A DNA stretch of 64,000 bases. Source: Pelosinus propionicus DSM 13327 (GTDB lineage Bacteria; Bacillota; Negativicutes; DSM-13327). Below, piece by piece: positions 1 through 64,000 of the stretch. The position numbers were made by a program, and so were the translations under genes. A model generated the notes under the pieces. It saw only the letters and a list, made by a program, of their open reading frames with translations. It ran no database searches and was not told where the DNA came from. Position 1 is the stretch's first letter, and the number at the start of each line of letters is the position of its first letter. The DNA lies in NCBI RefSeq assembly GCF_900114615.1, contig NZ_FOTS01000014.1, positions 1 through 64,000 of the forward strand, in the 5' to 3' direction.

Positions 1-246
1 TTCCCGTTCCAATGCTTTAATGCGCAGCTCCATTTCACGCTGTTTTGTGAATGGTGACGTGCGCGGTCTTCCCCGCTTTTTAGGTATGCAAACTTCCGGT
101 TTCCTGTTATAACGCCGAACCCAATTTTTGATTTGTACCTTTGTGAGCCCCAGTGCATCTGCTATTTCCTGGCGTGTTTTGCCTTGCTCACGCATGGCGA
201 TTATCTCTGGTTCCATTATTTTGATGTGCGTATATTCCCTTTTCAT
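1..246 (-). CDS. IS3-type transposase OrfA, N-terminal part (cut by window edge)
   Basis: The first 82 codons of a small basic protein that runs off the left edge. Residues about 14-50 form a helix-turn-helix of the kind found in OrfA of IS3-family elements (a REQGKTRQEIADALGL helix followed by VQIKNWVRRY), and a basic KKRGRPR stretch follows. In this family OrfA supplies DNA binding and is fused by frameshifting to the DDE catalytic OrfB, which would lie left of the window. Family assignment rests on the HTH pattern only, so another small HTH transposase is possible. Confidence 0.75.
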   Translation of the reverse strand, partial: MKREYTHIKIMEPEIIAMREQGKTRQEIADALGLTKVQIKNWVRRYNRKPEVCIPKKRGRPRTSPFTKQREMELRIKALERE

Positions 247-251
247 GCAAT

Positions 252-289
252 CGCCCCCTGTCGTAGTTTCTATCCTACAACAGGGGGCG
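252..289. repeat. 15-bp inverted repeat (hairpin) upstream of the IS OrfA
   Basis: Arms 252-266 and 275-289 are complementary with one mismatch and flank an 8-nt loop; a short T-rich stretch follows on the plus strand. It lies between the transposase start and the stop of the 4Fe-4S gene. It could be a terminator for either side or part of the insertion-sequence end; the sequence does not decide. Confidence 0.6.
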
Positions 290-303
290 TTTTCTCTCAA
301 TGT

Positions 304-1311
304 CTATTTCTTGGGATGCGGTCTATCATAGGGAAGAGGGCGTTTCTTTTCGATTATGGGTGTTTTAGTGCAAATTTTTTGACCTAATCGCAATGCGTTA
401 ACTTGACAGTTTTCAACACATTGTCCGCAAGCAACACATTTATTTAAATCTACTAATGCAACATAGTTTGAACGGACCATATCGGTGTTTAAGAACATCT
501 CTGCAGTTCTCAGAGAAAAACAGGAACATCCGCAGCAGTTACAAATCGCGTGAGTTTTTCCGGAACCATCTGTATTCGGTATCTGATGTACCAAACCATC
601 TGCTTCGGCTTTTTTAATAACTTCAAAAGCCTCTTCTCGAGTAATCTGTCGACCTCTACCTGTACGTATATAATATTCGGCAGCATGGCCCATCTGCACA
701 CACATATCTTCCTTCAAGTGACCGCAGCCTTCTCCCTTGACCTCTCTTGCTGTACGACAAGAACAATCTGAAACAGAAAAGATTTCATTTTCGTTGAGAT
801 ATTTGGAGACTTCCTCATATGACGCTCTTCGCGTTTCACCTTGAATTGCTTGTTCAATGGGAATAACCCGCATTAAGCCTTTACCTACAGGGAAATTACC
901 AGCTGTCTTCGGTCCTCTTATCCTTCCGTATGCTTCGAAAGCCTCTGCAATTTGCGGATGCTTTTTAACATTTTCCTTATTGTTAACCATCATTTCCATA
1001 ACGCCAGGTATCCAGGTATCAAGCCAGTATTTATCAACACCGTCAATTTTATTAACAAAACAAACACCGGCAACTGCCAATTCCCATAAAAGTTTTGCTG
1101 TTGCTTCTACAGATTTACCGCACATAGCTGCAACATTTTCCGCACTCTTCGGTTTGCGCAATTCCAGACAAAGTCCAACTTCTGCCATCTCATCCGAAAC
1201 AACAGGTTCGAAAATCATATATTCCGGATCTTCTGACTTAATTGCAAAAGTTGAACCACGTTTTGATCGGTTAACATGATTGGCAAGATCTAATAATTTT
1301 TCTTTAACCAT
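304..1311 (-). CDS. 4Fe-4S cluster-binding protein (ferredoxin-like, multi-cluster)
   Basis: 335 residues, soluble, with three cysteine clusters. A CSC...CGH...MC group lies in the middle (about residues 187-210), a very cysteine-rich CNCCGCSC stretch near residue 262, and a classic ferredoxin CxxCxxCxxxC (CVACGQCVENC) near residue 300. The N-terminal half looks like a winged-helix/adaptor region rather than a catalytic domain. Such proteins carry electrons to partner oxidoreductases; the partner is not visible here. hypB lies 218 bp upstream on the same strand, which hints at a redox or hydrogenase context but does not prove it. The ATG start is preceded by a purine-rich GGGGGAA sequence. 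Confidence 0.75.
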   Translation of the reverse strand: MVKEKLLDLANHVNRSKRGSTFAIKSEDPEYMIFEPVVSDEMAEVGLCLELRKPKSAENVAAMCGKSVEATAKLLWELAVAGVCFVNKIDGVDKYWLDTWIPGVMEMMVNNKENVKKHPQIAEAFEAYGRIRGPKTAGNFPVGKGLMRVIPIEQAIQGETRRASYEEVSKYLNENEIFSVSDCSCRTAREVKGEGCGHLKEDMCVQMGHAAEYYIRTGRGRQITREEAFEVIKKAEADGLVHQIPNTDGSGKTHAICNCCGCSCFSLRTAEMFLNTDMVRSNYVALVDLNKCVACGQCVENCQVNALRLGQKICTKTPIIEKKRPLPYDRPHPKK

Positions 1312-1460
1312 ATAGATTCCCCCAAAAAATAAAGTTTCTCTATGCGCTATTTTACCTTTCTATTTTTGATTTTGGCATTTATCCACTTACGTTAGCCATA
1401 CTTAGATACTCTATGTTATTGCAAACTATTGTGAAAAGACTCTGACCTCGGAGGGAAGCG

Positions 1461-1498
1461 ATGCCGTCACCGATTGACATTTGTCAAGGTAACGGCAT
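1461..1498 (-). terminator. Hairpin downstream of hypB
   Basis: A long imperfect stem (outer arms atgccgt/acggcat, inner ttgac/gtcaa, small bulge) sits between the hypB stop and the 4Fe-4S gene on the minus strand. There is no strong T-run, so it may be a terminator, an attenuator or an mRNA-stabilising hairpin. If it terminates, the 4Fe-4S gene has its own promoter in 1312-1460. Confidence 0.45.
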
Positions 1499-1529
1499 TC
1501 TTACGCTTGCGTTATTTCATTGCCTCTAT

Positions 1530-2204
1530 TTATTCATTTTTGTTCCATTTTCTTACTTCAGTACGAATCCAGTCCGCCCACGCTTCAAAACCTTCACCGG
1601 TCTTAGCAGAAACCAGGAAGATCTGTACATCAGGGTTTAGTTTTTTGATCCGCTCTTTAGCCGCTTGCATGTCGAAATCAAATACACTCATGGCATCAAT
1701 TTTATTAATAAGAATTACGTCACAAATGGAGAACATCAGTGGATACTTTAAAGGCTTATCATCACCTTCGGGGACAGACAAAATCATGGCATTCTTCACT
1801 GAGCCGGTATCAAACTCCGCTGGACATACTAAATTCCCTATATTTTCGAGAACGACAAATTCCAAATCAGCTGCACCAATTTCAGTTAGCCCCTGCCTGG
1901 TCATCTCTGCATCCAAATGACACATACCGCCAGTGTGGAGCTGAATCGTTTTCACACCAGTAGCTGCAATCTTTTCTGCATCAACCGCAGAATCGATATC
2001 TGCTTCCATAATGCCAATATGCATTTCATCTTTTAATAGACCAATCGTACGCAACAAAACGGCTGTCTTACCTGAGCCGGGTGATGACATCAGGTTTAAT
2101 AAAAAAGTTTTATTCCTTTTTAAGTCTTCTCTGAGTAAAGCTGCTTGCTGATTGTTATCTTCAAAAACACTCTGCTTAATTTCAATAATTTTAAATGCAT
2201 CCAT
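1530..2204 (-). CDS. hypB: Hydrogenase nickel-incorporation GTPase HypB
   Basis: A SIMIBI-class GTPase that helps insert nickel into [NiFe]-hydrogenase large subunits, working with HypA. From the ATG at 2204 (SD AGAGGTGA 8 nt upstream; a GTG four codons earlier is less well placed) it is 224 residues. The P-loop SSPGSGKT has its Lys at residue 46, the metal-site Cys-His pair is residues 95-96 in GGMCHLD, Cys127 lies in NLVCPAEFD, and NKID is residues 167-170. There is no His-rich nickel-storage N-terminus. No hydrogenase structural gene is in the window, so it either serves a distant hydrogenase or another nickel enzyme. Confidence 0.93.
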   Translation of the reverse strand: MDAFKIIEIKQSVFEDNNQQAALLREDLKRNKTFLLNLMSSPGSGKTAVLLRTIGLLKDEMHIGIMEADIDSAVDAEKIAATGVKTIQLHTGGMCHLDAEMTRQGLTEIGAADLEFVVLENIGNLVCPAEFDTGSVKNAMILSVPEGDDKPLKYPLMFSICDVILINKIDAMSVFDFDMQAAKERIKKLNPDVQIFLVSAKTGEGFEAWADWIRTEVRKWNKNE

Positions 2205-2295
2205 TTCTTGACTCACCTCTTTTAAAGTTTACTGTCAAAAATTCGTGCAATACGTTTTTTTGAAAACTTATGAGAAATTCATCTAAAATCATTGC

Positions 2296-3663
2296 TTACT
2301 GAATTGTTCCCATTGCTCTATCAAGTTGAGCCCTGCCTATATGATAGTCATATAACGCCTGAATATAGTTAATTTTCGCCTGTGTCATATGCAGTTCTGC
2401 ATCCATAACGTCAAGATTTGTCCCAACGCCGTTTTCGTAACGTTCTTGTGTTATCTTATAGTCAGTTTCAGATTGATTGACTGCAACTTTATTGTTCTCA
2501 ATCCTTCCGCTGGCTTCTTGTACATTTAAATAGGCCTGACATACATCCAAAGTAACTTTATCTTTGGTCTGCTCTATTTGTTCCTTTACTCCGGTCATTT
2601 CATTTTCGGCTTGTTTAATTTCCGCTTTTGTCAACCCATTATCAAATACATTGAACTTGACAAAAGCTCCTACCTGCCAAAAGGAGGTCTCCTTTGCGGT
2701 ACTTGGATACGTATCCTGCCATGTTTTATTTGCAAGCAGAGCAACGGTTGGCAAATTGCCGCTTTCAGCAATTTTACGATGGTCCCGAGCTACCTCGGCA
2801 CGAAGTTTGACCTGGGCCATTTCCGGTCGTTTATCCAATGCTGTTACAATGCATTCATCTACTGACGGTTTGTATATCTCAAATGCAAAGTTTTCCGTCA
2901 GTACGGCCTTACTATGGAGAGGCAGGCCTATCACTTTATTGAGATTGTAACAGCTTAAACTAAAAGCGTTCTGAGCTTTGATTAAATTATTACGGGCATT
3001 AGCCAGACGAACCTCGGTTTGAAGTAAGTCGGAGAGCGCTACTGTGCCGACATCATAATGATTTTGCACAATTTTTAAATGGGTACTTAGATCATCTACA
3101 GCCTGATTTGCTACATCTGCAAGATTCCGCGCCTGCAATACGCGAAAATAGGCAGTAGTTACTTCCGCTGTCAGTTGCTGCCTGGCGGCAATTAGAGCAA
3201 AATCAGCGATCTGTTCGCCATGCTTGGCCATGTTAATCGTGTTTTCAACTTTACCACCGGTATAAAGCGGATATAGAAGTTGTAATTGATGCCTATAAAC
3301 ACCATATGTTTCTGTCCAAGCAGGATACTCAATCTCTTTTGTTGTGCCCGGATAAAAAGAAACCGGATAATTAATCGTCGTGTTATTATACCAGGAAGGC
3401 GCTTCATTGGTTCGACCTCTGGTATAGTCATAATTAAGAGTTATGCCTTTATAGGAGCGGGCCTGATTTACTTTCCAATGGGCCTGTTCCTTAGCAGATT
3501 GGACAATTTTCAGCGATGGATTATTTTCCAGAGCTAATGCAATACTTTCATTCAACGTCAGTTTTTCCAGCTCATCCTCAGCGGCTTGAACCGATGACCA
3601 AGTCACTATTAATACCAGAATAGCAATCGATAAAAAGATTCTGCGATATTTCCAGCAATTCAT
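2296..3663 (-). CDS. TolC-family outer-membrane efflux protein
   Basis: 455 residues with an N-terminal signal segment and two long alpha-helical halves of the outer-membrane efflux protein type (LTLNESIALALENNPSLK near the start; QERYENGVGTNLDVMDAE in the second repeat). It should form the trimeric outer-membrane/periplasmic channel of an export system. The start has an excellent SD (AAAGGAGG). It is the last gene of the minus-strand run TetR - HlyD - permease - permease - TolC, so it is the likely exit duct for that exporter. Its presence supports a diderm host. Confidence 0.9.
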   Translation of the reverse strand: MNCWKYRRIFLSIAILVLIVTWSSVQAAEDELEKLTLNESIALALENNPSLKIVQSAKEQAHWKVNQARSYKGITLNYDYTRGRTNEAPSWYNNTTINYPVSFYPGTTKEIEYPAWTETYGVYRHQLQLLYPLYTGGKVENTINMAKHGEQIADFALIAARQQLTAEVTTAYFRVLQARNLADVANQAVDDLSTHLKIVQNHYDVGTVALSDLLQTEVRLANARNNLIKAQNAFSLSCYNLNKVIGLPLHSKAVLTENFAFEIYKPSVDECIVTALDKRPEMAQVKLRAEVARDHRKIAESGNLPTVALLANKTWQDTYPSTAKETSFWQVGAFVKFNVFDNGLTKAEIKQAENEMTGVKEQIEQTKDKVTLDVCQAYLNVQEASGRIENNKVAVNQSETDYKITQERYENGVGTNLDVMDAELHMTQAKINYIQALYDYHIGRAQLDRAMGTIQ

Positions 3664-3700
3664 CTAAATACCTCCTTTGTTACTTGCAAGTACATTACAG

Positions 3701-4870
3701 TTATATTACACTCTCAACTCTGATGGATTCAGCACTTAGAATCTGCTTTCGCCGATACGCGAAAATCGCGATGGCCAAGCCGATTAAAGCGACTCCTGTG
3801 AAATATAGTAGCAATACATTTCGCACCAATAGCGGCGTATGCCCACTTAGCAGCAAGTCACGTAAGGAATCTCCAAAATAAGTAAGAGGAATAAAGTAAG
3901 ATAATATTTGGCTAAAGATGTCCATTGACGAAAATGGCCACATGTAGCCAGATAGCGTAAAGGCCGGAACTGCATAGATCAGTGACAGCTTACTAAAGGT
4001 GACTTCACTGTCACATAACGAAGAAACTACAGCACTGAATCCCATTGCGCAAAAAATAAATGCAGTCGATAAAAGGAGTATACTGAAAAAGTCCGCTCTA
4101 CATGGAATCGCAAAAACCTTCACCGCCATTAGCAGCGTCAAAAAAAATGAAAGCGTATCCAGCAGATAGTATAACAGCAGTTTTAACCCAATAATTTTCA
4201 GGGCTGAGTTGTCCGCCAATTCATGCAGCCTCTGGTACTCGCCAATTATACTTGCGCCAACTGGCAAAAATATCGCTTGTTGGAAAGCCGCCATCGACAG
4301 GCCAATGACAAAAAAGTATAGGTAACTGAGCGTTGGATTTCCATGAACCCTGAGCGAAACCCGTACCGGGGCGGTTTTGTTGTCCGCCATACTGGGCTTT
4401 AAGCCTGCCTTTTCCGCCAATTTCATACTGACACTATGGCTGAAAGCCCCAACAATTTCGGCAGCAGCCGTTGTTGCCGTGTTCGTTATAGCCAAATTAA
4501 TACCACTGGTCATAAAAAACACGGGTGATGACCGGCCGCTGACAATCTCCTTCGCAAAGCCTCGCTGAATATGAACCGCAGCGTAGACCGTATGGTCTTG
4601 AAGCATTTGCTGCATTTCATCCACAGTAGCAGGCTGGACGACAATATCAAACTTTTCTGAATCGGTAAAGGCTTGAATAAGACCACGGCTAATATAGCTC
4701 TGATCCTCATCATAAATTGCCAGCGGTACATAATTTACAACATGCGTTCCATACAACAAGGAAAATATCACCAGATAAATGATCGAAGCTCCAAATATTA
4801 CTACAGCTAAACGAGGATCTTTTACAAAAATTTGACGCATTTCCCTTTTTAGGATCATCCACCATTGCAT
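3701..4870 (-). CDS. ABC-2 type transporter permease (second of a pair)
   Basis: 389 residues. One N-terminal membrane segment (about 25-45) is followed by an extracytoplasmic domain of about 140 residues and then five to six C-terminal membrane segments, the architecture of YbhR/YhhJ-type ABC-2 permeases. The ATG at 4870 lies inside the last codons of the preceding permease (16-nt overlap), so the two are translationally coupled. It probably forms a heterodimer with its neighbour for drug or metabolite export. No ATPase is encoded in the operon. Confidence 0.88.
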   Translation of the reverse strand: MQWWMILKREMRQIFVKDPRLAVVIFGASIIYLVIFSLLYGTHVVNYVPLAIYDEDQSYISRGLIQAFTDSEKFDIVVQPATVDEMQQMLQDHTVYAAVHIQRGFAKEIVSGRSSPVFFMTSGINLAITNTATTAAAEIVGAFSHSVSMKLAEKAGLKPSMADNKTAPVRVSLRVHGNPTLSYLYFFVIGLSMAAFQQAIFLPVGASIIGEYQRLHELADNSALKIIGLKLLLYYLLDTLSFFLTLLMAVKVFAIPCRADFFSILLLSTAFIFCAMGFSAVVSSLCDSEVTFSKLSLIYAVPAFTLSGYMWPFSSMDIFSQILSYFIPLTYFGDSLRDLLLSGHTPLLVRNVLLLYFTGVALIGLAIAIFAYRRKQILSAESIRVESVI

Positions 4871-6021
4871 GGAAAGCCCTCCTCAGACTGCGGATTCGCA
4901 TTTATTTTTTTATAGCGCAGCGACAATATGCTTCTTGCCGCCAAACAACAACCAATACCAAATGCAATTAGAACCAGAATATTTTTAACCATGTTCGGCG
5001 AAGCAGCTGACAGCATAATTTCCCGAATGGTGACCGCGCAGTAAGTAATCGGTAATATGGCGGAATAGATATTGGCAAAATCATTGAAGGCAATCACCGG
5101 CCAGCTGTATCCACAACAAAGAAAGGCCGACATAATGTATACAGCAAAATTCACGATTACCAGTATAATGTTCGGCGTAATTGAGGAGACGAACAGTCCA
5201 AATGCGTTAACAGCAAATGCAAACCCGCCAGCAACCGATAACAAATGAAGTACACTTCCGCGCAGCGGAATATGAAAATAAGTAACAAGCAACGTAAATG
5301 ACAAAATAAAGGACACAACTGATAGCAGCCAACAAGGTAACAGCTTACTGGTAATGATCATCCACGTCGGCAGATTTCTCCGCGCCAAATCAAAATAGTC
5401 TGCGGTTAAGAGTGTACTGGTCACAAGGTACATAGCAATCATCCAGCCATTTATAGTAAAACCGGGCAAAACAAAATTGGTATAAGACGCTGTCGGATTG
5501 TCGGTAATTCGAACATTAATTCTTACCGGAGCTGCACTTCTCACAGCCTGAGCCGGGGGCTGGTTCAGCCCCTCCATTTGCTTTACGGCAACACCAACGC
5601 TCGCAAGCCCAGTGATTTCTGGATAAGTGGAAAGAACCGAATTAGCATACATTATATTTGGGGAATTGACTTCAATTGAAAGATTCACAACCTTACTTTG
5701 CTTAATATCACGGGAGAGATGGTACGGAATGGTGAGAGCGGCTATTGCCTTTTTATTCCTTATATATTCATCCAGTTCTTCTTGACCGTTCACTTGACCG
5801 ACAATTTGGTATCGCTCCGAATCGGAAAAAGCTTGAATCAGAGCGCGGCTGACCAGACTCTGATCCTGATCATAAATCACCAGCGGAATATTTTTGATTA
5901 CATTTGCACTATAGAGAAATCCAAAGAGCAGGGCAAACATAAAGGGCACTCCAAAAAGAATGGCAAGTGATGCATGCCGTTTCTTCCATGCCTTACATTC
6001 CTGAATTATGATCTCCCACAT
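4855..6021 (-). CDS. ABC-2 type transporter permease (first of a pair)
   Basis: Same topology as the next gene (N-terminal TM, large external domain, C-terminal TM bundle), 388 residues from the ATG at 6021, which is 8 nt after a GGGGG stretch; an upstream in-frame ATG at 6039 is possible. The start overlaps the HlyD stop by a few bases and the end overlaps the second permease. The two permeases share matching segments (PLVIYDQDQSLVSRALIQAFSDSE versus a close counterpart), so they are paralogues. In YbhGFSR-type systems an ATPase gene lies between adaptor and permeases; here it is absent. Confidence 0.88.
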   Translation of the reverse strand: MWEIIIQECKAWKKRHASLAILFGVPFMFALLFGFLYSANVIKNIPLVIYDQDQSLVSRALIQAFSDSERYQIVGQVNGQEELDEYIRNKKAIAALTIPYHLSRDIKQSKVVNLSIEVNSPNIMYANSVLSTYPEITGLASVGVAVKQMEGLNQPPAQAVRSAAPVRINVRITDNPTASYTNFVLPGFTINGWMIAMYLVTSTLLTADYFDLARRNLPTWMIITSKLLPCWLLSVVSFILSFTLLVTYFHIPLRGSVLHLLSVAGGFAFAVNAFGLFVSSITPNIILVIVNFAVYIMSAFLCCGYSWPVIAFNDFANIYSAILPITYCAVTIREIMLSAASPNMVKNILVLIAFGIGCCLAARSILSLRYKKINANPQSEEGFPCNGG

Positions 6022-6022
6022 A

Positions 6023-7045
6023 TTACTTTCCCCCATCAATAAGCTTGAACCTCATACCTGGACGCAGAATATCGGAATTGACCTGGATTTTAACATTAAA
6101 GGTAATGATGTCATTGTCATCACGCTCATTCGTGGAACGATAGGTTGCAAATTCCGCTTTTTTGCTGATATCAGTAATTGTTCCTTGAACTTTTACAGCA
6201 CTGTCACGTCCCTGCAACTGAACGGTTTGGCCAACCTGATACTTATCCAGTTCGGTTTCCTTCACTTTTACATTGATCCAGTTGTCTACGGAATCCTGAA
6301 TCGCTACAATCGGCATACCAATTGAGACCATCGCACCTTCTTCTACATACTTGGCAGTGATGAGCCCGTCAAAAGGAGCCTTGATTTCGGTTTCATCCAA
6401 TGCAACCTCTACAAACTGCAGGGCAGCTTGGGACTGCTGCATTCTTCGCAGGGCTGTTTCTTCAGTATCTTTGCTCATAGATACCTGCAATAACCCAGCC
6501 TGCGCCTTGGTCACATTGGTCTCTGCCAAGGCATACCCTGCCTGTGCCGCTTCGTAGCGAGCATTATACGTATCATATAATTGGCGGGAAACGGACCCTG
6601 ACTCTACAAGTTTTTTGAAACGTTTGTAGTCGGTTTCAGCTAACGTTAAATCTGATGCAGCCTTACTTAATTGTGCCTGAGCTGCATCGACGGTTGCCTC
6701 AGCAGTCTGACTTTGCAAGGAAGTCGCCGTAGAAGCTTGAGATACTTGAGCCGCTACAGCTTTAATCGCTGCCTGAGCTTCATTGGCCTTAGCGGCAATA
6801 TCACGACTGTCAATCCGGGCAAGAATCTGCCCTTTTGTCACATGATCACCTTCCTTGACCATCAAAGTTAAAACCCGACCTGGTATCTTCGAATTTACAT
6901 CCACTTCTTTGGCCTCTGCCCGCCCCCAAACCTCCTTTGCTACCGTGGCGGTGGAGCATCCACCTAAAATGATACTAATCAAGGACACCAGCAAAATATA
7001 TGCAACTTGATGTTTGAACAGAAAGATGCGATTTTCAGTCAACAT
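6023..7045 (-). CDS. HlyD-family periplasmic adaptor, predicted lipoprotein
   Basis: 340 residues. The N-terminal hydrophobic segment ends in a lipobox-like LGGC (Cys about residue 30), suggesting a lipid anchor. It continues with a biotinyl/lipoyl-like domain (GRVLTLMVKEGDHVTKGQILARID), a long coiled coil (residues about 85-210) and a beta-barrel domain (DGLITAKYVEEGAMVSIGMPI). It should bridge the inner-membrane permeases to the TolC protein encoded three genes downstream. First transporter gene after the TetR regulator, 24 bp away. Confidence 0.9.
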   Translation of the reverse strand: MLTENRIFLFKHQVAYILLVSLISIILGGCSTATVAKEVWGRAEAKEVDVNSKIPGRVLTLMVKEGDHVTKGQILARIDSRDIAAKANEAQAAIKAVAAQVSQASTATSLQSQTAEATVDAAQAQLSKAASDLTLAETDYKRFKKLVESGSVSRQLYDTYNARYEAAQAGYALAETNVTKAQAGLLQVSMSKDTEETALRRMQQSQAALQFVEVALDETEIKAPFDGLITAKYVEEGAMVSIGMPIVAIQDSVDNWINVKVKETELDKYQVGQTVQLQGRDSAVKVQGTITDISKKAEFATYRSTNERDDNDIITFNVKIQVNSDILRPGMRFKLIDGGK

Positions 7046-7069
7046 AGTCCAACCTCCGCTTTTAATACT

Positions 7070-7672
7070 TTACATTGATATACTTTCATTTCGAAGCAGC
7101 CCTTGCATAAGCAGATCAATCAATACCGTAACAGAGCATCCTAGATTTTTTGTTTCTTGTTCCAAATAGCGAGTCTGCATGTAACATTGAAACATTTTTA
7201 AGCCAGCATAAGCTACACTGCTAACATCGATGTCGCGGATCTTTCCATTTTTTTTACCTTGCGTTAGTATCTCAACAATTAAAGGAACTAGGGCCTCTTC
7301 CACTTCCTGACGGTATTTTCTTTGAAAAGCAATGGGGTATAACGCTTGTTCATCATTTAAAAGCCTAATAAGAAAACAATTTTGATTAAAATATTCCTCT
7401 GTGGTTTTAATTAAGATTTTCAGCTGTTCCACCGGGTCGTCACTTTCCTGGGTCTTAGCCAAAATATAGTTCTTAGCTTTATGACTTTCGTACCATAGCA
7501 GACTATGAAATAAATGTTCCTTATCCTTGAAATAAACATAAATTGTTTTCTTGGAAATGCGGCAGTCTTTACTTATTTCATCCATTGTCGTCTTTTTATA
7601 GCCAAAGCGGTCAAATCTATATTTCGCATGATCAATGATTAATCTTTCCATTTGGATTTTACAAAGATCCAT
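7070..7672 (-). CDS. TetR-family transcriptional regulator of the export operon
   Basis: From the ATG at 7672 (SD AGGAAGGG) this is 200 residues; the frame is open a further 24 codons upstream without a better start. The N-terminal HTH is clear (TTMDEISKDCRISKKTIYVYFKDKEHLF), followed by a helical ligand-binding domain. It is the first gene of the operon HlyD - permeases - TolC and very likely autoregulates it in response to a compound the pump exports. Ligand unknown. Confidence 0.88.
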   Translation of the reverse strand: MDLCKIQMERLIIDHAKYRFDRFGYKKTTMDEISKDCRISKKTIYVYFKDKEHLFHSLLWYESHKAKNYILAKTQESDDPVEQLKILIKTTEEYFNQNCFLIRLLNDEQALYPIAFQRKYRQEVEEALVPLIVEILTQGKKNGKIRDIDVSSVAYAGLKMFQCYMQTRYLEQETKNLGCSVTVLIDLLMQGLLRNESISM

Positions 7673-8432
7673 CTTACCCTTCCTAAAATCAGTTCTAGTA
7701 AATCCCTGGTCAGAGAAATGAGTGCTGCTGGCTGGCAATAGCAAATATTCCTGATCCTATGACAGATGCAGGCAATGCTAACGAAGAATATTGTAGTGCT
7801 GGTTTAGTAAAATAAGATAACAATTAGGTTTTCATCTCCTTTCAGTACTAACCATATCGTATTGCTGTTAACTAGTACTGCAAAATTCATGCCACTTTAC
7901 AATTATTGGGATCTTTAAACGAAGGATCTATACCTCTGCGATTCTATTTAAATCAGCTAAGATGAAGCTTGACGGCATGCGTACCATGAGACCTTGCTAG
8001 AATTGAACCGTGCCTTTTAGCTGCATGCTAATCATATCTCCATGCTCCCTGCTAAGAGCAGTGCAACCAAAGTATGCCATTTCAAGCCACAACCAATTAC
8101 TGTACATGCCATTTCATGTCACATCACGCCGATCTCTAAAAGAAAAAACCCGTGCAGCCGGCAAATTCTGCACAAATATACGTACGCTAATTATGAACCT
8201 TCTGTAAGGTAACTTTAAACTTACAATACTTGTAGCTTCATCCTGAAGTTGTTAGTACATATAAAGCTATTGAATTAACAACAATTTCATGATAATCTCA
8301 AAATATGCTTGTATTCCATAAAATGGTTTTCTCAAAGATAAATCCTGTACACTGACTTGCAATAGTCTACAAAAAAACTGCCGATATGCCTTATAGCATT
8401 CTTTTTTAATGACTTTGAAGGGAGAGAATCTC
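7673..8432. other. Long intergenic region (about 760 bp), no gene recognised
   Basis: Separates the divergent TetR operon (minus) and the sigma-54 activator (plus), so it must hold both promoters. Visible structure: an 8-bp dyad cagtacta/tagtactg (7843-7850 and 7873-7880), possibly operator-like, and two similar stretches containing gccatttca near 8070 and 8110. No convincing ORF or RNA family was recognised. Confidence 0.4.
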
Positions 8433-10402
8433 ATGAACGCTCAAGATAACTTTATGGATAAATGGATGCACATGCACATTGATCCCGATGCACGGCAGGA
8501 AATGGATAACCTTACCCGGCAGAGCTGGGAAACGAGTCTTTCCTATAATTTGGACTACATGAATGCACTGCCCGAAGAAATTTCTCCGCAGGAATTTAAC
8601 AGAATCAAAAGAGACACAAAACGACTGCGTGTCTTCGCAAACAGCGTTTTGGCACCTTTGGAGCAGCGCTATATTGATAACGGGTATGGTTTGATACTGT
8701 TTGATAAATCTGGCTGCCTCTTACGGCTTTATGGTAAAGATCGATTCCAAACATGGGCGGCCAATAACCACATTAAGATTGCAACACGCTGGTCAGAAAA
8801 AAAATAGGGACCAATGTATTTTCATTGGGTATCCTGCAGGAAAGTCTTGTATCCTTGATAGGTGAAAATAACTTTTCCCGCTTTTTAACAAACGGGGCAT
8901 ATTTTTTTGCTCCGATTAAACTTGAAAATGGCGAGCTTTACGGAGGAATTGCCTTGGCCATACCCAGATGCAGTTCGAGTGATAATATGCTGTCCTGGGT
9001 ATTTACCATAACTCAGGTGATCGAATTACAGTTATTTTGGTTCGGTACTGTAAATACACTCGGCAATATGCCAGATAACTATGGAATATTAAGTATTGAC
9101 CGCTCCAACGGACAAAGTCATATTCTAATAATGAGCGATGAAGTTATCAAAATATTCGGACTCCCATTGAGGGATTATTACTATGAGAGACTAGATAACA
9201 TTATCCCTACTACATCCTCTAACAAGTCTTTCTGGAAGATAATTGATACAGATCAAAAAGTCACCGATAAGAATATCCGTTTGGATGTAAAGGGAAAGCA
9301 GATTGATATCAGCATTAGTGCTGCACCATTAAAGCAGAAATTTCATACCCACGGCATCATTTTGCATATCACTTCCATCAAACAAATCAGCAGGTTAAAT
9401 TCTCAGTATTCTAGCAACGCACAATACAGCTTTGATACTATCATAAAAAAAAGCGACGCCATGCAGGCTGTAATTCAACGCAGTAAAACCGCCTCTCTCA
9501 CAGATAGTAATATTTTGCTTCTAGGGGAAAGCGGCGTTGGAAAAGATGTTATTGCTCAAGCAATTCACAACAATAGTAAGCGGCGTAACCAACCCTTTAT
9601 TGCAATTAACTGCGCCTCTCTTTCTAAGGATCTTATTGCAAGTGAATTATTTGGTTATGAAAGCGGTGCATTTACTGGTGCAAAAAAAGAAGGTACTTTA
9701 GGTAAATTCGAGCTTGCTGACAATGGAACACTCTTTCTAGATGAAATTGGCGACATGCCGCTAGATTTACAGGCTATCTTGCTTCGTGTCTTAGAGGAGA
9801 AAAGTTTCCGGAAGGTGGGGGGTAATACGGTTGTCCATGTGAATGTACGTATCATTGCCGCCACCAATAAAAATTTAATGAAAAAAATTTCGGACGGCCT
9901 TTTTCGAGAGGATTTGTTCTATCGACTGGGCATTATACGAATTCATATTCCACCCTTACGCAGCCGCGAAAGTGATATCATGATACTTGCCAGACACTTC
10001 ATTACCCAAATTTGTGCCCAGTTAGGCAAACCAGCTGTAAGATTATCAGAAAGTGCTGCTTCTTTTTTCAAGCACTATTTATGGCCAGGAAATGTGCGGG
10101 AATTAAAAAATACGCTGGAAGGGATTATCAGCACCAATGACGAGCTGGAAATTAGTGAGCAAGAAATCCGTCATTATTTAAGCGATTTTACAGTTGGAGC
10201 ACAATTTAGAGAGCATGCTGCTGCCTCACAGCTCGTTTCGAATACGCAAGATCAGAATGAGTATATCTATGATGAGCGCAAAGATTTTGTTCAGGCACTA
10301 AAAATATGCCATAACAATAAGACTAAGGCTGCTGATTATCTGGGTATTCCGCTTCGCACATTTTATAGAAGATTAAAAAAGTACGGGATGCTAATGGTGT
10401 AA
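8433..10402 (+). CDS. Sigma-54-dependent activator (AcoR/Fis type), frame broken in an A8 tract
   Basis: Two overlapping frames make one protein. The first runs from the ATG at 8433 (SD GGGAG) to a stop at 8805-8807. The second, in the -1 frame, continues from 8804 (IGTNVFSLGIL) to 10402. Joined, 656 residues: an AcoR-like N-terminal sensory region with WSEKKIGTN at the joint, a PAS-like middle part, an AAA+ domain with Walker A (GESGVGKD), the sigma-54 contact loop GAFTGA and Walker B (GTLFLDEIG), and a C-terminal Fis-type HTH (NKTKAADYLGIPLRTFYRRL). The junction is gaA AAA AAA tag, a -1 slippery heptamer. Read-through, slippage, phase variation and base-call error are all possible. The downstream -24/-12 promoter is its likely target. 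Confidence 0.85.
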
Positions 10403-10420
10403 CAGACTAAAGCCTATAAA

Positions 10421-10466
10421 AAAATAATGATTCTTGTCAGCTCCTGACAGGAATCATTATTTTTTA
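10421..10466 (+). terminator. Rho-independent terminator after the sigma-54 activator
   Basis: An 18-bp stem with one mismatch (arms 10423-10440 and 10444-10461) and a three-base loop is followed by a T-run, 20 nt after the stop codon. Because the stem is A-rich on its left side it could also work on the minus strand. Confidence 0.9.
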
Positions 10467-10562
10467 TGCAAATTTTCCAAACTCTATAGCAAACATGTTA
10501 TTTTTAAACATATATAGATACGGCTAATAATTAGGCTTAGGGAAAGCAATCCAACCAAAATC

Positions 10563-10578
10563 TGGCATGTATTTTGCA
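10563..10578 (+). promoter_or_regulatory. Sigma-54 (-24/-12) promoter
   Basis: TGGCATG, four bases, then TTGCA matches the sigma-54 consensus YTGGCAYG-N4-TTGCW, with the GG and GC doublets at the required spacing. It is 96 nt before the start of the TetR-like gene and about 160 nt after the sigma-54 activator, exactly where an activator's target promoter is expected. Confidence 0.75.
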
Positions 10579-10673
10579 TATAGATTATAAATGTATGCAT
10601 TAGCAACGAAATCTTCTCCGAAGAAATGGAAGCAGCTACAAGCATACTCAATCCCACTATGGAGGAAAAAATT

Positions 10674-11240
10674 ATGAAACAGCATGCTAAAACTGCAATC
10701 ATTCATTCATTTAAGAAATTACTAGTGAGCCAACCTTTAGACAAAATTACAGTAAAAGAAATTTGTTTACATTGTAATGTAAACAGACAGACTTTTTACT
10801 ATTACTTTACGGATATCATCGATATCTTCAAAGTCATAGTATTTGAAGAATTAACTGCAGAAATTGCACAGAACAGAACGTTTGAGACCTGGGAAGGCGG
10901 ATTTTTGGCTACAATGAACTATTTGAAAAAAAACTCAAAAATGATTTTGCACGTATATCATTCTTCCTATTGGCCTGAGGCTAATACCTGCTTTACAAAT
11001 TTCTCAAATAAATTGCTTAATGATGTAGTTACAGAATGTGTTGAAAATATGGGAGTCAAATTAGCCGATAACGATCAACTCTTTATCGTTAATTTTTACA
11101 GGCATGTATTTAACGGTTTAATTATAGATTGGGTAAGCGAAGGAATGAAAAGAGAACCACAAATTATTCTTAGAAAACTTTTGATAATGATAGTAGGAAA
11201 TATTGCTCGTTCAGTAGCAGGTTTCGCCAAAGAACAATAA
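10674..11240 (+). CDS. TetR-like regulator (DhaS/TetR_C type)
   Basis: 188 residues from the ATG at 10674, chosen because GGAGG lies 8 nt upstream; the frame opens earlier at 10626. The N-terminal HTH reads DKITVKEICLHCNVNRQTFYYYFTD, and the C-terminal half matches the DhaS-like TetR subgroup. It lies behind a sigma-54 promoter and 129 bp before a DUF5692-like membrane protein on the same strand, so it may control that gene. Ligand and targets are not visible. Confidence 0.8.
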   Translation: MKQHAKTAIIHSFKKLLVSQPLDKITVKEICLHCNVNRQTFYYYFTDIIDIFKVIVFEELTAEIAQNRTFETWEGGFLATMNYLKKNSKMILHVYHSSYWPEANTCFTNFSNKLLNDVVTECVENMGVKLADNDQLFIVNFYRHVFNGLIIDWVSEGMKREPQIILRKLLIMIVGNIARSVAGFAKEQ

Positions 11241-11369
11241 GAAGCAATGGGAGGAAGAATATCGGGAATCCTGACATTCTCATTTATCTGTCTATTGAAT
11301 AACAGTCTATACGCTCCTTATAATAAATACTATAAATGTAAATTTTTTCATATTAAAGGAGGGTAATGA

Positions 11370-12350
11370 ATGTTTACTTTCAACTATGCCGAAGGGGCAT
11401 CAGCTTTGAGTGTATGGGCTATTTGGATACTCGTTTTTGCTGGACTGTATTACTTAAATGAAGTAACTCGGAGATCCAAATATATTGGTCTTTTCTGTTT
11501 CACTGTCCTACCAGTCATACTTTCTGTATTATGGTTTACAACTTTGAAAGATACAACTTATACTGATTGGTTCCATCTAGCCAAAGTATATTCTTCTACC
11601 GCTGGATGTATCGGTTTTTGGTGTATCAGACATATTAAGGGAATAAATAAATCAACAGGTAAAGAGTGGGCGCTTTCAGACAAGAAATGGGCACTATGTT
11701 TTCCGCCTTTAATTCTAGCTATTAACATATTAGAAGCCGTAATTCGTGATTTTGAGGTTGGTCTTCATTATGCCGGCGGCGGAATGTTAGCGGATGAAGC
11801 AATGTATGTTCTTGGAGGTTCATGGAATTTCATAAATGGAATTGCTGGTATTTTGAATATCATAACGATCACTGGCTGGCTTGGAATTTGTATAAGGAAA
11901 AAGACTGAAAAAGATGGAAGTATGGATATGCTATGGCCCGATATGCTATGGTTCTGGATAATAGCCTATGATCTTTGGAATTTTGATTACACTTATAACT
12001 GTCTTCCAGGCCATGCTTGGTACTGTGGTTTCGCATTGCTGTTAGCTCCAACGCTTTGTGCATTTACTGTCGGAAAAGGCGCATGGCTGCAGCATCGTGC
12101 ACATACGTTAGCCTTGTGGTGTATGTTTGCTCAAACCTTCCCTGCATTTATTGATAAGGGTGCTTATGCAGTTTCGTCTACTTACGATCCAGCTCTTCTT
12201 CTCGCATGGAGTTTGGCAGCATTACTTTCAAATGTAGCAGTATTTATTTATATGATTTACAAAGTCGTAACTACAAAAAAGAATCCTTATCTTGGAGATC
12301 TTTATACAGGACTTAAAAAATATCAAGAAATTAACACTCTTGCAGGATAA
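11370..12350 (+). CDS. DUF5692-like polytopic membrane protein
   Basis: 326 residues with about eight hydrophobic membrane spans and several conserved charged or aromatic loops (STYDP, YTDWFHLAKVYSSTAGCIGFW, DLWNFDYTYNCLPGHAWYCG). I match it from memory to the DUF5692 family of Firmicutes; no function is established. SD GGAGG precedes the ATG. The sigma-54 promoter upstream of the neighbouring TetR-like gene may drive both genes, which would place this protein in a nutrient- or metabolite-responsive regulon. Confidence 0.65.
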   Translation: MFTFNYAEGASALSVWAIWILVFAGLYYLNEVTRRSKYIGLFCFTVLPVILSVLWFTTLKDTTYTDWFHLAKVYSSTAGCIGFWCIRHIKGINKSTGKEWALSDKKWALCFPPLILAINILEAVIRDFEVGLHYAGGGMLADEAMYVLGGSWNFINGIAGILNIITITGWLGICIRKKTEKDGSMDMLWPDMLWFWIIAYDLWNFDYTYNCLPGHAWYCGFALLLAPTLCAFTVGKGAWLQHRAHTLALWCMFAQTFPAFIDKGAYAVSSTYDPALLLAWSLAALLSNVAVFIYMIYKVVTTKKNPYLGDLYTGLKKYQEINTLAG

Positions 12351-12419
12351 AAAGTACTGCAACATAATTAAAAATTCCTGTGGTAGTAATAATGTAACTA
12401 GATAACAAAATAGTGCAGC

Positions 12420-12456
12420 AAAAGAAGCAGAATTTATTAAAACTCTGCTTCTTTTG
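12420..12456. terminator. Bidirectional terminator between convergent genes
   Basis: Twelve-base complementary arms (12420-12431 and 12444-12455), A-run on the left and T-run on the right. It lies between the DUF5692-like gene (plus) and the GNAT gene (minus), so it can serve both. Confidence 0.85.
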
Positions 12457-12486
12457 TTTAAAATGTTCTTTTAATCTCGCAAATTC

Positions 12487-12957
12487 TTAATAACTTGTCA
12501 GCTGTTTCTTCATAAAAAAATTAATAAACAATTGACCTTTACGCTCGACAGTTTGTTGCTTACTTACTTTGTAGTCACGTTTTATAAAAAAAGGTTTTGC
12601 AGTAATGGAAGCTTCTGTTGTAATCATCAATATATTATTTTCGGCTGCATATTTTTCAATTTCATTTGCAATTAACGTTGCGATCCCCTGGCCCTGAAAA
12701 TTCTTATGGACAAACAGATGGTCAAAATGTCCGGTACGACTTAAATCTCCAAATCCAATAATAATGCTATCACGTTCTACTACAATCGTATAATTTTCCG
12801 AAAGTGATTTATCCCATTTACTACTATCGATATCATTCGATGCCCAAGCATGAAGTTGAGCAGGATTATAATCCTTTGCATTAACGGTATGAACTGTATC
12901 ATAAAAGAGTTGAATCATTTCGGAACAATCTTCTGTTTTATATCGTCTGATGAGCAT
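12487..12957 (-). CDS. GNAT-family N-acetyltransferase
   Basis: 156 residues with a single GNAT fold: the N-terminal beta strand MLIRRYKTEDCSEMIQLF and the acetyl-CoA pyrophosphate-binding loop QGQGIA (residues about 86-91, preceded by HLFVHKNF). Closest in feel to YafP-type small acetyltransferases. The substrate cannot be read from the sequence. Monocistronic; SD AGGAG 9 nt before the ATG. Confidence 0.88.
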   Translation of the reverse strand: MLIRRYKTEDCSEMIQLFYDTVHTVNAKDYNPAQLHAWASNDIDSSKWDKSLSENYTIVVERDSIIIGFGDLSRTGHFDHLFVHKNFQGQGIATLIANEIEKYAAENNILMITTEASITAKPFFIKRDYKVSKQQTVERKGQLFINFFMKKQLTSY

Positions 12958-13122
12958 TATTGAAATCTCCTATCTTTAGATTCTTAACACATGATTAAGA
13001 GTACCTGCCCCAGATAGAGGGATGCAAGTACTTAGAATGACTACAAGATGAAACCTTTCAGTATTGATAGATTTCCGTAAATCAACACCCCAAATCAAAA
13101 GCAAGCGTTTGAAGGTTTCTTT

Positions 13123-13752
13123 TTATCTGATAAAATTAGTTCTTATTTTCTTGTCCCTTTGTGGCAGCATAATGCCTGCCTTCTTCCCAGCTTCTATGCT
13201 CTTTAAAAGCCATGACATATTATTGCCAAGATTACGCATCGTCTGCATGCCTTCAAGATCTTGACGTACCTCTTCCGGACTATTTCCATGTACCATATTC
13301 CAGTAGCTTGATGACACTACCGGCATTTCAGCTATTGTAAAATATTTATATAATTCATCCAGTGTTGCCGTTGTTCCTGCACGTCTTGCCGATACAATGG
13401 CAGCACCTAGTTTATGAGCAAAAAGATTCCTAATTGAGCCAATCATAAACATTCTGTCCAACAGGCTAATTAAATTACCGTTAGCTGATGCAAAATACAC
13501 AGGTGAGCCGATAATTAATCCATCTGCTGTTTCCATTTCGTTCAAACATGAAGTAATTATATCATCAGTAAAGATACACTTTCCAAGTTCTTGACATTTA
13601 TAACAGCCAATACAACCACTGATAGGCTTTACACCTATATGTACCATCTTTGTTCCAATATCATTTTTTTCTAATTGCATGCCTACCTCTGTTAAAGCTG
13701 TGAATGTACAACCCTCTTTATGGGAGCTGCCATTAATTAATAATACTTTCAT
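13123..13752 (-). CDS. Flavodoxin-fold NAD(P)H-dependent reductase, iron-sulfur flavoprotein-like
   Basis: 209 residues. The N-terminal FMN phosphate-binding loop NGSSHKEGCT (residues 7-16) and GSPVYFAS place it in the flavodoxin_2/FMN-reductase group. Residues about 46-58 carry CxxCxxCx5C (GCIGCYKCQELGKC), the compact cysteine motif of iron-sulfur flavoproteins, so a 4Fe-4S cluster next to FMN is possible. SD GGAGGG precedes the ATG. The saccharopine-dehydrogenase-like gene ends 41 bp upstream on the same strand, so the two may form an operon. Confidence 0.82.
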   Translation of the reverse strand: MKVLLINGSSHKEGCTFTALTEVGMQLEKNDIGTKMVHIGVKPISGCIGCYKCQELGKCIFTDDIITSCLNEMETADGLIIGSPVYFASANGNLISLLDRMFMIGSIRNLFAHKLGAAIVSARRAGTTATLDELYKYFTIAEMPVVSSSYWNMVHGNSPEEVRQDLEGMQTMRNLGNNMSWLLKSIEAGKKAGIMLPQRDKKIRTNFIR

Positions 13753-13793
13753 ACAAAACCCTCCATTGTTTTAATAGCTTTGATATGCTTTCA

Positions 13794-14876
13794 TTACTGG
13801 CTAAGATCCTTCTTACCTTCAAAATGAGTAAAAGACTGAAGTTCATCAAATAAATCTTCCCATTCAAACAATTCTTCCATATGGAAAATGCCTGCAGGAT
13901 ATGGTTTTTCATAAATGCGCTTAGCAACAAAAGCTGCAACTTTTCCTGTAATATAAGATTCTTTTTCGCCATAAACAGAACATTCATAATGAATTACTTG
14001 CTCATTAATGATTCCTTCTGAAATCACTTTAGCAACGTAGATCTCTGATCCTAACTTAATCTTCTCAAATAAATGAATAACCAGCCTGCGAAAAAATGGT
14101 TGATGCAGCAAAGACAGAACACCTATTTTTTTCAATAATGCGATTAGATTGGTAATGATTGCTGAATCAAAACAGATTCTTGTGGATACAGAGGGAATCC
14201 CTAGGGTTTCAGGTAAAACATGTTGATCCGTAAAATTAAATCGGTAAGCACTTCTTTGACCAATTCTGTTAGGGAAAATTACTTTTCTTTCATCCTCAAA
14301 ACTTCTTACCTGCTTCTTAACGCCTTTGTCGTTCACAAAAAACACTGTGTTCATGTTATCGATCATCCATTCAATTGCTGCCCTTCCATGTGCTTCGCCT
14401 AAACCTAACATAAGGTAAATATTCGCAGAATGAATTTGGTCTAAATACTGTAAACTATGCTTCACCAGCACATTTGTCACACCTGGAGCTAATCCTACAC
14501 TAAGCACAGCAGTCGATTCTATTGATGATATGCTGGAACTCAGGCTTTTCACTTTCAGTAAAAATTCATGAGAAGCTGAGATATCAACATAATGAATTTT
14601 TTCTTTTAAACACCTTTCCACAAACCCTGGATTCTGTTGATCTAGACACATTACCACTAGAGATGCTTCTTGAAAGAGCTCTTCATGTCCTTTATTTCCA
14701 TGTACATCCATTTGCAATGGTAAAACCTTGCCATTCGTTCTTAAACAAAATTCTTTTGCTTTATCATAGCTTCTTCCGGCAGCAAAAATTTTTCCAGGAA
14801 ACAGCTCTCCAAGATCTTTGCAAATGATTTGCCCAACTTTACCATATCCGCCTACTACTATAATTTTATCTTTCAA
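13794..14876 (-). CDS. Saccharopine dehydrogenase-like NAD(P)-binding protein
   Basis: 360 residues starting at a TTG directly after an in-frame stop; an AAAGGAG lies 12 nt upstream. The N-terminus has a Rossmann loop GGYGKVGQ and the layout of the saccharopine-dehydrogenase NADP-binding domain (AAGRSYDKAKEF, SVGLAPGVTNVLV). Members of this group are often of unknown substrate; a lysine-pathway role should not be assumed. It probably shares a transcript with the flavoprotein gene downstream. Confidence 0.8.
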   Translation of the reverse strand: MKDKIIVVGGYGKVGQIICKDLGELFPGKIFAAGRSYDKAKEFCLRTNGKVLPLQMDVHGNKGHEELFQEASLVVMCLDQQNPGFVERCLKEKIHYVDISASHEFLLKVKSLSSSISSIESTAVLSVGLAPGVTNVLVKHSLQYLDQIHSANIYLMLGLGEAHGRAAIEWMIDNMNTVFFVNDKGVKKQVRSFEDERKVIFPNRIGQRSAYRFNFTDQHVLPETLGIPSVSTRICFDSAIITNLIALLKKIGVLSLLHQPFFRRLVIHLFEKIKLGSEIYVAKVISEGIINEQVIHYECSVYGEKESYITGKVAAFVAKRIYEKPYPAGIFHMEELFEWEDLFDELQSFTHFEGKKDLSQ

Positions 14877-15013
14877 GGCTTATCGCTTCTCCTTTCAGTG
14901 ATAAAATTGAACCGCTTTTTGTTTTTCTTTTCTATGATATCTCTAATCTCGCCATCGACGAGAATGACGATGCCAGCGCAATACTTTTTCAGCACGTTTG
15001 AAAAGATTATTTA

Positions 15014-16609
15014 TTAACAGCAAGGCAAATACCCCCATAATATATAGTAGTGAAATAGCCATGTCTTTTGCCCGCTGCTCCAAACCACAGCCGCTCCAAT
15101 CCCTGTACCTGCCAATAAGATTGTCCATACAATCCGATTTGCTAAGGTCTCCTGAAACCGTAATTGCCTTAGAACAGGTCCCATTTCTACTTTAACTTGG
15201 ACATCTCCAGAACGGAAGTCTCTTAAAGTCTGCTCCAGCAAAGTCGGAATCTCCACGCCCGACAAAGCTATTTTTTTTGTCTTTTGCCAAGCCAGCTGCA
15301 AAGGTGAAAAGTCTTGACCAAGAACCTGTTTCGCATAAGGCTTTATCACTTCTAAGATATTCATATTAGGATCTAGCCCTGTTGCAATCCCTGAAAGAGT
15401 TCCCACAGCTCTACCCAAAAAAGTATAATGTACGGGAATTTGAAAGGGTTGAGAGTAGATAAACTCACGTAATTCTTCTAAAAGTCCGTCAATCTTCAAT
15501 TTACCAATCTCTTCTAATTGCATATCCTGCAAACCAATCAATAATAAACCAATTGCTTTTTGCAGACTTAAGAGATTGGCTGTTGGTTTGATAAAGCCTA
15601 GATCTTGCAATGCGCGGGATACGTCTTCAGCATTACTGCCGATTACTCCACTAATCAATTTGCGGACAGCCTTTTTGTTATGCTCCGTAATTCTGCCTAC
15701 CATGCCGAAATCAATAAAAATAATTCCGCCATCTGGCCTCACAAACAAGTTACCTGGATGAGGGTCAGCATGGTAAAATCCGTCTATCAATGCTTGTTTA
15801 AGGTAAGAATCCACTAAAGTTCCTGCGACGTTTTTTGGGTTAATTCCTGCTGCTAATAATTCGGCACGATCTGTGACTTTGTACCCGGAGACGAATTCCA
15901 GTGTCAACACTCGCTGTCTTGAATATTCCGGATAAACAGCTGGAACTGAAACCATCGGATCGTCTTGAAAGTTTGCCCGAAACTGTTCCAGATGAGATAG
16001 TTCCTGGCGATAATCAAGTTCTTCACGGATGGTAGCACTAAATTCAGCATAGATAGCATCAAAATCCGCATACTTCTCCCATTTAGTGAACATCTTTAAC
16101 ATCCAGATTACTGTTCGAAAGGCAGTGAGATCGATCTCGATAATCTTTTCAATACCAGGCCTTAGTACTTTGACTGCCACCACTTCCCCAGATAGCAAAA
16201 CAGCTCGATGAACCTGTCCAAAGGATGCTGCAGCGATATGATGATCATCAAAATCAGCAAATAGATCTTCCACGTTACTCGCAAGTTCTCTCCTAACCAC
16301 TTCTTTGATTTGACTGCTGCTTACAGGTGGAACTTGGTCTTGCAGGAGAGTTAATTCTGAAATATATTCTACTGGCAGTACATCAATACGGGTACTGAAA
16401 AATTGTCCGACTTTGATCATTAATCCTTGTAAAACTAACGCTGTCTCTCGGAATCGAATGGCCTGATTACGATAAAGCTGCGGCAGTCGAGACTCTATTT
16501 TAGGTCCAATTATTTTACGCAGGAAATTATACCAGGCAATCTCTGTAAAGAAGCCTGCAAATAGCTTGAGAACGGCTCCTGTTCGTCGTATTTTTGAGTG
16601 AGATACCAT
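15014..16609 (-). CDS. ABC1/UbiB (AarF)-family atypical kinase, C-terminus frameshifted
   Basis: 531 residues in the open frame. It contains the ABC1 signature KxGQ (KVGQFFSTR), the Ala-rich nucleotide loop (AAASFGQVH), the catalytic YHADPHPGN motif and the FIDFGM metal site, so the kinase-like core is intact. Such proteins are membrane-anchored ATPases linked to isoprenoid-quinone lipid biology. The C-terminus has one membrane helix (ANRIVWTILLAGTGIGAAVV) then out-of-family residues. In another frame a second helix (MAISLLYIMGVFALLLIN) continues to a stop at 14943. Restoring one base at the AAA at 15082-15084 would join them and give the usual two-helix anchor, so a single-base deletion or base-call error is likely. 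Confidence 0.88.
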   Translation of the reverse strand: MVSHSKIRRTGAVLKLFAGFFTEIAWYNFLRKIIGPKIESRLPQLYRNQAIRFRETALVLQGLMIKVGQFFSTRIDVLPVEYISELTLLQDQVPPVSSSQIKEVVRRELASNVEDLFADFDDHHIAAASFGQVHRAVLLSGEVVAVKVLRPGIEKIIEIDLTAFRTVIWMLKMFTKWEKYADFDAIYAEFSATIREELDYRQELSHLEQFRANFQDDPMVSVPAVYPEYSRQRVLTLEFVSGYKVTDRAELLAAGINPKNVAGTLVDSYLKQALIDGFYHADPHPGNLFVRPDGGIIFIDFGMVGRITEHNKKAVRKLISGVIGSNAEDVSRALQDLGFIKPTANLLSLQKAIGLLLIGLQDMQLEEIGKLKIDGLLEELREFIYSQPFQIPVHYTFLGRAVGTLSGIATGLDPNMNILEVIKPYAKQVLGQDFSPLQLAWQKTKKIALSGVEIPTLLEQTLRDFRSGDVQVKVEMGPVLRQLRFQETLANRIVWTILLAGTGIGAAVVWSSGQKTWLFHYYILWGYLPCC

Positions 16610-16948
16610 ATTTTCAACTCCTATTCAACATAGCGATTATTATCTTTATGAAATATTAAGATCGTCTTTTCTCTCGAATGCAATTATTCTTTCCTGCTAT
16701 AAGTGGATTGCTGCTGAACCTCTATACTGCTAAGTTGATCATATAATCTTTAGATAGCTTGTCCAAGGATGATTGAATATAATGCTCACTCTGCTGAAGA
16801 AGGGTACAATGGGATTACGATATGTGATTTAATTATCGAAAATCGAAAAGCAGCCTATCTTTCTTGCATAAGATTAATTTATAATAGAATGCAAGCCCCT
16901 CTCTTGTGGCATAATAAAAAGGGTTTAACTACGTTGAGGAGGCAGCAT

Positions 16949-17518
16949 ATGTTATTTTCTGTAACCGGCTTAGCAGCTGAAATAGAAATACAAAACATGC
17001 TTACTTCGGTACATATTGGCAAATGGCTGCAGCAAGATGTTTTTCATTTCAAATGGTGGTTTCTGCTAGGACTTTTTACATTCTCTATTGTCTTATGGTG
17101 GAGACTACTCAATAAGACAAGAATACCAGAAGTTCTACTGTATACGGTTTTAATAACGATTGTCATGATGGGCATCGATGAATGCGGCGAAGAACTAATT
17201 TTATGGGTTTATCCCATTTATTTATTTCCTGTATTTCCGGTTATAACCGCTATTAACTTATTATTTGTCTCTCTGTCATTATCCCTAGCTTATCAATTCT
17301 TTCCTACTTGGAAGAGTTTTAGCTGCGCTGCTTTTATTGTTGCTGGCTTACTGTCCTTTATCATTGACCCGCTCCTGGTCTGGGCTGATTTCTATCGATT
17401 ACTGAATTGGAGCTATGGCTATAGCTTCTTGCTATACCTCACTGCGGCGCTACTCATCAAAGGGGCCGTTGTTCTCATCTATTCCATTGCCGAAAATGCT
17501 CAAAAACATTCTAGCTAA
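16949..17518 (+). CDS. CBO0543-family integral membrane protein (copy 1)
   Basis: 189 residues from the ATG at 16949, which has GGAGG 6 nt upstream; the frame is open to 16769 but that start lacks support. About five membrane helices with conserved W-rich loops (HFKWWFLLGLFTFSIVLWWRLLNKTRIPE, PTWKSF, DPLLVWADFY). It matches the CBO0543 family of clostridia and bacilli from memory; the function is unknown. The next gene is a paralogue of identical length, 11 bp downstream. Confidence 0.75.
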   Translation: MLFSVTGLAAEIEIQNMLTSVHIGKWLQQDVFHFKWWFLLGLFTFSIVLWWRLLNKTRIPEVLLYTVLITIVMMGIDECGEELILWVYPIYLFPVFPVITAINLLFVSLSLSLAYQFFPTWKSFSCAAFIVAGLLSFIIDPLLVWADFYRLLNWSYGYSFLLYLTAALLIKGAVVLIYSIAENAQKHSS

Positions 17519-17529
17519 GGAGGCAATCT

Positions 17530-18099
17530 ATGTTTTTCGATACCGAAGTATCTACGGCTGTAGAATTGCAAAAGCTGCTAACTTACTTGCGTATCAATGA
17601 GTGGCTGCAGGAAGATCTTTTTCACTTTAGATGGTTTGTTTTAATCGGTGTCTTTGCTTTTTCTGCCCTGGTTTGGTGCAAATTGGTGGATAAATCCCGC
17701 CTGCCGGAAATCACCTTACATGCGGGTTTAACAGCCATCATTACTCTCATTTTGGATGAAATGGGGGAAGAGCTAACTCTCTGGGAATATCCCGCTGATA
17801 TTATTGCAATATTTCCGCCTTTATCAGCAGTAGACCTGGCTAGCTTACCAATGATCTATTCTCTGATTTACCAGAATTGCAAGACTTGGAAAACTTTTTT
17901 GTGGGCAACACTGCTAATGGCAACCGTATTCTGCTTTATTTTAGAACCGCTGCTGGTGTGGGGCGATTTTTATCTGCTCCTTAAATGGAAGTATTATTAT
18001 GGCTTCCCCATCTATATTACAATAGCAATATTCCTTCGGTGGATGATTCTTAAAATATATGCTATCGCTAGAAAAAATAAAGAGAAACATATACTATAA
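17530..18099 (+). CDS. CBO0543-family integral membrane protein (copy 2)
   Basis: 189 residues, the same length and helix layout as the upstream gene, with aligned motifs (WLQEDLFHFRWFVLIGVFAF, KTWKTF, EPLLVWGDFYLLLKW). SD AAGGAGG lies 7 nt before the ATG. The two were clearly produced by tandem duplication followed by strong divergence, and are probably cotranscribed. Tandem runs of this family are common in Firmicutes; the role is not known. Confidence 0.78.
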   Translation: MFFDTEVSTAVELQKLLTYLRINEWLQEDLFHFRWFVLIGVFAFSALVWCKLVDKSRLPEITLHAGLTAIITLILDEMGEELTLWEYPADIIAIFPPLSAVDLASLPMIYSLIYQNCKTWKTFLWATLLMATVFCFILEPLLVWGDFYLLLKWKYYYGFPIYITIAIFLRWMILKIYAIARKNKEKHIL

Positions 18100-18263
18100 A
18101 ATTTTATACTTCCAGAAGCATTTTAGCTTAACCTTCTTTCTCTTCAAATGCCATACACATTTTCAGAGAGTATAATTACTTTAGCCGATATATATCGACT
18201 AAAGTTCGAAAGAATACAAAATTACCTGTGTTCTTATCGTAATATTACTAAGGAGTGAGAGAT

Positions 18264-19607
18264 ATGTATGTGCCTTGCAAGAGCAAAATACTGCTATTTT
18301 TCTTTTTTTTGTTTATGCAAACTATGACCGTGTCAGCAACGCCTCAAATTAACTCGGAAGCAGCGTATTTAATTAATGCCGATAACAATCAAGTTCTTTA
18401 TGAAAAGAATAAAGATAAAATTATGTATCCAGCTAGTACTACCAAAATCGTAACAGCTTTGGTAGCTCTAAAGCACGGAGATTTAAATTCGATTGTTACG
18501 GTGAATGCTAGTGCGGTCGGAATCGAAGGTTCGAGTCTTGAATTAAAAGTAGGTGATCAGCTGACTTTACAAGACTTATTGCGTGGTATGATGGCTGTAT
18601 CCGGCAATGATGCTGCACAGGCAGTAGCCGAACATGTAGGCGGAGGTTCACCGCAAGTGTTTATTAACTGGATGAATGATGAAGCTACTACATTGCAGGC
18701 TAATAATACTCATTTTTCTAACCCTCACGGCCTGCCTGATCCGTACAATTATACGACAGCACATGATCTAGGGATTATTACCGCTTATGCTTATCATCAA
18801 CCAGGCTTTGTTGACTATGTGAGTCATAACTATCAGACCATTCATTTTATGAATCGAGGCACTGACGAAAAAGAAGAAAATATCAACGAACTGCTAGGTA
18901 TGTATCCTGGAAGTAATGGAGTAAAAACAGGTTTTACTCGAGAAGCTGGAGAATGTCTGGTTGCAGCTGCCCAGCGGAATGGTGTGCAATTGATCACTGT
19001 AGTATTACATAGTGAAAATCGTTGGCAAGATGCTATCAAACTCTTAGATTATGGTTTTAAACAAATCGAATCACAACAAGCTGCTAATCATACAGAAAAA
19101 CCACTTCCTCAAGAACAGGCTACTAATTCACCTAAAACAGCATACATAGAAGAAAATAAAGTCAATACTGATATAGTACCTATAGACAAGAAATCTTATA
19201 GTCAAATAAAGTCACCTAACCAAATGACAGAAGAATTTCAGCATAATCAACTTGCTAATTTGAAATCCCAACTACTAGAACTTAGTGTCTATGGCAGCGG
19301 TTCCTCTGACGCTGCGTATTTATTTCAAACTGACATTTTCAAGAGCAGCTGCTACATTGGACCAGCTTTAAAATATGATTCTCACAAGGCAAATAAGATT
19401 AGCATTGGTGTACGGCTAGCTGTACCTGCTTTAAATTCAGGCAACCTAGTAGAGTTTAGCGCGTATGGTGACCATTCGCTTGATGCCGCATACTTATTTC
19501 AATCTAACATATTCAATCGAACCAGCTACATAGGACCCGCTTTAAAATATGATCCAAGGAAGAAGAATAAGATGCTTGTTGGCATACGGCTTACGCTTCC
19601 CCTTTAA
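18264..19607 (+). CDS. Serine-type D-Ala-D-Ala carboxypeptidase (peptidase S11) with a duplicated C-terminal domain
   Basis: 447 residues from the ATG at 18264 (AGGAG 8 nt upstream). A signal peptide ends near VSA. The S11 catalytic set is present: STTK (nucleophile Ser in PASTTKIV), SGN (VSGNDAAQ) and KTG (GVKTGFTREAG). It trims the terminal D-Ala of peptidoglycan stem peptides outside the cytoplasmic membrane. In place of the usual membrane-anchoring tail there is a polar linker (residues about 275-330) and then two tandem copies of a 54-residue unit (nt about 19268-19432 and 19448-19604) sharing AAYLFQ, YIGPALKYD and a terminal G(V/I)RL beta-like strand. I do not recognise that unit. Confidence 0.88.
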   Translation: MYVPCKSKILLFFFFLFMQTMTVSATPQINSEAAYLINADNNQVLYEKNKDKIMYPASTTKIVTALVALKHGDLNSIVTVNASAVGIEGSSLELKVGDQLTLQDLLRGMMAVSGNDAAQAVAEHVGGGSPQVFINWMNDEATTLQANNTHFSNPHGLPDPYNYTTAHDLGIITAYAYHQPGFVDYVSHNYQTIHFMNRGTDEKEENINELLGMYPGSNGVKTGFTREAGECLVAAAQRNGVQLITVVLHSENRWQDAIKLLDYGFKQIESQQAANHTEKPLPQEQATNSPKTAYIEENKVNTDIVPIDKKSYSQIKSPNQMTEEFQHNQLANLKSQLLELSVYGSGSSDAAYLFQTDIFKSSCYIGPALKYDSHKANKISIGVRLAVPALNSGNLVEFSAYGDHSLDAAYLFQSNIFNRTSYIGPALKYDPRKKNKMLVGIRLTLPL

Positions 19608-19699
19608 AAATCAGATCTACTAATCCAGTTATCGATTAGAATTTGCATCTAAACACCGTATACTGCAGATGCGTAAGCTAATACATTATTCTTTTGCTC

Positions 19700-20833
19700 T
19701 TACTTGACCTCTTTTTGCTGAAGAGTTTCCTTTGAACAAATCGCAAACAATGCCACTCCTAAGCTAACAATCATCCCCCCCACACTGTACATTACTCCAT
19801 ACCCAAAATATTCGCCAACGATCCCTAACAGTACTGCTCCAGTGGTAATTCCAATATCCATAAAGGAAGTAAAAAAGGCAAGTGCACTCGCTCGTTCATG
19901 TGGTAATGTCCGATCAACCACAAAAGCATTCAATGCAGGCATAAATGCACCAAATCCCAAACCAAAACATCCGCCAATTACTAGCAACAATGTTACAGTC
20001 TCTAAAAACGGCAGTAAGAATGTTGCAATTGCTAAAAGAGTTAAGAAGGGAATAATCACTTTACGCCGCCCATATCGGTCAGATAATTTACCTGCTGCGA
20101 TTCGACTTATGAAAGTAAAAATTGCATACGTAGTAAAAAACACTCCGAAATTACTGATCCCTTGCTTCGGTGCGTATACTGGCAAAAATGTGATTACAGT
20201 ACCATAAACAGTTGCTGCGGTAAAAAATGTTAATGAAGCAACTAATACAGCTGGTTGGCGGCCAATAGCCCAAATACTCACTGCTTGCTTTTCATGTTCT
20301 GCCGGCTTAATCTCGTCCACAAATAGAACCGACAAAAATGCTGCACCAGCAGTAATAATGGAAAAGAAGAATAAGCGAGAAAAATCATGAGTACTTGTGA
20401 TAATCATACTGCCCCAAGCTGGAAAAAGTGCCATTGCCACCACATTGGCAATACCATAGACTCCCATAACTTCTCCCCGACGCTTAAGAGGTGCTAGATC
20501 AGCAACATAAGCATAAGAAGCAGCTAAATAGCTTCCATGAGCAATACCATGCATGATTCTCACTACATATAGAGGAACAACATTTTGTATTTGCCCGTAG
20601 GTTGCAAATAAAAGTGAAAACAGGCCTGCACCAAATAGCATCACTTTTTTGCGCCCATGACGATCAGCCATTTTACCAAAATAAGGACGCAACACAACTG
20701 ATGCGAGTGTAAAAACTCCTACAACGATACCAATTTGGCTCGTCGTTCCACCTAAACTAGCTACAAATTGAGGTATCGTAGGTAATAATAAATAGAAGCT
20801 TCCAAAATACAAAAAACCAGAAAGACAAATCAA
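19700..20833 (-). CDS. Major facilitator superfamily transporter
   Basis: 377 residues in the open frame, 12 predicted helices, with the MFS loop 2-3 motif (GKMADRHGRKKVM) and its repeat in the second half (GKLSDRYGRRKVI). Probable drug or metabolite exporter. The start is odd: the only in-frame start is a TTG at 20833 without an SD. An ATG at 20868-20870 with purine-rich sequence upstream is one base out of frame; removing one G after it would give MKEFRLLSKNFILICL, a normal N-terminus for this group. An extra base (error or mutation) near 20867 is therefore likely. Confidence 0.88.
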   Translation of the reverse strand: MICLSGFLYFGSFYLLLPTIPQFVASLGGTTSQIGIVVGVFTLASVVLRPYFGKMADRHGRKKVMLFGAGLFSLLFATYGQIQNVVPLYVVRIMHGIAHGSYLAASYAYVADLAPLKRRGEVMGVYGIANVVAMALFPAWGSMIITSTHDFSRLFFFSIITAGAAFLSVLFVDEIKPAEHEKQAVSIWAIGRQPAVLVASLTFFTAATVYGTVITFLPVYAPKQGISNFGVFFTTYAIFTFISRIAAGKLSDRYGRRKVIIPFLTLLAIATFLLPFLETVTLLLVIGGCFGLGFGAFMPALNAFVVDRTLPHERASALAFFTSFMDIGITTGAVLLGIVGEYFGYGVMYSVGGMIVSLGVALFAICSKETLQQKEVK

Positions 20834-21057
20834 AATAAAATTTTTGGATAGCAGACGAAACTCTTTCCATTTTCTTACCGCCTTCCCTTAATTTACAATT
20901 TTAATTTTTGCCAAATAAATTGATATTGCTACTGTATTTACCATAAAAAATATAAAATCCTGCAAAGCATATTATACTTTCCAGGATTTCACTAATTTTA
21001 CCTTTGTTTATCAACTCATTATTTACCAAAAGATACGCAGATATTCATGCCGAATTT

Positions 21058-21525
21058 TCAATCTTCTGATGCTTTCCCTGTAAGATGTTCAATGGTCATT
21101 TCTAAAGCATTTAGCTTTGACAAGTAACCAGCGATAACTGAATCAACTACATCTAAACGCTGGGGAGTATTTTTTTCGCAAAGCAGCCGTACTGCACGAG
21201 CTACATCTACTGGCTCTTTCAGTATACGTACTGTTCCAAAGGCGATAACACTTTCAAAATGTGCAGTAAAAATTTCAAGCAGCATTTTAGTATCTCCTAC
21301 AACTGTAAAACATGCTTTAGAATTATGAAGGATGTTTTCTAATTTATGTCCCTTTACCGTACAATGAAAGTATAGTTTATTGTCTGCCAGCACATGATTT
21401 AGAGGTACCCCATAGGGCATGCCATCTTCTGATACCGTAGATAGTACACCATAAAATGCAGTTTTCAATATTATCCGAGTGCGTTCACTATTTAATGCTT
21501 GCTTGGTGAGTCTCATTGTTTTCAT
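21058..21525 (-). CDS. Nim-like pyridoxamine 5'-phosphate oxidase-fold flavoprotein
   Basis: 155 residues forming one split-barrel FMN-binding domain, with the typical GVLSTVSEDGMPYGVPLNHV start and KLYFHCTVKGHKLENI. This is the group that includes 5-nitroimidazole reductases (Nim); most members are uncharacterised. AAGGGG lies 7 nt before the ATG. Single gene. Confidence 0.85.
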   Translation of the reverse strand: MKTMRLTKQALNSERTRIILKTAFYGVLSTVSEDGMPYGVPLNHVLADNKLYFHCTVKGHKLENILHNSKACFTVVGDTKMLLEIFTAHFESVIAFGTVRILKEPVDVARAVRLLCEKNTPQRLDVVDSVIAGYLSKLNALEMTIEHLTGKASED

Positions 21526-21688
21526 TCTTTTTCCCCTTGTCTTTTATTTCGAAGAGACGGTAATGGTCATATCATAATCCATATATTATATCTATTTAAA
21601 GTGCCAATTTAACATTATTAAATGGGTACAATCATGAGACAGTTAAGAGTCACTCTTATTTCTTTTCTGCAATGCTGCATACCATAAT

Positions 21689-21736
21689 AATGACCAAGGC
21701 CTGCTAAGTCACGCAGTATTGCAGGCCTTGGTCATT
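21689..21736 (-). terminator. Hairpin downstream of selO
   Basis: Perfect 16-bp arms (21689-21704 and 21721-21736) with a 16-nt loop, 50 bp past the selO stop. On the minus strand the stem is followed by a weak T-rich stretch, so it is probably the original selO terminator. Confidence 0.6.
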
Positions 21737-21785
21737 CTATTCTATTGATGAGGGATACTATTGTATGCAGCCCTGTGTTTTAACT

Positions 21786-22136
21786 TCAAGTACCGCAAAA
21801 GGTTCGGTAAGGATAAGAGGATGGCTCAGGCAATGTGGAAAACTCATCTTGTTCCGGTGAATGATCATAGGGGCGGGAAAGAACACTTAGCAATTTCTCC
21901 ATTACGCCGTATTCTCCTTGATTCACAGCAGCTTCGATCGCAGCTTCCACTCGGTGATTGCGCGGAATTATCGCAGGATTCGAATTTTTCATCAATTGAT
22001 GTAAAACTTCCTTGCTTTCCTGCTGCCTGCCTACTCTCGTCTGCCAATTCTCATACCACTGAGTAAATTCTGTGGTACCAAATAAGGCGGTATTCTCTGG
22101 CGTATTAAAGGCTAATGAAGAAAAAGTATTGGTATA
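21786..22136 (-). pseudogene. selO: SelO C-terminal fragment, separated by an integrated element
   Basis: 116 codons plus stop, translating DYTNTF-like sequence (from YTNTF) through [15 protein letters not shown], the family hallmark [12 protein letters not shown] and the terminal PYRTFCGT. It has no start of its own; upstream the frame runs into element sequence. The N-terminal 368 codons lie 28 kb away at 50180-51283 in the same orientation and the two halves meet inside the GAT Asp codon. SelO is a pseudokinase-fold protein AMPylase; loss of this segment should inactivate or alter it. Confidence 0.93.
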
Positions 22137-22375
22137 ATCACTCGGTATGATTACTAATTAATTTGTCCATTCTCATGAATTGTTGATTTATCTAAGTTTG
22201 CTTTGAGTAAATAGGTTTTTGCAAATTGATCAAATTATTAAGTTAAGGTAATAATTGATTCTCATTCAAAAGACTGCAAATCACAAATTAGTAGCAATCT
22301 AAATGGACAATTTTTTATACATTTTTTGTAGCTCGTATAAATTCTGCTTTTGTTTTATTGAAGAATGTATTAAAT

Positions 22376-22837
22376 TTACCTCTGATATTGATTAATTTTC
22401 AACCCTAACATTTTTTGAGCTTCCCTTGCACTTTCTATATATTTTAATACTGCCGCTTCTATGCAACACGCTCTCTTGAACTCTTCATCAGTCAACTACA
22501 TTTGCCCTCTTTTGTACCTAGCTTTAGCAGAACCCACAACAATATTATATTTTTCATACCATTTTTTATATTCGTCCAGTGCCTTTTCCTTATCTCACGT
22601 TTCAGTGCTGACATGACCTTGTTTGAGTATCTCTCTTAGTTTTTTTATACCACCTATCCATTGTTTAATATAAATTGATAATGTGTTATAGGAAATTCCT
22701 GATTTTCAAATTGCTTTACAAAATCCTTGCAATACTCAATTAATTCATCTGCATTTGACCAATCTATAAACAAAGAAGCCAACTTATAAAGTTGAGATTA
22801 ATGTCTCTGACAATACTTATCCGTTATCCTTAGACAT
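22376..22837 (-). pseudogene. Decayed unknown gene at the left end of the element
   Basis: A start with SD (GGAG, ATG at 22837) is followed after six codons by frame breaks. Readable pieces are SLFIDWSNADELIEYCKDFVKQFENQEF, GIKKLREILKQGHVSTET, KALDEYKKWYEKYNIVVGSAKARY and LTDEEFKRACCIEAAVLKYIE, the last three in one frame interrupted by two stops. The sum would be an acidic helical protein of about 150 residues; I do not recognise it. The rest of the 22140-22941 gap holds no other gene I can support. Confidence 0.55.
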
Positions 22838-22941
22838 TTTCTCCTTTTGAAATGATAAAGTTGAAGTATCACGCCACAATAACAATCAGGAATATGCTAG
22901 TGAATTGATCCATGAATTACGGTAGTATTCTGATGCAGATT

Positions 22942-24684
22942 TTAAACAAATTGTTGTAGGTCAACGATATATTTAGATAGTGTATCATCCAAATCAGCAA
23001 AAGTTTTTTTTATGTATTCTACTATTTCTTCAATATTTATACATAGCCCATCTTCATTTATAGGTATAGAAATTCCTTCATCATTGATTTCATAATCACT
23101 ATAAAACTTAATAATCTCACCCGTCAAGATAGTTTCACCATTTTCAACTAAGTCGATTAATAAAGTATCTGTATTTCCCTTATCAATACAAATACAACCG
23201 TTGGCGACAATTTCTAAAACATCACCAGAAATATTTTTCATTTTTGCAATAGTTCCCAGATGAAACTCTTCACTATAAAAAATTTCATTATAGACACTAT
23301 CTAAATGCTTTAGAGCGGCATCGAAATTATCTATCATCTCATCAAAAATTACCTCTAAACCTTTTATGTGATTAGTTACATCTATGTACCGAAGCGTGAT
23401 ATTTCTTTTAGCTTCATTATAATTATAAATAATTTTACACAGTACTTCTAACATTGATTTAAGATTAATTACTTTAATTTTTTTCAAGCGTATACTCTGA
23501 ATATCATATAGAACTGAGCGTAAATCTTCAATTTTCCAATATATATTAGATTCAAACTCTTCAAATAGAGAAGTTAATTCACCATACTCTTCAGTATCAG
23601 TTATTTCTTGTAAAACTTCTCTTTCATCTTCAGGAATACTATCTATCCCTGCTTCTACCATGTAAAAATCATCAGAATACTTATCATATAAGTATTCTAC
23701 ATCTTTTTCTTCAGAGGAACGAAGATTGCCTTTATAAATTCGCTCTACCCTAATAAAAGTCCCAGATAATCTGTTAATTATTGCAACAATATCATTATAT
23801 AGCTCTAAGCAAATTGGTTTGTTATGAGCAATCATATTCCGCATATTCCCAAATTCATTCCATTGATTTTCAAAATCAACTCCAAATATATCAATAAATT
23901 CTTTCTCCCAAATAGATTGACACTCGAGCAATTGTTGATATTCTTCTTTTAGAATTTCATTAATATTTCCTTGATAGCTATTTGCAATTTTTTTAAGCTC
24001 ATATACTAATTCCTTATCAACGGTGCCAACATAACTATTTTTCAGCATTTTTATCAAATCTGTTACCTGTAAATTAAATAAATACGGTTGAACGTTCTTG
24101 AAGGCTTTATATTCTTTTTTTTGTAAATACCACTGGGAAAACCCTTGGGCTTTTACAATATACTCTTGATGAATTACTTTTTTAAACCAAGAATAGCCAA
24201 TTTCTGCAATCATATATTTATTTATTAAGTGTCGAAAATTATTTTCAATAAAGTGCATTTTATGATAAAGCTCTTTACATATTCCTTCATTCTGTGTGTC
24301 TGTTTCCCAATATATTTCTTTAAAATACTTAAGAAGGCAATCTTTTATACCTATTTTAAAAAGATACAAGGGCATATTTAATTTTTCATTCGCCATTCCG
24401 CTTTTCTCATAAAAAATTTCAATGGAAATTGTACAATTTTCTTTATATGTCCCTTTTGAAAATTTCAATAAGAATTCTTCATTCTGAAAGGTAACTTTCG
24501 AACTTAACGAGATAGTATCATCAATAACCATAAGCCTACCAGGATTTTTCTTTACTTCTCCATGTAACAACATCAGTTCCATACACGTGCTTTCAAATAT
24601 ATGTAATAACAAATCGTTATCAAGTAGATCGTCATCCTTATCCTTGCCCTTAATGTTCGTAACAATAATGACTATGTTTTCCAT
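22942..24684 (-). CDS. HEPN-motif protein, putative RNase effector
   Basis: 580 residues, largely helical and soluble. Residues 281-290 read MRNMIAHNKP, giving R282-x4-H287, the catalytic R-x4-6-H signature of HEPN ribonucleases, in the expected context (acidic helix before it, hydrophobic helix after). A second helical block at about 145-170 is also typical of HEPN proteins. The remainder is not recognised; acidic segments at 330-400 and 500-580 look like partner or sensor regions. SD GAGG precedes the ATG at 24684. It is transcribed divergently from the VRR-NUC gene (229 bp gap), which suggests one shared control region and perhaps one system. Confidence 0.6.
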   Translation of the reverse strand: MENIVIIVTNIKGKDKDDDLLDNDLLLHIFESTCMELMLLHGEVKKNPGRLMVIDDTISLSSKVTFQNEEFLLKFSKGTYKENCTISIEIFYEKSGMANEKLNMPLYLFKIGIKDCLLKYFKEIYWETDTQNEGICKELYHKMHFIENNFRHLINKYMIAEIGYSWFKKVIHQEYIVKAQGFSQWYLQKKEYKAFKNVQPYLFNLQVTDLIKMLKNSYVGTVDKELVYELKKIANSYQGNINEILKEEYQQLLECQSIWEKEFIDIFGVDFENQWNEFGNMRNMIAHNKPICLELYNDIVAIINRLSGTFIRVERIYKGNLRSSEEKDVEYLYDKYSDDFYMVEAGIDSIPEDEREVLQEITDTEEYGELTSLFEEFESNIYWKIEDLRSVLYDIQSIRLKKIKVINLKSMLEVLCKIIYNYNEAKRNITLRYIDVTNHIKGLEVIFDEMIDNFDAALKHLDSVYNEIFYSEEFHLGTIAKMKNISGDVLEIVANGCICIDKGNTDTLLIDLVENGETILTGEIIKFYSDYEINDEGISIPINEDGLCINIEEIVEYIKKTFADLDDTLSKYIVDLQQFV

Positions 24685-24913
24685 TCAGATACCTCTATTT
24701 TCTCATTATATTAACTTTCTCTAAAAGAAGAAATTTCTCATACTTTACTATTAGATTAAGCATTATCTTTATCCTGCAGTTCTTCTTATTTATCAGTTTT
24801 TTGTTCATCCTAACACAATTGAACGTTCCGTCAAAAACATCTGCAAGTTAATGCAGGATTCTGATCAAAATTATTAGAAGTCTATTTTAATAGTTTGTAT
24901 TGGAGTGATTTGT

Positions 24914-26707
24914 GTGGAAATCATTAATCTTAATTTTGAAAAAATCCCCAGTAATGAGAAAGGAAAGATCAGATATAAATTAGGCAATGATGAGCTTTTT
25001 CCTGAAGAAACTGTAATTAAACATCTAGTTAATAATGGGTACAAAGCAATCTGGTCAGAAAATGACTATTGGTGGTATCTTCTTGCTCTACTTTTTTGGG
25101 ATGTCATTTTTGCACGAATACAAGGTGCAGTTACGGTCATACAACACGGTTTAGAAATAGACCTTGTTCCAGGATCTGATGATTTCAATAAATACTATGA
25201 TCCGACAGTAAGTATCAATGGCATGCCTTCGGACCTATTCAAAACTGAATTCTACCCTCGACGAAAAGCGTTAATTACTAATAAGATTCAAGAACTCTCA
25301 CACAAAAACATTGAAGAAATATTAAGGAAGAGTTATCATTTGCATTTTAATACTAACTGTCGACTCATAGAAAACTGGTCAAAATATTCAGTGGATCAGT
25401 TAGCAATTGCGACACAACTAGTCGATAGAGATAAACTACTTTGTATCTTAGAACGGATATTAAATAACATTAATGAAAATAGAGCTGGACTGCCCGATTT
25501 AATAATATACGACGACAAGGATTTCTTTTTTGGAGAGGTTAAAAGTGAAAATGATAAGCTATCTGACAAGCAGAAAGATTGGATTAGTTTTTTAGAGTCC
25601 CTCAATTTAACGTCTAATCTATACGTTATTAATCATTCAAATAAGCAAATCGAAAACATTAAAAATAGAAGTACAGCGAAAAAAATTTTTATAAAAGTTA
25701 GCTTTGGGAACTCTACAAGTAAAAAGCGTGAAGAAGCAATCCAATTTGTAAAACAACAACCTACATACTTCACTTCCGGTGAGGGGAAAGAACAAATATA
25801 TGGAGCCATTTTCGACGCAAGCGACATAGAGAACCTATATCAGATTTTAGACCTAACCAGTGGATGGAAGACACAGCGTATTGAAACAAACGGCGAAATC
25901 TTAAAATCCACTGAATTACGTGGTGTGCTTTGGTGTTTTCGTGAAAAAAACCGTCTCAAAGCGTCTTCTGATTATTGCAAGCAACATCAATATAATGATG
26001 AAAAAAATCCGTTTAACTGTAGGCAAATTAGTTTCGACCCTAAACGATGGACACAATATGGATATATTGACACAGAAAACGGTGACTGGGTATTTAATAA
26101 AGAAGAACTGCAAAATTTTATAAACGATATAATTGCACGCCAATCTTTATGTCCACTTTTTGACTCAAAGAAAATTGCGCAGTTTTTGAAAGATTTGCCT
26201 AACACAATAAACCCAATAAGAGATAAGAGCTGGGCTTATTTATCGATTGACCGTCGTCGTTGGTTTTGCCACAATGGTCAATGGATTGATTCGTGGGGGA
26301 GTTCTGATGGTTATCCCGGTGCGCGGACAATGATAGGTATTGAAGAAATTAGTAACAAGGAAATAAAAGAATCCCTCCAACACCTTAAATTAATGAAAGA
26401 ATTCCGTAGCGAAATTACAGTTAATATTGAATCGCAAAAAACAAGACAGGTCGCCAAGAAATCTGGCTGTTTTATTGCTACCACTATATATGGCGATTAT
26501 GATGCGCCACAAGTGCTTACTCTACGCAGATTTAGAGACAAAATACTAGGCCAAAGTGTTCTTGGTCGTATTTTTATTAACACCTATTACACTTTAAGTC
26601 CCATTTTGATAAAGATTATAAAAACACATAAGCCTGTTAGTAATATCACCCGTATATTCTTGGAACGTCTTATTCTCTGGTTGGAACAAAAGCATCCTAA
26701 TATCTGA
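24914..26707 (+). CDS. VRR-NUC nuclease with C-terminal CFI-box domain
   Basis: 597 residues from a GTG at 24914 (GGAG 8 nt upstream; the frame opens at 24905). The N-terminal FPEETVIKHLVNNGYKAIWSEND resembles the lead-in of VRR-NUC proteins. Numbered from the upstream in-frame GTG at 24905, the catalytic PD-(D/E)xK core is D198, E211, K213, with the SxxQxxW helix at 220-226. VRR-NUC is the FAN1/phage-type structure-selective endonuclease fold. The last about 80 residues are a CFI-box-CTERM domain (CFIATTIYGD, RRFRDKILGQS, YYTLSP), a hydrophobic module of unknown role that may contact membrane. The middle (about 300-500) has repeated W-rich segments I cannot assign. A defence or mobile-element nuclease is inferred from the neighbourhood. 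Confidence 0.78.
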   Translation: MEIINLNFEKIPSNEKGKIRYKLGNDELFPEETVIKHLVNNGYKAIWSENDYWWYLLALLFWDVIFARIQGAVTVIQHGLEIDLVPGSDDFNKYYDPTVSINGMPSDLFKTEFYPRRKALITNKIQELSHKNIEEILRKSYHLHFNTNCRLIENWSKYSVDQLAIATQLVDRDKLLCILERILNNINENRAGLPDLIIYDDKDFFFGEVKSENDKLSDKQKDWISFLESLNLTSNLYVINHSNKQIENIKNRSTAKKIFIKVSFGNSTSKKREEAIQFVKQQPTYFTSGEGKEQIYGAIFDASDIENLYQILDLTSGWKTQRIETNGEILKSTELRGVLWCFREKNRLKASSDYCKQHQYNDEKNPFNCRQISFDPKRWTQYGYIDTENGDWVFNKEELQNFINDIIARQSLCPLFDSKKIAQFLKDLPNTINPIRDKSWAYLSIDRRRWFCHNGQWIDSWGSSDGYPGARTMIGIEEISNKEIKESLQHLKLMKEFRSEITVNIESQKTRQVAKKSGCFIATTIYGDYDAPQVLTLRRFRDKILGQSVLGRIFINTYYTLSPILIKIIKTHKPVSNITRIFLERLILWLEQKHPNI

Positions 26708-26768
26708 AGAATTATTGATCAACAAAAGTAATTTGCCAAGATTGTTAATCCAAGATAATAATTAAATT

Positions 26769-26804
26769 AAATGGGAAGTCATCCACATGGACGACTTCCC
26801 ATTT
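26769..26804. terminator. Bidirectional terminator between convergent genes
   Basis: Sixteen-base arms (26769-26784 and 26789-26804, one G.U-type mismatch) around a 4-nt loop, placed between the VRR-NUC gene (plus) and the helicase-nuclease gene (minus). Confidence 0.85.
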
Positions 26805-26861
26805 CCACTTTATATGCACAGCAAAACTGTGAGCATACCTTCATTTAGCAATATAAATCCT

Positions 26862-29800
26862 TTAATTTTTATACGGCTGAATTCCCATAGCATCCAATGT
26901 TGTCCATAAAGATTCTAAAGCCGTTTTCCTATCTCGATAAAAGGCACTGCCTCTTACTCTCCAGAAATTCCAACCCACTCGTTCTAAAATCATTTGCCGT
27001 TCAAGGTCAGCCTCCCATCTATCAAGACCATGCCATTCATCGCCATCAACTTCAATCGCTAAACGTGCATTCATACCTTCAATAACGGTGTCAATTCGGT
27101 ATGGGTGAGTTCCCACTTTAAATTCTGGGATAGCGCGGTACCCTCGTGCAACGATTAACTTATGAATGTCTTTATGAAGCTTGCTTGAGCCATATCTTCG
27201 AAACAACTTCTCCGCATCCTCCATTTCGTATTCTGCTCTTCTGGGGTCGAGACAATATTGAAGTAAATGGTACCGCATACAATTTGGGTTCAAATCTTTT
27301 AAGTCTACAGAATGGAAAAGCCATAATTGCTCTTTTGCTCTACTCGCCGCAACATTAAATCGCTGTTCATCGGACCGCTTACTTAATACACCTGAACGAA
27401 CATTAGGAGCGGCAACCATAGAAAGAAAGATTACATCACGTTCATCACCTTGGAAAGAGTAGGCATCTCCACAGATAATTCCTCTATCTATCATTCCGCC
27501 TTCTCCGAGTTTTTCACGAAGCTGTTGCTCTATTACATAGGCTTGCTCTTTCCCCTGTAGTGAGATTACTCCCATTGTCTTATTTTCATACTCTTCCTTA
27601 CTGCACAGTTCCACTATTTTATCAACTAATGAATTAGCCTCTGGCTCATTTACAGCAGAAGAACCTTCATCACGATATCCATCTCCCACTCGTACGGAAA
27701 CTATCGGTGGAGTCAGCGCACCTGTACTTGGAACCTTAAGAGGTTCAATTGTACCACCATAAAACATATCATTACTAAATTGAATAATCTCTGGAACACA
27801 TCTAAAATGTTCCTTCAACATAATCTGCTGACCAGGAAACACTCTCAGAGCGGTATCATATAGACTATCTTGTAACGTAAACCTCTCTCGTTGTGGAATA
27901 TCGATGAGATACCGATCTATTAGTTTATAAACTTCTGATTGGTCTTTACCAACGCCTTCAGGACTAATTTGTCTGTCATCCCCCACTATTACTGCTCGTT
28001 TAGCTCTAAATAACGCACTTAGTGCAAACAAGTCGCATTGACTACTCTCATCCATTATCACAACATCAAATGGTTCCTCAGATGGTTTAAAATTTTCTAT
28101 GACCCTGTTTAAAGGCATAATCCATACAGGAACTGCTCCACGACAAGACGCCATCTCTTTTTTAGCATCAGCTTGATGTTTTGCGGCATATTTCCCAGTT
28201 CCTTTACCGATCCTCCGTATAGTTTGTACCCAAGAACGAAGACTTCTTTTTTGCACGTCAGTTGTTCTTTTATTCTGCTCAAGCCAAGTTGATTTGGCAA
28301 CTAGGGTCTGTATTAACCTTGATTCTTCATCTCGAGCATGCTTTAGTTGTTCATATAGTTCTTCTAATTTATATTTAGTAAAATGTTTTTTCAGCCAACA
28401 TTCCGCTCTTCTCCAATCCCAAGCACCTCGCCAAGAAGAAGGTGGCTCAGAAATGTCCTCAAACCTTACCTCAGCTTCAATCTGTGCTGTCCAACGAGGA
28501 GCGCAAGAACTTAATCGTTTTTTTAATTCTATTAATTCTTGTACCTTGGGTTCTAACGCACGAAGTCTACGTAGCTCCTTTAGAGTACCTATCCATCGAT
28601 TACCATCACCGAGACGATACGCATCATACAATGTTGACCAAGAGTCATGTGCATTCTCCATAGATAAGCCTTGCTTTAAGAAACCTGAGAACGACTCAAA
28701 CTCTTTATTCAATTGATTGTATTCTAATAGCTCTATATATGCGACGAGACTATTTTTAAAGCAATTTAGCCATTCTGGATTTGTCCATTCAAGAACTCCG
28801 TGCGGCTTAATGTCCTCCGACACAGATGCTAAAGCATTTAAGTGGTCAAACTTCCAACTGAAAGCAACTTCAATAAGACCAATATACTTTTCTAATATTT
28901 GTAGCATTTTAGGTTCTGACTCACTTAACGATGGTCCATCTACAATTTTGATACTATTATTCCATTTTTGCACAAGGCGTTTTTTTGCCTCTAGCATATC
29001 AATATGATGTATTAATATTCCGATATCCTCTACTGTGCGGAGACTAGATCCATTGATTTTGAATTGATCTAGAATATATAATGATTTTTTACCAGTTAAC
29101 AGCTTAAACATAAAGCCCAGGCTTCCATTCTTAGATAACTGCGTCCGTATAATCTCTGCATCTTCTCGAACTTGTCGTAGGTCAAAACTGCTAGAAATTT
29201 CTAAGGAAAATTCAACAATTTTATTCTCTATTTCACGAATTGCACGTTTTCTTTCCTTACAGTCAGTAACAAGTTCTTGCCAACTAACTATTCGATTTTC
29301 CCCGTGTACAATGTCGTCTAATACTTTAACTAACCATTCCTCGGACAACAATTCAAAAGTTGCTAAAGCCCTTTCTGTAACCATCAAGCTCTCAGTAGCT
29401 TTGACAGCGGCGTTTGGAGATAAAAGGCAACCTTTAAGTTTTCCCTCGCGGTCATCATTTCTTGATCGCAACTGCATTAACTTATTGTATGTGCTTGAAA
29501 CCATATCTCCATCAGGAAGGTTTTCTAATTCTGGACGTCGTCGCAATACTTTATCTACATCTTCTTTCGATATCTCATTCAATAATCCATATAACTTTAT
29601 CAACTCAGAATCAGAGAAAAGGATTTCAATAGAATCATCTATTTCATCAGGAAACCAGCCATATTCCTCTTGGTTTCCAACAAGCCATTCTGCTAATTGC
29701 ATTGGAGAGAATTCTTGTTCTGCAAAATTAACTTTCCCGTTTTCAGCCTCAGTAGCTCTTCCTAATTCTGTTTTTATTCTTGCAATTTTACTTTTACAAT

Positions 29801-31352
29801 CAGAGATTTCTTTGCGTAGTATTGTGATATCTGCTGACAATATGTCCACATTCATTTTGTCTAACCCTTCGGAAATTTTCGTGACCGAAAGATCTAACTC
29901 CTGAACCGAACGTGCATCACCACCCATCACACTCACACAAAGTGGCGCAATCTCAGGCAACTTAGTACGAATCATATCACCTAGTACCCGCAAAGCTCGC
30001 TCCGTCTGACTTGTAACTAAAACACGTTTACCGTGTGCTAGTAGATGGGCAATAAGGTTTACAATAGTATGACTCTTACCTGTCCCTGGAGGACCTTGAA
30101 CTACGACCCCAATATTTTTGCTTAGTCTTCTTACAATTTCCTTTTGGTCTTCATTTGCGGGAAGAGGAAAAAGTAATTCTTGACCAATAGGTTTCCATTG
30201 ACTAGATTCAGTTTCTTGTCTTTCTTCGCTTTGCTTTGATACATCTACGGATACTAAAGCTTCTATAGTTTCCGGTACATAATGTCCATTTCGTATTTCC
30301 TCAATTACTGCCTTTAATTCCGCCTGCCATTGCCTTCCTGACTGGCTACGAAGAAATATAATGGGAGCGTTATAGATTATTGGATTACTTTCTGCTGTCA
30401 ATCCTCGACCTGAAATTAATTCAGCCTCTCCTTTACCATTAGGAGATAGTGTTTGAGCTAATTCATTTAAGAATGGTTTTAATATCTCGTCTTCTAATGG
30501 ATTTATTCCAACATCCTGAATAAAATGCTCCATTGACACTAAATGAGTAGAATTAGGAAGATCTATATTACTTAACATATCTAACTCAAGAATTGTTCCA
30601 TTACTAGTTGGAACCAATTGAAAAAGTCCCTTTTTAGAATCGAACAAAAGTTCAATTCTAGTTGTTAAAACAGGACGAAATACACGGCTGTCATTTACAC
30701 TCCATGCCAGCAAACCATGACCCCAAACAAGTTCTGTGGAGTCTCCTTCCCGTCGTAACCGTTGATAAAGGGTAAACAATTCACCATACAATCTTTGTAT
30801 TTTTGTTTTTGGGAGAGTATCTGAAGCCCAAGGCTTCCACTTCTCGTCTAGCCATTTTTGCCACAGTGCCATTCGCTGTGGCTCCGCATCAAACAGAATT
30901 TCGTTCTTTGCTTTTAAATCCTCTATCCGCTTAACCAGCCTAGCTAGAACATCCTCTACTTTTGAAAGTTCATCACCAGTAAGCGTCGTTGTTTCTACTT
31001 TTAGCTCTTCAATTCTTTTCTGCCCTACATATAATTCTTCTTTTTCTTCATACGTTAGTTTTGATATAGTGCTGTATACTTGTGGAAACTTATCTGGTTC
31101 AGTCCCTTTAATCTTAATCCATTCCTCAAGTTCCTTGGGTATTACTGGAGATGGTTCAATTACTTGCTTATATACCTCTAACCATGCTTCTGTATCTTTT
31201 GTATTACTATGTAGGAAACATCCCTCTCCAATAGGAAGTTCACTTTGCCACCAATATTTATCATCATACTTTTGAAAGTCCCTAACCACAGGAACCGTTA
31301 AATTCTTTAATGTTAATAGATATTCAAAAACTTGAATTGGACTCGCCGACAT
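26862..31352 (-). CDS. Large SF1 helicase-nuclease fusion (C-terminal Vsr/MTES_1575-like nuclease)
   Basis: 1496 residues. Residues about 1-390 are an N-terminal region of unknown fold. The superfamily 1 helicase core has Walker A GPPGTGKS (Lys426), a DEAD-like VIMDESSQCD and GDDRQISP, RNVAASRAKEQLW near the end of the core, and a long coiled-coil insertion (about 490-1000) between motif Ia and motif II, as in UPF1/Dna2-like enzymes. The final about 80 residues (AIEVDGDEWHG, LERVGWNFWRVRGS) form a DUF559/Vsr-like PD-(D/E)xK nuclease of the MTES_1575 type. Helicase-Vsr fusions act alone in some described phage-defence systems. SD AGAGGTGA precedes the ATG. Terminators flank it, so it is probably monocistronic. 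Confidence 0.82.
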   Translation of the reverse strand: MSASPIQVFEYLLTLKNLTVPVVRDFQKYDDKYWWQSELPIGEGCFLHSNTKDTEAWLEVYKQVIEPSPVIPKELEEWIKIKGTEPDKFPQVYSTISKLTYEEKEELYVGQKRIEELKVETTTLTGDELSKVEDVLARLVKRIEDLKAKNEILFDAEPQRMALWQKWLDEKWKPWASDTLPKTKIQRLYGELFTLYQRLRREGDSTELVWGHGLLAWSVNDSRVFRPVLTTRIELLFDSKKGLFQLVPTSNGTILELDMLSNIDLPNSTHLVSMEHFIQDVGINPLEDEILKPFLNELAQTLSPNGKGEAELISGRGLTAESNPIIYNAPIIFLRSQSGRQWQAELKAVIEEIRNGHYVPETIEALVSVDVSKQSEERQETESSQWKPIGQELLFPLPANEDQKEIVRRLSKNIGVVVQGPPGTGKSHTIVNLIAHLLAHGKRVLVTSQTERALRVLGDMIRTKLPEIAPLCVSVMGGDARSVQELDLSVTKISEGLDKMNVDILSADITILRKEISDCKSKIARIKTELGRATEAENGKVNFAEQEFSPMQLAEWLVGNQEEYGWFPDEIDDSIEILFSDSELIKLYGLLNEISKEDVDKVLRRRPELENLPDGDMVSSTYNKLMQLRSRNDDREGKLKGCLLSPNAAVKATESLMVTERALATFELLSEEWLVKVLDDIVHGENRIVSWQELVTDCKERKRAIREIENKIVEFSLEISSSFDLRQVREDAEIIRTQLSKNGSLGFMFKLLTGKKSLYILDQFKINGSSLRTVEDIGILIHHIDMLEAKKRLVQKWNNSIKIVDGPSLSESEPKMLQILEKYIGLIEVAFSWKFDHLNALASVSEDIKPHGVLEWTNPEWLNCFKNSLVAYIELLEYNQLNKEFESFSGFLKQGLSMENAHDSWSTLYDAYRLGDGNRWIGTLKELRRLRALEPKVQELIELKKRLSSCAPRWTAQIEAEVRFEDISEPPSSWRGAWDWRRAECWLKKHFTKYKLEELYEQLKHARDEESRLIQTLVAKSTWLEQNKRTTDVQKRSLRSWVQTIRRIGKGTGKYAAKHQADAKKEMASCRGAVPVWIMPLNRVIENFKPSEEPFDVVIMDESSQCDLFALSALFRAKRAVIVGDDRQISPEGVGKDQSEVYKLIDRYLIDIPQRERFTLQDSLYDTALRVFPGQQIMLKEHFRCVPEIIQFSNDMFYGGTIEPLKVPSTGALTPPIVSVRVGDGYRDEGSSAVNEPEANSLVDKIVELCSKEEYENKTMGVISLQGKEQAYVIEQQLREKLGEGGMIDRGIICGDAYSFQGDERDVIFLSMVAAPNVRSGVLSKRSDEQRFNVAASRAKEQLWLFHSVDLKDLNPNCMRYHLLQYCLDPRRAEYEMEDAEKLFRRYGSSKLHKDIHKLIVARGYRAIPEFKVGTHPYRIDTVIEGMNARLAIEVDGDEWHGLDRWEADLERQMILERVGWNFWRVRGSAFYRDRKTALESLWTTLDAMGIQPYKN

Positions 31353-31700
31353 AGGTTCACCTCTTAACCAATATTCATTTTAAGATATACTTAGAGACTT
31401 AAGTAGCCATTTCCTTTAAAGAATAGTACAATTTGCTAAACTTTTTCATATCATATGGAATCTTATTAACAGTATGTGTAATGTTTTACATTTCGTAAAT
31501 CCGATATAATAATTATTATCTTCAGATCAGATTTATTCTGATGTTATAATTAGTGCGAATTTTTTAATATTCCTATGAATAGCTTATATTCTCTATACAG
31601 TTTTATCTTACTTATATTTACGAAAAAGTAAGAAGGAAAAAGATTCAAAAGATAGAAGGCTTTGTTTTAAGTTAAAACTTATCTAATAGGAGTGAGTATT

Positions 31701-31877
31701 GTGCATGTGATTAAAGACGCAGTTATTATTTCAACCCGTACCCAAAATGTTCATAAAATTGGTGACAGTTTCAAAGAAGGAAAAATATATGTTAATTTCT
31801 CTAATAGCTCAGTATATCGATATGATAATGGCAACTTTAAATCAATGGGTAAACTATCGACTTTCATGGGGTTATGA
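31701..31877 (+). CDS. Small ORF of unknown function (58 aa)
   Basis: Starts at a GTG at 31701 with AGGAG 8 nt upstream. A second ORF (31747-31941) overlaps it in another frame and ends in an acidic WYEDED tail right at a terminator hairpin; either could be real, or both may derive from one gene broken by an indel. No family recognised. The rest of the 31353-32195 gap is A+T-rich and holds hairpins only. Confidence 0.35.
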   Translation: MHVIKDAVIISTRTQNVHKIGDSFKEGKIYVNFSNSSVYRYDNGNFKSMGKLSTFMGL

Positions 31878-31928
31878 TTATGCAATAAATGATTTACCTT
31901 GGGGAAAATTGAAAGCAGATTGGTACGA

Positions 31929-32009
31929 GGATGAAGATTAAATTAATAAATCTTCATCCTCCCACAATAACTGAGAAACATTGATTCTTAATTTTAAATT
32001 AAGAATCAA
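31929..32009 (+). terminator. Two successive hairpins after the small ORFs
   Basis: Stem 1 pairs 31929-31939 with 31950-31960. Stem 2 is a near-perfect A+T-rich palindrome at 31981-32009 followed by a T-containing stretch. Either could end the small plus-strand transcript. Confidence 0.5.
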
Positions 32010-32054
32010 TTACTCTTTACTTTTACATTACAAAAGTATGAACTTCTAAATTAT

Positions 32055-32098
32055 AAAGCGAGATAACCGTTCTTAATTAAAGGTTAGTCTCGCTTTTT
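32055..32098. terminator. Terminator (arms 32055-32068 and 32082-32096)
   Basis: GC-containing stem with one bulge and a T-run on the plus strand and a flanking A-run, so it can act in both directions; it lies about 100 bp past the end of the PLD/HEPN-like gene on the minus strand. Confidence 0.75.
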
Positions 32099-32195
32099 AT
32101 AATTGTTATACTTTAAGCTAAAAGTAGTAATTATTTTAGGTCATTTTTAATATAACAATACTTCAAAAGCTAAGTTCACTGCTCCTGATTTTGTA

Positions 32196-33923
32196 TCACT
32201 TTAAATAATTTCGTAGTTCTACTTCTAAATTTTCCAATAACTTAATTTGAAGATATAGAAAGCCATTATTAATAAAATGAGGTAAGCATCCTGCTAAATC
32301 TTCATCAAGAAATTGATAAAATTTAGATTTATATTTTGTTTCGATTTCGATGTGATTACAAAAATTTCGATACATTCTAACTTTTTCTAATACATGAAAA
32401 ATTCCCGGCGGACAAATTGCTTTAAAACTATTCCAAAAATAACCTTTTTCTACTGTTTCTATGGACTCAGTAATGGAAATATTAGTTGCGGTAATAAATG
32501 TTTTAAATGAATCTTCGTTATATGCTAGCGGGACGGAAAGTAAAGCTATACTATTAGGAATAACCGAATCGCCAAGCCACCCTTTGCCATTAATATCTTT
32601 TAGCCTTTCATCAACTCCGTTGATAAGCTCCTTGATTGTCAGCATTTTTAAAGCTAACCATTTTTTATCAACAATTTTAGCTTGAAGTACCTCTGACTTC
32701 TTTGTATTTTGATTTAAAATAGAATGACATTTTTCAATATTTTCTTTATTTAGCAAATATCCGTACTCAACATATCCCTCTTGACTACTTTGTAAATGAA
32801 TTGTCGTCCTACAAAAATCCGAAATTACCCCGCTGTTATCATCAATTGTGAGTACCTTATTTCCCCAAAGAGGTATTTGCACTAAATGCAGACTCTTATA
32901 CTTTTTTGTTAATTCAAACAGCTTAATATATTGCTCCTTTTGATGTTTAGAGCAAAATTCACGTCCACTAGATAATACTGTTACATGAACTTCCTTTTTC
33001 AACGCCGCTATTAAAGATTCAATTAATATATCACTCGGACTACAAATGTCAATTAATGGTAGGCTTAGTGTAATTTTACTATTTGCACTTTTAATTAGGC
33101 TTATCCAGTTATCATAAATAATACCAGGGCCACAATATTCTTCACTCAAATCTAATCCTGAGATTAAGTTCGACTGTGGATAATGAGCAGGGAGTCCTTT
33201 TAAAATAACATTATCATTATTCTCCAAAACATTTAAGGCATCCTCATACCCTTCCACTCGAACCAGCCCCTCATAAACGGCAATACGAGTATTTTTTTCA
33301 TCGTTAGTATAGAACAGGACGTTAAGCCGTTTAAAAAAAGTTTTATTTCCTTCTACGTTCACCAAATCAATTAAGTCACCATCATACAATTCCGCATCAA
33401 TTTTCTTGTACTCATTTATAACTCTTTTTACTTGTTGAAATTCAACAGAGTCTACATTGGGCGGAGAGATAACTGGTCGCAGACTTACAAGTCCATTTTC
33501 TCTAACTTGCCTACTTTTCATTAATTGAGAACTCTCTCTCTTTACCGTTCCTATTAAACCGTCTATACACACTGGTACTAATATTTGTTCTTTTTTATCC
33601 ATACGTCTTTCCTGTAAATAATCGTGTCCGATTTGGGTTATTCGTTGAGTCCTATCATTTATAAACTCTTGATACACTAATTCCCAAAACGCTTGATCAA
33701 CCAGTTCTTCGTCCAATCCTATAATCAAAGAAATTTTATCCAAACTAAGTCCGAGACTATAGTAATGAAGTACAAATTCGACTACTACTGGAAGTTGACC
33801 TCGACTTTGCATTAGACAATGCAAACTACATTTGAAGACAGGTGCGCACAATTCAATATAACCGGAGATTTTATAGCCTGGTAATTCATCTTTATATTTA
33901 TCTACTAAATGCTCAATCGCCAT
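32196..33923 (-). CDS. PLD-like and HEPN-like partner of the kinase-helicase
   Basis: 575 residues. Three regions can be seen. Residues about 45-110 look like a winged-helix DNA-binding segment (LPVVVEFVLHYYSLGLSLDKISLIIGLDEE). Residues about 265-390 follow a phospholipase-D-like layout (NWISLIKSANSKITLSLPLI, then NKVLTIDDNSGVISDF), but the HKD motif is degenerate: Lys and Asp are kept, the His is not. The C-terminal helix pair carries YRNFCNH, R519-x4-H524, a HEPN RNase signature. The ATG overlaps the end of the upstream kinase-helicase gene by 11 bp with a GGGGGAAG SD inside it, so the two are translationally coupled and probably work together. No named family recognised. Confidence 0.6.
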   Translation of the reverse strand: MAIEHLVDKYKDELPGYKISGYIELCAPVFKCSLHCLMQSRGQLPVVVEFVLHYYSLGLSLDKISLIIGLDEELVDQAFWELVYQEFINDRTQRITQIGHDYLQERRMDKKEQILVPVCIDGLIGTVKRESSQLMKSRQVRENGLVSLRPVISPPNVDSVEFQQVKRVINEYKKIDAELYDGDLIDLVNVEGNKTFFKRLNVLFYTNDEKNTRIAVYEGLVRVEGYEDALNVLENNDNVILKGLPAHYPQSNLISGLDLSEEYCGPGIIYDNWISLIKSANSKITLSLPLIDICSPSDILIESLIAALKKEVHVTVLSSGREFCSKHQKEQYIKLFELTKKYKSLHLVQIPLWGNKVLTIDDNSGVISDFCRTTIHLQSSQEGYVEYGYLLNKENIEKCHSILNQNTKKSEVLQAKIVDKKWLALKMLTIKELINGVDERLKDINGKGWLGDSVIPNSIALLSVPLAYNEDSFKTFITATNISITESIETVEKGYFWNSFKAICPPGIFHVLEKVRMYRNFCNHIEIETKYKSKFYQFLDEDLAGCLPHFINNGFLYLQIKLLENLEVELRNYLK

Positions 33924-36900
33924 TTATGCTTCCCCCAATATTAAAGTAAGTTCTTGCGTCTTCAATAAGACATTCAGCAGGATACTTTTTCATGAAAGAT
34001 AGCAAGTTTAAAAAAGGGTTCCCAAAAGGAGTCTGCGCTCGTTCTGCAAAAAATGCATTACCTACTATTATAAGTGCATTTCTACCTCTTGAAAGAGCTA
34101 CATTTAATCTACGATAATCATGTAAAAAACCAATATTATTATCCTTATTAGACCTAACAATACTATAAATTGAAATATCTGTTTCAGAACCTTGGAATGC
34201 ATCTACATTATCAATAACTATTTTTATATTCTTCCACTTATCAGTATTATTAGGCTTAATTAAATTGTGCAGTAACCCCTTTTGTGCAGAATAGGCGGAT
34301 AGTACTCCTACTCTAACTTTTCCAGGTACGTTGTTATATCTGGTTTCAATGAGTTCAAGAATTTTAAGGATTACTTTAGCTTCAGCATTATTTTTTTTAG
34401 ATGAGTTTAATTCTTGCTCATCACAATCAAGCATACTTGCCGTATCAAACCAAGCTATTGTACGAGGCCACCACGACATCTCATGCTTTCTTTCTTCCGC
34501 TGTTTTCTTTGTTGTAATAATTTCGGTTGGGTAGAACACCTCCGAAATCAATTTAGCTATACTTGGATGCATTCTAAATTGTGAGGTCAAAATAGTTTTT
34601 GCATTTTCCGGAACTCTTTCAATCAATTCTTCAAATAAACTTTTTTCAAGTTCTTCCTCCCGTATACCAAGTTTCTTTAAAATAGGCTTAATGTCGCCAT
34701 TAACTACAGGAGGAAGTTGTCGATGATCACCAACTAAGATAATTTTTTTCCCTCTTATAATGGGAACTAGAAGCTCCGGTGCAGTAGCACGTCCTGCTTC
34801 ATCAACAATAACCCAGTCAAATACCATGCTATTTAATGCATTACGCGATGCAATTCCTAAACATGTTGCGGCGACAATAGAAGCCTTTTGTGCAAAAATT
34901 TCATCAAATTCATCTAATTTTCCTAGTCGTTTATGCCATTCTTTAGTTAAAAATACTAATTTATTAATTTCTCCATCTTTTCCATCATGGGATACTTTTG
35001 CATTACCAAATGAATCCAAATTTTTATCGTTTTCAAGATACTCTTTAATGTCTACTTGTCCTTGTTCTGTAAGGCAATAATTTAAACTGAGATACTCTAA
35101 CAACTCACTTTTCGAGCTAACTTTCACTTCAGATACCCATTTTTTCAATTGGTTAGGCATCATTAAAAATTGAGAATCCTCTGAGATTTTATCTGCTCTA
35201 CCGATTCTAATAATTCTCTTATTATTTAATTGTTTGTGAATATTATTTAAAGCATGATCAACAGCAACATGAGACTGTGAACTCAGTAAAATTTTTGCTT
35301 TCGGATCCCTTTTCAATATTTGGCATACTATTTCGGTAATTACTGTAGTCTTACCAGTTCCAGGCGGTCCTTGGATTAAAAAAATATCTTTCGTAGCTAA
35401 AGCTTTTTCTACTGCTATTTCATTAGAAGTATCAAGATTTTGATAAAATTTATCTACAGGGGAAATACCATACATAGAAATAATTTCTGGATCACTAATA
35501 ATCTTAGATAAAATTGGATTAACAGTTGTTCCTGTTCTAATCGCTTTTACTGCCCATTTTAAGCGCCGTAAAGTAGTTTCCGCCTGCTGAGTATCAATTC
35601 CTAAAGTCCCCTTTGTCGCTAGATTCTCAATATCTGCAATCAAATTACGATTTATCCAGATCTGCTCTCCCCGAACTTCGTCTACTGTTCCAATAGACAT
35701 AGTTCTTCCTGAGTTTATCGACATTTGAACATAATCACCTTGTTCAAAATCACATGAGCCGTTTCCGGAATGAACAATAAGTTGGTCTCCATTTTGAGAT
35801 AGTTCAAAAGAGTCATAATGGCATAGCGTTCGTTTTCTTTTTATCTCTAGCATTTGCTCATCAATAAATCTTTCCCATTTTTTTATAAGTCTGTTTTGCG
35901 TTTCTTCTCTTCCTATTTGAACCTGCCGCTTCTTTTCCTCATCTTCCACTTGAGATAGGAATTCTACCAATTGGCTATCTTCAAAAAGCTTATTGCCTTG
36001 AGATACAATAATCCAATTAGCATTAACCTCAACAGCATATTTTGTTTCCTTTTCCCATTCAGTGTAGTCAAGGCTATTTAACCTCTTAATAAACAAACAG
36101 CTTTTTTCAGATGACAAAATGCAATGATATCTTGCTTTTTCTCCTATTAGATAATAATTATTTTTTCTTTTATAAATTTTACTTTTATTTAAATCTTTTT
36201 GAATAAAAGCTTTGGCATAGTCACCAACGTGATACCTAATCAATCCAAGGTCATATAATTGCTTACAAATACCAAAATGCAACGTTAAATTATGAGTGAT
36301 TCTAACAGTGTTTTTTCGAATAAGTGCTTTGACTTCACTGATAACTAAACGAATGCTCTGCGGTCTTAATTCGGGCTTCACTTGTAACATGCTTTTAAGA
36401 AGAGCTTTTAAGATAACATCACAAGCTAATTCATCAACCTGATCCAAAAGAAGATCTTTATTATCTGGTGGATCATTTCCTTGAAGAAGGAAAAAAAGTA
36501 TTGCCCCAACGGAAAATAAGTCGCTAGTAGGCTTTGCTTCATGCCGCATTAGCTGTTCAGGCGATGCATACGCCACTGTCATATAATCTCTAAGAGTATC
36601 AGTAGAGTTATAGGCATACCCCATAATTTTACTAATACCAAAATCTATAATTTTAACTTTTGTGAGTTCATCTACTAAAATATTTGATGGTTTTAGGTCG
36701 CGATGAATAATATTCTTCTGATGTGCATCTGCAATTCCTTCTAATATACCTAGAAAAATTTGTAAAATATCACCAAGACTTATTTCTTTATTTTCGATAA
36801 TCTTTTTAAGATTCTTTGATTCAAAGTACTGAGTCACAAGATAGAGTTTATCATTTTCTACCCCGGAATCTATATACGTTATAATATTAGGGTGGTTAAG

Positions 36901-37089
36901 TCTAGCCAAAGATTCACATTCGCGACGAAACAATTCCTTAACACCAATACTTGTAGAGTCAATGCTTGATAATACCTTAACAGCTACCAAATTACTATTA
37001 TTCATTAGATCTGCGGCTAGCCACACCCTACTTGTATTCGTTCTGTCGATTTCACGAATTACGTTATACCGATTACCGATTAGTGCCAT
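33913..37089 (-). CDS. Ser/Thr protein kinase fused to an SF1 helicase
   Basis: 1058 residues. Residues 1-260 are a Hanks-type kinase: VAVK (Lys38), HRDLKPSN (129-136), DFG (149-151) and YASPEQ (174-179) are intact, while the Gly-rich loop is degenerate (DRTNTSRVWLA). A linker (about 260-550) with a coiled-coil stretch near 380-420 leads to a UPF1/Dna2-like SF1 helicase: Walker A GPPGTGKT (Lys580), VIVDEAGRA, GDHRQLPPV, a conserved TSQFRMHP, and a C-terminal VDAFQGSE plus NVALSRGR. Kinase and helicase are both predicted active. SD AGGAGGG precedes the ATG. It is first in a two-gene operon with the PLD/HEPN-like gene. A phosphorylation-controlled nucleic-acid sensor in defence is an inference from domains and context. 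Confidence 0.85.
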   Translation of the reverse strand: MALIGNRYNVIREIDRTNTSRVWLAADLMNNSNLVAVKVLSSIDSTSIGVKELFRRECESLARLNHPNIITYIDSGVENDKLYLVTQYFESKNLKKIIENKEISLGDILQIFLGILEGIADAHQKNIIHRDLKPSNILVDELTKVKIIDFGISKIMGYAYNSTDTLRDYMTVAYASPEQLMRHEAKPTSDLFSVGAILFFLLQGNDPPDNKDLLLDQVDELACDVILKALLKSMLQVKPELRPQSIRLVISEVKALIRKNTVRITHNLTLHFGICKQLYDLGLIRYHVGDYAKAFIQKDLNKSKIYKRKNNYYLIGEKARYHCILSSEKSCLFIKRLNSLDYTEWEKETKYAVEVNANWIIVSQGNKLFEDSQLVEFLSQVEDEEKKRQVQIGREETQNRLIKKWERFIDEQMLEIKRKRTLCHYDSFELSQNGDQLIVHSGNGSCDFEQGDYVQMSINSGRTMSIGTVDEVRGEQIWINRNLIADIENLATKGTLGIDTQQAETTLRRLKWAVKAIRTGTTVNPILSKIISDPEIISMYGISPVDKFYQNLDTSNEIAVEKALATKDIFLIQGPPGTGKTTVITEIVCQILKRDPKAKILLSSQSHVAVDHALNNIHKQLNNKRIIRIGRADKISEDSQFLMMPNQLKKWVSEVKVSSKSELLEYLSLNYCLTEQGQVDIKEYLENDKNLDSFGNAKVSHDGKDGEINKLVFLTKEWHKRLGKLDEFDEIFAQKASIVAATCLGIASRNALNSMVFDWVIVDEAGRATAPELLVPIIRGKKIILVGDHRQLPPVVNGDIKPILKKLGIREEELEKSLFEELIERVPENAKTILTSQFRMHPSIAKLISEVFYPTEIITTKKTAEERKHEMSWWPRTIAWFDTASMLDCDEQELNSSKKNNAEAKVILKILELIETRYNNVPGKVRVGVLSAYSAQKGLLHNLIKPNNTDKWKNIKIVIDNVDAFQGSETDISIYSIVRSNKDNNIGFLHDYRRLNVALSRGRNALIIVGNAFFAERAQTPFGNPFLNLLSFMKKYPAECLIEDARTYFNIGGSINGD

Positions 37090-37320
37090 AGTCCCCTCCT
37101 ACCATTACTCTTTCAAATAACCTTCAAATAATTACTCTTGTAACATTCGACAAATCTAAAAAGTGCACCTGCCATAATTCTACCAATTCCATGATTTATT
37201 GTATATTATGTATCGAGCTACCCTGTTTTAAAACTCAATCGATTTTTCAAACCTTTACTCTTTTAAAATCAGCTTAGAACTAGCTTCCCGAACGAACCTT
37301 GCTATTTTCTGATATAAGTA

Positions 37321-37353
37321 AAGAAGCCCCTGTACCAAGCACAGGAGCTTCTT
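37321..37353 (-). terminator. Terminator upstream of the kinase-helicase gene
   Basis: Thirteen-base arms (37321-37333, 37341-37353, one mismatch), T-rich on the minus strand afterwards. It should end transcription from the small upstream genes and leaves 37090-37320 for the kinase-helicase promoter. A second short hairpin (gagggg/cccctc, about 37380-37395) lies next to it. Nothing else is seen in 37090-37472. Confidence 0.75.
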
Positions 37354-37472
37354 CTACACAAAACCTGATTAACAGGTTGAGGGGTTTTGCCCCTCTGGAT
37401 AATCGAGTTATAACATAGACACACGAAAAAAGATAGGATATCTCCTTAAACCTAGATGGCTAAATACAAGGA

Positions 37473-37661
37473 CTAAAGGTTTCCCTTTTCAACCTGTTTG
37501 CGAAAAGTCCTCTGAACAATAGGTTTTACAACAGTATAATAAAATTTTTTCCCTTCAGCAATACGTTGTAGAGAAAAAGGGTTCTTTTTATTTTCAAGTC
37601 CATTTACCAGAAAATCTTCTTTACTATTATTCTTGTTTCGAATTTCCTGAAGTGTTCTCAT
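37473..37661 (-). CDS. Small basic protein of unknown function (62 aa)
   Basis: 62 residues, basic, with AAAGGGG 5 nt before its ATG, so it is likely to be translated. No motif recognised. It lies between the 82-aa gene and the kinase-helicase operon on the same strand. Confidence 0.5.
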   Translation of the reverse strand: MRTLQEIRNKNNSKEDFLVNGLENKKNPFSLQRIAEGKKFYYTVVKPIVQRTFRKQVEKGNL

Positions 37662-37775
37662 TGTTCCCCTTTCATTTGTCTAAAATATACTTTTTGACAC
37701 TTTTCCACAAAGCTTCGAGCCATATCTAAATTACAATAGTCATAACATATAAAAAGCAAAGCCAAAAGTCCGTCT

Positions 37776-38024
37776 TTATGGATGATTATTCTTTTTGGGC
37801 GCTACGGTCCACCGATTCATTTCCCATTGATTCCAAACCATCTTATCTAAGTCTAGCCCATTAGCCTCAAACGATTTTCTGATAAATTCTCTCTCATACT
37901 GTATTTGAGCAACAATAGAGTTATCGCCTCTTTTCTGATAAGCTTTCTCCATATCGGACAGCCTCTCATATTCTTCCAACAATACTCCTATGATAATAGA
38001 TTTAGATATATGGGTGTGGTCCAT
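37776..38024 (-). CDS. Small protein of unknown function (82 aa)
   Basis: 82 residues from the ATG at 38024 (AGGAG 9 nt upstream; an in-frame TTG two codons earlier is too close to the SD). Mostly helical, with a charged middle (EEYERLSDMEKAYQKRGD) and an aromatic end (WNQWEMNRW). No family recognised. Same strand as its neighbours. Confidence 0.55.
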   Translation of the reverse strand: MDHTHISKSIIIGVLLEEYERLSDMEKAYQKRGDNSIVAQIQYEREFIRKSFEANGLDLDKMVWNQWEMNRWTVAPKKNNHP

Positions 38025-38239
38025 TTTCAACTACTCCTATCTTTATTATAACTAGCATAACTTATAAAAGAGCCTTTATGACACATTATAATTCAATGCC
38101 ATCGTTATAACAATACGGAGTAGATGAATTTGAAGAAATCTGCCTTATTCAATTTCACAAGCCTACTCGTAAGTTGCAAATGGCATTAAGTTGATTGAAA
38201 ACCTTTTCATCACCCTCGCTAATAGATAAGTTAACCCGA

Positions 38240-39100
38240 TTAATTGCCTAGCTTTAGCCAAGCTAATTCCGCAATTTGTTCAACTTCAGTCTTCATTAGA
38301 ACCTTGTCGGTGTATTTAGGCAAAATGGAATTAAGATAGGCAATCTTTGTTGATTTCTTGTAACAATTCTTAAAGGTTTCGTCCTCTATGACAATCGCTA
38401 CTAATTTTTCAAGGTCTAGTTGATTCGCTTTTTTTATTCGATTTTGTGCCTCTTTTGCTAGAGCATCTATTTCAAGCAAAGACTTATATTTACCCGGATA
38501 CCTTTTTCCAAAGATCTCAGAAGCATAATACCGTCTGCTTCTACTCGTCTCATATTTAAACTCTTCATCCTGAACAAGTAGCTGGATTAGTTCCTCGTCT
38601 AATGCATCCTCTTGTCTCGCTTTTACTTCTCTTAATTGTTGTATCTCTTCTTCGTAACCGCTTGTTATTTTATCTAAGGTCTCTTGAGGGTCGGGGAGAT
38701 TAGTAAACCAATCCTGTAAAAACCAAATGGCAAATATAATACCATTAATAGGTACTGAAAGAATCATCTCATAGCACCCGCTCGATGCCATCTTTTTAAT
38801 ATTATCGTTATGGCGTTTGACGTTTTTTAGAATGTCTTTATATCTCTCGCCATATTCATCTAAAGTTATCGTCTCTTCGTTTATTAAAATTTCCTCCAAC
38901 TCTTCCCCTTTGAGGGTTTCGGATTTGAGAAACATAGTTTTGATACCGTTATCAATTGCTATACTGCATAGTTCTTGTATTGCATCTTCTCTTTCATCAT
39001 TTAGCCTATAATCTCCTCTTGGCGATTCCTCTACTTCAATAATTTTAAGGTTATTGTTCTTTATAATTTCTTCGACCTCGTTAATGGTAGGAAAGCCCAA
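38240..39100 (-). CDS. Unknown protein with one hydrophobic segment (286 aa)
   Basis: 286 residues from a TTG at 39100 with GGAGGG 7 nt upstream. Acidic N-terminal part, a hydrophobic stretch at about 113-130 (MILSVPINGIIFAIWFLQDWF), then a charged coiled-coil-like region (EEEIQQLREVKARQEDALDEE) and a helical C-terminus. I recognise no family. Being an element gene of unknown type next to defence-like genes, it could be a membrane-linked effector, but that is guesswork. Confidence 0.6.
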   Translation of the reverse strand: MGFPTINEVEEIIKNNNLKIIEVEESPRGDYRLNDEREDAIQELCSIAIDNGIKTMFLKSETLKGEELEEILINEETITLDEYGERYKDILKNVKRHNDNIKKMASSGCYEMILSVPINGIIFAIWFLQDWFTNLPDPQETLDKITSGYEEEIQQLREVKARQEDALDEELIQLLVQDEEFKYETSRSRRYYASEIFGKRYPGKYKSLLEIDALAKEAQNRIKKANQLDLEKLVAIVIEDETFKNCYKKSTKIAYLNSILPKYTDKVLMKTEVEQIAELAWLKLGN

Positions 39101-39576
39101 TAAAATCCCTCCTCATCATATGATAGCAGTATATCTTTCGACATTATTCTCCCAGTTCCTACCACAGAAATACACAAACACAAGCATTGCCTAAATAAAT
39201 ACCTTTAAAAGTCTTACAGTCCTAGAAAAAGAAAAAGAGGCGTTTTGTACGACGATTCCAATTGGAACTGCAGTTGCTTTACAATATTGTAGATTGAAAA
39301 CTGCCCAACATTCTATCTACAACTTTCCTGTGCTTTGTGTTTTGTTTTATATTTGTAGATTCCTAACAAATATTATAAAGAAATTTATATACAATGAACA
39401 ATCCTTATGTCCTTAACGATTATTTTCATACTTTTAATCCTGTTGTTGGACGAAGAAACAAGAGGATATAATTTCTATCGTTCAAAAAATTTTCGTCGCA
39501 AAATTGGCTTGCTTTAGTGCTTGAGCTTATTGCAACAATTAGAGTATTATTAAATCAAACAAGCCTAAAATAAACA

Positions 39577-39620
39577 GGTAGTCCCACTCCAAGTGTGAGA
39601 GACTACCGACTCATGTGGGA
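39577..39620 (+). promoter_or_regulatory. Two mutually exclusive hairpins in the leader of the NYN operon
   Basis: Arms ggtagtc (39577-39583) and gactacc (39601-39607) form one stem; tcccac (39582-39587) and gtggga (39615-39620) form another. They share bases, so only one can exist at a time, as in an attenuator or sensor leader. The structure ends about 65 nt before the first gene. The rest of 39101-39685 is A+T-rich and shows no other gene. Confidence 0.4.
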
Positions 39621-39685
39621 ACTCTATGTCCCTAGTGCGTTGATTACAATCTAAATTTCAGAATGAAATCAAGAGGATGAAGAAA

Positions 39686-39856
39686 ATGAATGAAGGAAAA
39701 CAATTAAATTACGAATATCCAACTAGCTGTCCTCATTGCCATGCCGACTTATTAAGTGACGAGATTGCCATTGAAGATATCATGGGCACTATCTGCCGTA
39801 ATCCAGACAGAATTGAGCAATGCCAGTGTCCGATTGTAAAAGGATATGGAGGTTGA
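39686..39856 (+). CDS. Small cysteine-rich (zinc-ribbon-like) protein
   Basis: 56 residues from the ATG at 39686 (AGAGG 9 nt upstream; an earlier in-frame ATG at 39677 abuts the SD). It has CPHC near the N-terminus and a later C...CQC group, suggesting one metal-binding ribbon. No family recognised. Its stop is 6 bp before the next ATG, and the SD of the next gene lies inside its last codons. Confidence 0.5.
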   Translation: MNEGKQLNYEYPTSCPHCHADLLSDEIAIEDIMGTICRNPDRIEQCQCPIVKGYGG

Positions 39857-39862
39857 ATTTAA

Positions 39863-40069
39863 ATGAGGTCGTTTCTTGATAGTGCAGATAAATTTTTAAT
39901 TTCAGAAATTCTAGGAGAACTTGTGCAACAACATAATTTTTCTGAAGCAAGGGCTAAAAAACTCATGAAGAAATCAAACCTTTTGTCACTCTTAGTACAT
40001 AGTCCATATTATACACATCATAAAGATGGTACTAGCTGGGCATATGAGATAGTTCGACAAACAACATGA
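39863..40069 (+). CDS. Small protein of unknown function (67 aa), NYN operon
   Basis: 67 residues; GGAGG lies 10 nt before the ATG, inside the preceding gene. Helical, with SEARAKKLMKKSNLLSLLVHSPYYTHH. Not recognised. It sits between the cysteine-rich gene and the NYN-domain gene on the same strand, so it is probably cotranscribed with both. Confidence 0.5.
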   Translation: MRSFLDSADKFLISEILGELVQQHNFSEARAKKLMKKSNLLSLLVHSPYYTHHKDGTSWAYEIVRQTT

Positions 40070-40233
40070 TTAATGAGAAGGATGTAATATATAATCGGCT
40101 TTATTTAGTATCATTTTCTCAATTAATGAAGTTATTAAAATTAATGATAACTTTAATATATATAATTAGATACGCCAAGGTAACTACATTTTTTGAAATG
40201 AGGGTGTATCTCCACGGAACGGAGGAATTCCAA

Positions 40234-40782
40234 ATGGAAGAGATGATTGATTTAACCAATCTAGCACATAAAGCATACGTTTTTTTCGATAAACCTAACT
40301 CAATGCCAAACGAGAAAGAGCAACCATGGGTAGCCCTCTTTATAGATGGCGATGGTTTAGGACGTGATGTTTCAATCAAAAAAGTGCTTGCACAAGCTGA
40401 AGAACTCGGAGATGTGGTAGTCCGAAGAGTTTATGCAAATTATACAACGCCGTCTTTTGTAACTCGTTGGATGGAAATATATAAAAAATACTTGTTTGAG
40501 CGCCGAATTTTTCATGGTGTACACAAGAACATTGCTGATATGGGAATTTGTTGCGATGCAGTAGAATTAGCATTAAATGAACCACGTCTAGATTATTTTA
40601 TTATCGTTTCTCACGATGGAGGTTTTTTCCCGCTGATGGCTAAATTAGACGAACTCAAAAAGAAAGTGTATTGGATTGGCGGTAAAGAGCCTTTGAAAAA
40701 AGCTGAAAGATTACAAGAAGAACTTGATAATAAAGAAAAACGGCTAAAATTAAGTAGGAAGGTTGGTTCCGATGATTTCTAA
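40234..40782 (+). CDS. NYN-domain (PIN-like) ribonuclease
   Basis: 182 residues from the ATG at 40234, selected because GGAGG is 8 nt upstream; the frame is open from 40066 but that part has no domain and lacks an SD. The NYN/LabA-like fold is clear: FIDGDGLGRD (first acidic residues), then GICCDAVELAL and IIVSHDGGFFPLM with the later acidic residues, then KKKVYWIGG. Such proteins are metal-dependent RNases. It ends the little operon with the cysteine-rich protein and the 67-aa protein. A toxin or phage-defence RNase role is inferred from the setting. Confidence 0.72.
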   Translation: MEEMIDLTNLAHKAYVFFDKPNSMPNEKEQPWVALFIDGDGLGRDVSIKKVLAQAEELGDVVVRRVYANYTTPSFVTRWMEIYKKYLFERRIFHGVHKNIADMGICCDAVELALNEPRLDYFIIVSHDGGFFPLMAKLDELKKKVYWIGGKEPLKKAERLQEELDNKEKRLKLSRKVGSDDF

Positions 40783-41104
40783 GCTTGTTATCAAAAACCT
40801 TTAATGCTTTGATGAATGATAGAAGTATATAAAGATGAAATTAGTCAATTACATAAGAACGAATGTGCGTAAAGGAGGGCTTTTATCATATTAAACAGGC
40901 TTTCAAGAAAATGTAGATTATCATAATCTTATTACTAACGCATAATCGCTCAACATTTTCCGTATCTAGAGGAATTACTAATTGGGCTGAGAAATTAATA
41001 CTAAATTGCAATTGCAAAGAATTAATCCAAATGATATATTGTCATCATTAGAGCTATCTGGCTCATCGGATCGCGTAATCACCCTAACAGTTGTCAGAAG
41101 AACG

Positions 41105-41133
41105 GGCTAGGGAGTATAAGCCCTAGTTTTTCC
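41105..41133 (+). terminator. Terminator after the NYN operon
   Basis: CTAGGG/CCCTAG stem followed by five Ts on the plus strand. The 40783-41104 stretch before it has no supportable gene, although DILSSLELSGSSDRVITLTVVRR just before the hairpin looks like a coding remnant. Confidence 0.65.
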
Positions 41134-41374
41134 TTATTCAAATGGATATGTTATGAATGAGCAAGAAGACAACTTCTTGTCGGTTCCCTTCATTTCAAAA
41201 ACAATTAGAGAAAGCCACATAAGTAGTCTGGTCTTATTTCAAGGATAAAGACCAATGGAGTTGTAATGGACTGGATCGCTGTGGCAATGGAATGTATTGT
41301 TGATGTTAGGCTGGAAAAGAATTTATAAGCAAAGCATGGGAAGCAAACACAGTTAAGATAATTTCTCAAAATTA

Positions 41375-41420
41375 AAGGAACGGAAAAGCAATGGTGGTTA
41401 ACCATACCTTCCCGTTCCTT
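41375..41420 (-). terminator. Terminator of the DUF3800 transcript
   Basis: Nine-base arms (41375-41383 and 41412-41420) enclose an inner ggttaacc hairpin; on the minus strand the stem is followed by a T-rich stretch. It would end a minus-strand transcript that contains the DUF3800 gene and the three hairpin repeats. Confidence 0.6.
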
Positions 41421-41427
41421 AGACCAA

Positions 41428-41588
41428 GCGTCATCGCGACTTACTCGGACATTATAAGTTTATCCAGTTTAAGGTAAAAATATAACTAAAACAAACAACA
41501 GTCAGACATGAAGAGTCGTCGCGACTTTCTCCAGCATCTAACTGCCACATATTGAAACCTGTAATAAGAGAGTCATCGCGACTTTCTC
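41428..41588 (-). ncRNA. Three hairpin repeats in the DUF3800 3' UTR (candidate structured RNA)
   Basis: Three copies of a 17-20 nt unit (core gtcatcgcgactt) at 41428-41446, 41513-41532 and 41568-41588, separated by about 65 and 35 bases. Copies 2 and 3 fold into stems (about 5 bp and 8 bp with a G.U pair) around a five-base loop (gtcgc, atcgc); copy 1 is weaker. They begin about 85 nt after the DUF3800 stop and are followed by a terminator. Conserved RNA structures next to DUF3800 genes have been described as a class; membership here is inferred, not tested. The short repeat, irregular spacing and lack of cas genes argue against CRISPR. Confidence 0.5.
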
Positions 41589-41673
41589 TAAGTTACAAGA
41601 GTTTCACCAATAGAACTGTTCTTAGTATAATTCTTATCATAGTAGTTGTCAAGAATTTTTATTTTATTATATA

Positions 41674-42504
41674 TCATTTTTGTTCTTTAAAGTAGTCTAC
41701 CAAATCATAATTAGCTATAAGTGGACTTATAACTGAGTTATATTTTTGTTCTATCGCAATAAATGCTGGTTTGTCAGTCTGATGCAAATAAATAATCCGA
41801 TAGCAGTACAATATTATATCTACAAGTTGGGTAAAGCCGTTAAAATATGATTCAACTGCAACAGGCTCCGACCACAATCTTCCACCAAATGAATTTTCCT
41901 TAATTTTTGTAACAAAACATTCCCTAATATCTGAATCTAATCTATCGGGTATTAGAACACCTTTCTTGTTTTTGCTCACCAACCGCTCACCGTATTGATT
42001 AACAATAAAATCAACCATTCTATTATTAACGTGTTTGTCTTTGGGTTTAGCAATTCCATTACTCGTTAAGTAATCTGTAATGCTATTTTTGTCAGTCTTA
42101 AATATATATATACGTTCAATAAACGGAGACATTTCTTCAAGTAATTTGTTTATTATATCCCCGATTTCGGAAGGTGCGTGATACTTCCAAGGATTCAATT
42201 TTATTATTCCTCGTTTATCAAAGTCAACTGTGGGGTTAAAGATTTCCCGTGAGTGTAGTTCATATTTAATTAACAACCGGGATAAGTCGGCAGAAATCTC
42301 TTTTTCATTCTTTCCACTATCCCTTAAAGCAACTGTCCATTTATCCTTTACACTTTTCTTAGCTAGTTGAAAGTTCTTCTTAAAGATTGATAAAGCGTCA
42401 TAGACCTTTGTGTTATCGATTATAACACCGCCATACATATATACTACTTGATTAGTTTGTCCAAGAATGTTTTTCCCTGTTTCATCCATATACATTAATT
42501 CCAA
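41674..42504 (-). CDS. DUF3800-family protein (RNase H-like fold)
   Basis: 276 residues from a TTG at 42504 (AGGAG 8 nt upstream), giving the family-typical N-terminus MELMYMDETG; the frame opens at a GTG at 42513. Later family features are GGVIID, LIPDRLDSD, WSEPVAVES and QLVDIILYCYR, which carry the scattered acidic residues of a predicted RNase H-like nuclease. DUF3800 genes are frequent in mobile and defence regions and have no firm function. Its 3' UTR holds hairpin repeats. Confidence 0.75.
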   Translation of the reverse strand: MELMYMDETGKNILGQTNQVVYMYGGVIIDNTKVYDALSIFKKNFQLAKKSVKDKWTVALRDSGKNEKEISADLSRLLIKYELHSREIFNPTVDFDKRGIIKLNPWKYHAPSEIGDIINKLLEEMSPFIERIYIFKTDKNSITDYLTSNGIAKPKDKHVNNRMVDFIVNQYGERLVSKNKKGVLIPDRLDSDIRECFVTKIKENSFGGRLWSEPVAVESYFNGFTQLVDIILYCYRIIYLHQTDKPAFIAIEQKYNSVISPLIANYDLVDYFKEQK

Positions 42505-42605
42505 GATATACACTCCTTTAAAACGCCACAGTTAACTATTTGCTATATATCTACATTCTACCAGAGCTTAGTTTACACCTTCCTATTTTAATATAAAAAA
42601 GCACA

Positions 42606-43619
42606 TTATGTCGGAAAAAAGGAGGATATTCTAGTGCTATTATACATCATATGAAATAAAGAACTAAAGTAATGCAAAAAATTCGCATGAACTTCATGCG
42701 GATTTTTTTTATACGATTTATTGAGTGTCCAGCATTTCCTGGCATTGCTCATCTCTGTACGTACTTCCATGTTTACCCCAGATTTAATTAAATCATCGAT
42801 AACAGCTTTATCTGTAGGATTTGCAAAGAAATCGACAATACATTTTGCCGTTATTTCACCATCATCTTGAATGGCTGTTAGTTCCTCAACAGTTGCTTCT
42901 GCAAGAGTAAGGATACTGAAATAATGTCTCATAATCGCCTTTGCCGTAGATTTGCCGACATTATTGATACCCAAACCTGTTAGCAACTTCGAAGGTTCAT
43001 TCGCCTTTGATTTTTCAATAGCTTGAAGAATCTAATGCGTATTTTTGTCTTTACCGATAAGTCCTTTTTCTATCAACTCGTCACGATACTCCTTTAAGTG
43101 GTAAACATCGGCATAGCTATGAAGATAACCTTCATCAACTAATGTCTGGATATAGGTCTCCTAAAGCCTTAATATCCATAACATTCCTGCTAGTAAAAAA
43201 TGAGATTTAACTTACCAGTGTACAGGACAAAAAGGGTTCACGCACTTAATAGCAGACATGCCTTTTTCTCTAATTGCTGGCTGACCACATACAGACATTC
43301 ATTAGGAATTATATATACCATCTTAGGCGGTTTTACCACTTCTTTTAAAGCAGGGATGATTTCCCCTGACTTATAAATCAAATAAGTACCGCCTATACCG
43401 ACCTGTTTCTCATTAATGAAATCTTGATTATGAAGTGCTACTCTCTGAACGATAGTTCCACATAATCTAATCGGCTTTAAAATCCCAGTAACAGTAATCT
43501 TGCCAGTGCGCCCAACAGCTACATCAACATTAATAAGTTCCGTTATCTTCATGATACTATTTATTATATTTTGTCACAAGGGCTACCAATTCGTTATATC
43601 TTTCAATTGTTTTTTCCAT
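42606..43619 (-). pseudogene. ligA: ligA remnant (NAD-dependent DNA ligase), internally deleted
   Basis: Starts with an SD and ATG at 43619 (MEKTIERYNELVALVTKYN, the LigA N-terminal domain pattern) and hits a stop after 20 codons. The adenylation domain is missing. OB-fold sequence follows (VAVGRTGKITVTG, LHNQDFINEKQVGIG), then Zn-finger and HhH parts in changing frames (LVDEGYLHSYADVYHLKEYRDELIEKGLIGKD, a stop, then LLTGLGINNVGKSTAKAI and GVNM). The C-terminal BRCT domain is replaced by unrelated residues. It is clearly not functional. The neighbouring 43620-43880 is A+T-rich without a gene. Confidence 0.85.
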
Positions 43620-43880
43620 AGCATACTCTCCATTTCTCAATTCTAAACAAAAGTCATCAAAAATAAGATATATATTTTGTTTATTTCGCTTACTGCTACT
43701 TAGTATTAAACAAAACTCTTCATTACTCTTATTTACTATGTTTATCCATTAAGCACATAACTTATAACTTTTGTTTATGAAAGTATACTTATTCTTGTGA
43801 TTAGCCGAAACTTATTGTCATCGATATTCTTATCATATTTTAGCTAAAAAAGCTATCCTTGGGTTTGTTTTCCTGCGTTT

Positions 43881-44504
43881 TTATTCATTATCTTTCTTGA
43901 CTGCAGTAATTTCCTTGGGATTTCGTTTTTGGGAACGACTAGCTACTTTATTGGTGTTAGTATTGATAGGTATAACGGTAGAACCACTTTGTCGCTTTTG
44001 TAATTCGTTGATTTGTTTCTGTAGTGCAAAGATTTCTTTTTGTTTATCTTCAAGTTGACCAATCTGAGATTTTAATTGTCTTTCTCCTTCTTTGATTTGC
44101 TGTTTTAATTCATAGTTATCAACTATTTGAAGTTGCAGTCCGTCAATTATAATTTGAATCGCTTTATCATTGGCTTTAACCTTGTTAAACCTTTTTAACT
44201 GCAAAATGTCTTGGTCTTCAATCTCCTTGCACCGTTTTTCGATATAAACTTGAAGAGTTCTATTGTTGTTGTATATAGTGCTTCGTGGTACTTTAGCTCC
44301 AGCCGAGACAGAATTAATGTTTATTTTACTAATTTCTTTTATTCTTATAGCCATCTCTTTTTGTGCGAGAATAAGGCTCTGCAAATATTCTTCGATTTGG
44401 AACAGCTGGTCCTGTATTTTAGGACTTTGGATTGTTAACTCACCTATTTTATATTGTTTTGTTCGTTCGCTAACAAATTCTCTAAGTTCAACTTCTTCAC
44501 CCAC
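43881..44504 (-). CDS. DUF6262/TnpC-like coiled-coil accessory protein of the recombinase module
   Basis: 207 residues from a GTG at 44504 with AAGGAGG 7 nt upstream, inside the end of the preceding recombinase gene (61-nt overlap). An HTH-like part (ISKININSVSAGAKVPRSTIYNN) is followed by a long coiled coil (about 120-175) and a basic tail. This matches the small third protein of Tn554-type elements, which assists and orients transposition. The position directly after three recombinases supports the call. Confidence 0.72.
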   Translation of the reverse strand: MGEEVELREFVSERTKQYKIGELTIQSPKIQDQLFQIEEYLQSLILAQKEMAIRIKEISKININSVSAGAKVPRSTIYNNNRTLQVYIEKRCKEIEDQDILQLKRFNKVKANDKAIQIIIDGLQLQIVDNYELKQQIKEGERQLKSQIGQLEDKQKEIFALQKQINELQKRQSGSTVIPINTNTNKVASRSQKRNPKEITAVKKDNE

Positions 44505-46387
44505 TCCTGAACCTCCTTATCTATTTCAGTAAGTCTACCAATCACTTGTTTTAACTGAGGGTATGCTTTGAGGATTTCGATCTCTCCATCTATCGCCACT
44601 TTCTCAACTAAATCCTCATGTTCTGGTTTAAAGCGGTTTTGATAAAAGTTTTTCAATGCAGTAAATTCTAATTCATAATCCTTTTGAAATTTAGGGTTTA
44701 TTTGAGAAAGAGCTTTATTATGCTCGACAACTTTTAGTTTTTCTATTAGCCGCTTGTAATTAAAATCAAAAGATGTGATGTCAGGTAATTGGTAAGAAAT
44801 ATAAAAATGTTTTTCCAGTAAAGCCAAACGTTTTTGTTGTTCACATAGAGTTCCAATTGCCTTGGTACACATACCAACAAGTGATTCTTTTACTGCGGAT
44901 TTTTTTAAAATTCTTAAAATTTCATCTATGTTTTTAAATATATTAAGTTTCTTCTTTTTAAGAAACTTGTTAATTGTTTCATATGCTTGTACTAAATCTG
45001 GATCGGTTAGTTCTTTGACAAGATTAGCTTTTTGGGCTTCAATCCTAGTGCCATCCATAGAAGCACGATAGTAGAGGGTTTCTTTAACGCTTTCGGGATC
45101 TCTAAAGTACCACATTGTCATTTCCGATTCCATATGATTCATGTGTTCACGAATCCATTCTATAGTTAATCCTCTATCCTTTAACCAATTCGCTAATGCA
45201 ACACGAAATTGGTGAGGATTTAGGGTGTAAATAGGTTGGCTCAACAGCAAATCACAGTCTACTGGTTCACAGTAATTACTTTTAAATGTTTTAGCCTCCA
45301 GTAAATTTTTGAACGTTCTTTGTTTAAGTTGTAATTTTTCTATTTCAGAAAGAGAGTTAAATCCTAGTTCTTCTTGGTGTCTCAAGAAAAAACCGTCAAA
45401 CCTGTCGTAAAATGATGTATTTGAAAGCACTCGCCCTTTATATGAATTAACTAAGTAATTAGTATTTAATTTGTTTCTTTGTTCTTCGGTTATTTTTTCG
45501 AGCGTCTGGTAGGCTTTTAGCGAATCGGGAAATAAGAATGTCTGAGTCCATCTACCTTCTCTTGTGCTAGTCGTTTTGAAGGTGAAAAATTCAAGGTAAT
45601 AGGCACTCTTTTTATTTTTGAAAATCGTTTCTTCTTTTAGCTTGCCCGCTTCTAAGATTCGTAGTTCTCCATTTCTCATTCCAGTACGGGCTAATATAAC
45701 AATTAAGCAAGCCATAATACAACTTTGTAGCCTTAGAGTTTCGTCTTCCATGTCACGTAAGGCACACTTTATAATTCGTTCATGTAATTGTTTAGGAATA
45801 TTAGGGTGTTTATTACTCTCTGATTCTGCTATTATCTCTCCTACCGGAATACTATTCATAATTGGCTCGAAACTACTGTAATCGAGGCTGTAACCTCCGA
45901 ATTCAAGTTCATCAAGCATTTTGCGAATAGCGAATAGATTAGTACTTATATTCTTTTTAGTTGTGTTACTAAGTTTCTTATCAATATACTCTTGTATTAT
46001 AGAGGGTGTAATGTGGGCAAAATTGTGCATAAATTTTTCGTTCTGCAAGAATAAAGCAAAACGTCTCATACGCATATAATACCCATGTGTAGTTGTCGTT
46101 CGATTATTTTTGCTTATATATAAATCGCGAATAACATTTTTTTTAATAATTACCCGAAATTCTTTTGAGATGATTTTTGCAAAATCAAACCTGTTCTTAT
46201 CGGCACTAAGCGGGATTTTTCTTGCAAAATTAAAATCCCAAAAACTATCCGAAAACCGTATTCCAACTGTAAAGTAAGAGTCCAGCTCTACAAATAAATT
46301 ATCAGCATCTTTTTCTTTGTTAATTAGTTGTTGAACAACTTCTACATTCCAAGAGATTTCCTCATATATTTCATTATCTGTACTCAA
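44444..46387 (-). CDS. Tyrosine recombinase, third of the trio
   Basis: 647 residues. N-terminal SAM-like core-binding region (MRRFALFLQNEKFMHNFAHITPSIIQEYI), then the catalytic domain: first Arg in ARTGMRNGELR, HxxR in PHQFRVAL, His in MNHMESEMTMWYF with the Tyr nucleophile. All key residues are kept, so it should be active. A helical C-terminal extension of about 200 residues follows. Its start overlaps the stop of the upstream recombinase by 4 nt (ATGA). Confidence 0.85.
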   Translation of the reverse strand: MSTDNEIYEEISWNVEVVQQLINKEKDADNLFVELDSYFTVGIRFSDSFWDFNFARKIPLSADKNRFDFAKIISKEFRVIIKKNVIRDLYISKNNRTTTTHGYYMRMRRFALFLQNEKFMHNFAHITPSIIQEYIDKKLSNTTKKNISTNLFAIRKMLDELEFGGYSLDYSSFEPIMNSIPVGEIIAESESNKHPNIPKQLHERIIKCALRDMEDETLRLQSCIMACLIVILARTGMRNGELRILEAGKLKEETIFKNKKSAYYLEFFTFKTTSTREGRWTQTFLFPDSLKAYQTLEKITEEQRNKLNTNYLVNSYKGRVLSNTSFYDRFDGFFLRHQEELGFNSLSEIEKLQLKQRTFKNLLEAKTFKSNYCEPVDCDLLLSQPIYTLNPHQFRVALANWLKDRGLTIEWIREHMNHMESEMTMWYFRDPESVKETLYYRASMDGTRIEAQKANLVKELTDPDLVQAYETINKFLKKKKLNIFKNIDEILRILKKSAVKESLVGMCTKAIGTLCEQQKRLALLEKHFYISYQLPDITSFDFNYKRLIEKLKVVEHNKALSQINPKFQKDYELEFTALKNFYQNRFKPEHEDLVEKVAIDGEIEILKAYPQLKQVIGRLTEIDKEVQEWVKKLNLENLLANEQNNIK

Positions 46388-48732
46388 CTTTTATCCTCCA
46401 ATTTTAAGTACATTTCAAGTAGGTAAGCACTATACAATTCAATTAATCCTGTGTAGTAATTCATTTCTGTTTCAGAAGTTGATTCTTCTCTTTTGGTTTT
46501 GAAATTCTCTAAACGTTGCTCAAATATGGGGATGCGTTCACAAGTTGTTACAAATTTAGTACAAGCTAAACATTTATAAAACCAGTCTTCTTCAACGCCT
46601 GTTTTCGTACACTCGATAGCAGAACATATACCTGCATTGTTCTGGATAGGGGCGAAGCTCTCATCAACCATTTTTTCATCTTTTAAAACAGTACCGCAAA
46701 CCTCCTCAGAAGATAGAAAGACTTCATTTACAGCTTCCAAATAACGCTTGATTCTGTTTCGTTTTCGATAATGTTTGTATACAGTTTTAGGACTGTCGCC
46801 AGATAACGTTGTAGCCTCTAGCGTTGAATAATGCCCGTCTTCGACACCTTCATAAACATCATTCATGTATGTGTCTCTTGCACTATTAAAGGAATACTTT
46901 TTGCTGATTCTTTTCTCTTGATATAAATTATCAATTAGGGAGTTGAACGTATGCTCATAGCGTCTACTCAAAGATATAGAAACACGACTTTGGCTATTCC
47001 ATAACCTACTAAACCCTATAAAAATATATTTTTTTAGTCGTTCATCAGCGCATTCAAATGCTCTCTGAGAATATTGTATAGACTTTTGGATTAATCGTAT
47101 GTGATTAAGGAGTAATACCTCTTCAACGGGTTCACAGTGAGACGTTTTGTGAACATATTTTATTTTTCCATAACCTGCTTGCTCGTCTACAGAAACAATG
47201 CAATCCCTTTTAAGACTAAGAATATTTCCTGTGCGAATTTTGGTACTCATTGCTAATTGAAAGACGATATAAAGCAATTCATCCTCTTCATTCCTTATAC
47301 TTTCTTTAAAAGCATCACGAATTTGTTCAAAATCTATTGGAGAAAACGGAACCCCTCCCCGTTCGTTCATAGACGATTTTCGTCTCCACTGCTCTATTAC
47401 TATATTAGAAATCTTATATTTGTCTTGATGGTATTTCAAAAAAGACCTGATCGCCTGAATAGTGTTGTTTTGGGAACTCTTACTATATTTTTCGTCGGAA
47501 ACAACCTTTGCATAATAGAAAAATAAAAACTCATTTGAGAAGAAAGTTAGTTTGTCGGTATCGGTTATATGTGATAGTTTTGTTCTTGATTGGTAAAAAT
47601 CGTCTGTCGCATTTAAGAACGTTACAAACCGACTGTATGGGAAACCATTGGGCTGAAAAGTAGTGCTCCATACATATTGTTTCATGTCTATCCTTAATTG
47701 TGGATTTTTTATTAACGTGAAGTCGATTCTTTTTTTCTTTACTGCGTGTGAGATATTAGACTTGGTGCCTTGGTTAAAGAGAATCCACTTATCGAACTCA
47801 GGGATACTATCTAATGGGTTTAAGATCACAAACTGGAAGTCTTTATTTAATGATTTGACCTGTTTTGATAATAATACATCTTTATTAAAAGTTGAAGATA
47901 AAAGCAATTGTTTACCATTTGATTTTTGGTGAACATCATTTAAAAATATGTAAAAATGGACAAGGAATTTAAATGAATTTATTTCTTTCTCTGAAGGTTC
48001 CAATTTCAATTCCAAAAATAAATTGTTAAAATATTCAACTTGACTTTTGAATGTCGCTTCTGTGAAGTCGGTTATATCGCTAATCTTTGCTTGCGATAAA
48101 CTAGCATTAAAAAAGCTATAGCAAACTCGACTCATTAAATGAATCCATCTAGCATCTGCGGTAATTTTAAAATTAATAAATGACTCCAAAAGTTCGTGCA
48201 TTAAGGGATTATCTGTGCCAAGAAATATGTTATGCGTAACAATTTCTTCATTTCCCCTGCTTGGTACTTTGACTTGCAAGACTTCAGACGGGGTAGAGTT
48301 TATTGGGAAGTTACTAATGGTCTGCTCTAAAAAAGGAGTGTTGCGGTTATTTTTGTTTGAGTATATCTCATTTTCAATGAATAAATAACTATATTGTTCT
48401 AAGTAAGTCCGTACATTTTGGTCTTTCGCTTCTTTAGAGGCAAATTTAAAAAATTCTCTAAATGATTTTCGTAATAGTCTTGGATACCTATATAGTCTAG
48501 GAGTGCCATGAATTATCTTACAATAATTTTCCCATGTTAAATCTTGTTCTTTTATTACATAAGTAGAAAGCAACTCTACAAAGTTGTTAAAAGCATGTGT
48601 TACTAAGTATGGTTCAGATGGAGGAAGGGACGCAATATTTTCTTTCCATTCATCAGTTTGCATCCAGTTTGTTACCAAAGTTAGCATAGAATTATCGCTT
48701 AATGCTTCGGCAATTGACAACTTAGTTATCAA
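46384..48732 (-). CDS. Tyrosine recombinase, second of the trio (TnpB-like), atypical active site
   Basis: 782 residues. A recombinase-type catalytic domain is visible: first Arg in STKIRTGNILSL, second Arg in NSARDTYMNDV, and TLSGDSPKTVYKHY near the end with the Tyr. The usual His of HxxR reads Asn and the next His reads Asp, so catalysis may be altered or this subunit may be structural. The C-terminus has a cysteine group (CSAIECTKTG, CLACTKFVTTC) that looks like a zinc-binding domain. ATGA overlaps tie it to both neighbours. Similar large second recombinases occur in Tn554-type elements. Confidence 0.82.
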   Translation of the reverse strand: MITKLSIAEALSDNSMLTLVTNWMQTDEWKENIASLPPSEPYLVTHAFNNFVELLSTYVIKEQDLTWENYCKIIHGTPRLYRYPRLLRKSFREFFKFASKEAKDQNVRTYLEQYSYLFIENEIYSNKNNRNTPFLEQTISNFPINSTPSEVLQVKVPSRGNEEIVTHNIFLGTDNPLMHELLESFINFKITADARWIHLMSRVCYSFFNASLSQAKISDITDFTEATFKSQVEYFNNLFLELKLEPSEKEINSFKFLVHFYIFLNDVHQKSNGKQLLLSSTFNKDVLLSKQVKSLNKDFQFVILNPLDSIPEFDKWILFNQGTKSNISHAVKKKRIDFTLIKNPQLRIDMKQYVWSTTFQPNGFPYSRFVTFLNATDDFYQSRTKLSHITDTDKLTFFSNEFLFFYYAKVVSDEKYSKSSQNNTIQAIRSFLKYHQDKYKISNIVIEQWRRKSSMNERGGVPFSPIDFEQIRDAFKESIRNEEDELLYIVFQLAMSTKIRTGNILSLKRDCIVSVDEQAGYGKIKYVHKTSHCEPVEEVLLLNHIRLIQKSIQYSQRAFECADERLKKYIFIGFSRLWNSQSRVSISLSRRYEHTFNSLIDNLYQEKRISKKYSFNSARDTYMNDVYEGVEDGHYSTLEATTLSGDSPKTVYKHYRKRNRIKRYLEAVNEVFLSSEEVCGTVLKDEKMVDESFAPIQNNAGICSAIECTKTGVEEDWFYKCLACTKFVTTCERIPIFEQRLENFKTKREESTSETEMNYYTGLIELYSAYLLEMYLKLEDKS

Positions 48733-50051
48733 AATTGATATTTCTCCTTTTGATTATCTTGATTTTTATTTAGCAATTCTACTTTGTCCTTTTCATCAGG
48801 TCTATAATATGCCTTACAACTTTCGGTGCTACGATGGCGCAGTTCCTCTGCTAATTCTTCAACTCCCACTCCTGATCTTACTCTTACCATAGCAAACCCA
48901 TGCCGAAAACGATGGTTTAAATTGTGTTCCCGAACAACTTTATCTAGCGGTATTCCTGCTTTGGTAAAAATATCTCGGAGTACGAAGTTCCAACCGACTT
49001 GTGTTAGTGGAGAATATCTTTTATCACTAAGAAACAGGTATTGATTTTCATTGTTCTCCAATGATTTCGTTCCGATATAATCTGCAAAAGCTAGTTTATC
49101 TAAATTATTTCTTTTTTTATCGGAGCGATTTAATAAAAATTCGTCTCTTGATTCATCAATGTATTCCTCGATTTCTTCTTTCATGTATTGACTAATGTAT
49201 ACGATTTGGAAACCAACGCCATAAGTCCTATATTCTGATGTTTTATACTTGTGAGCCGATTTTACTTTTAAAACGCCCTTGGCACTTTGGTCAGGTCTGT
49301 CGGATACTCTGTTTCTTATAATGATTCGCGGATTTCCTAATTCACTTTCATCTATATCTTCTAATGTCAATCCAAGAACTTCCCCAATTCTAAGACCGTA
49401 CTGATACATTAGGTCAACGATAATTTTGTCGCGTAGACTGTGATATTCTTTAATGTCCTCAATAATTTTTGAGTATTCATCTGGTTTAATGTACATAGGT
49501 ACTTGGGTTGGAATTGGTGATGATTCATTACTAGAATATTTTTCTTTTTTGCCTTGTCCCCATTCTATAGAATATTTATCGAATAAAGGATTGTCGTTAA
49601 TACGATACATTTTTTTATAAAAATCACGGTATACACCAATGTAGGAGTTTACGGTACTGTTACTTCTTGCCGATAAATCAATATTCCATAGTTTACCTTC
49701 AATTTTTCCACCTTCTAAGAATGTTCTTAATTGGGTTAGGTTTTCATTCGTGAAGTCATTTTTGTAATCATTTAGAGAATATAGACTGAGAAAGGCAAAA
49801 AACAATTTGAGGGCTGTAAAAGCTTTTTCTATTTTCTTATAATTTGAATTTTGTATAGTCGTGTTTAGATAAGTATTAGCATCTTCTATTAATTGTCCGT
49901 TTAAATCCATTATCATAAAGTATGTAAAGCCTTTTTCTGTTGATTCTTTCACAAACCCTAAAGCACCTGCAGTTTGAATAATATTTCCTTTACTATCATA
50001 ACGTTCATAAATCGTACCAAGTTTCATTTGCCTTTCTTTTATAACACCCAT
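48729..50051 (-). CDS. Tyrosine recombinase, first of the trio (TnpA-like)
   Basis: 440 residues, with an N-terminal core-binding domain (STVNSYIGVYRDFYKKM) and a complete catalytic set: Arg in YGLRIGEVLG, HRFRHGFA, LRHRSTESCKAYYRP with the Tyr. It begins about 130 bp inside the right end of the element and reads leftward. The ATG follows a GGGGG sequence. It is probably the main strand-exchange enzyme for integration into selO. Confidence 0.88.
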   Translation of the reverse strand: MGVIKERQMKLGTIYERYDSKGNIIQTAGALGFVKESTEKGFTYFMIMDLNGQLIEDANTYLNTTIQNSNYKKIEKAFTALKLFFAFLSLYSLNDYKNDFTNENLTQLRTFLEGGKIEGKLWNIDLSARSNSTVNSYIGVYRDFYKKMYRINDNPLFDKYSIEWGQGKKEKYSSNESSPIPTQVPMYIKPDEYSKIIEDIKEYHSLRDKIIVDLMYQYGLRIGEVLGLTLEDIDESELGNPRIIIRNRVSDRPDQSAKGVLKVKSAHKYKTSEYRTYGVGFQIVYISQYMKEEIEEYIDESRDEFLLNRSDKKRNNLDKLAFADYIGTKSLENNENQYLFLSDKRYSPLTQVGWNFVLRDIFTKAGIPLDKVVREHNLNHRFRHGFAMVRVRSGVGVEELAEELRHRSTESCKAYYRPDEKDKVELLNKNQDNQKEKYQF

Positions 50052-50077
50052 ATTTACCCCCGTTCTGTTAATAGTTG

Positions 50078-51283
50078 TTATTTATAAATGGACATAATAT
50101 TTACCAACCATATTATATTAAAGTGACAAAAAAAAACAAGTAGTAATTTCAGTGTTTGTACACTTATATTACTACTCATATCTGCATGATACTTCTGCAT
50201 CATACTCAGGAGGTCTTCAATAAGAGATTCATCCTGTGCCTCTTCAGTAACTATTCCTAGTTTTGCCCTCATTCCCGCCAGCCAGTTACAACGATACATG
50301 GCAGTAAAATTTGAGATTGCATCTTGGGCTATTTTGACAGCCTGCTCCTCATTATCATGCAGTAATGGTAATAGAGTTTCAGCAAATCTTGCAAGATTCC
50401 ATACGGCAATCATGGGCTGATTGCCATAGGCGTAGCGGCCTTTGAGGTCAATCGAGCTAAATACCGTCACTGGATCATAAGCATCCATAAAGGCGCAGGG
50501 ACCATAATCAATCGTTTCTCCACTAAGAGTCATATTATCGGTGTTCATTACCCCGTGAATAAACCCAACTAACTGCCATTTTGCAATTAATGCTGCTTGG
50601 CGCTTAATCACTTCCTGTAGTAGGAAAAGATAGTGATTATCTGTATCCTCAGCACCCGGGAAATGTCGCTGCAATGTATAATCTGCCAATTCCCTGAGTT
50701 CTTCAGTGGTTCCCCATGCTGAAATATATTGAAACGTACCGACACGCAAATGACTAGCAGCTACCCTGGTCAGAATCGCGCCAGGCTGGTCAGTCTCGCG
50801 GATTACAGACTCACCGGTTGTTACTACCGCCAAGCTCCGTGTAGTTGCAATACCAAGAGCATGCATTGCTTCGCTGATGATGTATTCGCGCAGCATCGGT
50901 CCCAATGCTGCTCTTCCATCGCCCCGGCGGGAATATGGCGTTCTACCTGCCCCCTTAAGTTGAATATCAAGCCGCGCACCATGAGGAGTGACTTGCTCGC
51001 CAATCAGCAGGGCTCGCCCATCCCCTAACATTGTAAAATTTCCGAATTGATGCCCTGCGTAAGCTTGAGCTAAAGGCAAAGCTCCTTCTGGAATCTGATT
51101 CCCAGCAAATATTGCTACACCATCCTTGCTTTGAAGTTCCTGGACGTTCAATCCCAGGGATACTGCCAGGGGATCATTCAAAATGATTAACTTCGGAGAG
51201 GGTACAGCAGTTGGACTCTGTCTGGTGAAAAATGATTTTGGCAGCCGGGCATAACTGTTATCTAACTTCCATCCTGATTCCAT
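50078..51283 (-). pseudogene. selO: SelO N-terminal part, truncated by the element
   Basis: 401 residues in the open frame. The first 368 are SelO sequence ([17 protein letters not shown], the nucleotide-binding [18 protein letters not shown], the active-site HGVMNTDN and IDYGP) and the last 33 come from the element. SelO transfers AMP to protein substrates and is tied to redox stress; the sod gene lies next door. The catalytic core residues are present, but the conserved C-terminal [12 protein letters not shown] segment is gone. SD AAGGAGA precedes the ATG. Whether the truncated protein is stable is unknown. Confidence 0.93.
50139..50176. repeat. Imperfect inverted repeat at the right element end
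   Basis: Outer arms agtagtaat (50139-50147) and attactact (50168-50176) plus inner agtg/cact (50151-50154, 50161-50164) end 3 bp before the selO junction. This is the form expected of a tyrosine-recombinase core site. The words aaatggacat (50086) and aaatggacaa or its complement (22161, 22301) recur near both ends and may be arm sites. Confidence 0.5.
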
Positions 51284-51495
51284 TTTTTATCAAATCTCCT
51301 TTTCCTTTGGCATCCTAGTTTGCTTCTATTAATAAAGACCATAAACATTCTATGCTGTTTAGGTTACGTACTATAGCAACATGAGGCAGACTTTTTTTAG
51401 TCTCTGCCTTTGCAGGTTTATTATACTGATCACAAATAGGATTCGATAAAATGTTAAGGAAACTGCTTCTCATGCAAAGTCTTAATCAAAAAATA

Positions 51496-51527
51496 AGGCT
51501 CCGTGCTCAAAAAAAGCAGCGGAGCCT
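51496..51527 (-). terminator. Terminator downstream of sodA
   Basis: Stem aggctccg...cggagcct with an A-rich loop, 10 bp past the sod stop; T-containing sequence follows on the minus strand. The plus-strand side is also flanked by A and T runs. Confidence 0.75.
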
Positions 51528-51537
51528 CTAAAAGTCA

Positions 51538-52158
51538 TTATGTAATCGACGCTTCGTATAATCTAGCTACCTCCTTCCAATCAATCACTTGAAAGAAACC
51601 TTCGATATAATCGGGGCGCAGGTTTTTGTACTTTAAATAATAAGCATGCTCCCATACATCAATAGTAAGAATGGGTATCCATTTGTTGCCTGTTTCCATC
51701 AAAGGATTATCTTGATTGGGAGTAGAGCTGATTGCAAGATTTCCTTCAGAATCGGTAGAAAGCCATGCCCATCCTGACCCAAATCGACCAACAGCTGCAG
51801 ATTTTATTTTTTCTTTAAACTCAGCGAAACTTCCAAATTCTTTCTCGATTCGTTTTGCCAAAGCACCTGCCGGTTCTCCGCCGCCTTCAGGTGACATAAT
51901 TGTAAAATAGAGATTATGATTATAAAAACCGCCTCCATTATTCTGAATAGCAGCTCGCAGCGCCGCATCAGAAATCGCAGGCAGATCTGCCAAGACTTCC
52001 TCTACTGTCTTCCCGGATAGCTCTGGGAGTTTTTCCAATGCCACATTAAAATTATTGATATACGTCGCATGATGCTTGCTATAATGCGTCCTCATAGTAA
52101 GTTCATCAATATGAGGCTCCAATGCCTCAAACCCATATTTTAATTCTACCTGTTTCAT
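51538..52158 (-). CDS. sodA: Superoxide dismutase, Mn/Fe family (Mn type likely)
   Basis: 206 residues. Metal ligands are in place: the N-terminal His in MRTHYSKHHATY, His in NNGGGFYNHNLYF, and the DVWEHAYYL Asp and His. The GGG before the second ligand and STPNQD further on follow the Mn-type pattern more than the Fe-type one. It converts superoxide to peroxide in the cytoplasm. SD AGGAGG precedes the ATG. Monocistronic. Confidence 0.93.
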   Translation of the reverse strand: MKQVELKYGFEALEPHIDELTMRTHYSKHHATYINNFNVALEKLPELSGKTVEEVLADLPAISDAALRAAIQNNGGGFYNHNLYFTIMSPEGGGEPAGALAKRIEKEFGSFAEFKEKIKSAAVGRFGSGWAWLSTDSEGNLAISSTPNQDNPLMETGNKWIPILTIDVWEHAYYLKYKNLRPDYIEGFFQVIDWKEVARLYEASIT

Positions 52159-52375
52159 CTTAGAAACCTCCTTTGATTCGCTGTTTGTATTTATATCATA
52201 CTATTCTAGTAGGAAATAGTCAGTCTATTTTAGTGTTTTTAATTATTTAATAATGATTATTTACATCTGTTATCCCTTTCCCATCCTTGTCCATAGGCTT
52301 TCTTCTTCTGTTATGCAGGAATACACCGTTATTTGTAGTAATAGTACTTTATTAACGGAAATAAGGAGTGACACC

Positions 52376-52948
52376 GTGACTGATATATTCTTATTAACAG
52401 CCCTTGGAGCGATTGGGGCCTTGATTTTTGGAATGTTTAAAGGTAATCAATTAAAAAAGAAAGTTCATGCTTTAGCTGTTCAGTCTGACACGATCGTCGC
52501 AAAGCTAGATGGCTTTAAAGCTTCAAGTGCATGTACAATTGTCGATGGTATCGATTTATCAGGATTCCTCTATGTTGACGTCGAGTCAAAAAGATTTTGT
52601 ATCGTATCCACTACTATGTCATATAAAATCTTCGAGCCTAATGATATTATAGATGTCTCAATCATTGAAAATAATCCGGCAATTCGTAACGAAACTAAAC
52701 TGACTGACAGAATCGGCAAGACCTTTTTAGAAAGTTTAGGCCCCATTGGCGGCTTGATTCGTAATAAGTCAGACTCCAATGTAAATACGATACATGTTGT
52801 AATGCATCTAAAAGACTCTGACCATAATACTATTATGATAAATTGCCTTCCTGTTAAGACACAGCGTAATACTCCAGCGTATGAGAAAGCAATTCATATA
52901 GCGAATAGCTGGCAAGATGTATTGAAAGCATTAATGAATTCAGCTTAA
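52376..52948 (+). CDS. Unknown protein with one N-terminal membrane helix
   Basis: 190 residues from a GTG at 52376 with AAGGAG 9 nt upstream; the frame is open from 52253 without a better start. Residues about 3-18 form a hydrophobic helix (DIFLLTALGAIGALIFGMF), then a basic stretch, then a soluble mixed domain (FLYVDVESKRFCIVS, NTIHVVMHLKD). No family recognised. A terminator follows. Confidence 0.65.
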   Translation: MTDIFLLTALGAIGALIFGMFKGNQLKKKVHALAVQSDTIVAKLDGFKASSACTIVDGIDLSGFLYVDVESKRFCIVSTTMSYKIFEPNDIIDVSIIENNPAIRNETKLTDRIGKTFLESLGPIGGLIRNKSDSNVNTIHVVMHLKDSDHNTIMINCLPVKTQRNTPAYEKAIHIANSWQDVLKALMNSA

Positions 52949-52996
52949 ATTTCATATGACATGGAATATCATTCTTTTCCCTCACAATTACAACAT

Positions 52997-53038
52997 AAAC
53001 GCCTGCCGAATCCGTATAGATTCTGGCAGGCGTTTGTT
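52997..53038. terminator. Bidirectional terminator
   Basis: Arms of about 16 bp (52997-53012 and 53019-53035, one mismatch), A-run on the left and T-run on the right, between convergent genes. Confidence 0.9.
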
Positions 53039-53058
53039 TTATGTGATTTTTTTGCTGC

Positions 53059-53679
53059 TTATGATTCAAAGGATAATTTCCAAAGATAGATGGATGCTAC
53101 AGAGCCGTAAGGACAATACTGTTTCTTGTATTTTTCAAACTGTTCTTTTGTAATATCAGAAAGATTATAGAGGTTCATCATGCCCCGTCTTATAGCAATA
53201 TCGCCCCAGCTAACAATGTCAGGACGTTCCATAGAATTAAGAAGAAGCATTTCTGCCGTCCAGACACCAATACCATTCACTCTAGATAGGCGCTTAATCA
53301 CTTCTTCGTCTGGCAGGTTATATAGTTCCATAAGATTCAAACTGCAGAACATCACCGCTTCGCCAACATTTTTAATATAAGCCGCTTTTCTTGTGGACAT
53401 ACCGCATTGCTGTATTTCCTCCACCGTAGCAAAAGCAATCTGCTGCGGAATCATATCTTCAAAATGGAGCTGCATTCTATGCCAAACTGTATACGCTGCC
53501 TTAACAGAAACTTGTTGTCCAACGATCGCATGGATAAGAGCTGTAAACAGATCAGGAATCACCTCACGTTCAACCTTCCCCAATCGTTTCATTGCATCGC
53601 CAAGTATGCTATCCACATTTTGCAGGTGCTCAATTTCTCTTTGACCATATGAAAAAAACTTCGTCTTTACGTATCCCAT
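53059..53679 (-). CDS. DNA-3-methyladenine glycosylase, AlkA/HhH-GPD type
   Basis: 206 residues. HhH-GPD fold with the hairpin LSRVNGIGVWTAEM and the catalytic Asp in SWGDIAIRRG (D160). It removes alkylated bases, opening base-excision repair. Its ATG directly follows the stop of the ogt gene, so both are made from one mRNA, a logical pairing of alkylation-repair functions. No N-terminal AlkA domain is present; this is a short form. Confidence 0.87.
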   Translation of the reverse strand: MGYVKTKFFSYGQREIEHLQNVDSILGDAMKRLGKVEREVIPDLFTALIHAIVGQQVSVKAAYTVWHRMQLHFEDMIPQQIAFATVEEIQQCGMSTRKAAYIKNVGEAVMFCSLNLMELYNLPDEEVIKRLSRVNGIGVWTAEMLLLNSMERPDIVSWGDIAIRRGMMNLYNLSDITKEQFEKYKKQYCPYGSVASIYLWKLSFES

Positions 53680-54138
53680 CTATTGTTCCAAATTCAATAA
53701 ATGTTCTTTGACCTTCAGCCCTGCAGCATAACCAACTAAATCTCCATTTGCACCTATAACTCGATGGCAAGGAATAAAAATCAAAATGGGATTTTTATTG
53801 TTAGCCATGCCAATTGCACGAGCAGCTTTTGGTTGACCGATACTTCTCGCGACATCTTTATAGCTTCGTGTTTCGCCACAGGGGATTTCTTGCAGCGCCT
53901 TCCAAACTGTTTGCTGAAATGCCGTCCCCTCTGGAGCAAGGGGAAGTTTAAATGTTTTGCGCTTTCCTGTAAGGTAATCCAGCAGCTGCTTGCCTGCTTC
54001 TTTTAGCACTGCTGTTTCCTTCACAACGGCATCCTGAGGAGCGCCTTCTCTTGTCATTAATAAATTGGTAATTGCATTATTGCTTTCCACAATCCCAATT
54101 TCCCCAATATTCGTTTGATAGAAAAAGATATTTTTCAT
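53680..54138 (-). CDS. ogt: Methylated-DNA-protein cysteine methyltransferase
   Basis: 152 residues from the ATG at 54138 (GGAGAGG 6 nt upstream; the frame opens 13 codons earlier). The active-site motif PCHRVIG has Cys124, and the helix-turn-helix part reads GETRSYKDVARSIGQPKAARAIG. It takes O6-alkyl groups from guanine in a suicide reaction. First gene of a two-gene alkylation-repair operon. Confidence 0.93.
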   Translation of the reverse strand: MKNIFFYQTNIGEIGIVESNNAITNLLMTREGAPQDAVVKETAVLKEAGKQLLDYLTGKRKTFKLPLAPEGTAFQQTVWKALQEIPCGETRSYKDVARSIGQPKAARAIGMANNKNPILIFIPCHRVIGANGDLVGYAAGLKVKEHLLNLEQ

Positions 54139-54335
54139 GGCTGCCCTCTCCTGCACTTCTATAGGTTGCCCACTCATTTTATATTTTTATTATATAATAT
54201 ACAAACGTTAATTGTCTTTCGGAATATCACTTTTTAATTTTTCAAAAAATCCATCGCAGTCTTGATTTCTTGTCCTGCATGGCAAGATACTCCTTAATAT
54301 AATACATGTGAAGGAATCAAAATTTTTCTTAAAAT

Positions 54336-55679
54336 TTAGCTATTCTTTTTATCAGTTACATATTTATCATATTTCTTTTTTGATTTTTCAAACGCTGCCG
54401 CCCATTCATTTAGAAACTCTTCTACTGATTTCTTGTTAGTCATTACAGCTTGGATACCAGGGTCGCCAATTTGATCAAAAATGGAACGATATTCGGGTAA
54501 ATACATTGGAGGCTGATAGAATTTAAGATTTGGGTTAGAAAGCATTTGTAATACAAGCTGCATATGAGGCAATTCTTTTGCCCATGGTTCTTTTAATGAA
54601 TCTAAATGTGTCGGAACCTGCCCAATGCTTTGATTCCAGTAGCTTTGACTTGCTTGTGAGCATAAAAAACTTACAAATCTCCATGCCTCCTTTGGGTGTT
54701 TAGTTGTTTTGAAAATACCATACCCATTCGTATTTCCACTTTCTTGTATAAATCTACCATCCACTGTTTTAGGCAAAGGTACCGGAGCATATTGCTCTGG
54801 TTTTAAGAATTTGTTATGTTGTGAATAGGATCCAATATTATGCTGAACCATAGCCACTGTGCCAGTATCAAAAGCAGCAATCATTTCCTTGTATCCATTC
54901 GTTATATCACTCATTGGAGTGTATTTTTTATAAAGAGACATGTACTTTTTCACAAATTCAATATGTTTAGGATGATTAATTTGACATTTTCCATCTTCAT
55001 CCCAAAAGTTAGTTAAGCCAGAATAAGCAAACATCATTCTTAGCAATTGTATTGCCGCACCATCTCCACCACGAATCGTAAAACCATACTTCTTTTTATC
55101 TTTATCAGTCATTTTCTCTACTGTAAAAAAAAAATCATTCCAATTTTCAGGAGGCTTTATGCCAGCCTCTTTCAGCCAATCGGTTCTGTACCATAAAATC
55201 TCCATATTCATTGTATTAGGAAGTTGGTATAGTCTTTTATCTAGTACCATATCACGATTCGACTGAATGATTGATGGCGATAACTTATTTTTTTCATCCC
55301 ATTGATCAAAGAATGTATCCAGATCCAGCAATACATTTTGTGCTGCAAAATCCGCTACCCAGCTGGTTGGTACACCACACACATCAGGAAGATCATTTAC
55401 AGCAATAGCTGTGTCAATTTTCTGTTTAGCAGATATTTTAGGAAGACCAATATACTCAATATGAATATTGGGATTCTGCTCTTCAAATCTTTTTATTAAT
55501 ACTCGATAGTATGGAGTACGGTCAGTACCAGTATTTTCATCCCAAAATACAATATTTACCTTTTCCCTTACTTCTTCTTGAACCACAATAGCAGTTGCAT
55601 CCTTCTGTCCACATCCTGCCAATAACAAACCACTAATTATACATACAAACACTAAGTTTGTCGCTGTTTTTTGGAGCAT
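54336..55679 (-). CDS. Extracellular solute-binding lipoprotein (sugar ABC transporter family 1)
   Basis: 447 residues from the ATG at 55679 (a GTG four codons earlier overlaps the SD). The signal peptide ends in lipobox LLAGC. The mature part matches family 1 sugar-binding proteins (IVFWDENTGTD, RFEEQNPNIHIEYI, WNDFFFTVEKMT, a C-terminal EEFLNEWAAAFEKSKKKYD). No permease or ATPase gene is nearby. It lies beside the pectin locus, so an oligogalacturonide or rhamnogalacturonan ligand is plausible. A -35-like TTGACA sits upstream on the minus strand. Downstream 54178-54335 has no gene. Confidence 0.85.
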   Translation of the reverse strand: MLQKTATNLVFVCIISGLLLAGCGQKDATAIVVQEEVREKVNIVFWDENTGTDRTPYYRVLIKRFEEQNPNIHIEYIGLPKISAKQKIDTAIAVNDLPDVCGVPTSWVADFAAQNVLLDLDTFFDQWDEKNKLSPSIIQSNRDMVLDKRLYQLPNTMNMEILWYRTDWLKEAGIKPPENWNDFFFTVEKMTDKDKKKYGFTIRGGDGAAIQLLRMMFAYSGLTNFWDEDGKCQINHPKHIEFVKKYMSLYKKYTPMSDITNGYKEMIAAFDTGTVAMVQHNIGSYSQHNKFLKPEQYAPVPLPKTVDGRFIQESGNTNGYGIFKTTKHPKEAWRFVSFLCSQASQSYWNQSIGQVPTHLDSLKEPWAKELPHMQLVLQMLSNPNLKFYQPPMYLPEYRSIFDQIGDPGIQAVMTNKKSVEEFLNEWAAAFEKSKKKYDKYVTDKKNS

Positions 55680-55947
55680 AACAAATGTCACCTCTCTCCA
55701 TAATCACGAAGAATCTTATTATGAACTTATATGCTTTAATAACTACTGATATTCTTTATAAATTGTCAATTTATTCTTTTTTTTTATATTATAGCTTATA
55801 TTTTATTTATTCTTTCTTTGATTCTTATAGCAAAATTCTGAATTATTTGGAAAAGATATATACATAGCATAGATGCATTTACATCATATTTTCTAACCAG
55901 TAAATCGATTTGTTTATCAGACATTTAATTCTTTTAATAAAAATGAC

Positions 55948-55981
55948 ATTTGAAACCCTAATGCTATTTAGGTTCTCAAAT
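55948..55981 (-). terminator. Hairpin downstream of the IS256 remnant
   Basis: Fourteen-base imperfect arms (55948-55961, 55968-55981) with a T-rich stretch after it on the minus strand. The remaining 55692-56057 is very A+T-rich with no gene seen. Confidence 0.55.
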
Positions 55982-56057
55982 GCATTTTATAGCAACCATA
56001 ACAGTCTTTAAATATTACTAATCAATACTAGCAGGCGATTTAGTATTACTTTAAAAC

Positions 56058-56607
56058 TCAATTTTCGCAGATAGAAATAGGTAAATAAACCTTGATGTAA
56101 TTGGGCAAGGCATTCATCCATTGTGAAAATTGACATTTAATCATTGTTGCAATACGCTTGTTAGCCTTTTTCGCGACCCCATTAAGAAATTCAAGTAACT
56201 GAGCCAAAGCAACGCCCCTATCTAGTTCGCCAAGCTCATCACACATTGCTAAGGTGATACATCTATCCCATAAATATCTCTCAATTGGTCTTCAATATCA
56301 CGAGTAGGCATACACTTTGCATACATACCGATAATTTGCTCTTCGATTGCGTTAGAGGTGCTCTCATGCTTTTTGCTATTGCCAGTATTATTATCATCTT
56401 CGTTATGTTCGTCATAACCTAGATGGTCTGCCATCTCAGCCTCCAGAAATTGTTGCATAGGGTCTTTGAAAAGATCTCTGCATTTGTACGTTTTGCATAA
56501 ATGGTCATCTCTTTCGTGGATATTATTACCATTTTAACAAAATCTGAGACGTTCGCTATTGAATTTTGAAGTGCAAAAGTTGAGTCTAAAAGTATCACAT
56601 GATTCAT
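56058..56607 (-). pseudogene. IS256-family transposase remnant (internally deleted)
   Basis: Readable pieces are EAEMADHLGYDEH (N-terminal signature of IS256 transposases), GNSKK, then IIGMYAKCMPTRDIEDQLRDIYGIDVSP, with the block between them shortened, and a further piece with W and L spacing in another frame. Stops and frame changes separate the pieces. It is an inactive copy between the sugar-binding gene and the GPH transporter gene. Confidence 0.82.
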
Positions 56608-58130
56608 TATACTTTTTCTGTAAAGTGAGTTACAGCACTTACCCCACCATGTACTACATTATTATTTCCCCAACATTCTTTATAATCCCAACCTGTTAAT
56701 TCTTTAAATGCAGTTTTTGCTTCTACCGTAGCATCTGTCATAGAGCCACCTTGTTTCAATCTGTTAACTTCATCTACTAATATTTTATGTCTTTCCTTAT
56801 TTAATTTCAATCTTGTTGAAGCAATCCAGGTAACTCCAAGTAGTAAAAATGGAGCACCAATAGTTAAAATGGTAATTCCGAGCACTGCACTCTCCGGCTG
56901 CACAGTAACACCTGCTTTAAATCCAAACGCCTGTAACACAAAGCCAAGCAATGCTGCTTCAACCGCAGTTGCGACCTTTGAGAGCAAGGAATTCACTCCT
57001 GAGAATAATCCTTCTCTTCTCTGCCCTGTTACAGCTTCATCTACATCTGCGATAAACGCCAATTGAAATACGGGTACATAATCAATGCCCGTTCTTCCTA
57101 CAGTATTGATGACTGCAAGAATCGTTAACATAATTACCAAACTGGAGGAAACCCCTAAGGTTAATACATAATATCCAAGTAATGATGCAAAAATGATAAC
57201 AGTCGATATTTTGTAAGTAACAGGTCCTCCATATCTATAACAAGTTCCTATAAAAAACAATAACGCGATAGATGAAACAAGGGCCATGACACTTGTTATA
57301 TTTGAAGTGGTAACTGTGTCTAACATTAAAACGAAAATAACAAAATACGTAAACACTCCGGTAGTCAGATTTTTAAATATACCACCAACCCCCATTAATA
57401 CACAATGTAGTCTAAAGGTTTTTATTCTCATACTGGAGGCTACATCAGAACAGATCTGAGGTAATATCTGCCAGATACTGCCGATATTACTATTATATTC
57501 TACCTCTTTGGGATCGCGTTCAAAAGTAAAAGTCCACACTAACAGTAATGCAAAGGCTGTCATGAGTCCATAAATGAGACCCGTTAGCCAAAAGGCTTCT
57601 GTAGAATCTTTCCCATACATTAGAAATAGGCGCCCCGGTATAAAAGATGCAATCATATTGGCAATTGTACCAAAAAATTGTTTTGTTCCTGTTAGCTTGG
57701 CTTTATCACCTGCATCTTGTGTCATCTCAGCAGGCAATGTGGAACAAGGGACGATAACCATAGTAAATATTGCTTCATAGATCAGATTCATAATGAGATA
57801 ATAAGTAAAGGATTGACCAGTAATCCATAATAAAGGATATACAATCGCGATAGTTGGTATACCCATGAGAATAAAAAATCTTCGCCGACCAAACTTTCGT
57901 CCTAATCTAGTATTGCGAAAGTTATCAGTTATAAAGCCCATGACAGGGTTAGCAACAGCATCTAATAATCTTGCCACAGTAAAAATAATCCCTGCTTGTA
58001 CCGCACTCATATTACACATAGTTGTATAAAAATACATTAGCCATAGCGATATCAGTAATTGAGCTCCACCGCCTAAAAAGTTTACTGAAGCATAGCCAAT
58101 AATATTTTTTAAAGTTACTTTTCTAGCCAA
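56607..58130 (-). CDS. GPH-family sugar:cation symporter
   Basis: 507 residues from a TTG at 58130, which has GGAGGG 7 nt upstream; the frame opens further up. About 12 membrane helices of the glycoside-pentoside-hexuronide:cation type (DAVANPVMGFITDNFRNTRLGRKFGRRRFFILMG is the signature loop). Located 36 bp downstream of the GH105 gene on the same strand. It probably imports unsaturated galacturonyl-rhamnose or oligogalacturonides for GH105. Confidence 0.88.
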   Translation of the reverse strand: MARKVTLKNIIGYASVNFLGGGAQLLISLWLMYFYTTMCNMSAVQAGIIFTVARLLDAVANPVMGFITDNFRNTRLGRKFGRRRFFILMGIPTIAIVYPLLWITGQSFTYYLIMNLIYEAIFTMVIVPCSTLPAEMTQDAGDKAKLTGTKQFFGTIANMIASFIPGRLFLMYGKDSTEAFWLTGLIYGLMTAFALLLVWTFTFERDPKEVEYNSNIGSIWQILPQICSDVASSMRIKTFRLHCVLMGVGGIFKNLTTGVFTYFVIFVLMLDTVTTSNITSVMALVSSIALLFFIGTCYRYGGPVTYKISTVIIFASLLGYYVLTLGVSSSLVIMLTILAVINTVGRTGIDYVPVFQLAFIADVDEAVTGQRREGLFSGVNSLLSKVATAVEAALLGFVLQAFGFKAGVTVQPESAVLGITILTIGAPFLLLGVTWIASTRLKLNKERHKILVDEVNRLKQGGSMTDATVEAKTAFKELTGWDYKECWGNNNVVHGGVSAVTHFTEKV

Positions 58131-58166
58131 AATAGTTCCCTCCAATGTTTTGCTAAAACCCAATTA

Positions 58167-59252
58167 TTATAAAATTTCATTTTCCGCAGATGCCAGTAGG
58201 AATGGTCCTAAACCTTTTGGCTCATTACTGATGATTGGTTCACTAATATAATAAGCAAACGTTCCATCTCTTTTGTCTTTTCCGCCTAGCCCTGCCACAT
58301 AACAGATCTTGTTTAAATTGATAAGTCCTTCTTTTGTCTCTAAAATAAACTCATCAACTAATCCTTGATAGGCTTGCTTTGCAGTTTCCTTTAAGCTTCC
58401 TGGTAAATATCCATTTCTTACGCCTTTCAATAAAGCATATACAATCATTGCAGATCCTGAAGCTTCTAAATAGTTGCCTTTCCTCTCTCCTGCATCTAAA
58501 ATTTGATACCATACGTGACTTGCTTGATCTTGTACCTTCAACAAGGCTTGCATACATTTATTGAATATGCTCACTAACGTTCCCCTATCTTTATTGTTAT
58601 CTGGAAAATTTTTCAATGTATCCACTAAAGCCATCACATACCACCCCATAGCCCTTCCCCAGAATTGTGGAGATAGACCTGTTTTCTTGTCTGCCCAAAT
58701 TTGTTCTTTTGCTTCATCCCAGGCATGATATAAAAGGCCTGTTTTTTTGTCCTTTAGATTTTTTTCAGCTATGATAAATTGGGTCGAAACATCATTAAAC
58801 TCTATTAGATCTCCAAATTCCTTTATATAGGCGGCATAAAAAGCAGCTCCCATATACAATCCGTCTAACCATATTTGATGAGGGTAGATTTGTTTATGCC
58901 AAAAGGCACCTTCACTCGTACGTGGATGGGTTTCTATTTGTTGTCTTAGCAACAATAATGCTTGCTTATACCTTTCATTGCCAGTTTCTTTATACAAGGT
59001 TATTAATATTTTCCCATTATTTAAATGATCAATATTATATTCCTCTAATTGATATCCATTAATCGTTCCATCTTCTTGTATAAAGTGATCCATGGTTTCC
59101 ACTATAAAATCAAAATACTTCTTCTCTCCTGTTTTTTGCCAAACTCTTGCAATGCCATCTAAAGTTAAGCCATACTCATATCCCCAGTGATCCACTAAAT
59201 TCGTCTTTCTTGCAATTATTGAATCTGCCATCCATTGCGCATAGTTTTTCAC
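58167..59252 (-). CDS. Unsaturated rhamnogalacturonyl hydrolase (GH105, YteR-like)
   Basis: 361 residues from a GTG at 59252 with AGAGGTGA upstream. An (alpha/alpha)6 barrel pattern with WGYEYGLTLDGIARVW, the catalytic Asp in QIWLDGLYMG (D130) and SPQFWGRAMGWYVMALVD. No signal peptide, so it acts in the cytoplasm on unsaturated disaccharides released from pectin. It lies between the LUD gene and the GPH transporter in one operon-like run. Confidence 0.9.
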   Translation of the reverse strand: MKNYAQWMADSIIARKTNLVDHWGYEYGLTLDGIARVWQKTGEKKYFDFIVETMDHFIQEDGTINGYQLEEYNIDHLNNGKILITLYKETGNERYKQALLLLRQQIETHPRTSEGAFWHKQIYPHQIWLDGLYMGAAFYAAYIKEFGDLIEFNDVSTQFIIAEKNLKDKKTGLLYHAWDEAKEQIWADKKTGLSPQFWGRAMGWYVMALVDTLKNFPDNNKDRGTLVSIFNKCMQALLKVQDQASHVWYQILDAGERKGNYLEASGSAMIVYALLKGVRNGYLPGSLKETAKQAYQGLVDEFILETKEGLINLNKICYVAGLGGKDKRDGTFAYYISEPIISNEPKGLGPFLLASAENEIL

Positions 59253-59299
59253 ATTTTCACCTCTTGTCTTTCTCTTTTACATTAACTAAAAAGTTTTCA

Positions 59300-59941
59300 T
59301 TAATAGCCAATTTCCTCAGCTATGATGATAATTTTAATTCTTCCTTCAAACTTGATCCCATTATGAATAATTGTAGTAAAATTACATATTCTTTTTTTAC
59401 AATCACAGTCCACGCACGTTCCAGTTTCTGCGCATGGTGTTTCATGTCTTATTCTTCTAGAATTCATCGGTGCTATTTCTTTTATTCTTTTAAAAGCATC
59501 CTCTAAGCAATTTACTATTTTATTAATTCCTGCTACTATGATTACATTCTTAGGACCAAAAATCATTGGTGCTACTCGATTCCCAGTACAATCTGTATTT
59601 ACTAGTTCTCCATTTTTAGTAATAGCATTCGTCCCTGTCAGCAAAAAATCAGCAGTAAGAGCTTTTCTATGAATATCCACTATATCTGGATCAAAAGGGA
59701 GATTTTGATATCTGTCAAAAAACTTATAATTGCCATTTCTCAAGATATCTACCAATCCCATCTCACTTAATGTTACAGACCCTCCTATAGCAACAGTTGA
59801 TCCTTCTTCAATCATATTAAAAAGTTTTTTCTTTGCCTCATCTGTATTTTGCACATAGGATGCCTGAAAATATTTCTTATTCAAGATTTCCACCATGTCT
59901 CTTGCTTTGCATAGATTTTTCCACTTTCTTATCTCGTCCAC
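59300..59941 (-). CDS. LUD-domain protein (lactate-utilisation/YkgG-like)
   Basis: 213 residues from a GTG at 59941 (GGAGG 9 nt upstream). Single LUD domain: GSTVAIGGSVTLSEMG, TNAITKNGELVNTDCTGNRV and a C-terminal cysteine set (CAETGTCVDCDCKKRIC). The role in a pectin locus is unclear; these proteins often accompany sugar-acid or rhamnose/lactate metabolism. It is the first gene of the GH105 - GPH run and is preceded by a promoter that resembles the GH28 one. Confidence 0.85.
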   Translation of the reverse strand: MDEIRKWKNLCKARDMVEILNKKYFQASYVQNTDEAKKKLFNMIEEGSTVAIGGSVTLSEMGLVDILRNGNYKFFDRYQNLPFDPDIVDIHRKALTADFLLTGTNAITKNGELVNTDCTGNRVAPMIFGPKNVIIVAGINKIVNCLEDAFKRIKEIAPMNSRRIRHETPCAETGTCVDCDCKKRICNFTTIIHNGIKFEGRIKIIIIAEEIGY

Positions 59942-60042
59942 AATGCTCCACCTCCTTATAAAAAACCACTTAAGACAACATTCAAAATCATTAATGAATT
60001 AGAGATAGCAAATAGATATAAATACTTTTTGTTCTTTCTTTT

Positions 60043-60089
60043 ATTATAAAATAAAAATAATTTTCCAAGAATTTGATATATTAAGATAA
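60043..60089 (-). promoter_or_regulatory. Promoter with shared upstream box (LUD-GH105-GPH unit)
   Basis: On the minus strand a TATAAT -10 (60043-60048) lies exactly 29 bp downstream of the 12-base box TTATCTTAATAT (60078-60089); the -35 is weak (TTCTTG). The same box, spacing and -10 occur before the GH28 gene, which suggests a common activator. A terminator hairpin lies at 60142-60177. The rest of 59942-60280 has no gene. Confidence 0.55.
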
Positions 60090-60141
60090 TTATTTACTAT
60101 TTTAATAAGTTTTCTACACTATTTTAAAAGACTTAAAAATT

Positions 60142-60180
60142 AAAGCCCTCTTTGTCAGGAAAGACAAAAAGGACTTTTCT
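60142..60180. terminator. Terminator between GH28 and the LUD unit
   Basis: Arms 60142-60156 and 60163-60177, one mismatch, T-rich on both strands. It lies downstream of the GH28 gene on the minus strand and separates the two transcription units. Confidence 0.75.
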
Positions 60181-60280
60181 TTCTTGCTAGATAAAGATCT
60201 ATCAGCTATATAATAAAGGCTATTTTTGCAGAATCAGAAAATAAGATACTGTCTGATTTTAAGTAAGAATGACTAAAATT

Positions 60281-61678
60281 TTACCTAGTCTGTAAATTGA
60301 TACAAGATAAATAATTCCTTACGCTATCATAATTTTCCCCATTAATATTGACATTTTTAAATACCAATTGTTCAACATTCTTAAAAACAAATGGTATTTC
60401 TACGTTATGCAATGTACAATTTTTAAATTGTACATTGGTAATGGGGGTACGCTTATATGCACTCATCAAAAAGCCGGTTTTTCCACCATAACTTTCTAAG
60501 TTCTCAACAAAGATATTGCGGATAATGGGCGTATATTCACCAACATCTCCCTCTTCATAATTCATATCCACAATGAGTATTTCTTCTCCGATACTTTTTA
60601 CAACCGTATTTCTAAAGTAAATATTTTCAATGATGCCACCTCGTACAGAGTTAGTTTTAAACCGTAGTGCACGATCTAAATTCAGACTATCCATCACATT
60701 ATTGTCTGCAAAAACATTGCGAACACTTCCTGATATTTCACTGCCAATAGTGATTCCACCGTGCCCATCTTTCATATAATTATTTTGGATTACTATATTT
60801 TCGCAGGGAATATTAATCCGCCTGCCATCAGCATTTCTGCCTGATTTAATAGCAATACAATCATCGCCATTATCAAAATAGCAATTTTTGATCACAACAT
60901 TCTTACAGGAGTCAGGATCAAAACCGTCAGTATTCGGACCATGTCCAATTATTTTTACTTTATCAATCGTAATATTTTCACAAAGCACAGGAGAAATCTG
61001 CCACATAGGTGAGTCCTTTATCGTAACACCTTCAATGAGGATATTCTTGCTGTTATAAAATTGAATAAAACTTGGACGCAAATAGTGCCCGCTGCCAAAT
61101 CTTCGTTCTTTAACAGATACATTTCGTTCTGCCATCGCAAAAAGTATATCACGATCTTCAGCCTGATGAGGCTGCCCTTCTTGCCAACCATACTCCTTTT
61201 TCCCTTTCCACGGCCACCAATGTTCTTTATCCCCATTACCATCAAGGACACCTTCTCCAGTAATAGCAAGATTCTCAGCTTCGTAAGAATAGATTAGAGG
61301 TGAATAATTGTACAGTTCGACGCCCTCAAATCGATTTAGCACCATGGGTAAATATTTCTCCAGTTCCTGACTGAATTTTATAATAGCTTCTTTTGATACG
61401 TGTAAATTAATATTGCTCTTAAAATGAATTGGACCTGTAAGATAGATTCCTGCAGGAACGACCACTCGTCCGCCACCAATATTATTAGCTAAAGTAATCA
61501 CCTTACGAAAAGCCTCTGTACAATCTGTTACCCCATCTCCAATTGCACCATATTCTGTTATCACAAAATCACGATTAGGGAAAATAGGGGGGATAATTTT
61601 ACTTAAAATACTCTGGAGTTGTCGCCATCCTTGCTCCTCTATTTCTGCTCCGTCAACTGGAATTTGTTTAACATTCAT
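60281..61678 (-). CDS. Polygalacturonase-family glycoside hydrolase (GH28)
   Basis: 465 residues, no signal peptide, parallel beta-helix. Catalytic motifs in order: NTDGFDPDSCKNV, GDDCIAIKSGR, GHGGITIGSE, RALRFKTN. The N-terminal FVITEYGAIGDGVTDCTEAFRKVI is typical of bacterial GH28. It should cut galacturonan or rhamnogalacturonan oligosaccharides in the cytoplasm. SD GGAGG precedes the ATG. Own promoter upstream, shared in design with the LUD unit. Confidence 0.92.
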   Translation of the reverse strand: MNVKQIPVDGAEIEEQGWRQLQSILSKIIPPIFPNRDFVITEYGAIGDGVTDCTEAFRKVITLANNIGGGRVVVPAGIYLTGPIHFKSNINLHVSKEAIIKFSQELEKYLPMVLNRFEGVELYNYSPLIYSYEAENLAITGEGVLDGNGDKEHWWPWKGKKEYGWQEGQPHQAEDRDILFAMAERNVSVKERRFGSGHYLRPSFIQFYNSKNILIEGVTIKDSPMWQISPVLCENITIDKVKIIGHGPNTDGFDPDSCKNVVIKNCYFDNGDDCIAIKSGRNADGRRINIPCENIVIQNNYMKDGHGGITIGSEISGSVRNVFADNNVMDSLNLDRALRFKTNSVRGGIIENIYFRNTVVKSIGEEILIVDMNYEEGDVGEYTPIIRNIFVENLESYGGKTGFLMSAYKRTPITNVQFKNCTLHNVEIPFVFKNVEQLVFKNVNINGENYDSVRNYLSCINLQTR

Positions 61679-61711
61679 AACTCTACCTCCACTATTGCTA
61701 AATCCAATTTT

Positions 61712-61758
61712 ATTATAATTTACAATGACTTTTGGGAGAATTAATAATATTAAGATAA
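61712..61758 (-). promoter_or_regulatory. Promoter with shared upstream box (GH28)
   Basis: TATAAT (61712-61717) with the box TTATCTTAATAT (61747-61758) 29 bp upstream, giving a leader of about 27 nt. Flanking bases also match those of the LUD promoter, so the two may have arisen by duplication or convergence under one regulator. Confidence 0.6.
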
Positions 61759-61924
61759 GTATTTGTTATTTATAGAATCTTAAGGCGGTCAGGACTCTTA
61801 GGTATACTAATCAAATCATAACCCCCCCGTTACATAGCATTTTTTTTGTTTCACGCGCTACATTACTCAACAAAAATATGTAATTCGTTCTTGGCAGAAT
61901 AATTGATTGGAACGAACAACATAT

Positions 61925-62150
61925 TTCAAATATCCATATGAAATTCGCAGAATGATTTATACGATGAACTTAATACAAGGATATTGGCAATTGCGAAAGG
62001 TGACAAAAACGAAAACAGCCCATCCTTCTGACGAGGCTCTGCGTAAGATCCTCTACTTGGCGACAGTTGAGGCTGCCAAGAAATGAACTACGCCAATCAG
62101 AAATTGGACAGACTGTATTTCAGTAGGTCGATTGGATTCTATTTAGCCAA
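61925..62150 (+). pseudogene. IS256-family transposase C-terminal remnant
   Basis: The plus strand reads FKYPYEIRRMIYTMNLIQ, then LRKVTKTKTAHPSDEALRKILYLATVEAAKK, a stop at the usual Trp position (TGA at 62084), and PIRNW. These are the C-terminal landmarks of IS256 transposases. It is inactive and opposite in orientation to the remnant at 56058. The rest of 61759-62286 has no gene. Confidence 0.85.
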
Positions 62151-62286
62151 GAACTTGATAGTGTTTCCAAAACCATTTACACAAAATGATTTTATACTCT
62201 CTTGTTATTGTGTTATTCCTTCAATGACCAATTTCACGTCCTTTATAATTAGCTTCTGATGATTGATCTATAAGTGAGCCAACTTC

Positions 62287-63078
62287 TTATTTTAACATTG
62301 GTTTATTAATATATCTTTTTAAATCACAATCAGTTTTTAGCATTTCTTCAATAATAAGTTTTGCTATTTCAATTGCCCCTTTTTCTTGGAAATGAGTATT
62401 ATCATTACTGCCTTGAGGATAATTATAACTATCCCCTGCCTGTAGCTGCATAAATATAATTTTACTTTTTTCTGGACCCAAAGAAGCAATATAATTTCGA
62501 CTTGCAGTACTCAAATCGATAACCAGGACGTTTTCTGCAGCCCCAACTTCTTTCATCGCATCAGGATATTTCCCATGACTTGCAATTATTTTTCCATTGG
62601 TATCAAAATTTCTTCTTTCAACAGGAGTAATCAGAATGGGGATCGCTCCATGTTTTCTTGCACCATTAATATATTGCTTGAGATATTCTTTATATGTTGT
62701 GCTTGGCTCTGTATACAAGCTAAGTACATCCTTCTTTTCATCATTGTGCCCAAATTGAATAAGTAAATAATCCTTGGCTTTTATTTCGCTGAGAATTGTA
62801 TCTAGTCTTCCCTCATCAATAAAACTTTTTGTGCTGCGTCCACTAGTCGCATAATTTTTTATAGTTACTTCTTTTGAAAAATATCTATCGATCACTTGTC
62901 CCCAGCCAGCCCTCGGCGCCCGTTCGCTTTTATAATTGCAAACAGTAGAATCACCAGCAAGAAATATGGAAATAGGCACTTTTTCTTTACTTTTCTCACT
63001 AGCAAAAGCCATATTTAAACCAAAAACAGAAAAGCTTATACATACAGCTACACCCCATAATAAAAAACGCTTCAACAT
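62287..63078 (-). CDS. SGNH-fold rhamnogalacturonan acetylesterase (CE12-like)
   Basis: 263 residues with an N-terminal signal peptide (ending near MAFA). SGNH blocks: GDST (nucleophile Ser), the Gly block in NYATSGRS, GHND, and DNTHFQEKG (Asp/His). It should remove acetyl groups from pectin outside the cytoplasm. SD GGAGG precedes the ATG, which is 15 bp after the Skp-like gene, so the two may be cotranscribed. Confidence 0.9.
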   Translation of the reverse strand: MLKRFLLWGVAVCISFSVFGLNMAFASEKSKEKVPISIFLAGDSTVCNYKSERAPRAGWGQVIDRYFSKEVTIKNYATSGRSTKSFIDEGRLDTILSEIKAKDYLLIQFGHNDEKKDVLSLYTEPSTTYKEYLKQYINGARKHGAIPILITPVERRNFDTNGKIIASHGKYPDAMKEVGAAENVLVIDLSTASRNYIASLGPEKSKIIFMQLQAGDSYNYPQGSNDNTHFQEKGAIEIAKLIIEEMLKTDCDLKRYINKPMLK

Positions 63079-63093
63079 ATTTTTCCTCCGTAT

Positions 63094-63555
63094 TTATTTA
63101 CTCATAATTTTCTTTAATACCTCATTGGTAATATCTTGGCCACCGCAAACCACACTGTTTTTTTGCACAACAATCGTTAACCCTTTGGCCTCCATTACTT
63201 GCGTAATTACAACGTTAATCTTTTCCACGATGGGCTTGAGCAATTCTTGTCGTTTCAGCTCTAATTGCTGACTAAGTTGAAGGTTAAGGCTTTGCTTCTC
63301 CTGATCGTTCAAATTGGCTGCTTTATCCTCAAATTCTTTTTTCATTTCCTCTTGCTCGGCCTTTAGTGCAGCATTCCCCTTCGCTGTATCTGGATGTTGA
63401 TTAATTAAACTTATATAGTCTACCACACCAACTGGTGGAGCTACAGTTGCAGCAGCCCGGGCTATGCCGGGTTGGATTATTATTACACCAAACATTGCGA
63501 CAAAAAATAATACGATTAGATTTTTTATCAAACCTTTTTCCTTTTGTTCAAACAT
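63094..63555 (-). CDS. OmpH/Skp-like periplasmic chaperone
   Basis: 153 residues from the ATG at 63555 (GGAAGG 7 nt upstream; the frame opens 20 codons earlier). N-terminal membrane/signal segment, then a short beta part (VGVVDYISLINQHP), a long charged coiled coil and a C-terminal beta strand (KGLTIVVQKNSVVCGGQDIT), the Skp pattern. Skp binds outer-membrane proteins in the periplasm, again pointing to a diderm host. Confidence 0.82.
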   Translation of the reverse strand: MFEQKEKGLIKNLIVLFFVAMFGVIIIQPGIARAAATVAPPVGVVDYISLINQHPDTAKGNAALKAEQEEMKKEFEDKAANLNDQEKQSLNLQLSQQLELKRQELLKPIVEKINVVITQVMEAKGLTIVVQKNSVVCGGQDITNEVLKKIMSK

Positions 63556-63659
63556 AATTGACCTTCCTTCCTGCCCTTCGTAGGCATAAAAATTCATATA
63601 ACTTCCTGCACTCATAGATCTAATTACTATTTACCAAAATAACTCATCGAATTAAGTTA

Positions 63660-64000
63660 TTAAGCTTTAAACATCTGCATTATATTCTGTAATTCATCCG
63701 CCATTTTAGCCAAAGCTTGACTAGCATCTGAGACTTCTGTACTAGATGCCGATTGTTCTTCTGTTGCCGCTGATACAATTTCTGTCTGTTCAGCTGTCAT
63801 TCTACTTTCCTTATCAATTTTTTGCACAGCAATAACAACTTGCTCACTTTCACTCGTTATTTGTTGAATCGCAGCAGAGATTTCATGAATTGGATCAGAT
63901 ATTTGTTTAATCATTTGGATAATCGCACTAAAACTTTGCCCTGCTATAGTTACGACATTCGTTCCGTTATCTACCTCCTTCTTACCTTGCTCCATAAAGA
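63660..64000 (-). CDS. Methyl-accepting chemotaxis protein, C-terminal end (cut by window edge)
   Basis: At least 112 residues; the frame continues beyond the right edge. Coiled-coil signalling/adaptation region with typical repeats (ISAAIQQITSESEQVV, EIVSAATEEQSASSTEVSDAS, the second methylation helix) and a C-terminal LAKMADELQNIMQMFK. A chemoreceptor whose sensor domain is out of view. Confidence 0.9.
   Translation of the reverse strand, partial: FMEQGKKEVDNGTNVVTIAGQSFSAIIQMIKQISDPIHEISAAIQQITSESEQVVIAVQKIDKESRMTAEQTEIVSAATEEQSASSTEVSDASQALAKMADELQNIMQMFKA

Follow-up and report, generated by a model that had tools for sequence, protein, structure and literature searches.

The 64,000-nucleotide stretch of Pelosinus propionicus DSM 13327 DNA analysed here (the window) carries two adjoining minus-strand genes, mkoA and mkoB, within a mobile island that splits selO. 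The features of the pair and of its setting, in coordinates of the window, are as follows.

37310..37370, minus strand: terminator-like hairpin upstream of mkoA (-25.8 kcal/mol, z -5.17)
33913..37089, minus strand: mkoA, Ser/Thr kinase fused to a UPF1-like SF1 helicase, 1058 aa
36307..37089, minus strand: kinase domain of MkoA, residues 1-261 (Pfam and alignment)
34045..35454, minus strand: SF1 helicase core of MkoA, residues 546-1015 (key motifs intact)
34867..35199, minus strand: helicase insertion of MkoA, residues 631-741, 111 aa (alignment and length comparison)
32196..33923, minus strand: mkoB, encoding a wHTH region, a short linker, a PLD domain judged dead from its motifs and a HEPN-like tail, 575 aa
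33246..33881, minus strand: N-terminal elongated wHTH region of MkoB, residues 15-226 (ORF profile search and alignments)
32739..33107, minus strand: degenerate PLD domain of MkoB, residues 273-395 (PLDc_2 and alignment of 21 MkoB)
32841..32864, minus strand: former HKD motif GNKVLTID, residues 354-361 (HEKVLIMD or HAKILISD in relatives)
32199..32711, minus strand: HEPN-like C-terminal tail of MkoB, residues 405-575 (homologues)
32352..32369, minus strand: R519-N-F-C-N-H524, putative HEPN RNase motif (R and H invariant in four tail sequences)
32045..32115, minus strand: terminator-like hairpin downstream of mkoB (-19.2 kcal/mol, z -5.23)
22172..50078, approximate bounds: mobile island inside selO, about 28 kb (split SelO matches, Phage_integrase domains and composition)
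50174-51259, minus strand: N-terminal part of SelO
21882-22172, minus strand: C-terminal remnant of SelO

The two genes overlap by 11 bp (33913-33923), as given in the preliminary description of this DNA. They are placed alone between terminators, again in agreement with that description, because both flanking hairpins are far more stable than shuffled sequences (z about -5.2 each, from folding energy against shuffles). The mobile island that it had proposed was likewise recovered, in the form of the selO insertion, whose right end carries tyrosine recombinases, and no SelO match beyond the two split parts was found anywhere in the genome. Integrase-type genes at this end matched strongly at 44444-46387 and 48729-50051 and weakly at 46384-48732; the three recombinases comprise 440, 782 and 647 aa, the 782-aa member giving the weak match. 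Together with a 207-aa protein, the trio occupies 43881-50051 on the minus strand and recalls Tn554-type modules. The 7-bp word TAGTAAT lies near both selO junctions and may be a crossover site. MkoB was not found in nine other genomes of the same order, and the class search did not find MkoA in seven genomes of the same genus.

Several other genes of the island deserve mention. A 1496-aa SF1 helicase with a C-terminal MTES_1575 REase (26862-31352, minus strand) is a relative of PADLOC PDC-S37 and, far below the cut-off, of the anti-phage protein ProA. Its neighbours are a VRR-NUC nuclease whose C-terminus corresponds to the CFI-box (24905-26707, plus strand) and a 580-aa protein containing RNMIAH with a weak HEPN_Swt1 match (E 0.017; 22942-24684, minus strand), which makes it the island's second HEPN-like candidate. 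Further genes encode an NYN-domain protein (40066-40782, plus strand) and a DUF3800 protein (41674-42513, minus strand), and at 42606-43552 on the minus strand lie pieces of a gene for an NAD-dependent DNA ligase (its HHH and OB parts).

The 1058-residue protein had been described as a Hanks-type kinase joined to a UPF1/Dna2-like helicase, and Pfam confirmed this architecture with matches to Pkinase (residues 14-243, 143.6 bits), AAA_11 (552-796, 161.9 bits) and AAA_12 (814-1012, 161.9 bits). The kinase retains K38, E57, H129-R130-D131 and DFG, with a degenerate Gly loop (IDRTNTSRVW), and the helicase retains the Walker K580 and intact core motifs, so the residue assignments made earlier hold for both enzymes. 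The insertion in the helicase, presumed to be helical, reaches up to 235 aa in relatives. The PADLOC MkoA model PDLC03920 matched the protein at E 5.5e-235, residues 3-1043 aligning with positions 6-1108 of the 1112 in the profile, and the MkoB model PDLC03922 matched the 575-aa protein at E 1.4e-56 over residues 21-339. Scanning IMG/VR with the MkoA alignment mostly retrieved other UPF1-like helicases, and a scan of genome contigs with MkoA peptide patterns of poor quality gave two remote loci.

With a full-length kinase-helicase MkoA and an MkoB adjoining it on the same strand, the pair is almost certainly a Mokosh type I anti-phage system. The preliminary description knew of no such two-gene combination; this claim of novelty is refuted because PADLOC, on whose verdict that description had itself made the claim depend, already names both proteins. 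The pair is conserved elsewhere, the identical gene order being present at 20 other loci from Bacillota, Cyanobacteriota, Pseudomonadota, Actinomycetota and Campylobacterota, five phyla in all. BREX, DISARM and MADS kinase systems were rejected, the full-length MkoA match lying far above the partial kinase matches in PADLOC. Resemblance to DISARM was restricted to a DrmC-like PLD (17.8 bits, PADLOC), and no methylase, DrmA/DrmB or PglZ/BrxC set was found among the island ORFs scanned. Mokosh type II is represented by MkoC, the helicase part of which is related to the MkoA of this locus (PADLOC MkoC, 2.6e-31), but MkoC is a single protein, whereas two genes and a kinase are found here. The original Mokosh paper is that of Millman et al. 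from 2022, as cited in PMC10952713. Accounts of Mokosh generally pair a helicase with a PLD nuclease, and the killing is normally credited to the nuclease domain.

The elongated N-terminal wHTH region is common to all MkoB examined, and a weak Pfam wHTH match (residues 57-115) falls within it, in keeping with the winged-helix-like segment noted previously. The degenerate PLD-like segment also probably stands, as a dead domain: PLDc_2 matched residues 274-366 with 20.6 bits, below the cut-off of 27, and the region can be aligned over its full length with the intact PLDs of relatives. The motif H-x-K-x4-D has become G-N-K-x4-D, with Gly in place of the catalytic His and with K and D kept; no His adjoins the motif, and the TSFNWLSF block that usually follows it reads SDFCRTTI. 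PLD nucleases act via a phosphohistidine. These residues indicate that, in this MkoB, the PLD has lost its catalytic activity.

Loss of the motif extends well beyond this locus. In the alignment of 21 MkoB, H-x-K-x4-D is intact in nine and lost in 12 (11 of the 20 relatives), a fraction that is not a census because the sequences came from similarity searches of Bacillota genomes and plasmids. The state of the motif requires four changes on the tree of the MkoA helicase core, three of them forced by well-supported branches, and it has therefore been lost (or regained) more than once. The motif is treated as a variant rather than a defining Mokosh trait because of its loss in these relatives and because the PADLOC models do not require it; PDLC03923 spans one HKD-less MkoB (L032) end to end, and short HKD-less forms match this model. 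Nine HKD-less MkoB (L032, L033, L079, L080 and L085-L089) have no C-terminal extension, so loss of the motif need not demand a replacement nuclease. In five of these, from rhizobial plasmids (L085-L089), a PP2C phosphatase gene (e.g., L086:6424-7209) overlaps mkoB; the DFG of the corresponding kinases reads DYG, and in two of the operons (L086 and L087) a DUF3800 gene follows that for PP2C. The MkoB of Mycobacterium marinum pRAW (L093:4947-6800) has Val for the HKD His and a C-terminal S1 RNA-binding domain, which points to RNA. On a Nostoc N6 plasmid (L090:1352-10491), a CBASS type II-like set (cyclase, E2 and JAB) comes after Mokosh. A literature term search, with most subscription journals outside its reach, gave no description of an HKD-less or HEPN-tailed MkoB.

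Among the 21 MkoB compared, the 171-residue tail is confined to that of this locus. Three relatives of it were found: a standalone 208-aa protein on plasmid 2 of Enterococcus faecium DO (E 8e-7, 33% identity over 97 aa), the C-terminal end of an AAA_35/ATPase_2 protein in one genome (G654, E 3.5e-10) and an IMG/VR sequence (L081) 56% identical to the latter. The R and H of R-x4-H are kept across relatives at 24-29% identity, in proteins otherwise unrelated, and are invariant in all four tails, the residue after R being N or H. In HEPN domains, a polar residue, typically N or H, follows R, and the motif lies where a helix gives way to a loop (PMC3710099); the superfamily is marked by R-x4-6-H at the end of helix 3 in a four-helix fold. 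Ex3[KR], a motif common to many HEPN families, occurs in only two of the four tails. The AF2 model of the tail with one relative is all-helical and places R-x4-H at a helix end before a loop, at low confidence (pLDDT 43.9); the full MkoB alone was also predicted with low confidence (pLDDT 37.9). No significant Foldseek match was obtained for the low-confidence tail model, and neither Pfam, NCBIfam nor a PDB sequence search supported a HEPN assignment, the tail profile giving only noise against PDB. The HEPN segment of the preliminary description thus stands in part: R519-x4-H524 is where it had been placed and its R and H are invariant in the three relatives, but structure prediction provided no proof. 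We infer HEPN, rather than assign it, because the HMM libraries are blank on the tail and the AF2 fold lacks confidence; a divergent HEPN RNase domain is nonetheless the likely identity of the tail.

Among the genomes, plasmids, phages and IMG/VR data searched, this MkoB is the only one seen with a HEPN-like tail, and querying IMG/VR with MkoB, with the tail alignment or with the E. faecium protein gave no matches. Genes that fuse an AAA_35-like ATPase to the HEPN-like tail (L029:5667-7838 and L081:3-1292) gave only a weak PDC-S01 match in PADLOC, and serine recombinases lie alongside the second. The relatives share a homologous tail with R-x4-H, but carry it on an AAA_35-like ATPase or as a standalone protein, with no kinase-helicase gene seen alongside.

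A separate line of evidence concerns the contact between the two Mokosh proteins and tests on them the insertion-wHTH contact suggested for CoCoNuTs (PMC11090510). Over 21 pairs, the length of the MkoA insertion varies with that of the MkoB linker (Spearman 0.94, phylogenetic contrast r 0.83). A contrast r of this size came up in none of 20,000 permutations, r was unchanged when three rows were left out, and control segment pairs gave contrast r values of -0.24 to 0.45 (p above 0.05). The value of 0.83 is obtained when insert columns are counted; an earlier segment end cut these columns off and gave a Spearman coefficient of 0.61 and a contrast r of 0.57 (p 0.009). The present locus has the shortest MkoB linker of the panel, 56 aa, together with a short MkoA insertion of 111 aa. 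This co-variation supports a physical MkoA-MkoB interface, although it does not prove one.

Departures from Mokosh type I at this locus are the loss of the catalytic His in the PLD, the extra HEPN-like tail, and the short linker and insertion; the order of a kinase-SF1 helicase followed by a wHTH-PLD-like protein, in overlapping or adjacent genes, is shared. A close parallel is provided by the CoCoNuTs, whose UPF1-like helicases generally precede an elongated wHTH joined to an effector that varies, HEPN and PLD among them, and in which a coiled-coil or helical insertion of the helicase has been proposed to contact the wHTH protein; in one type, Vsr is fused to the helicase (PMC11090510). The cnuH-cnuE arrangement, a UPF1-like helicase with a helical insertion and an elongated wHTH-effector carrying HEPN (types II and III-A) or PLD (III-C), resembles that of mkoAB. 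It differs in that the kinase of mkoAB is fused to the helicase instead of belonging to a separate TerY-P triad, and in that a dead PLD lies between the wHTH and the tail; Pfam and NCBIfam revealed no McrB/McrC-like CnuB/CnuC in those island ORFs that were scanned. On an IMG/VR contig (L044:2617-9454), a kinase-like gene, a UPF1-like helicase and a wHTH protein resembling MkoB share a TerY-P-like setting, near CoCoNuT cnuHE. Since effector exchange in this class of helicases has already been published for CoCoNuTs, the surprise of such an exchange in Mokosh is limited.

The reading that we prefer, with a probability of roughly 0.6, is a Mokosh type I system with an effector swap, in which the HEPN-like tail would have taken over from the dead PLD. 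An anti-phage function, with a sensor kinase-helicase driving a nuclease, is a reasonable reading of the locus. The UPF1-like helicase of MkoA would serve as sensor and motor and would engage invading nucleic acid, most likely RNA, while the N-terminal Ser/Thr kinase would control the switch, presumably by phosphorylation. The insertion in the MkoA helicase would be the docking site for MkoB, which would make this contact with its N-terminal wHTH region and its linker; the dead PLD would probably act as a scaffold or dimerisation unit. Once MkoA was engaged, the R-x4-H tail would cut RNA as a HEPN RNase, and this cleavage would stop phage growth or the cell.

The strongest competing account of this Mokosh type I system holds that the PLD-like domain and the tail only bind nucleic acid or partners, and that MkoA itself protects, through helicase clearing or kinase signalling, with no need for a nuclease. 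The 12 HKD-less MkoB, nine of them without any extension, speak for it, as do the PP2C genes overlapping mkoB in the five rhizobial systems, because of which phospho-signalling may be the output. Against this, the motif is intact in nine other MkoB, which makes a nuclease the norm for some of the family, and the tail has kept its R and H at 24-29% identity, as expected of a catalytic pair; we consider the account unlikely.

Somewhat less probable still is a tail of some other helical fold, without catalytic function, in which R-x4-H is accidental, the mkoB gene being in decay or dead. The blank profile and structure searches and the single occurrence of the tail in MkoB would fit, but the 575-aa frame is intact with its start overlapping mkoA, and three other proteins carry homologous tails with the same R-x4-H. 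The PLD might also be active through a displaced His, the tail merely regulating it, as the retained K and D of GNKVLTID would allow; with no His beside the motif and the TSFNWLSF block lost, this is very improbable.

Extended to the family, this reading suggests, tentatively and at slightly less than an even chance, that Mokosh acts as a sensor-adaptor platform on which effectors can be exchanged, its PLD nuclease having been inactivated several times. At the present locus a HEPN RNase would have been grafted behind the dead PLD, which would hold the HEPN dimer together, and the length-matched interface between MkoA insertion and MkoB linker would transmit the signal irrespective of the effector. 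The length co-variation points to the surface by which MkoA should control MkoB. Because over half of the sampled MkoB lack the catalytic His of the PLD, the identity of the Mokosh effector becomes a testable question, and this locus, where a single protein combines a dead PLD with a candidate HEPN RNase, offers a direct test of it.
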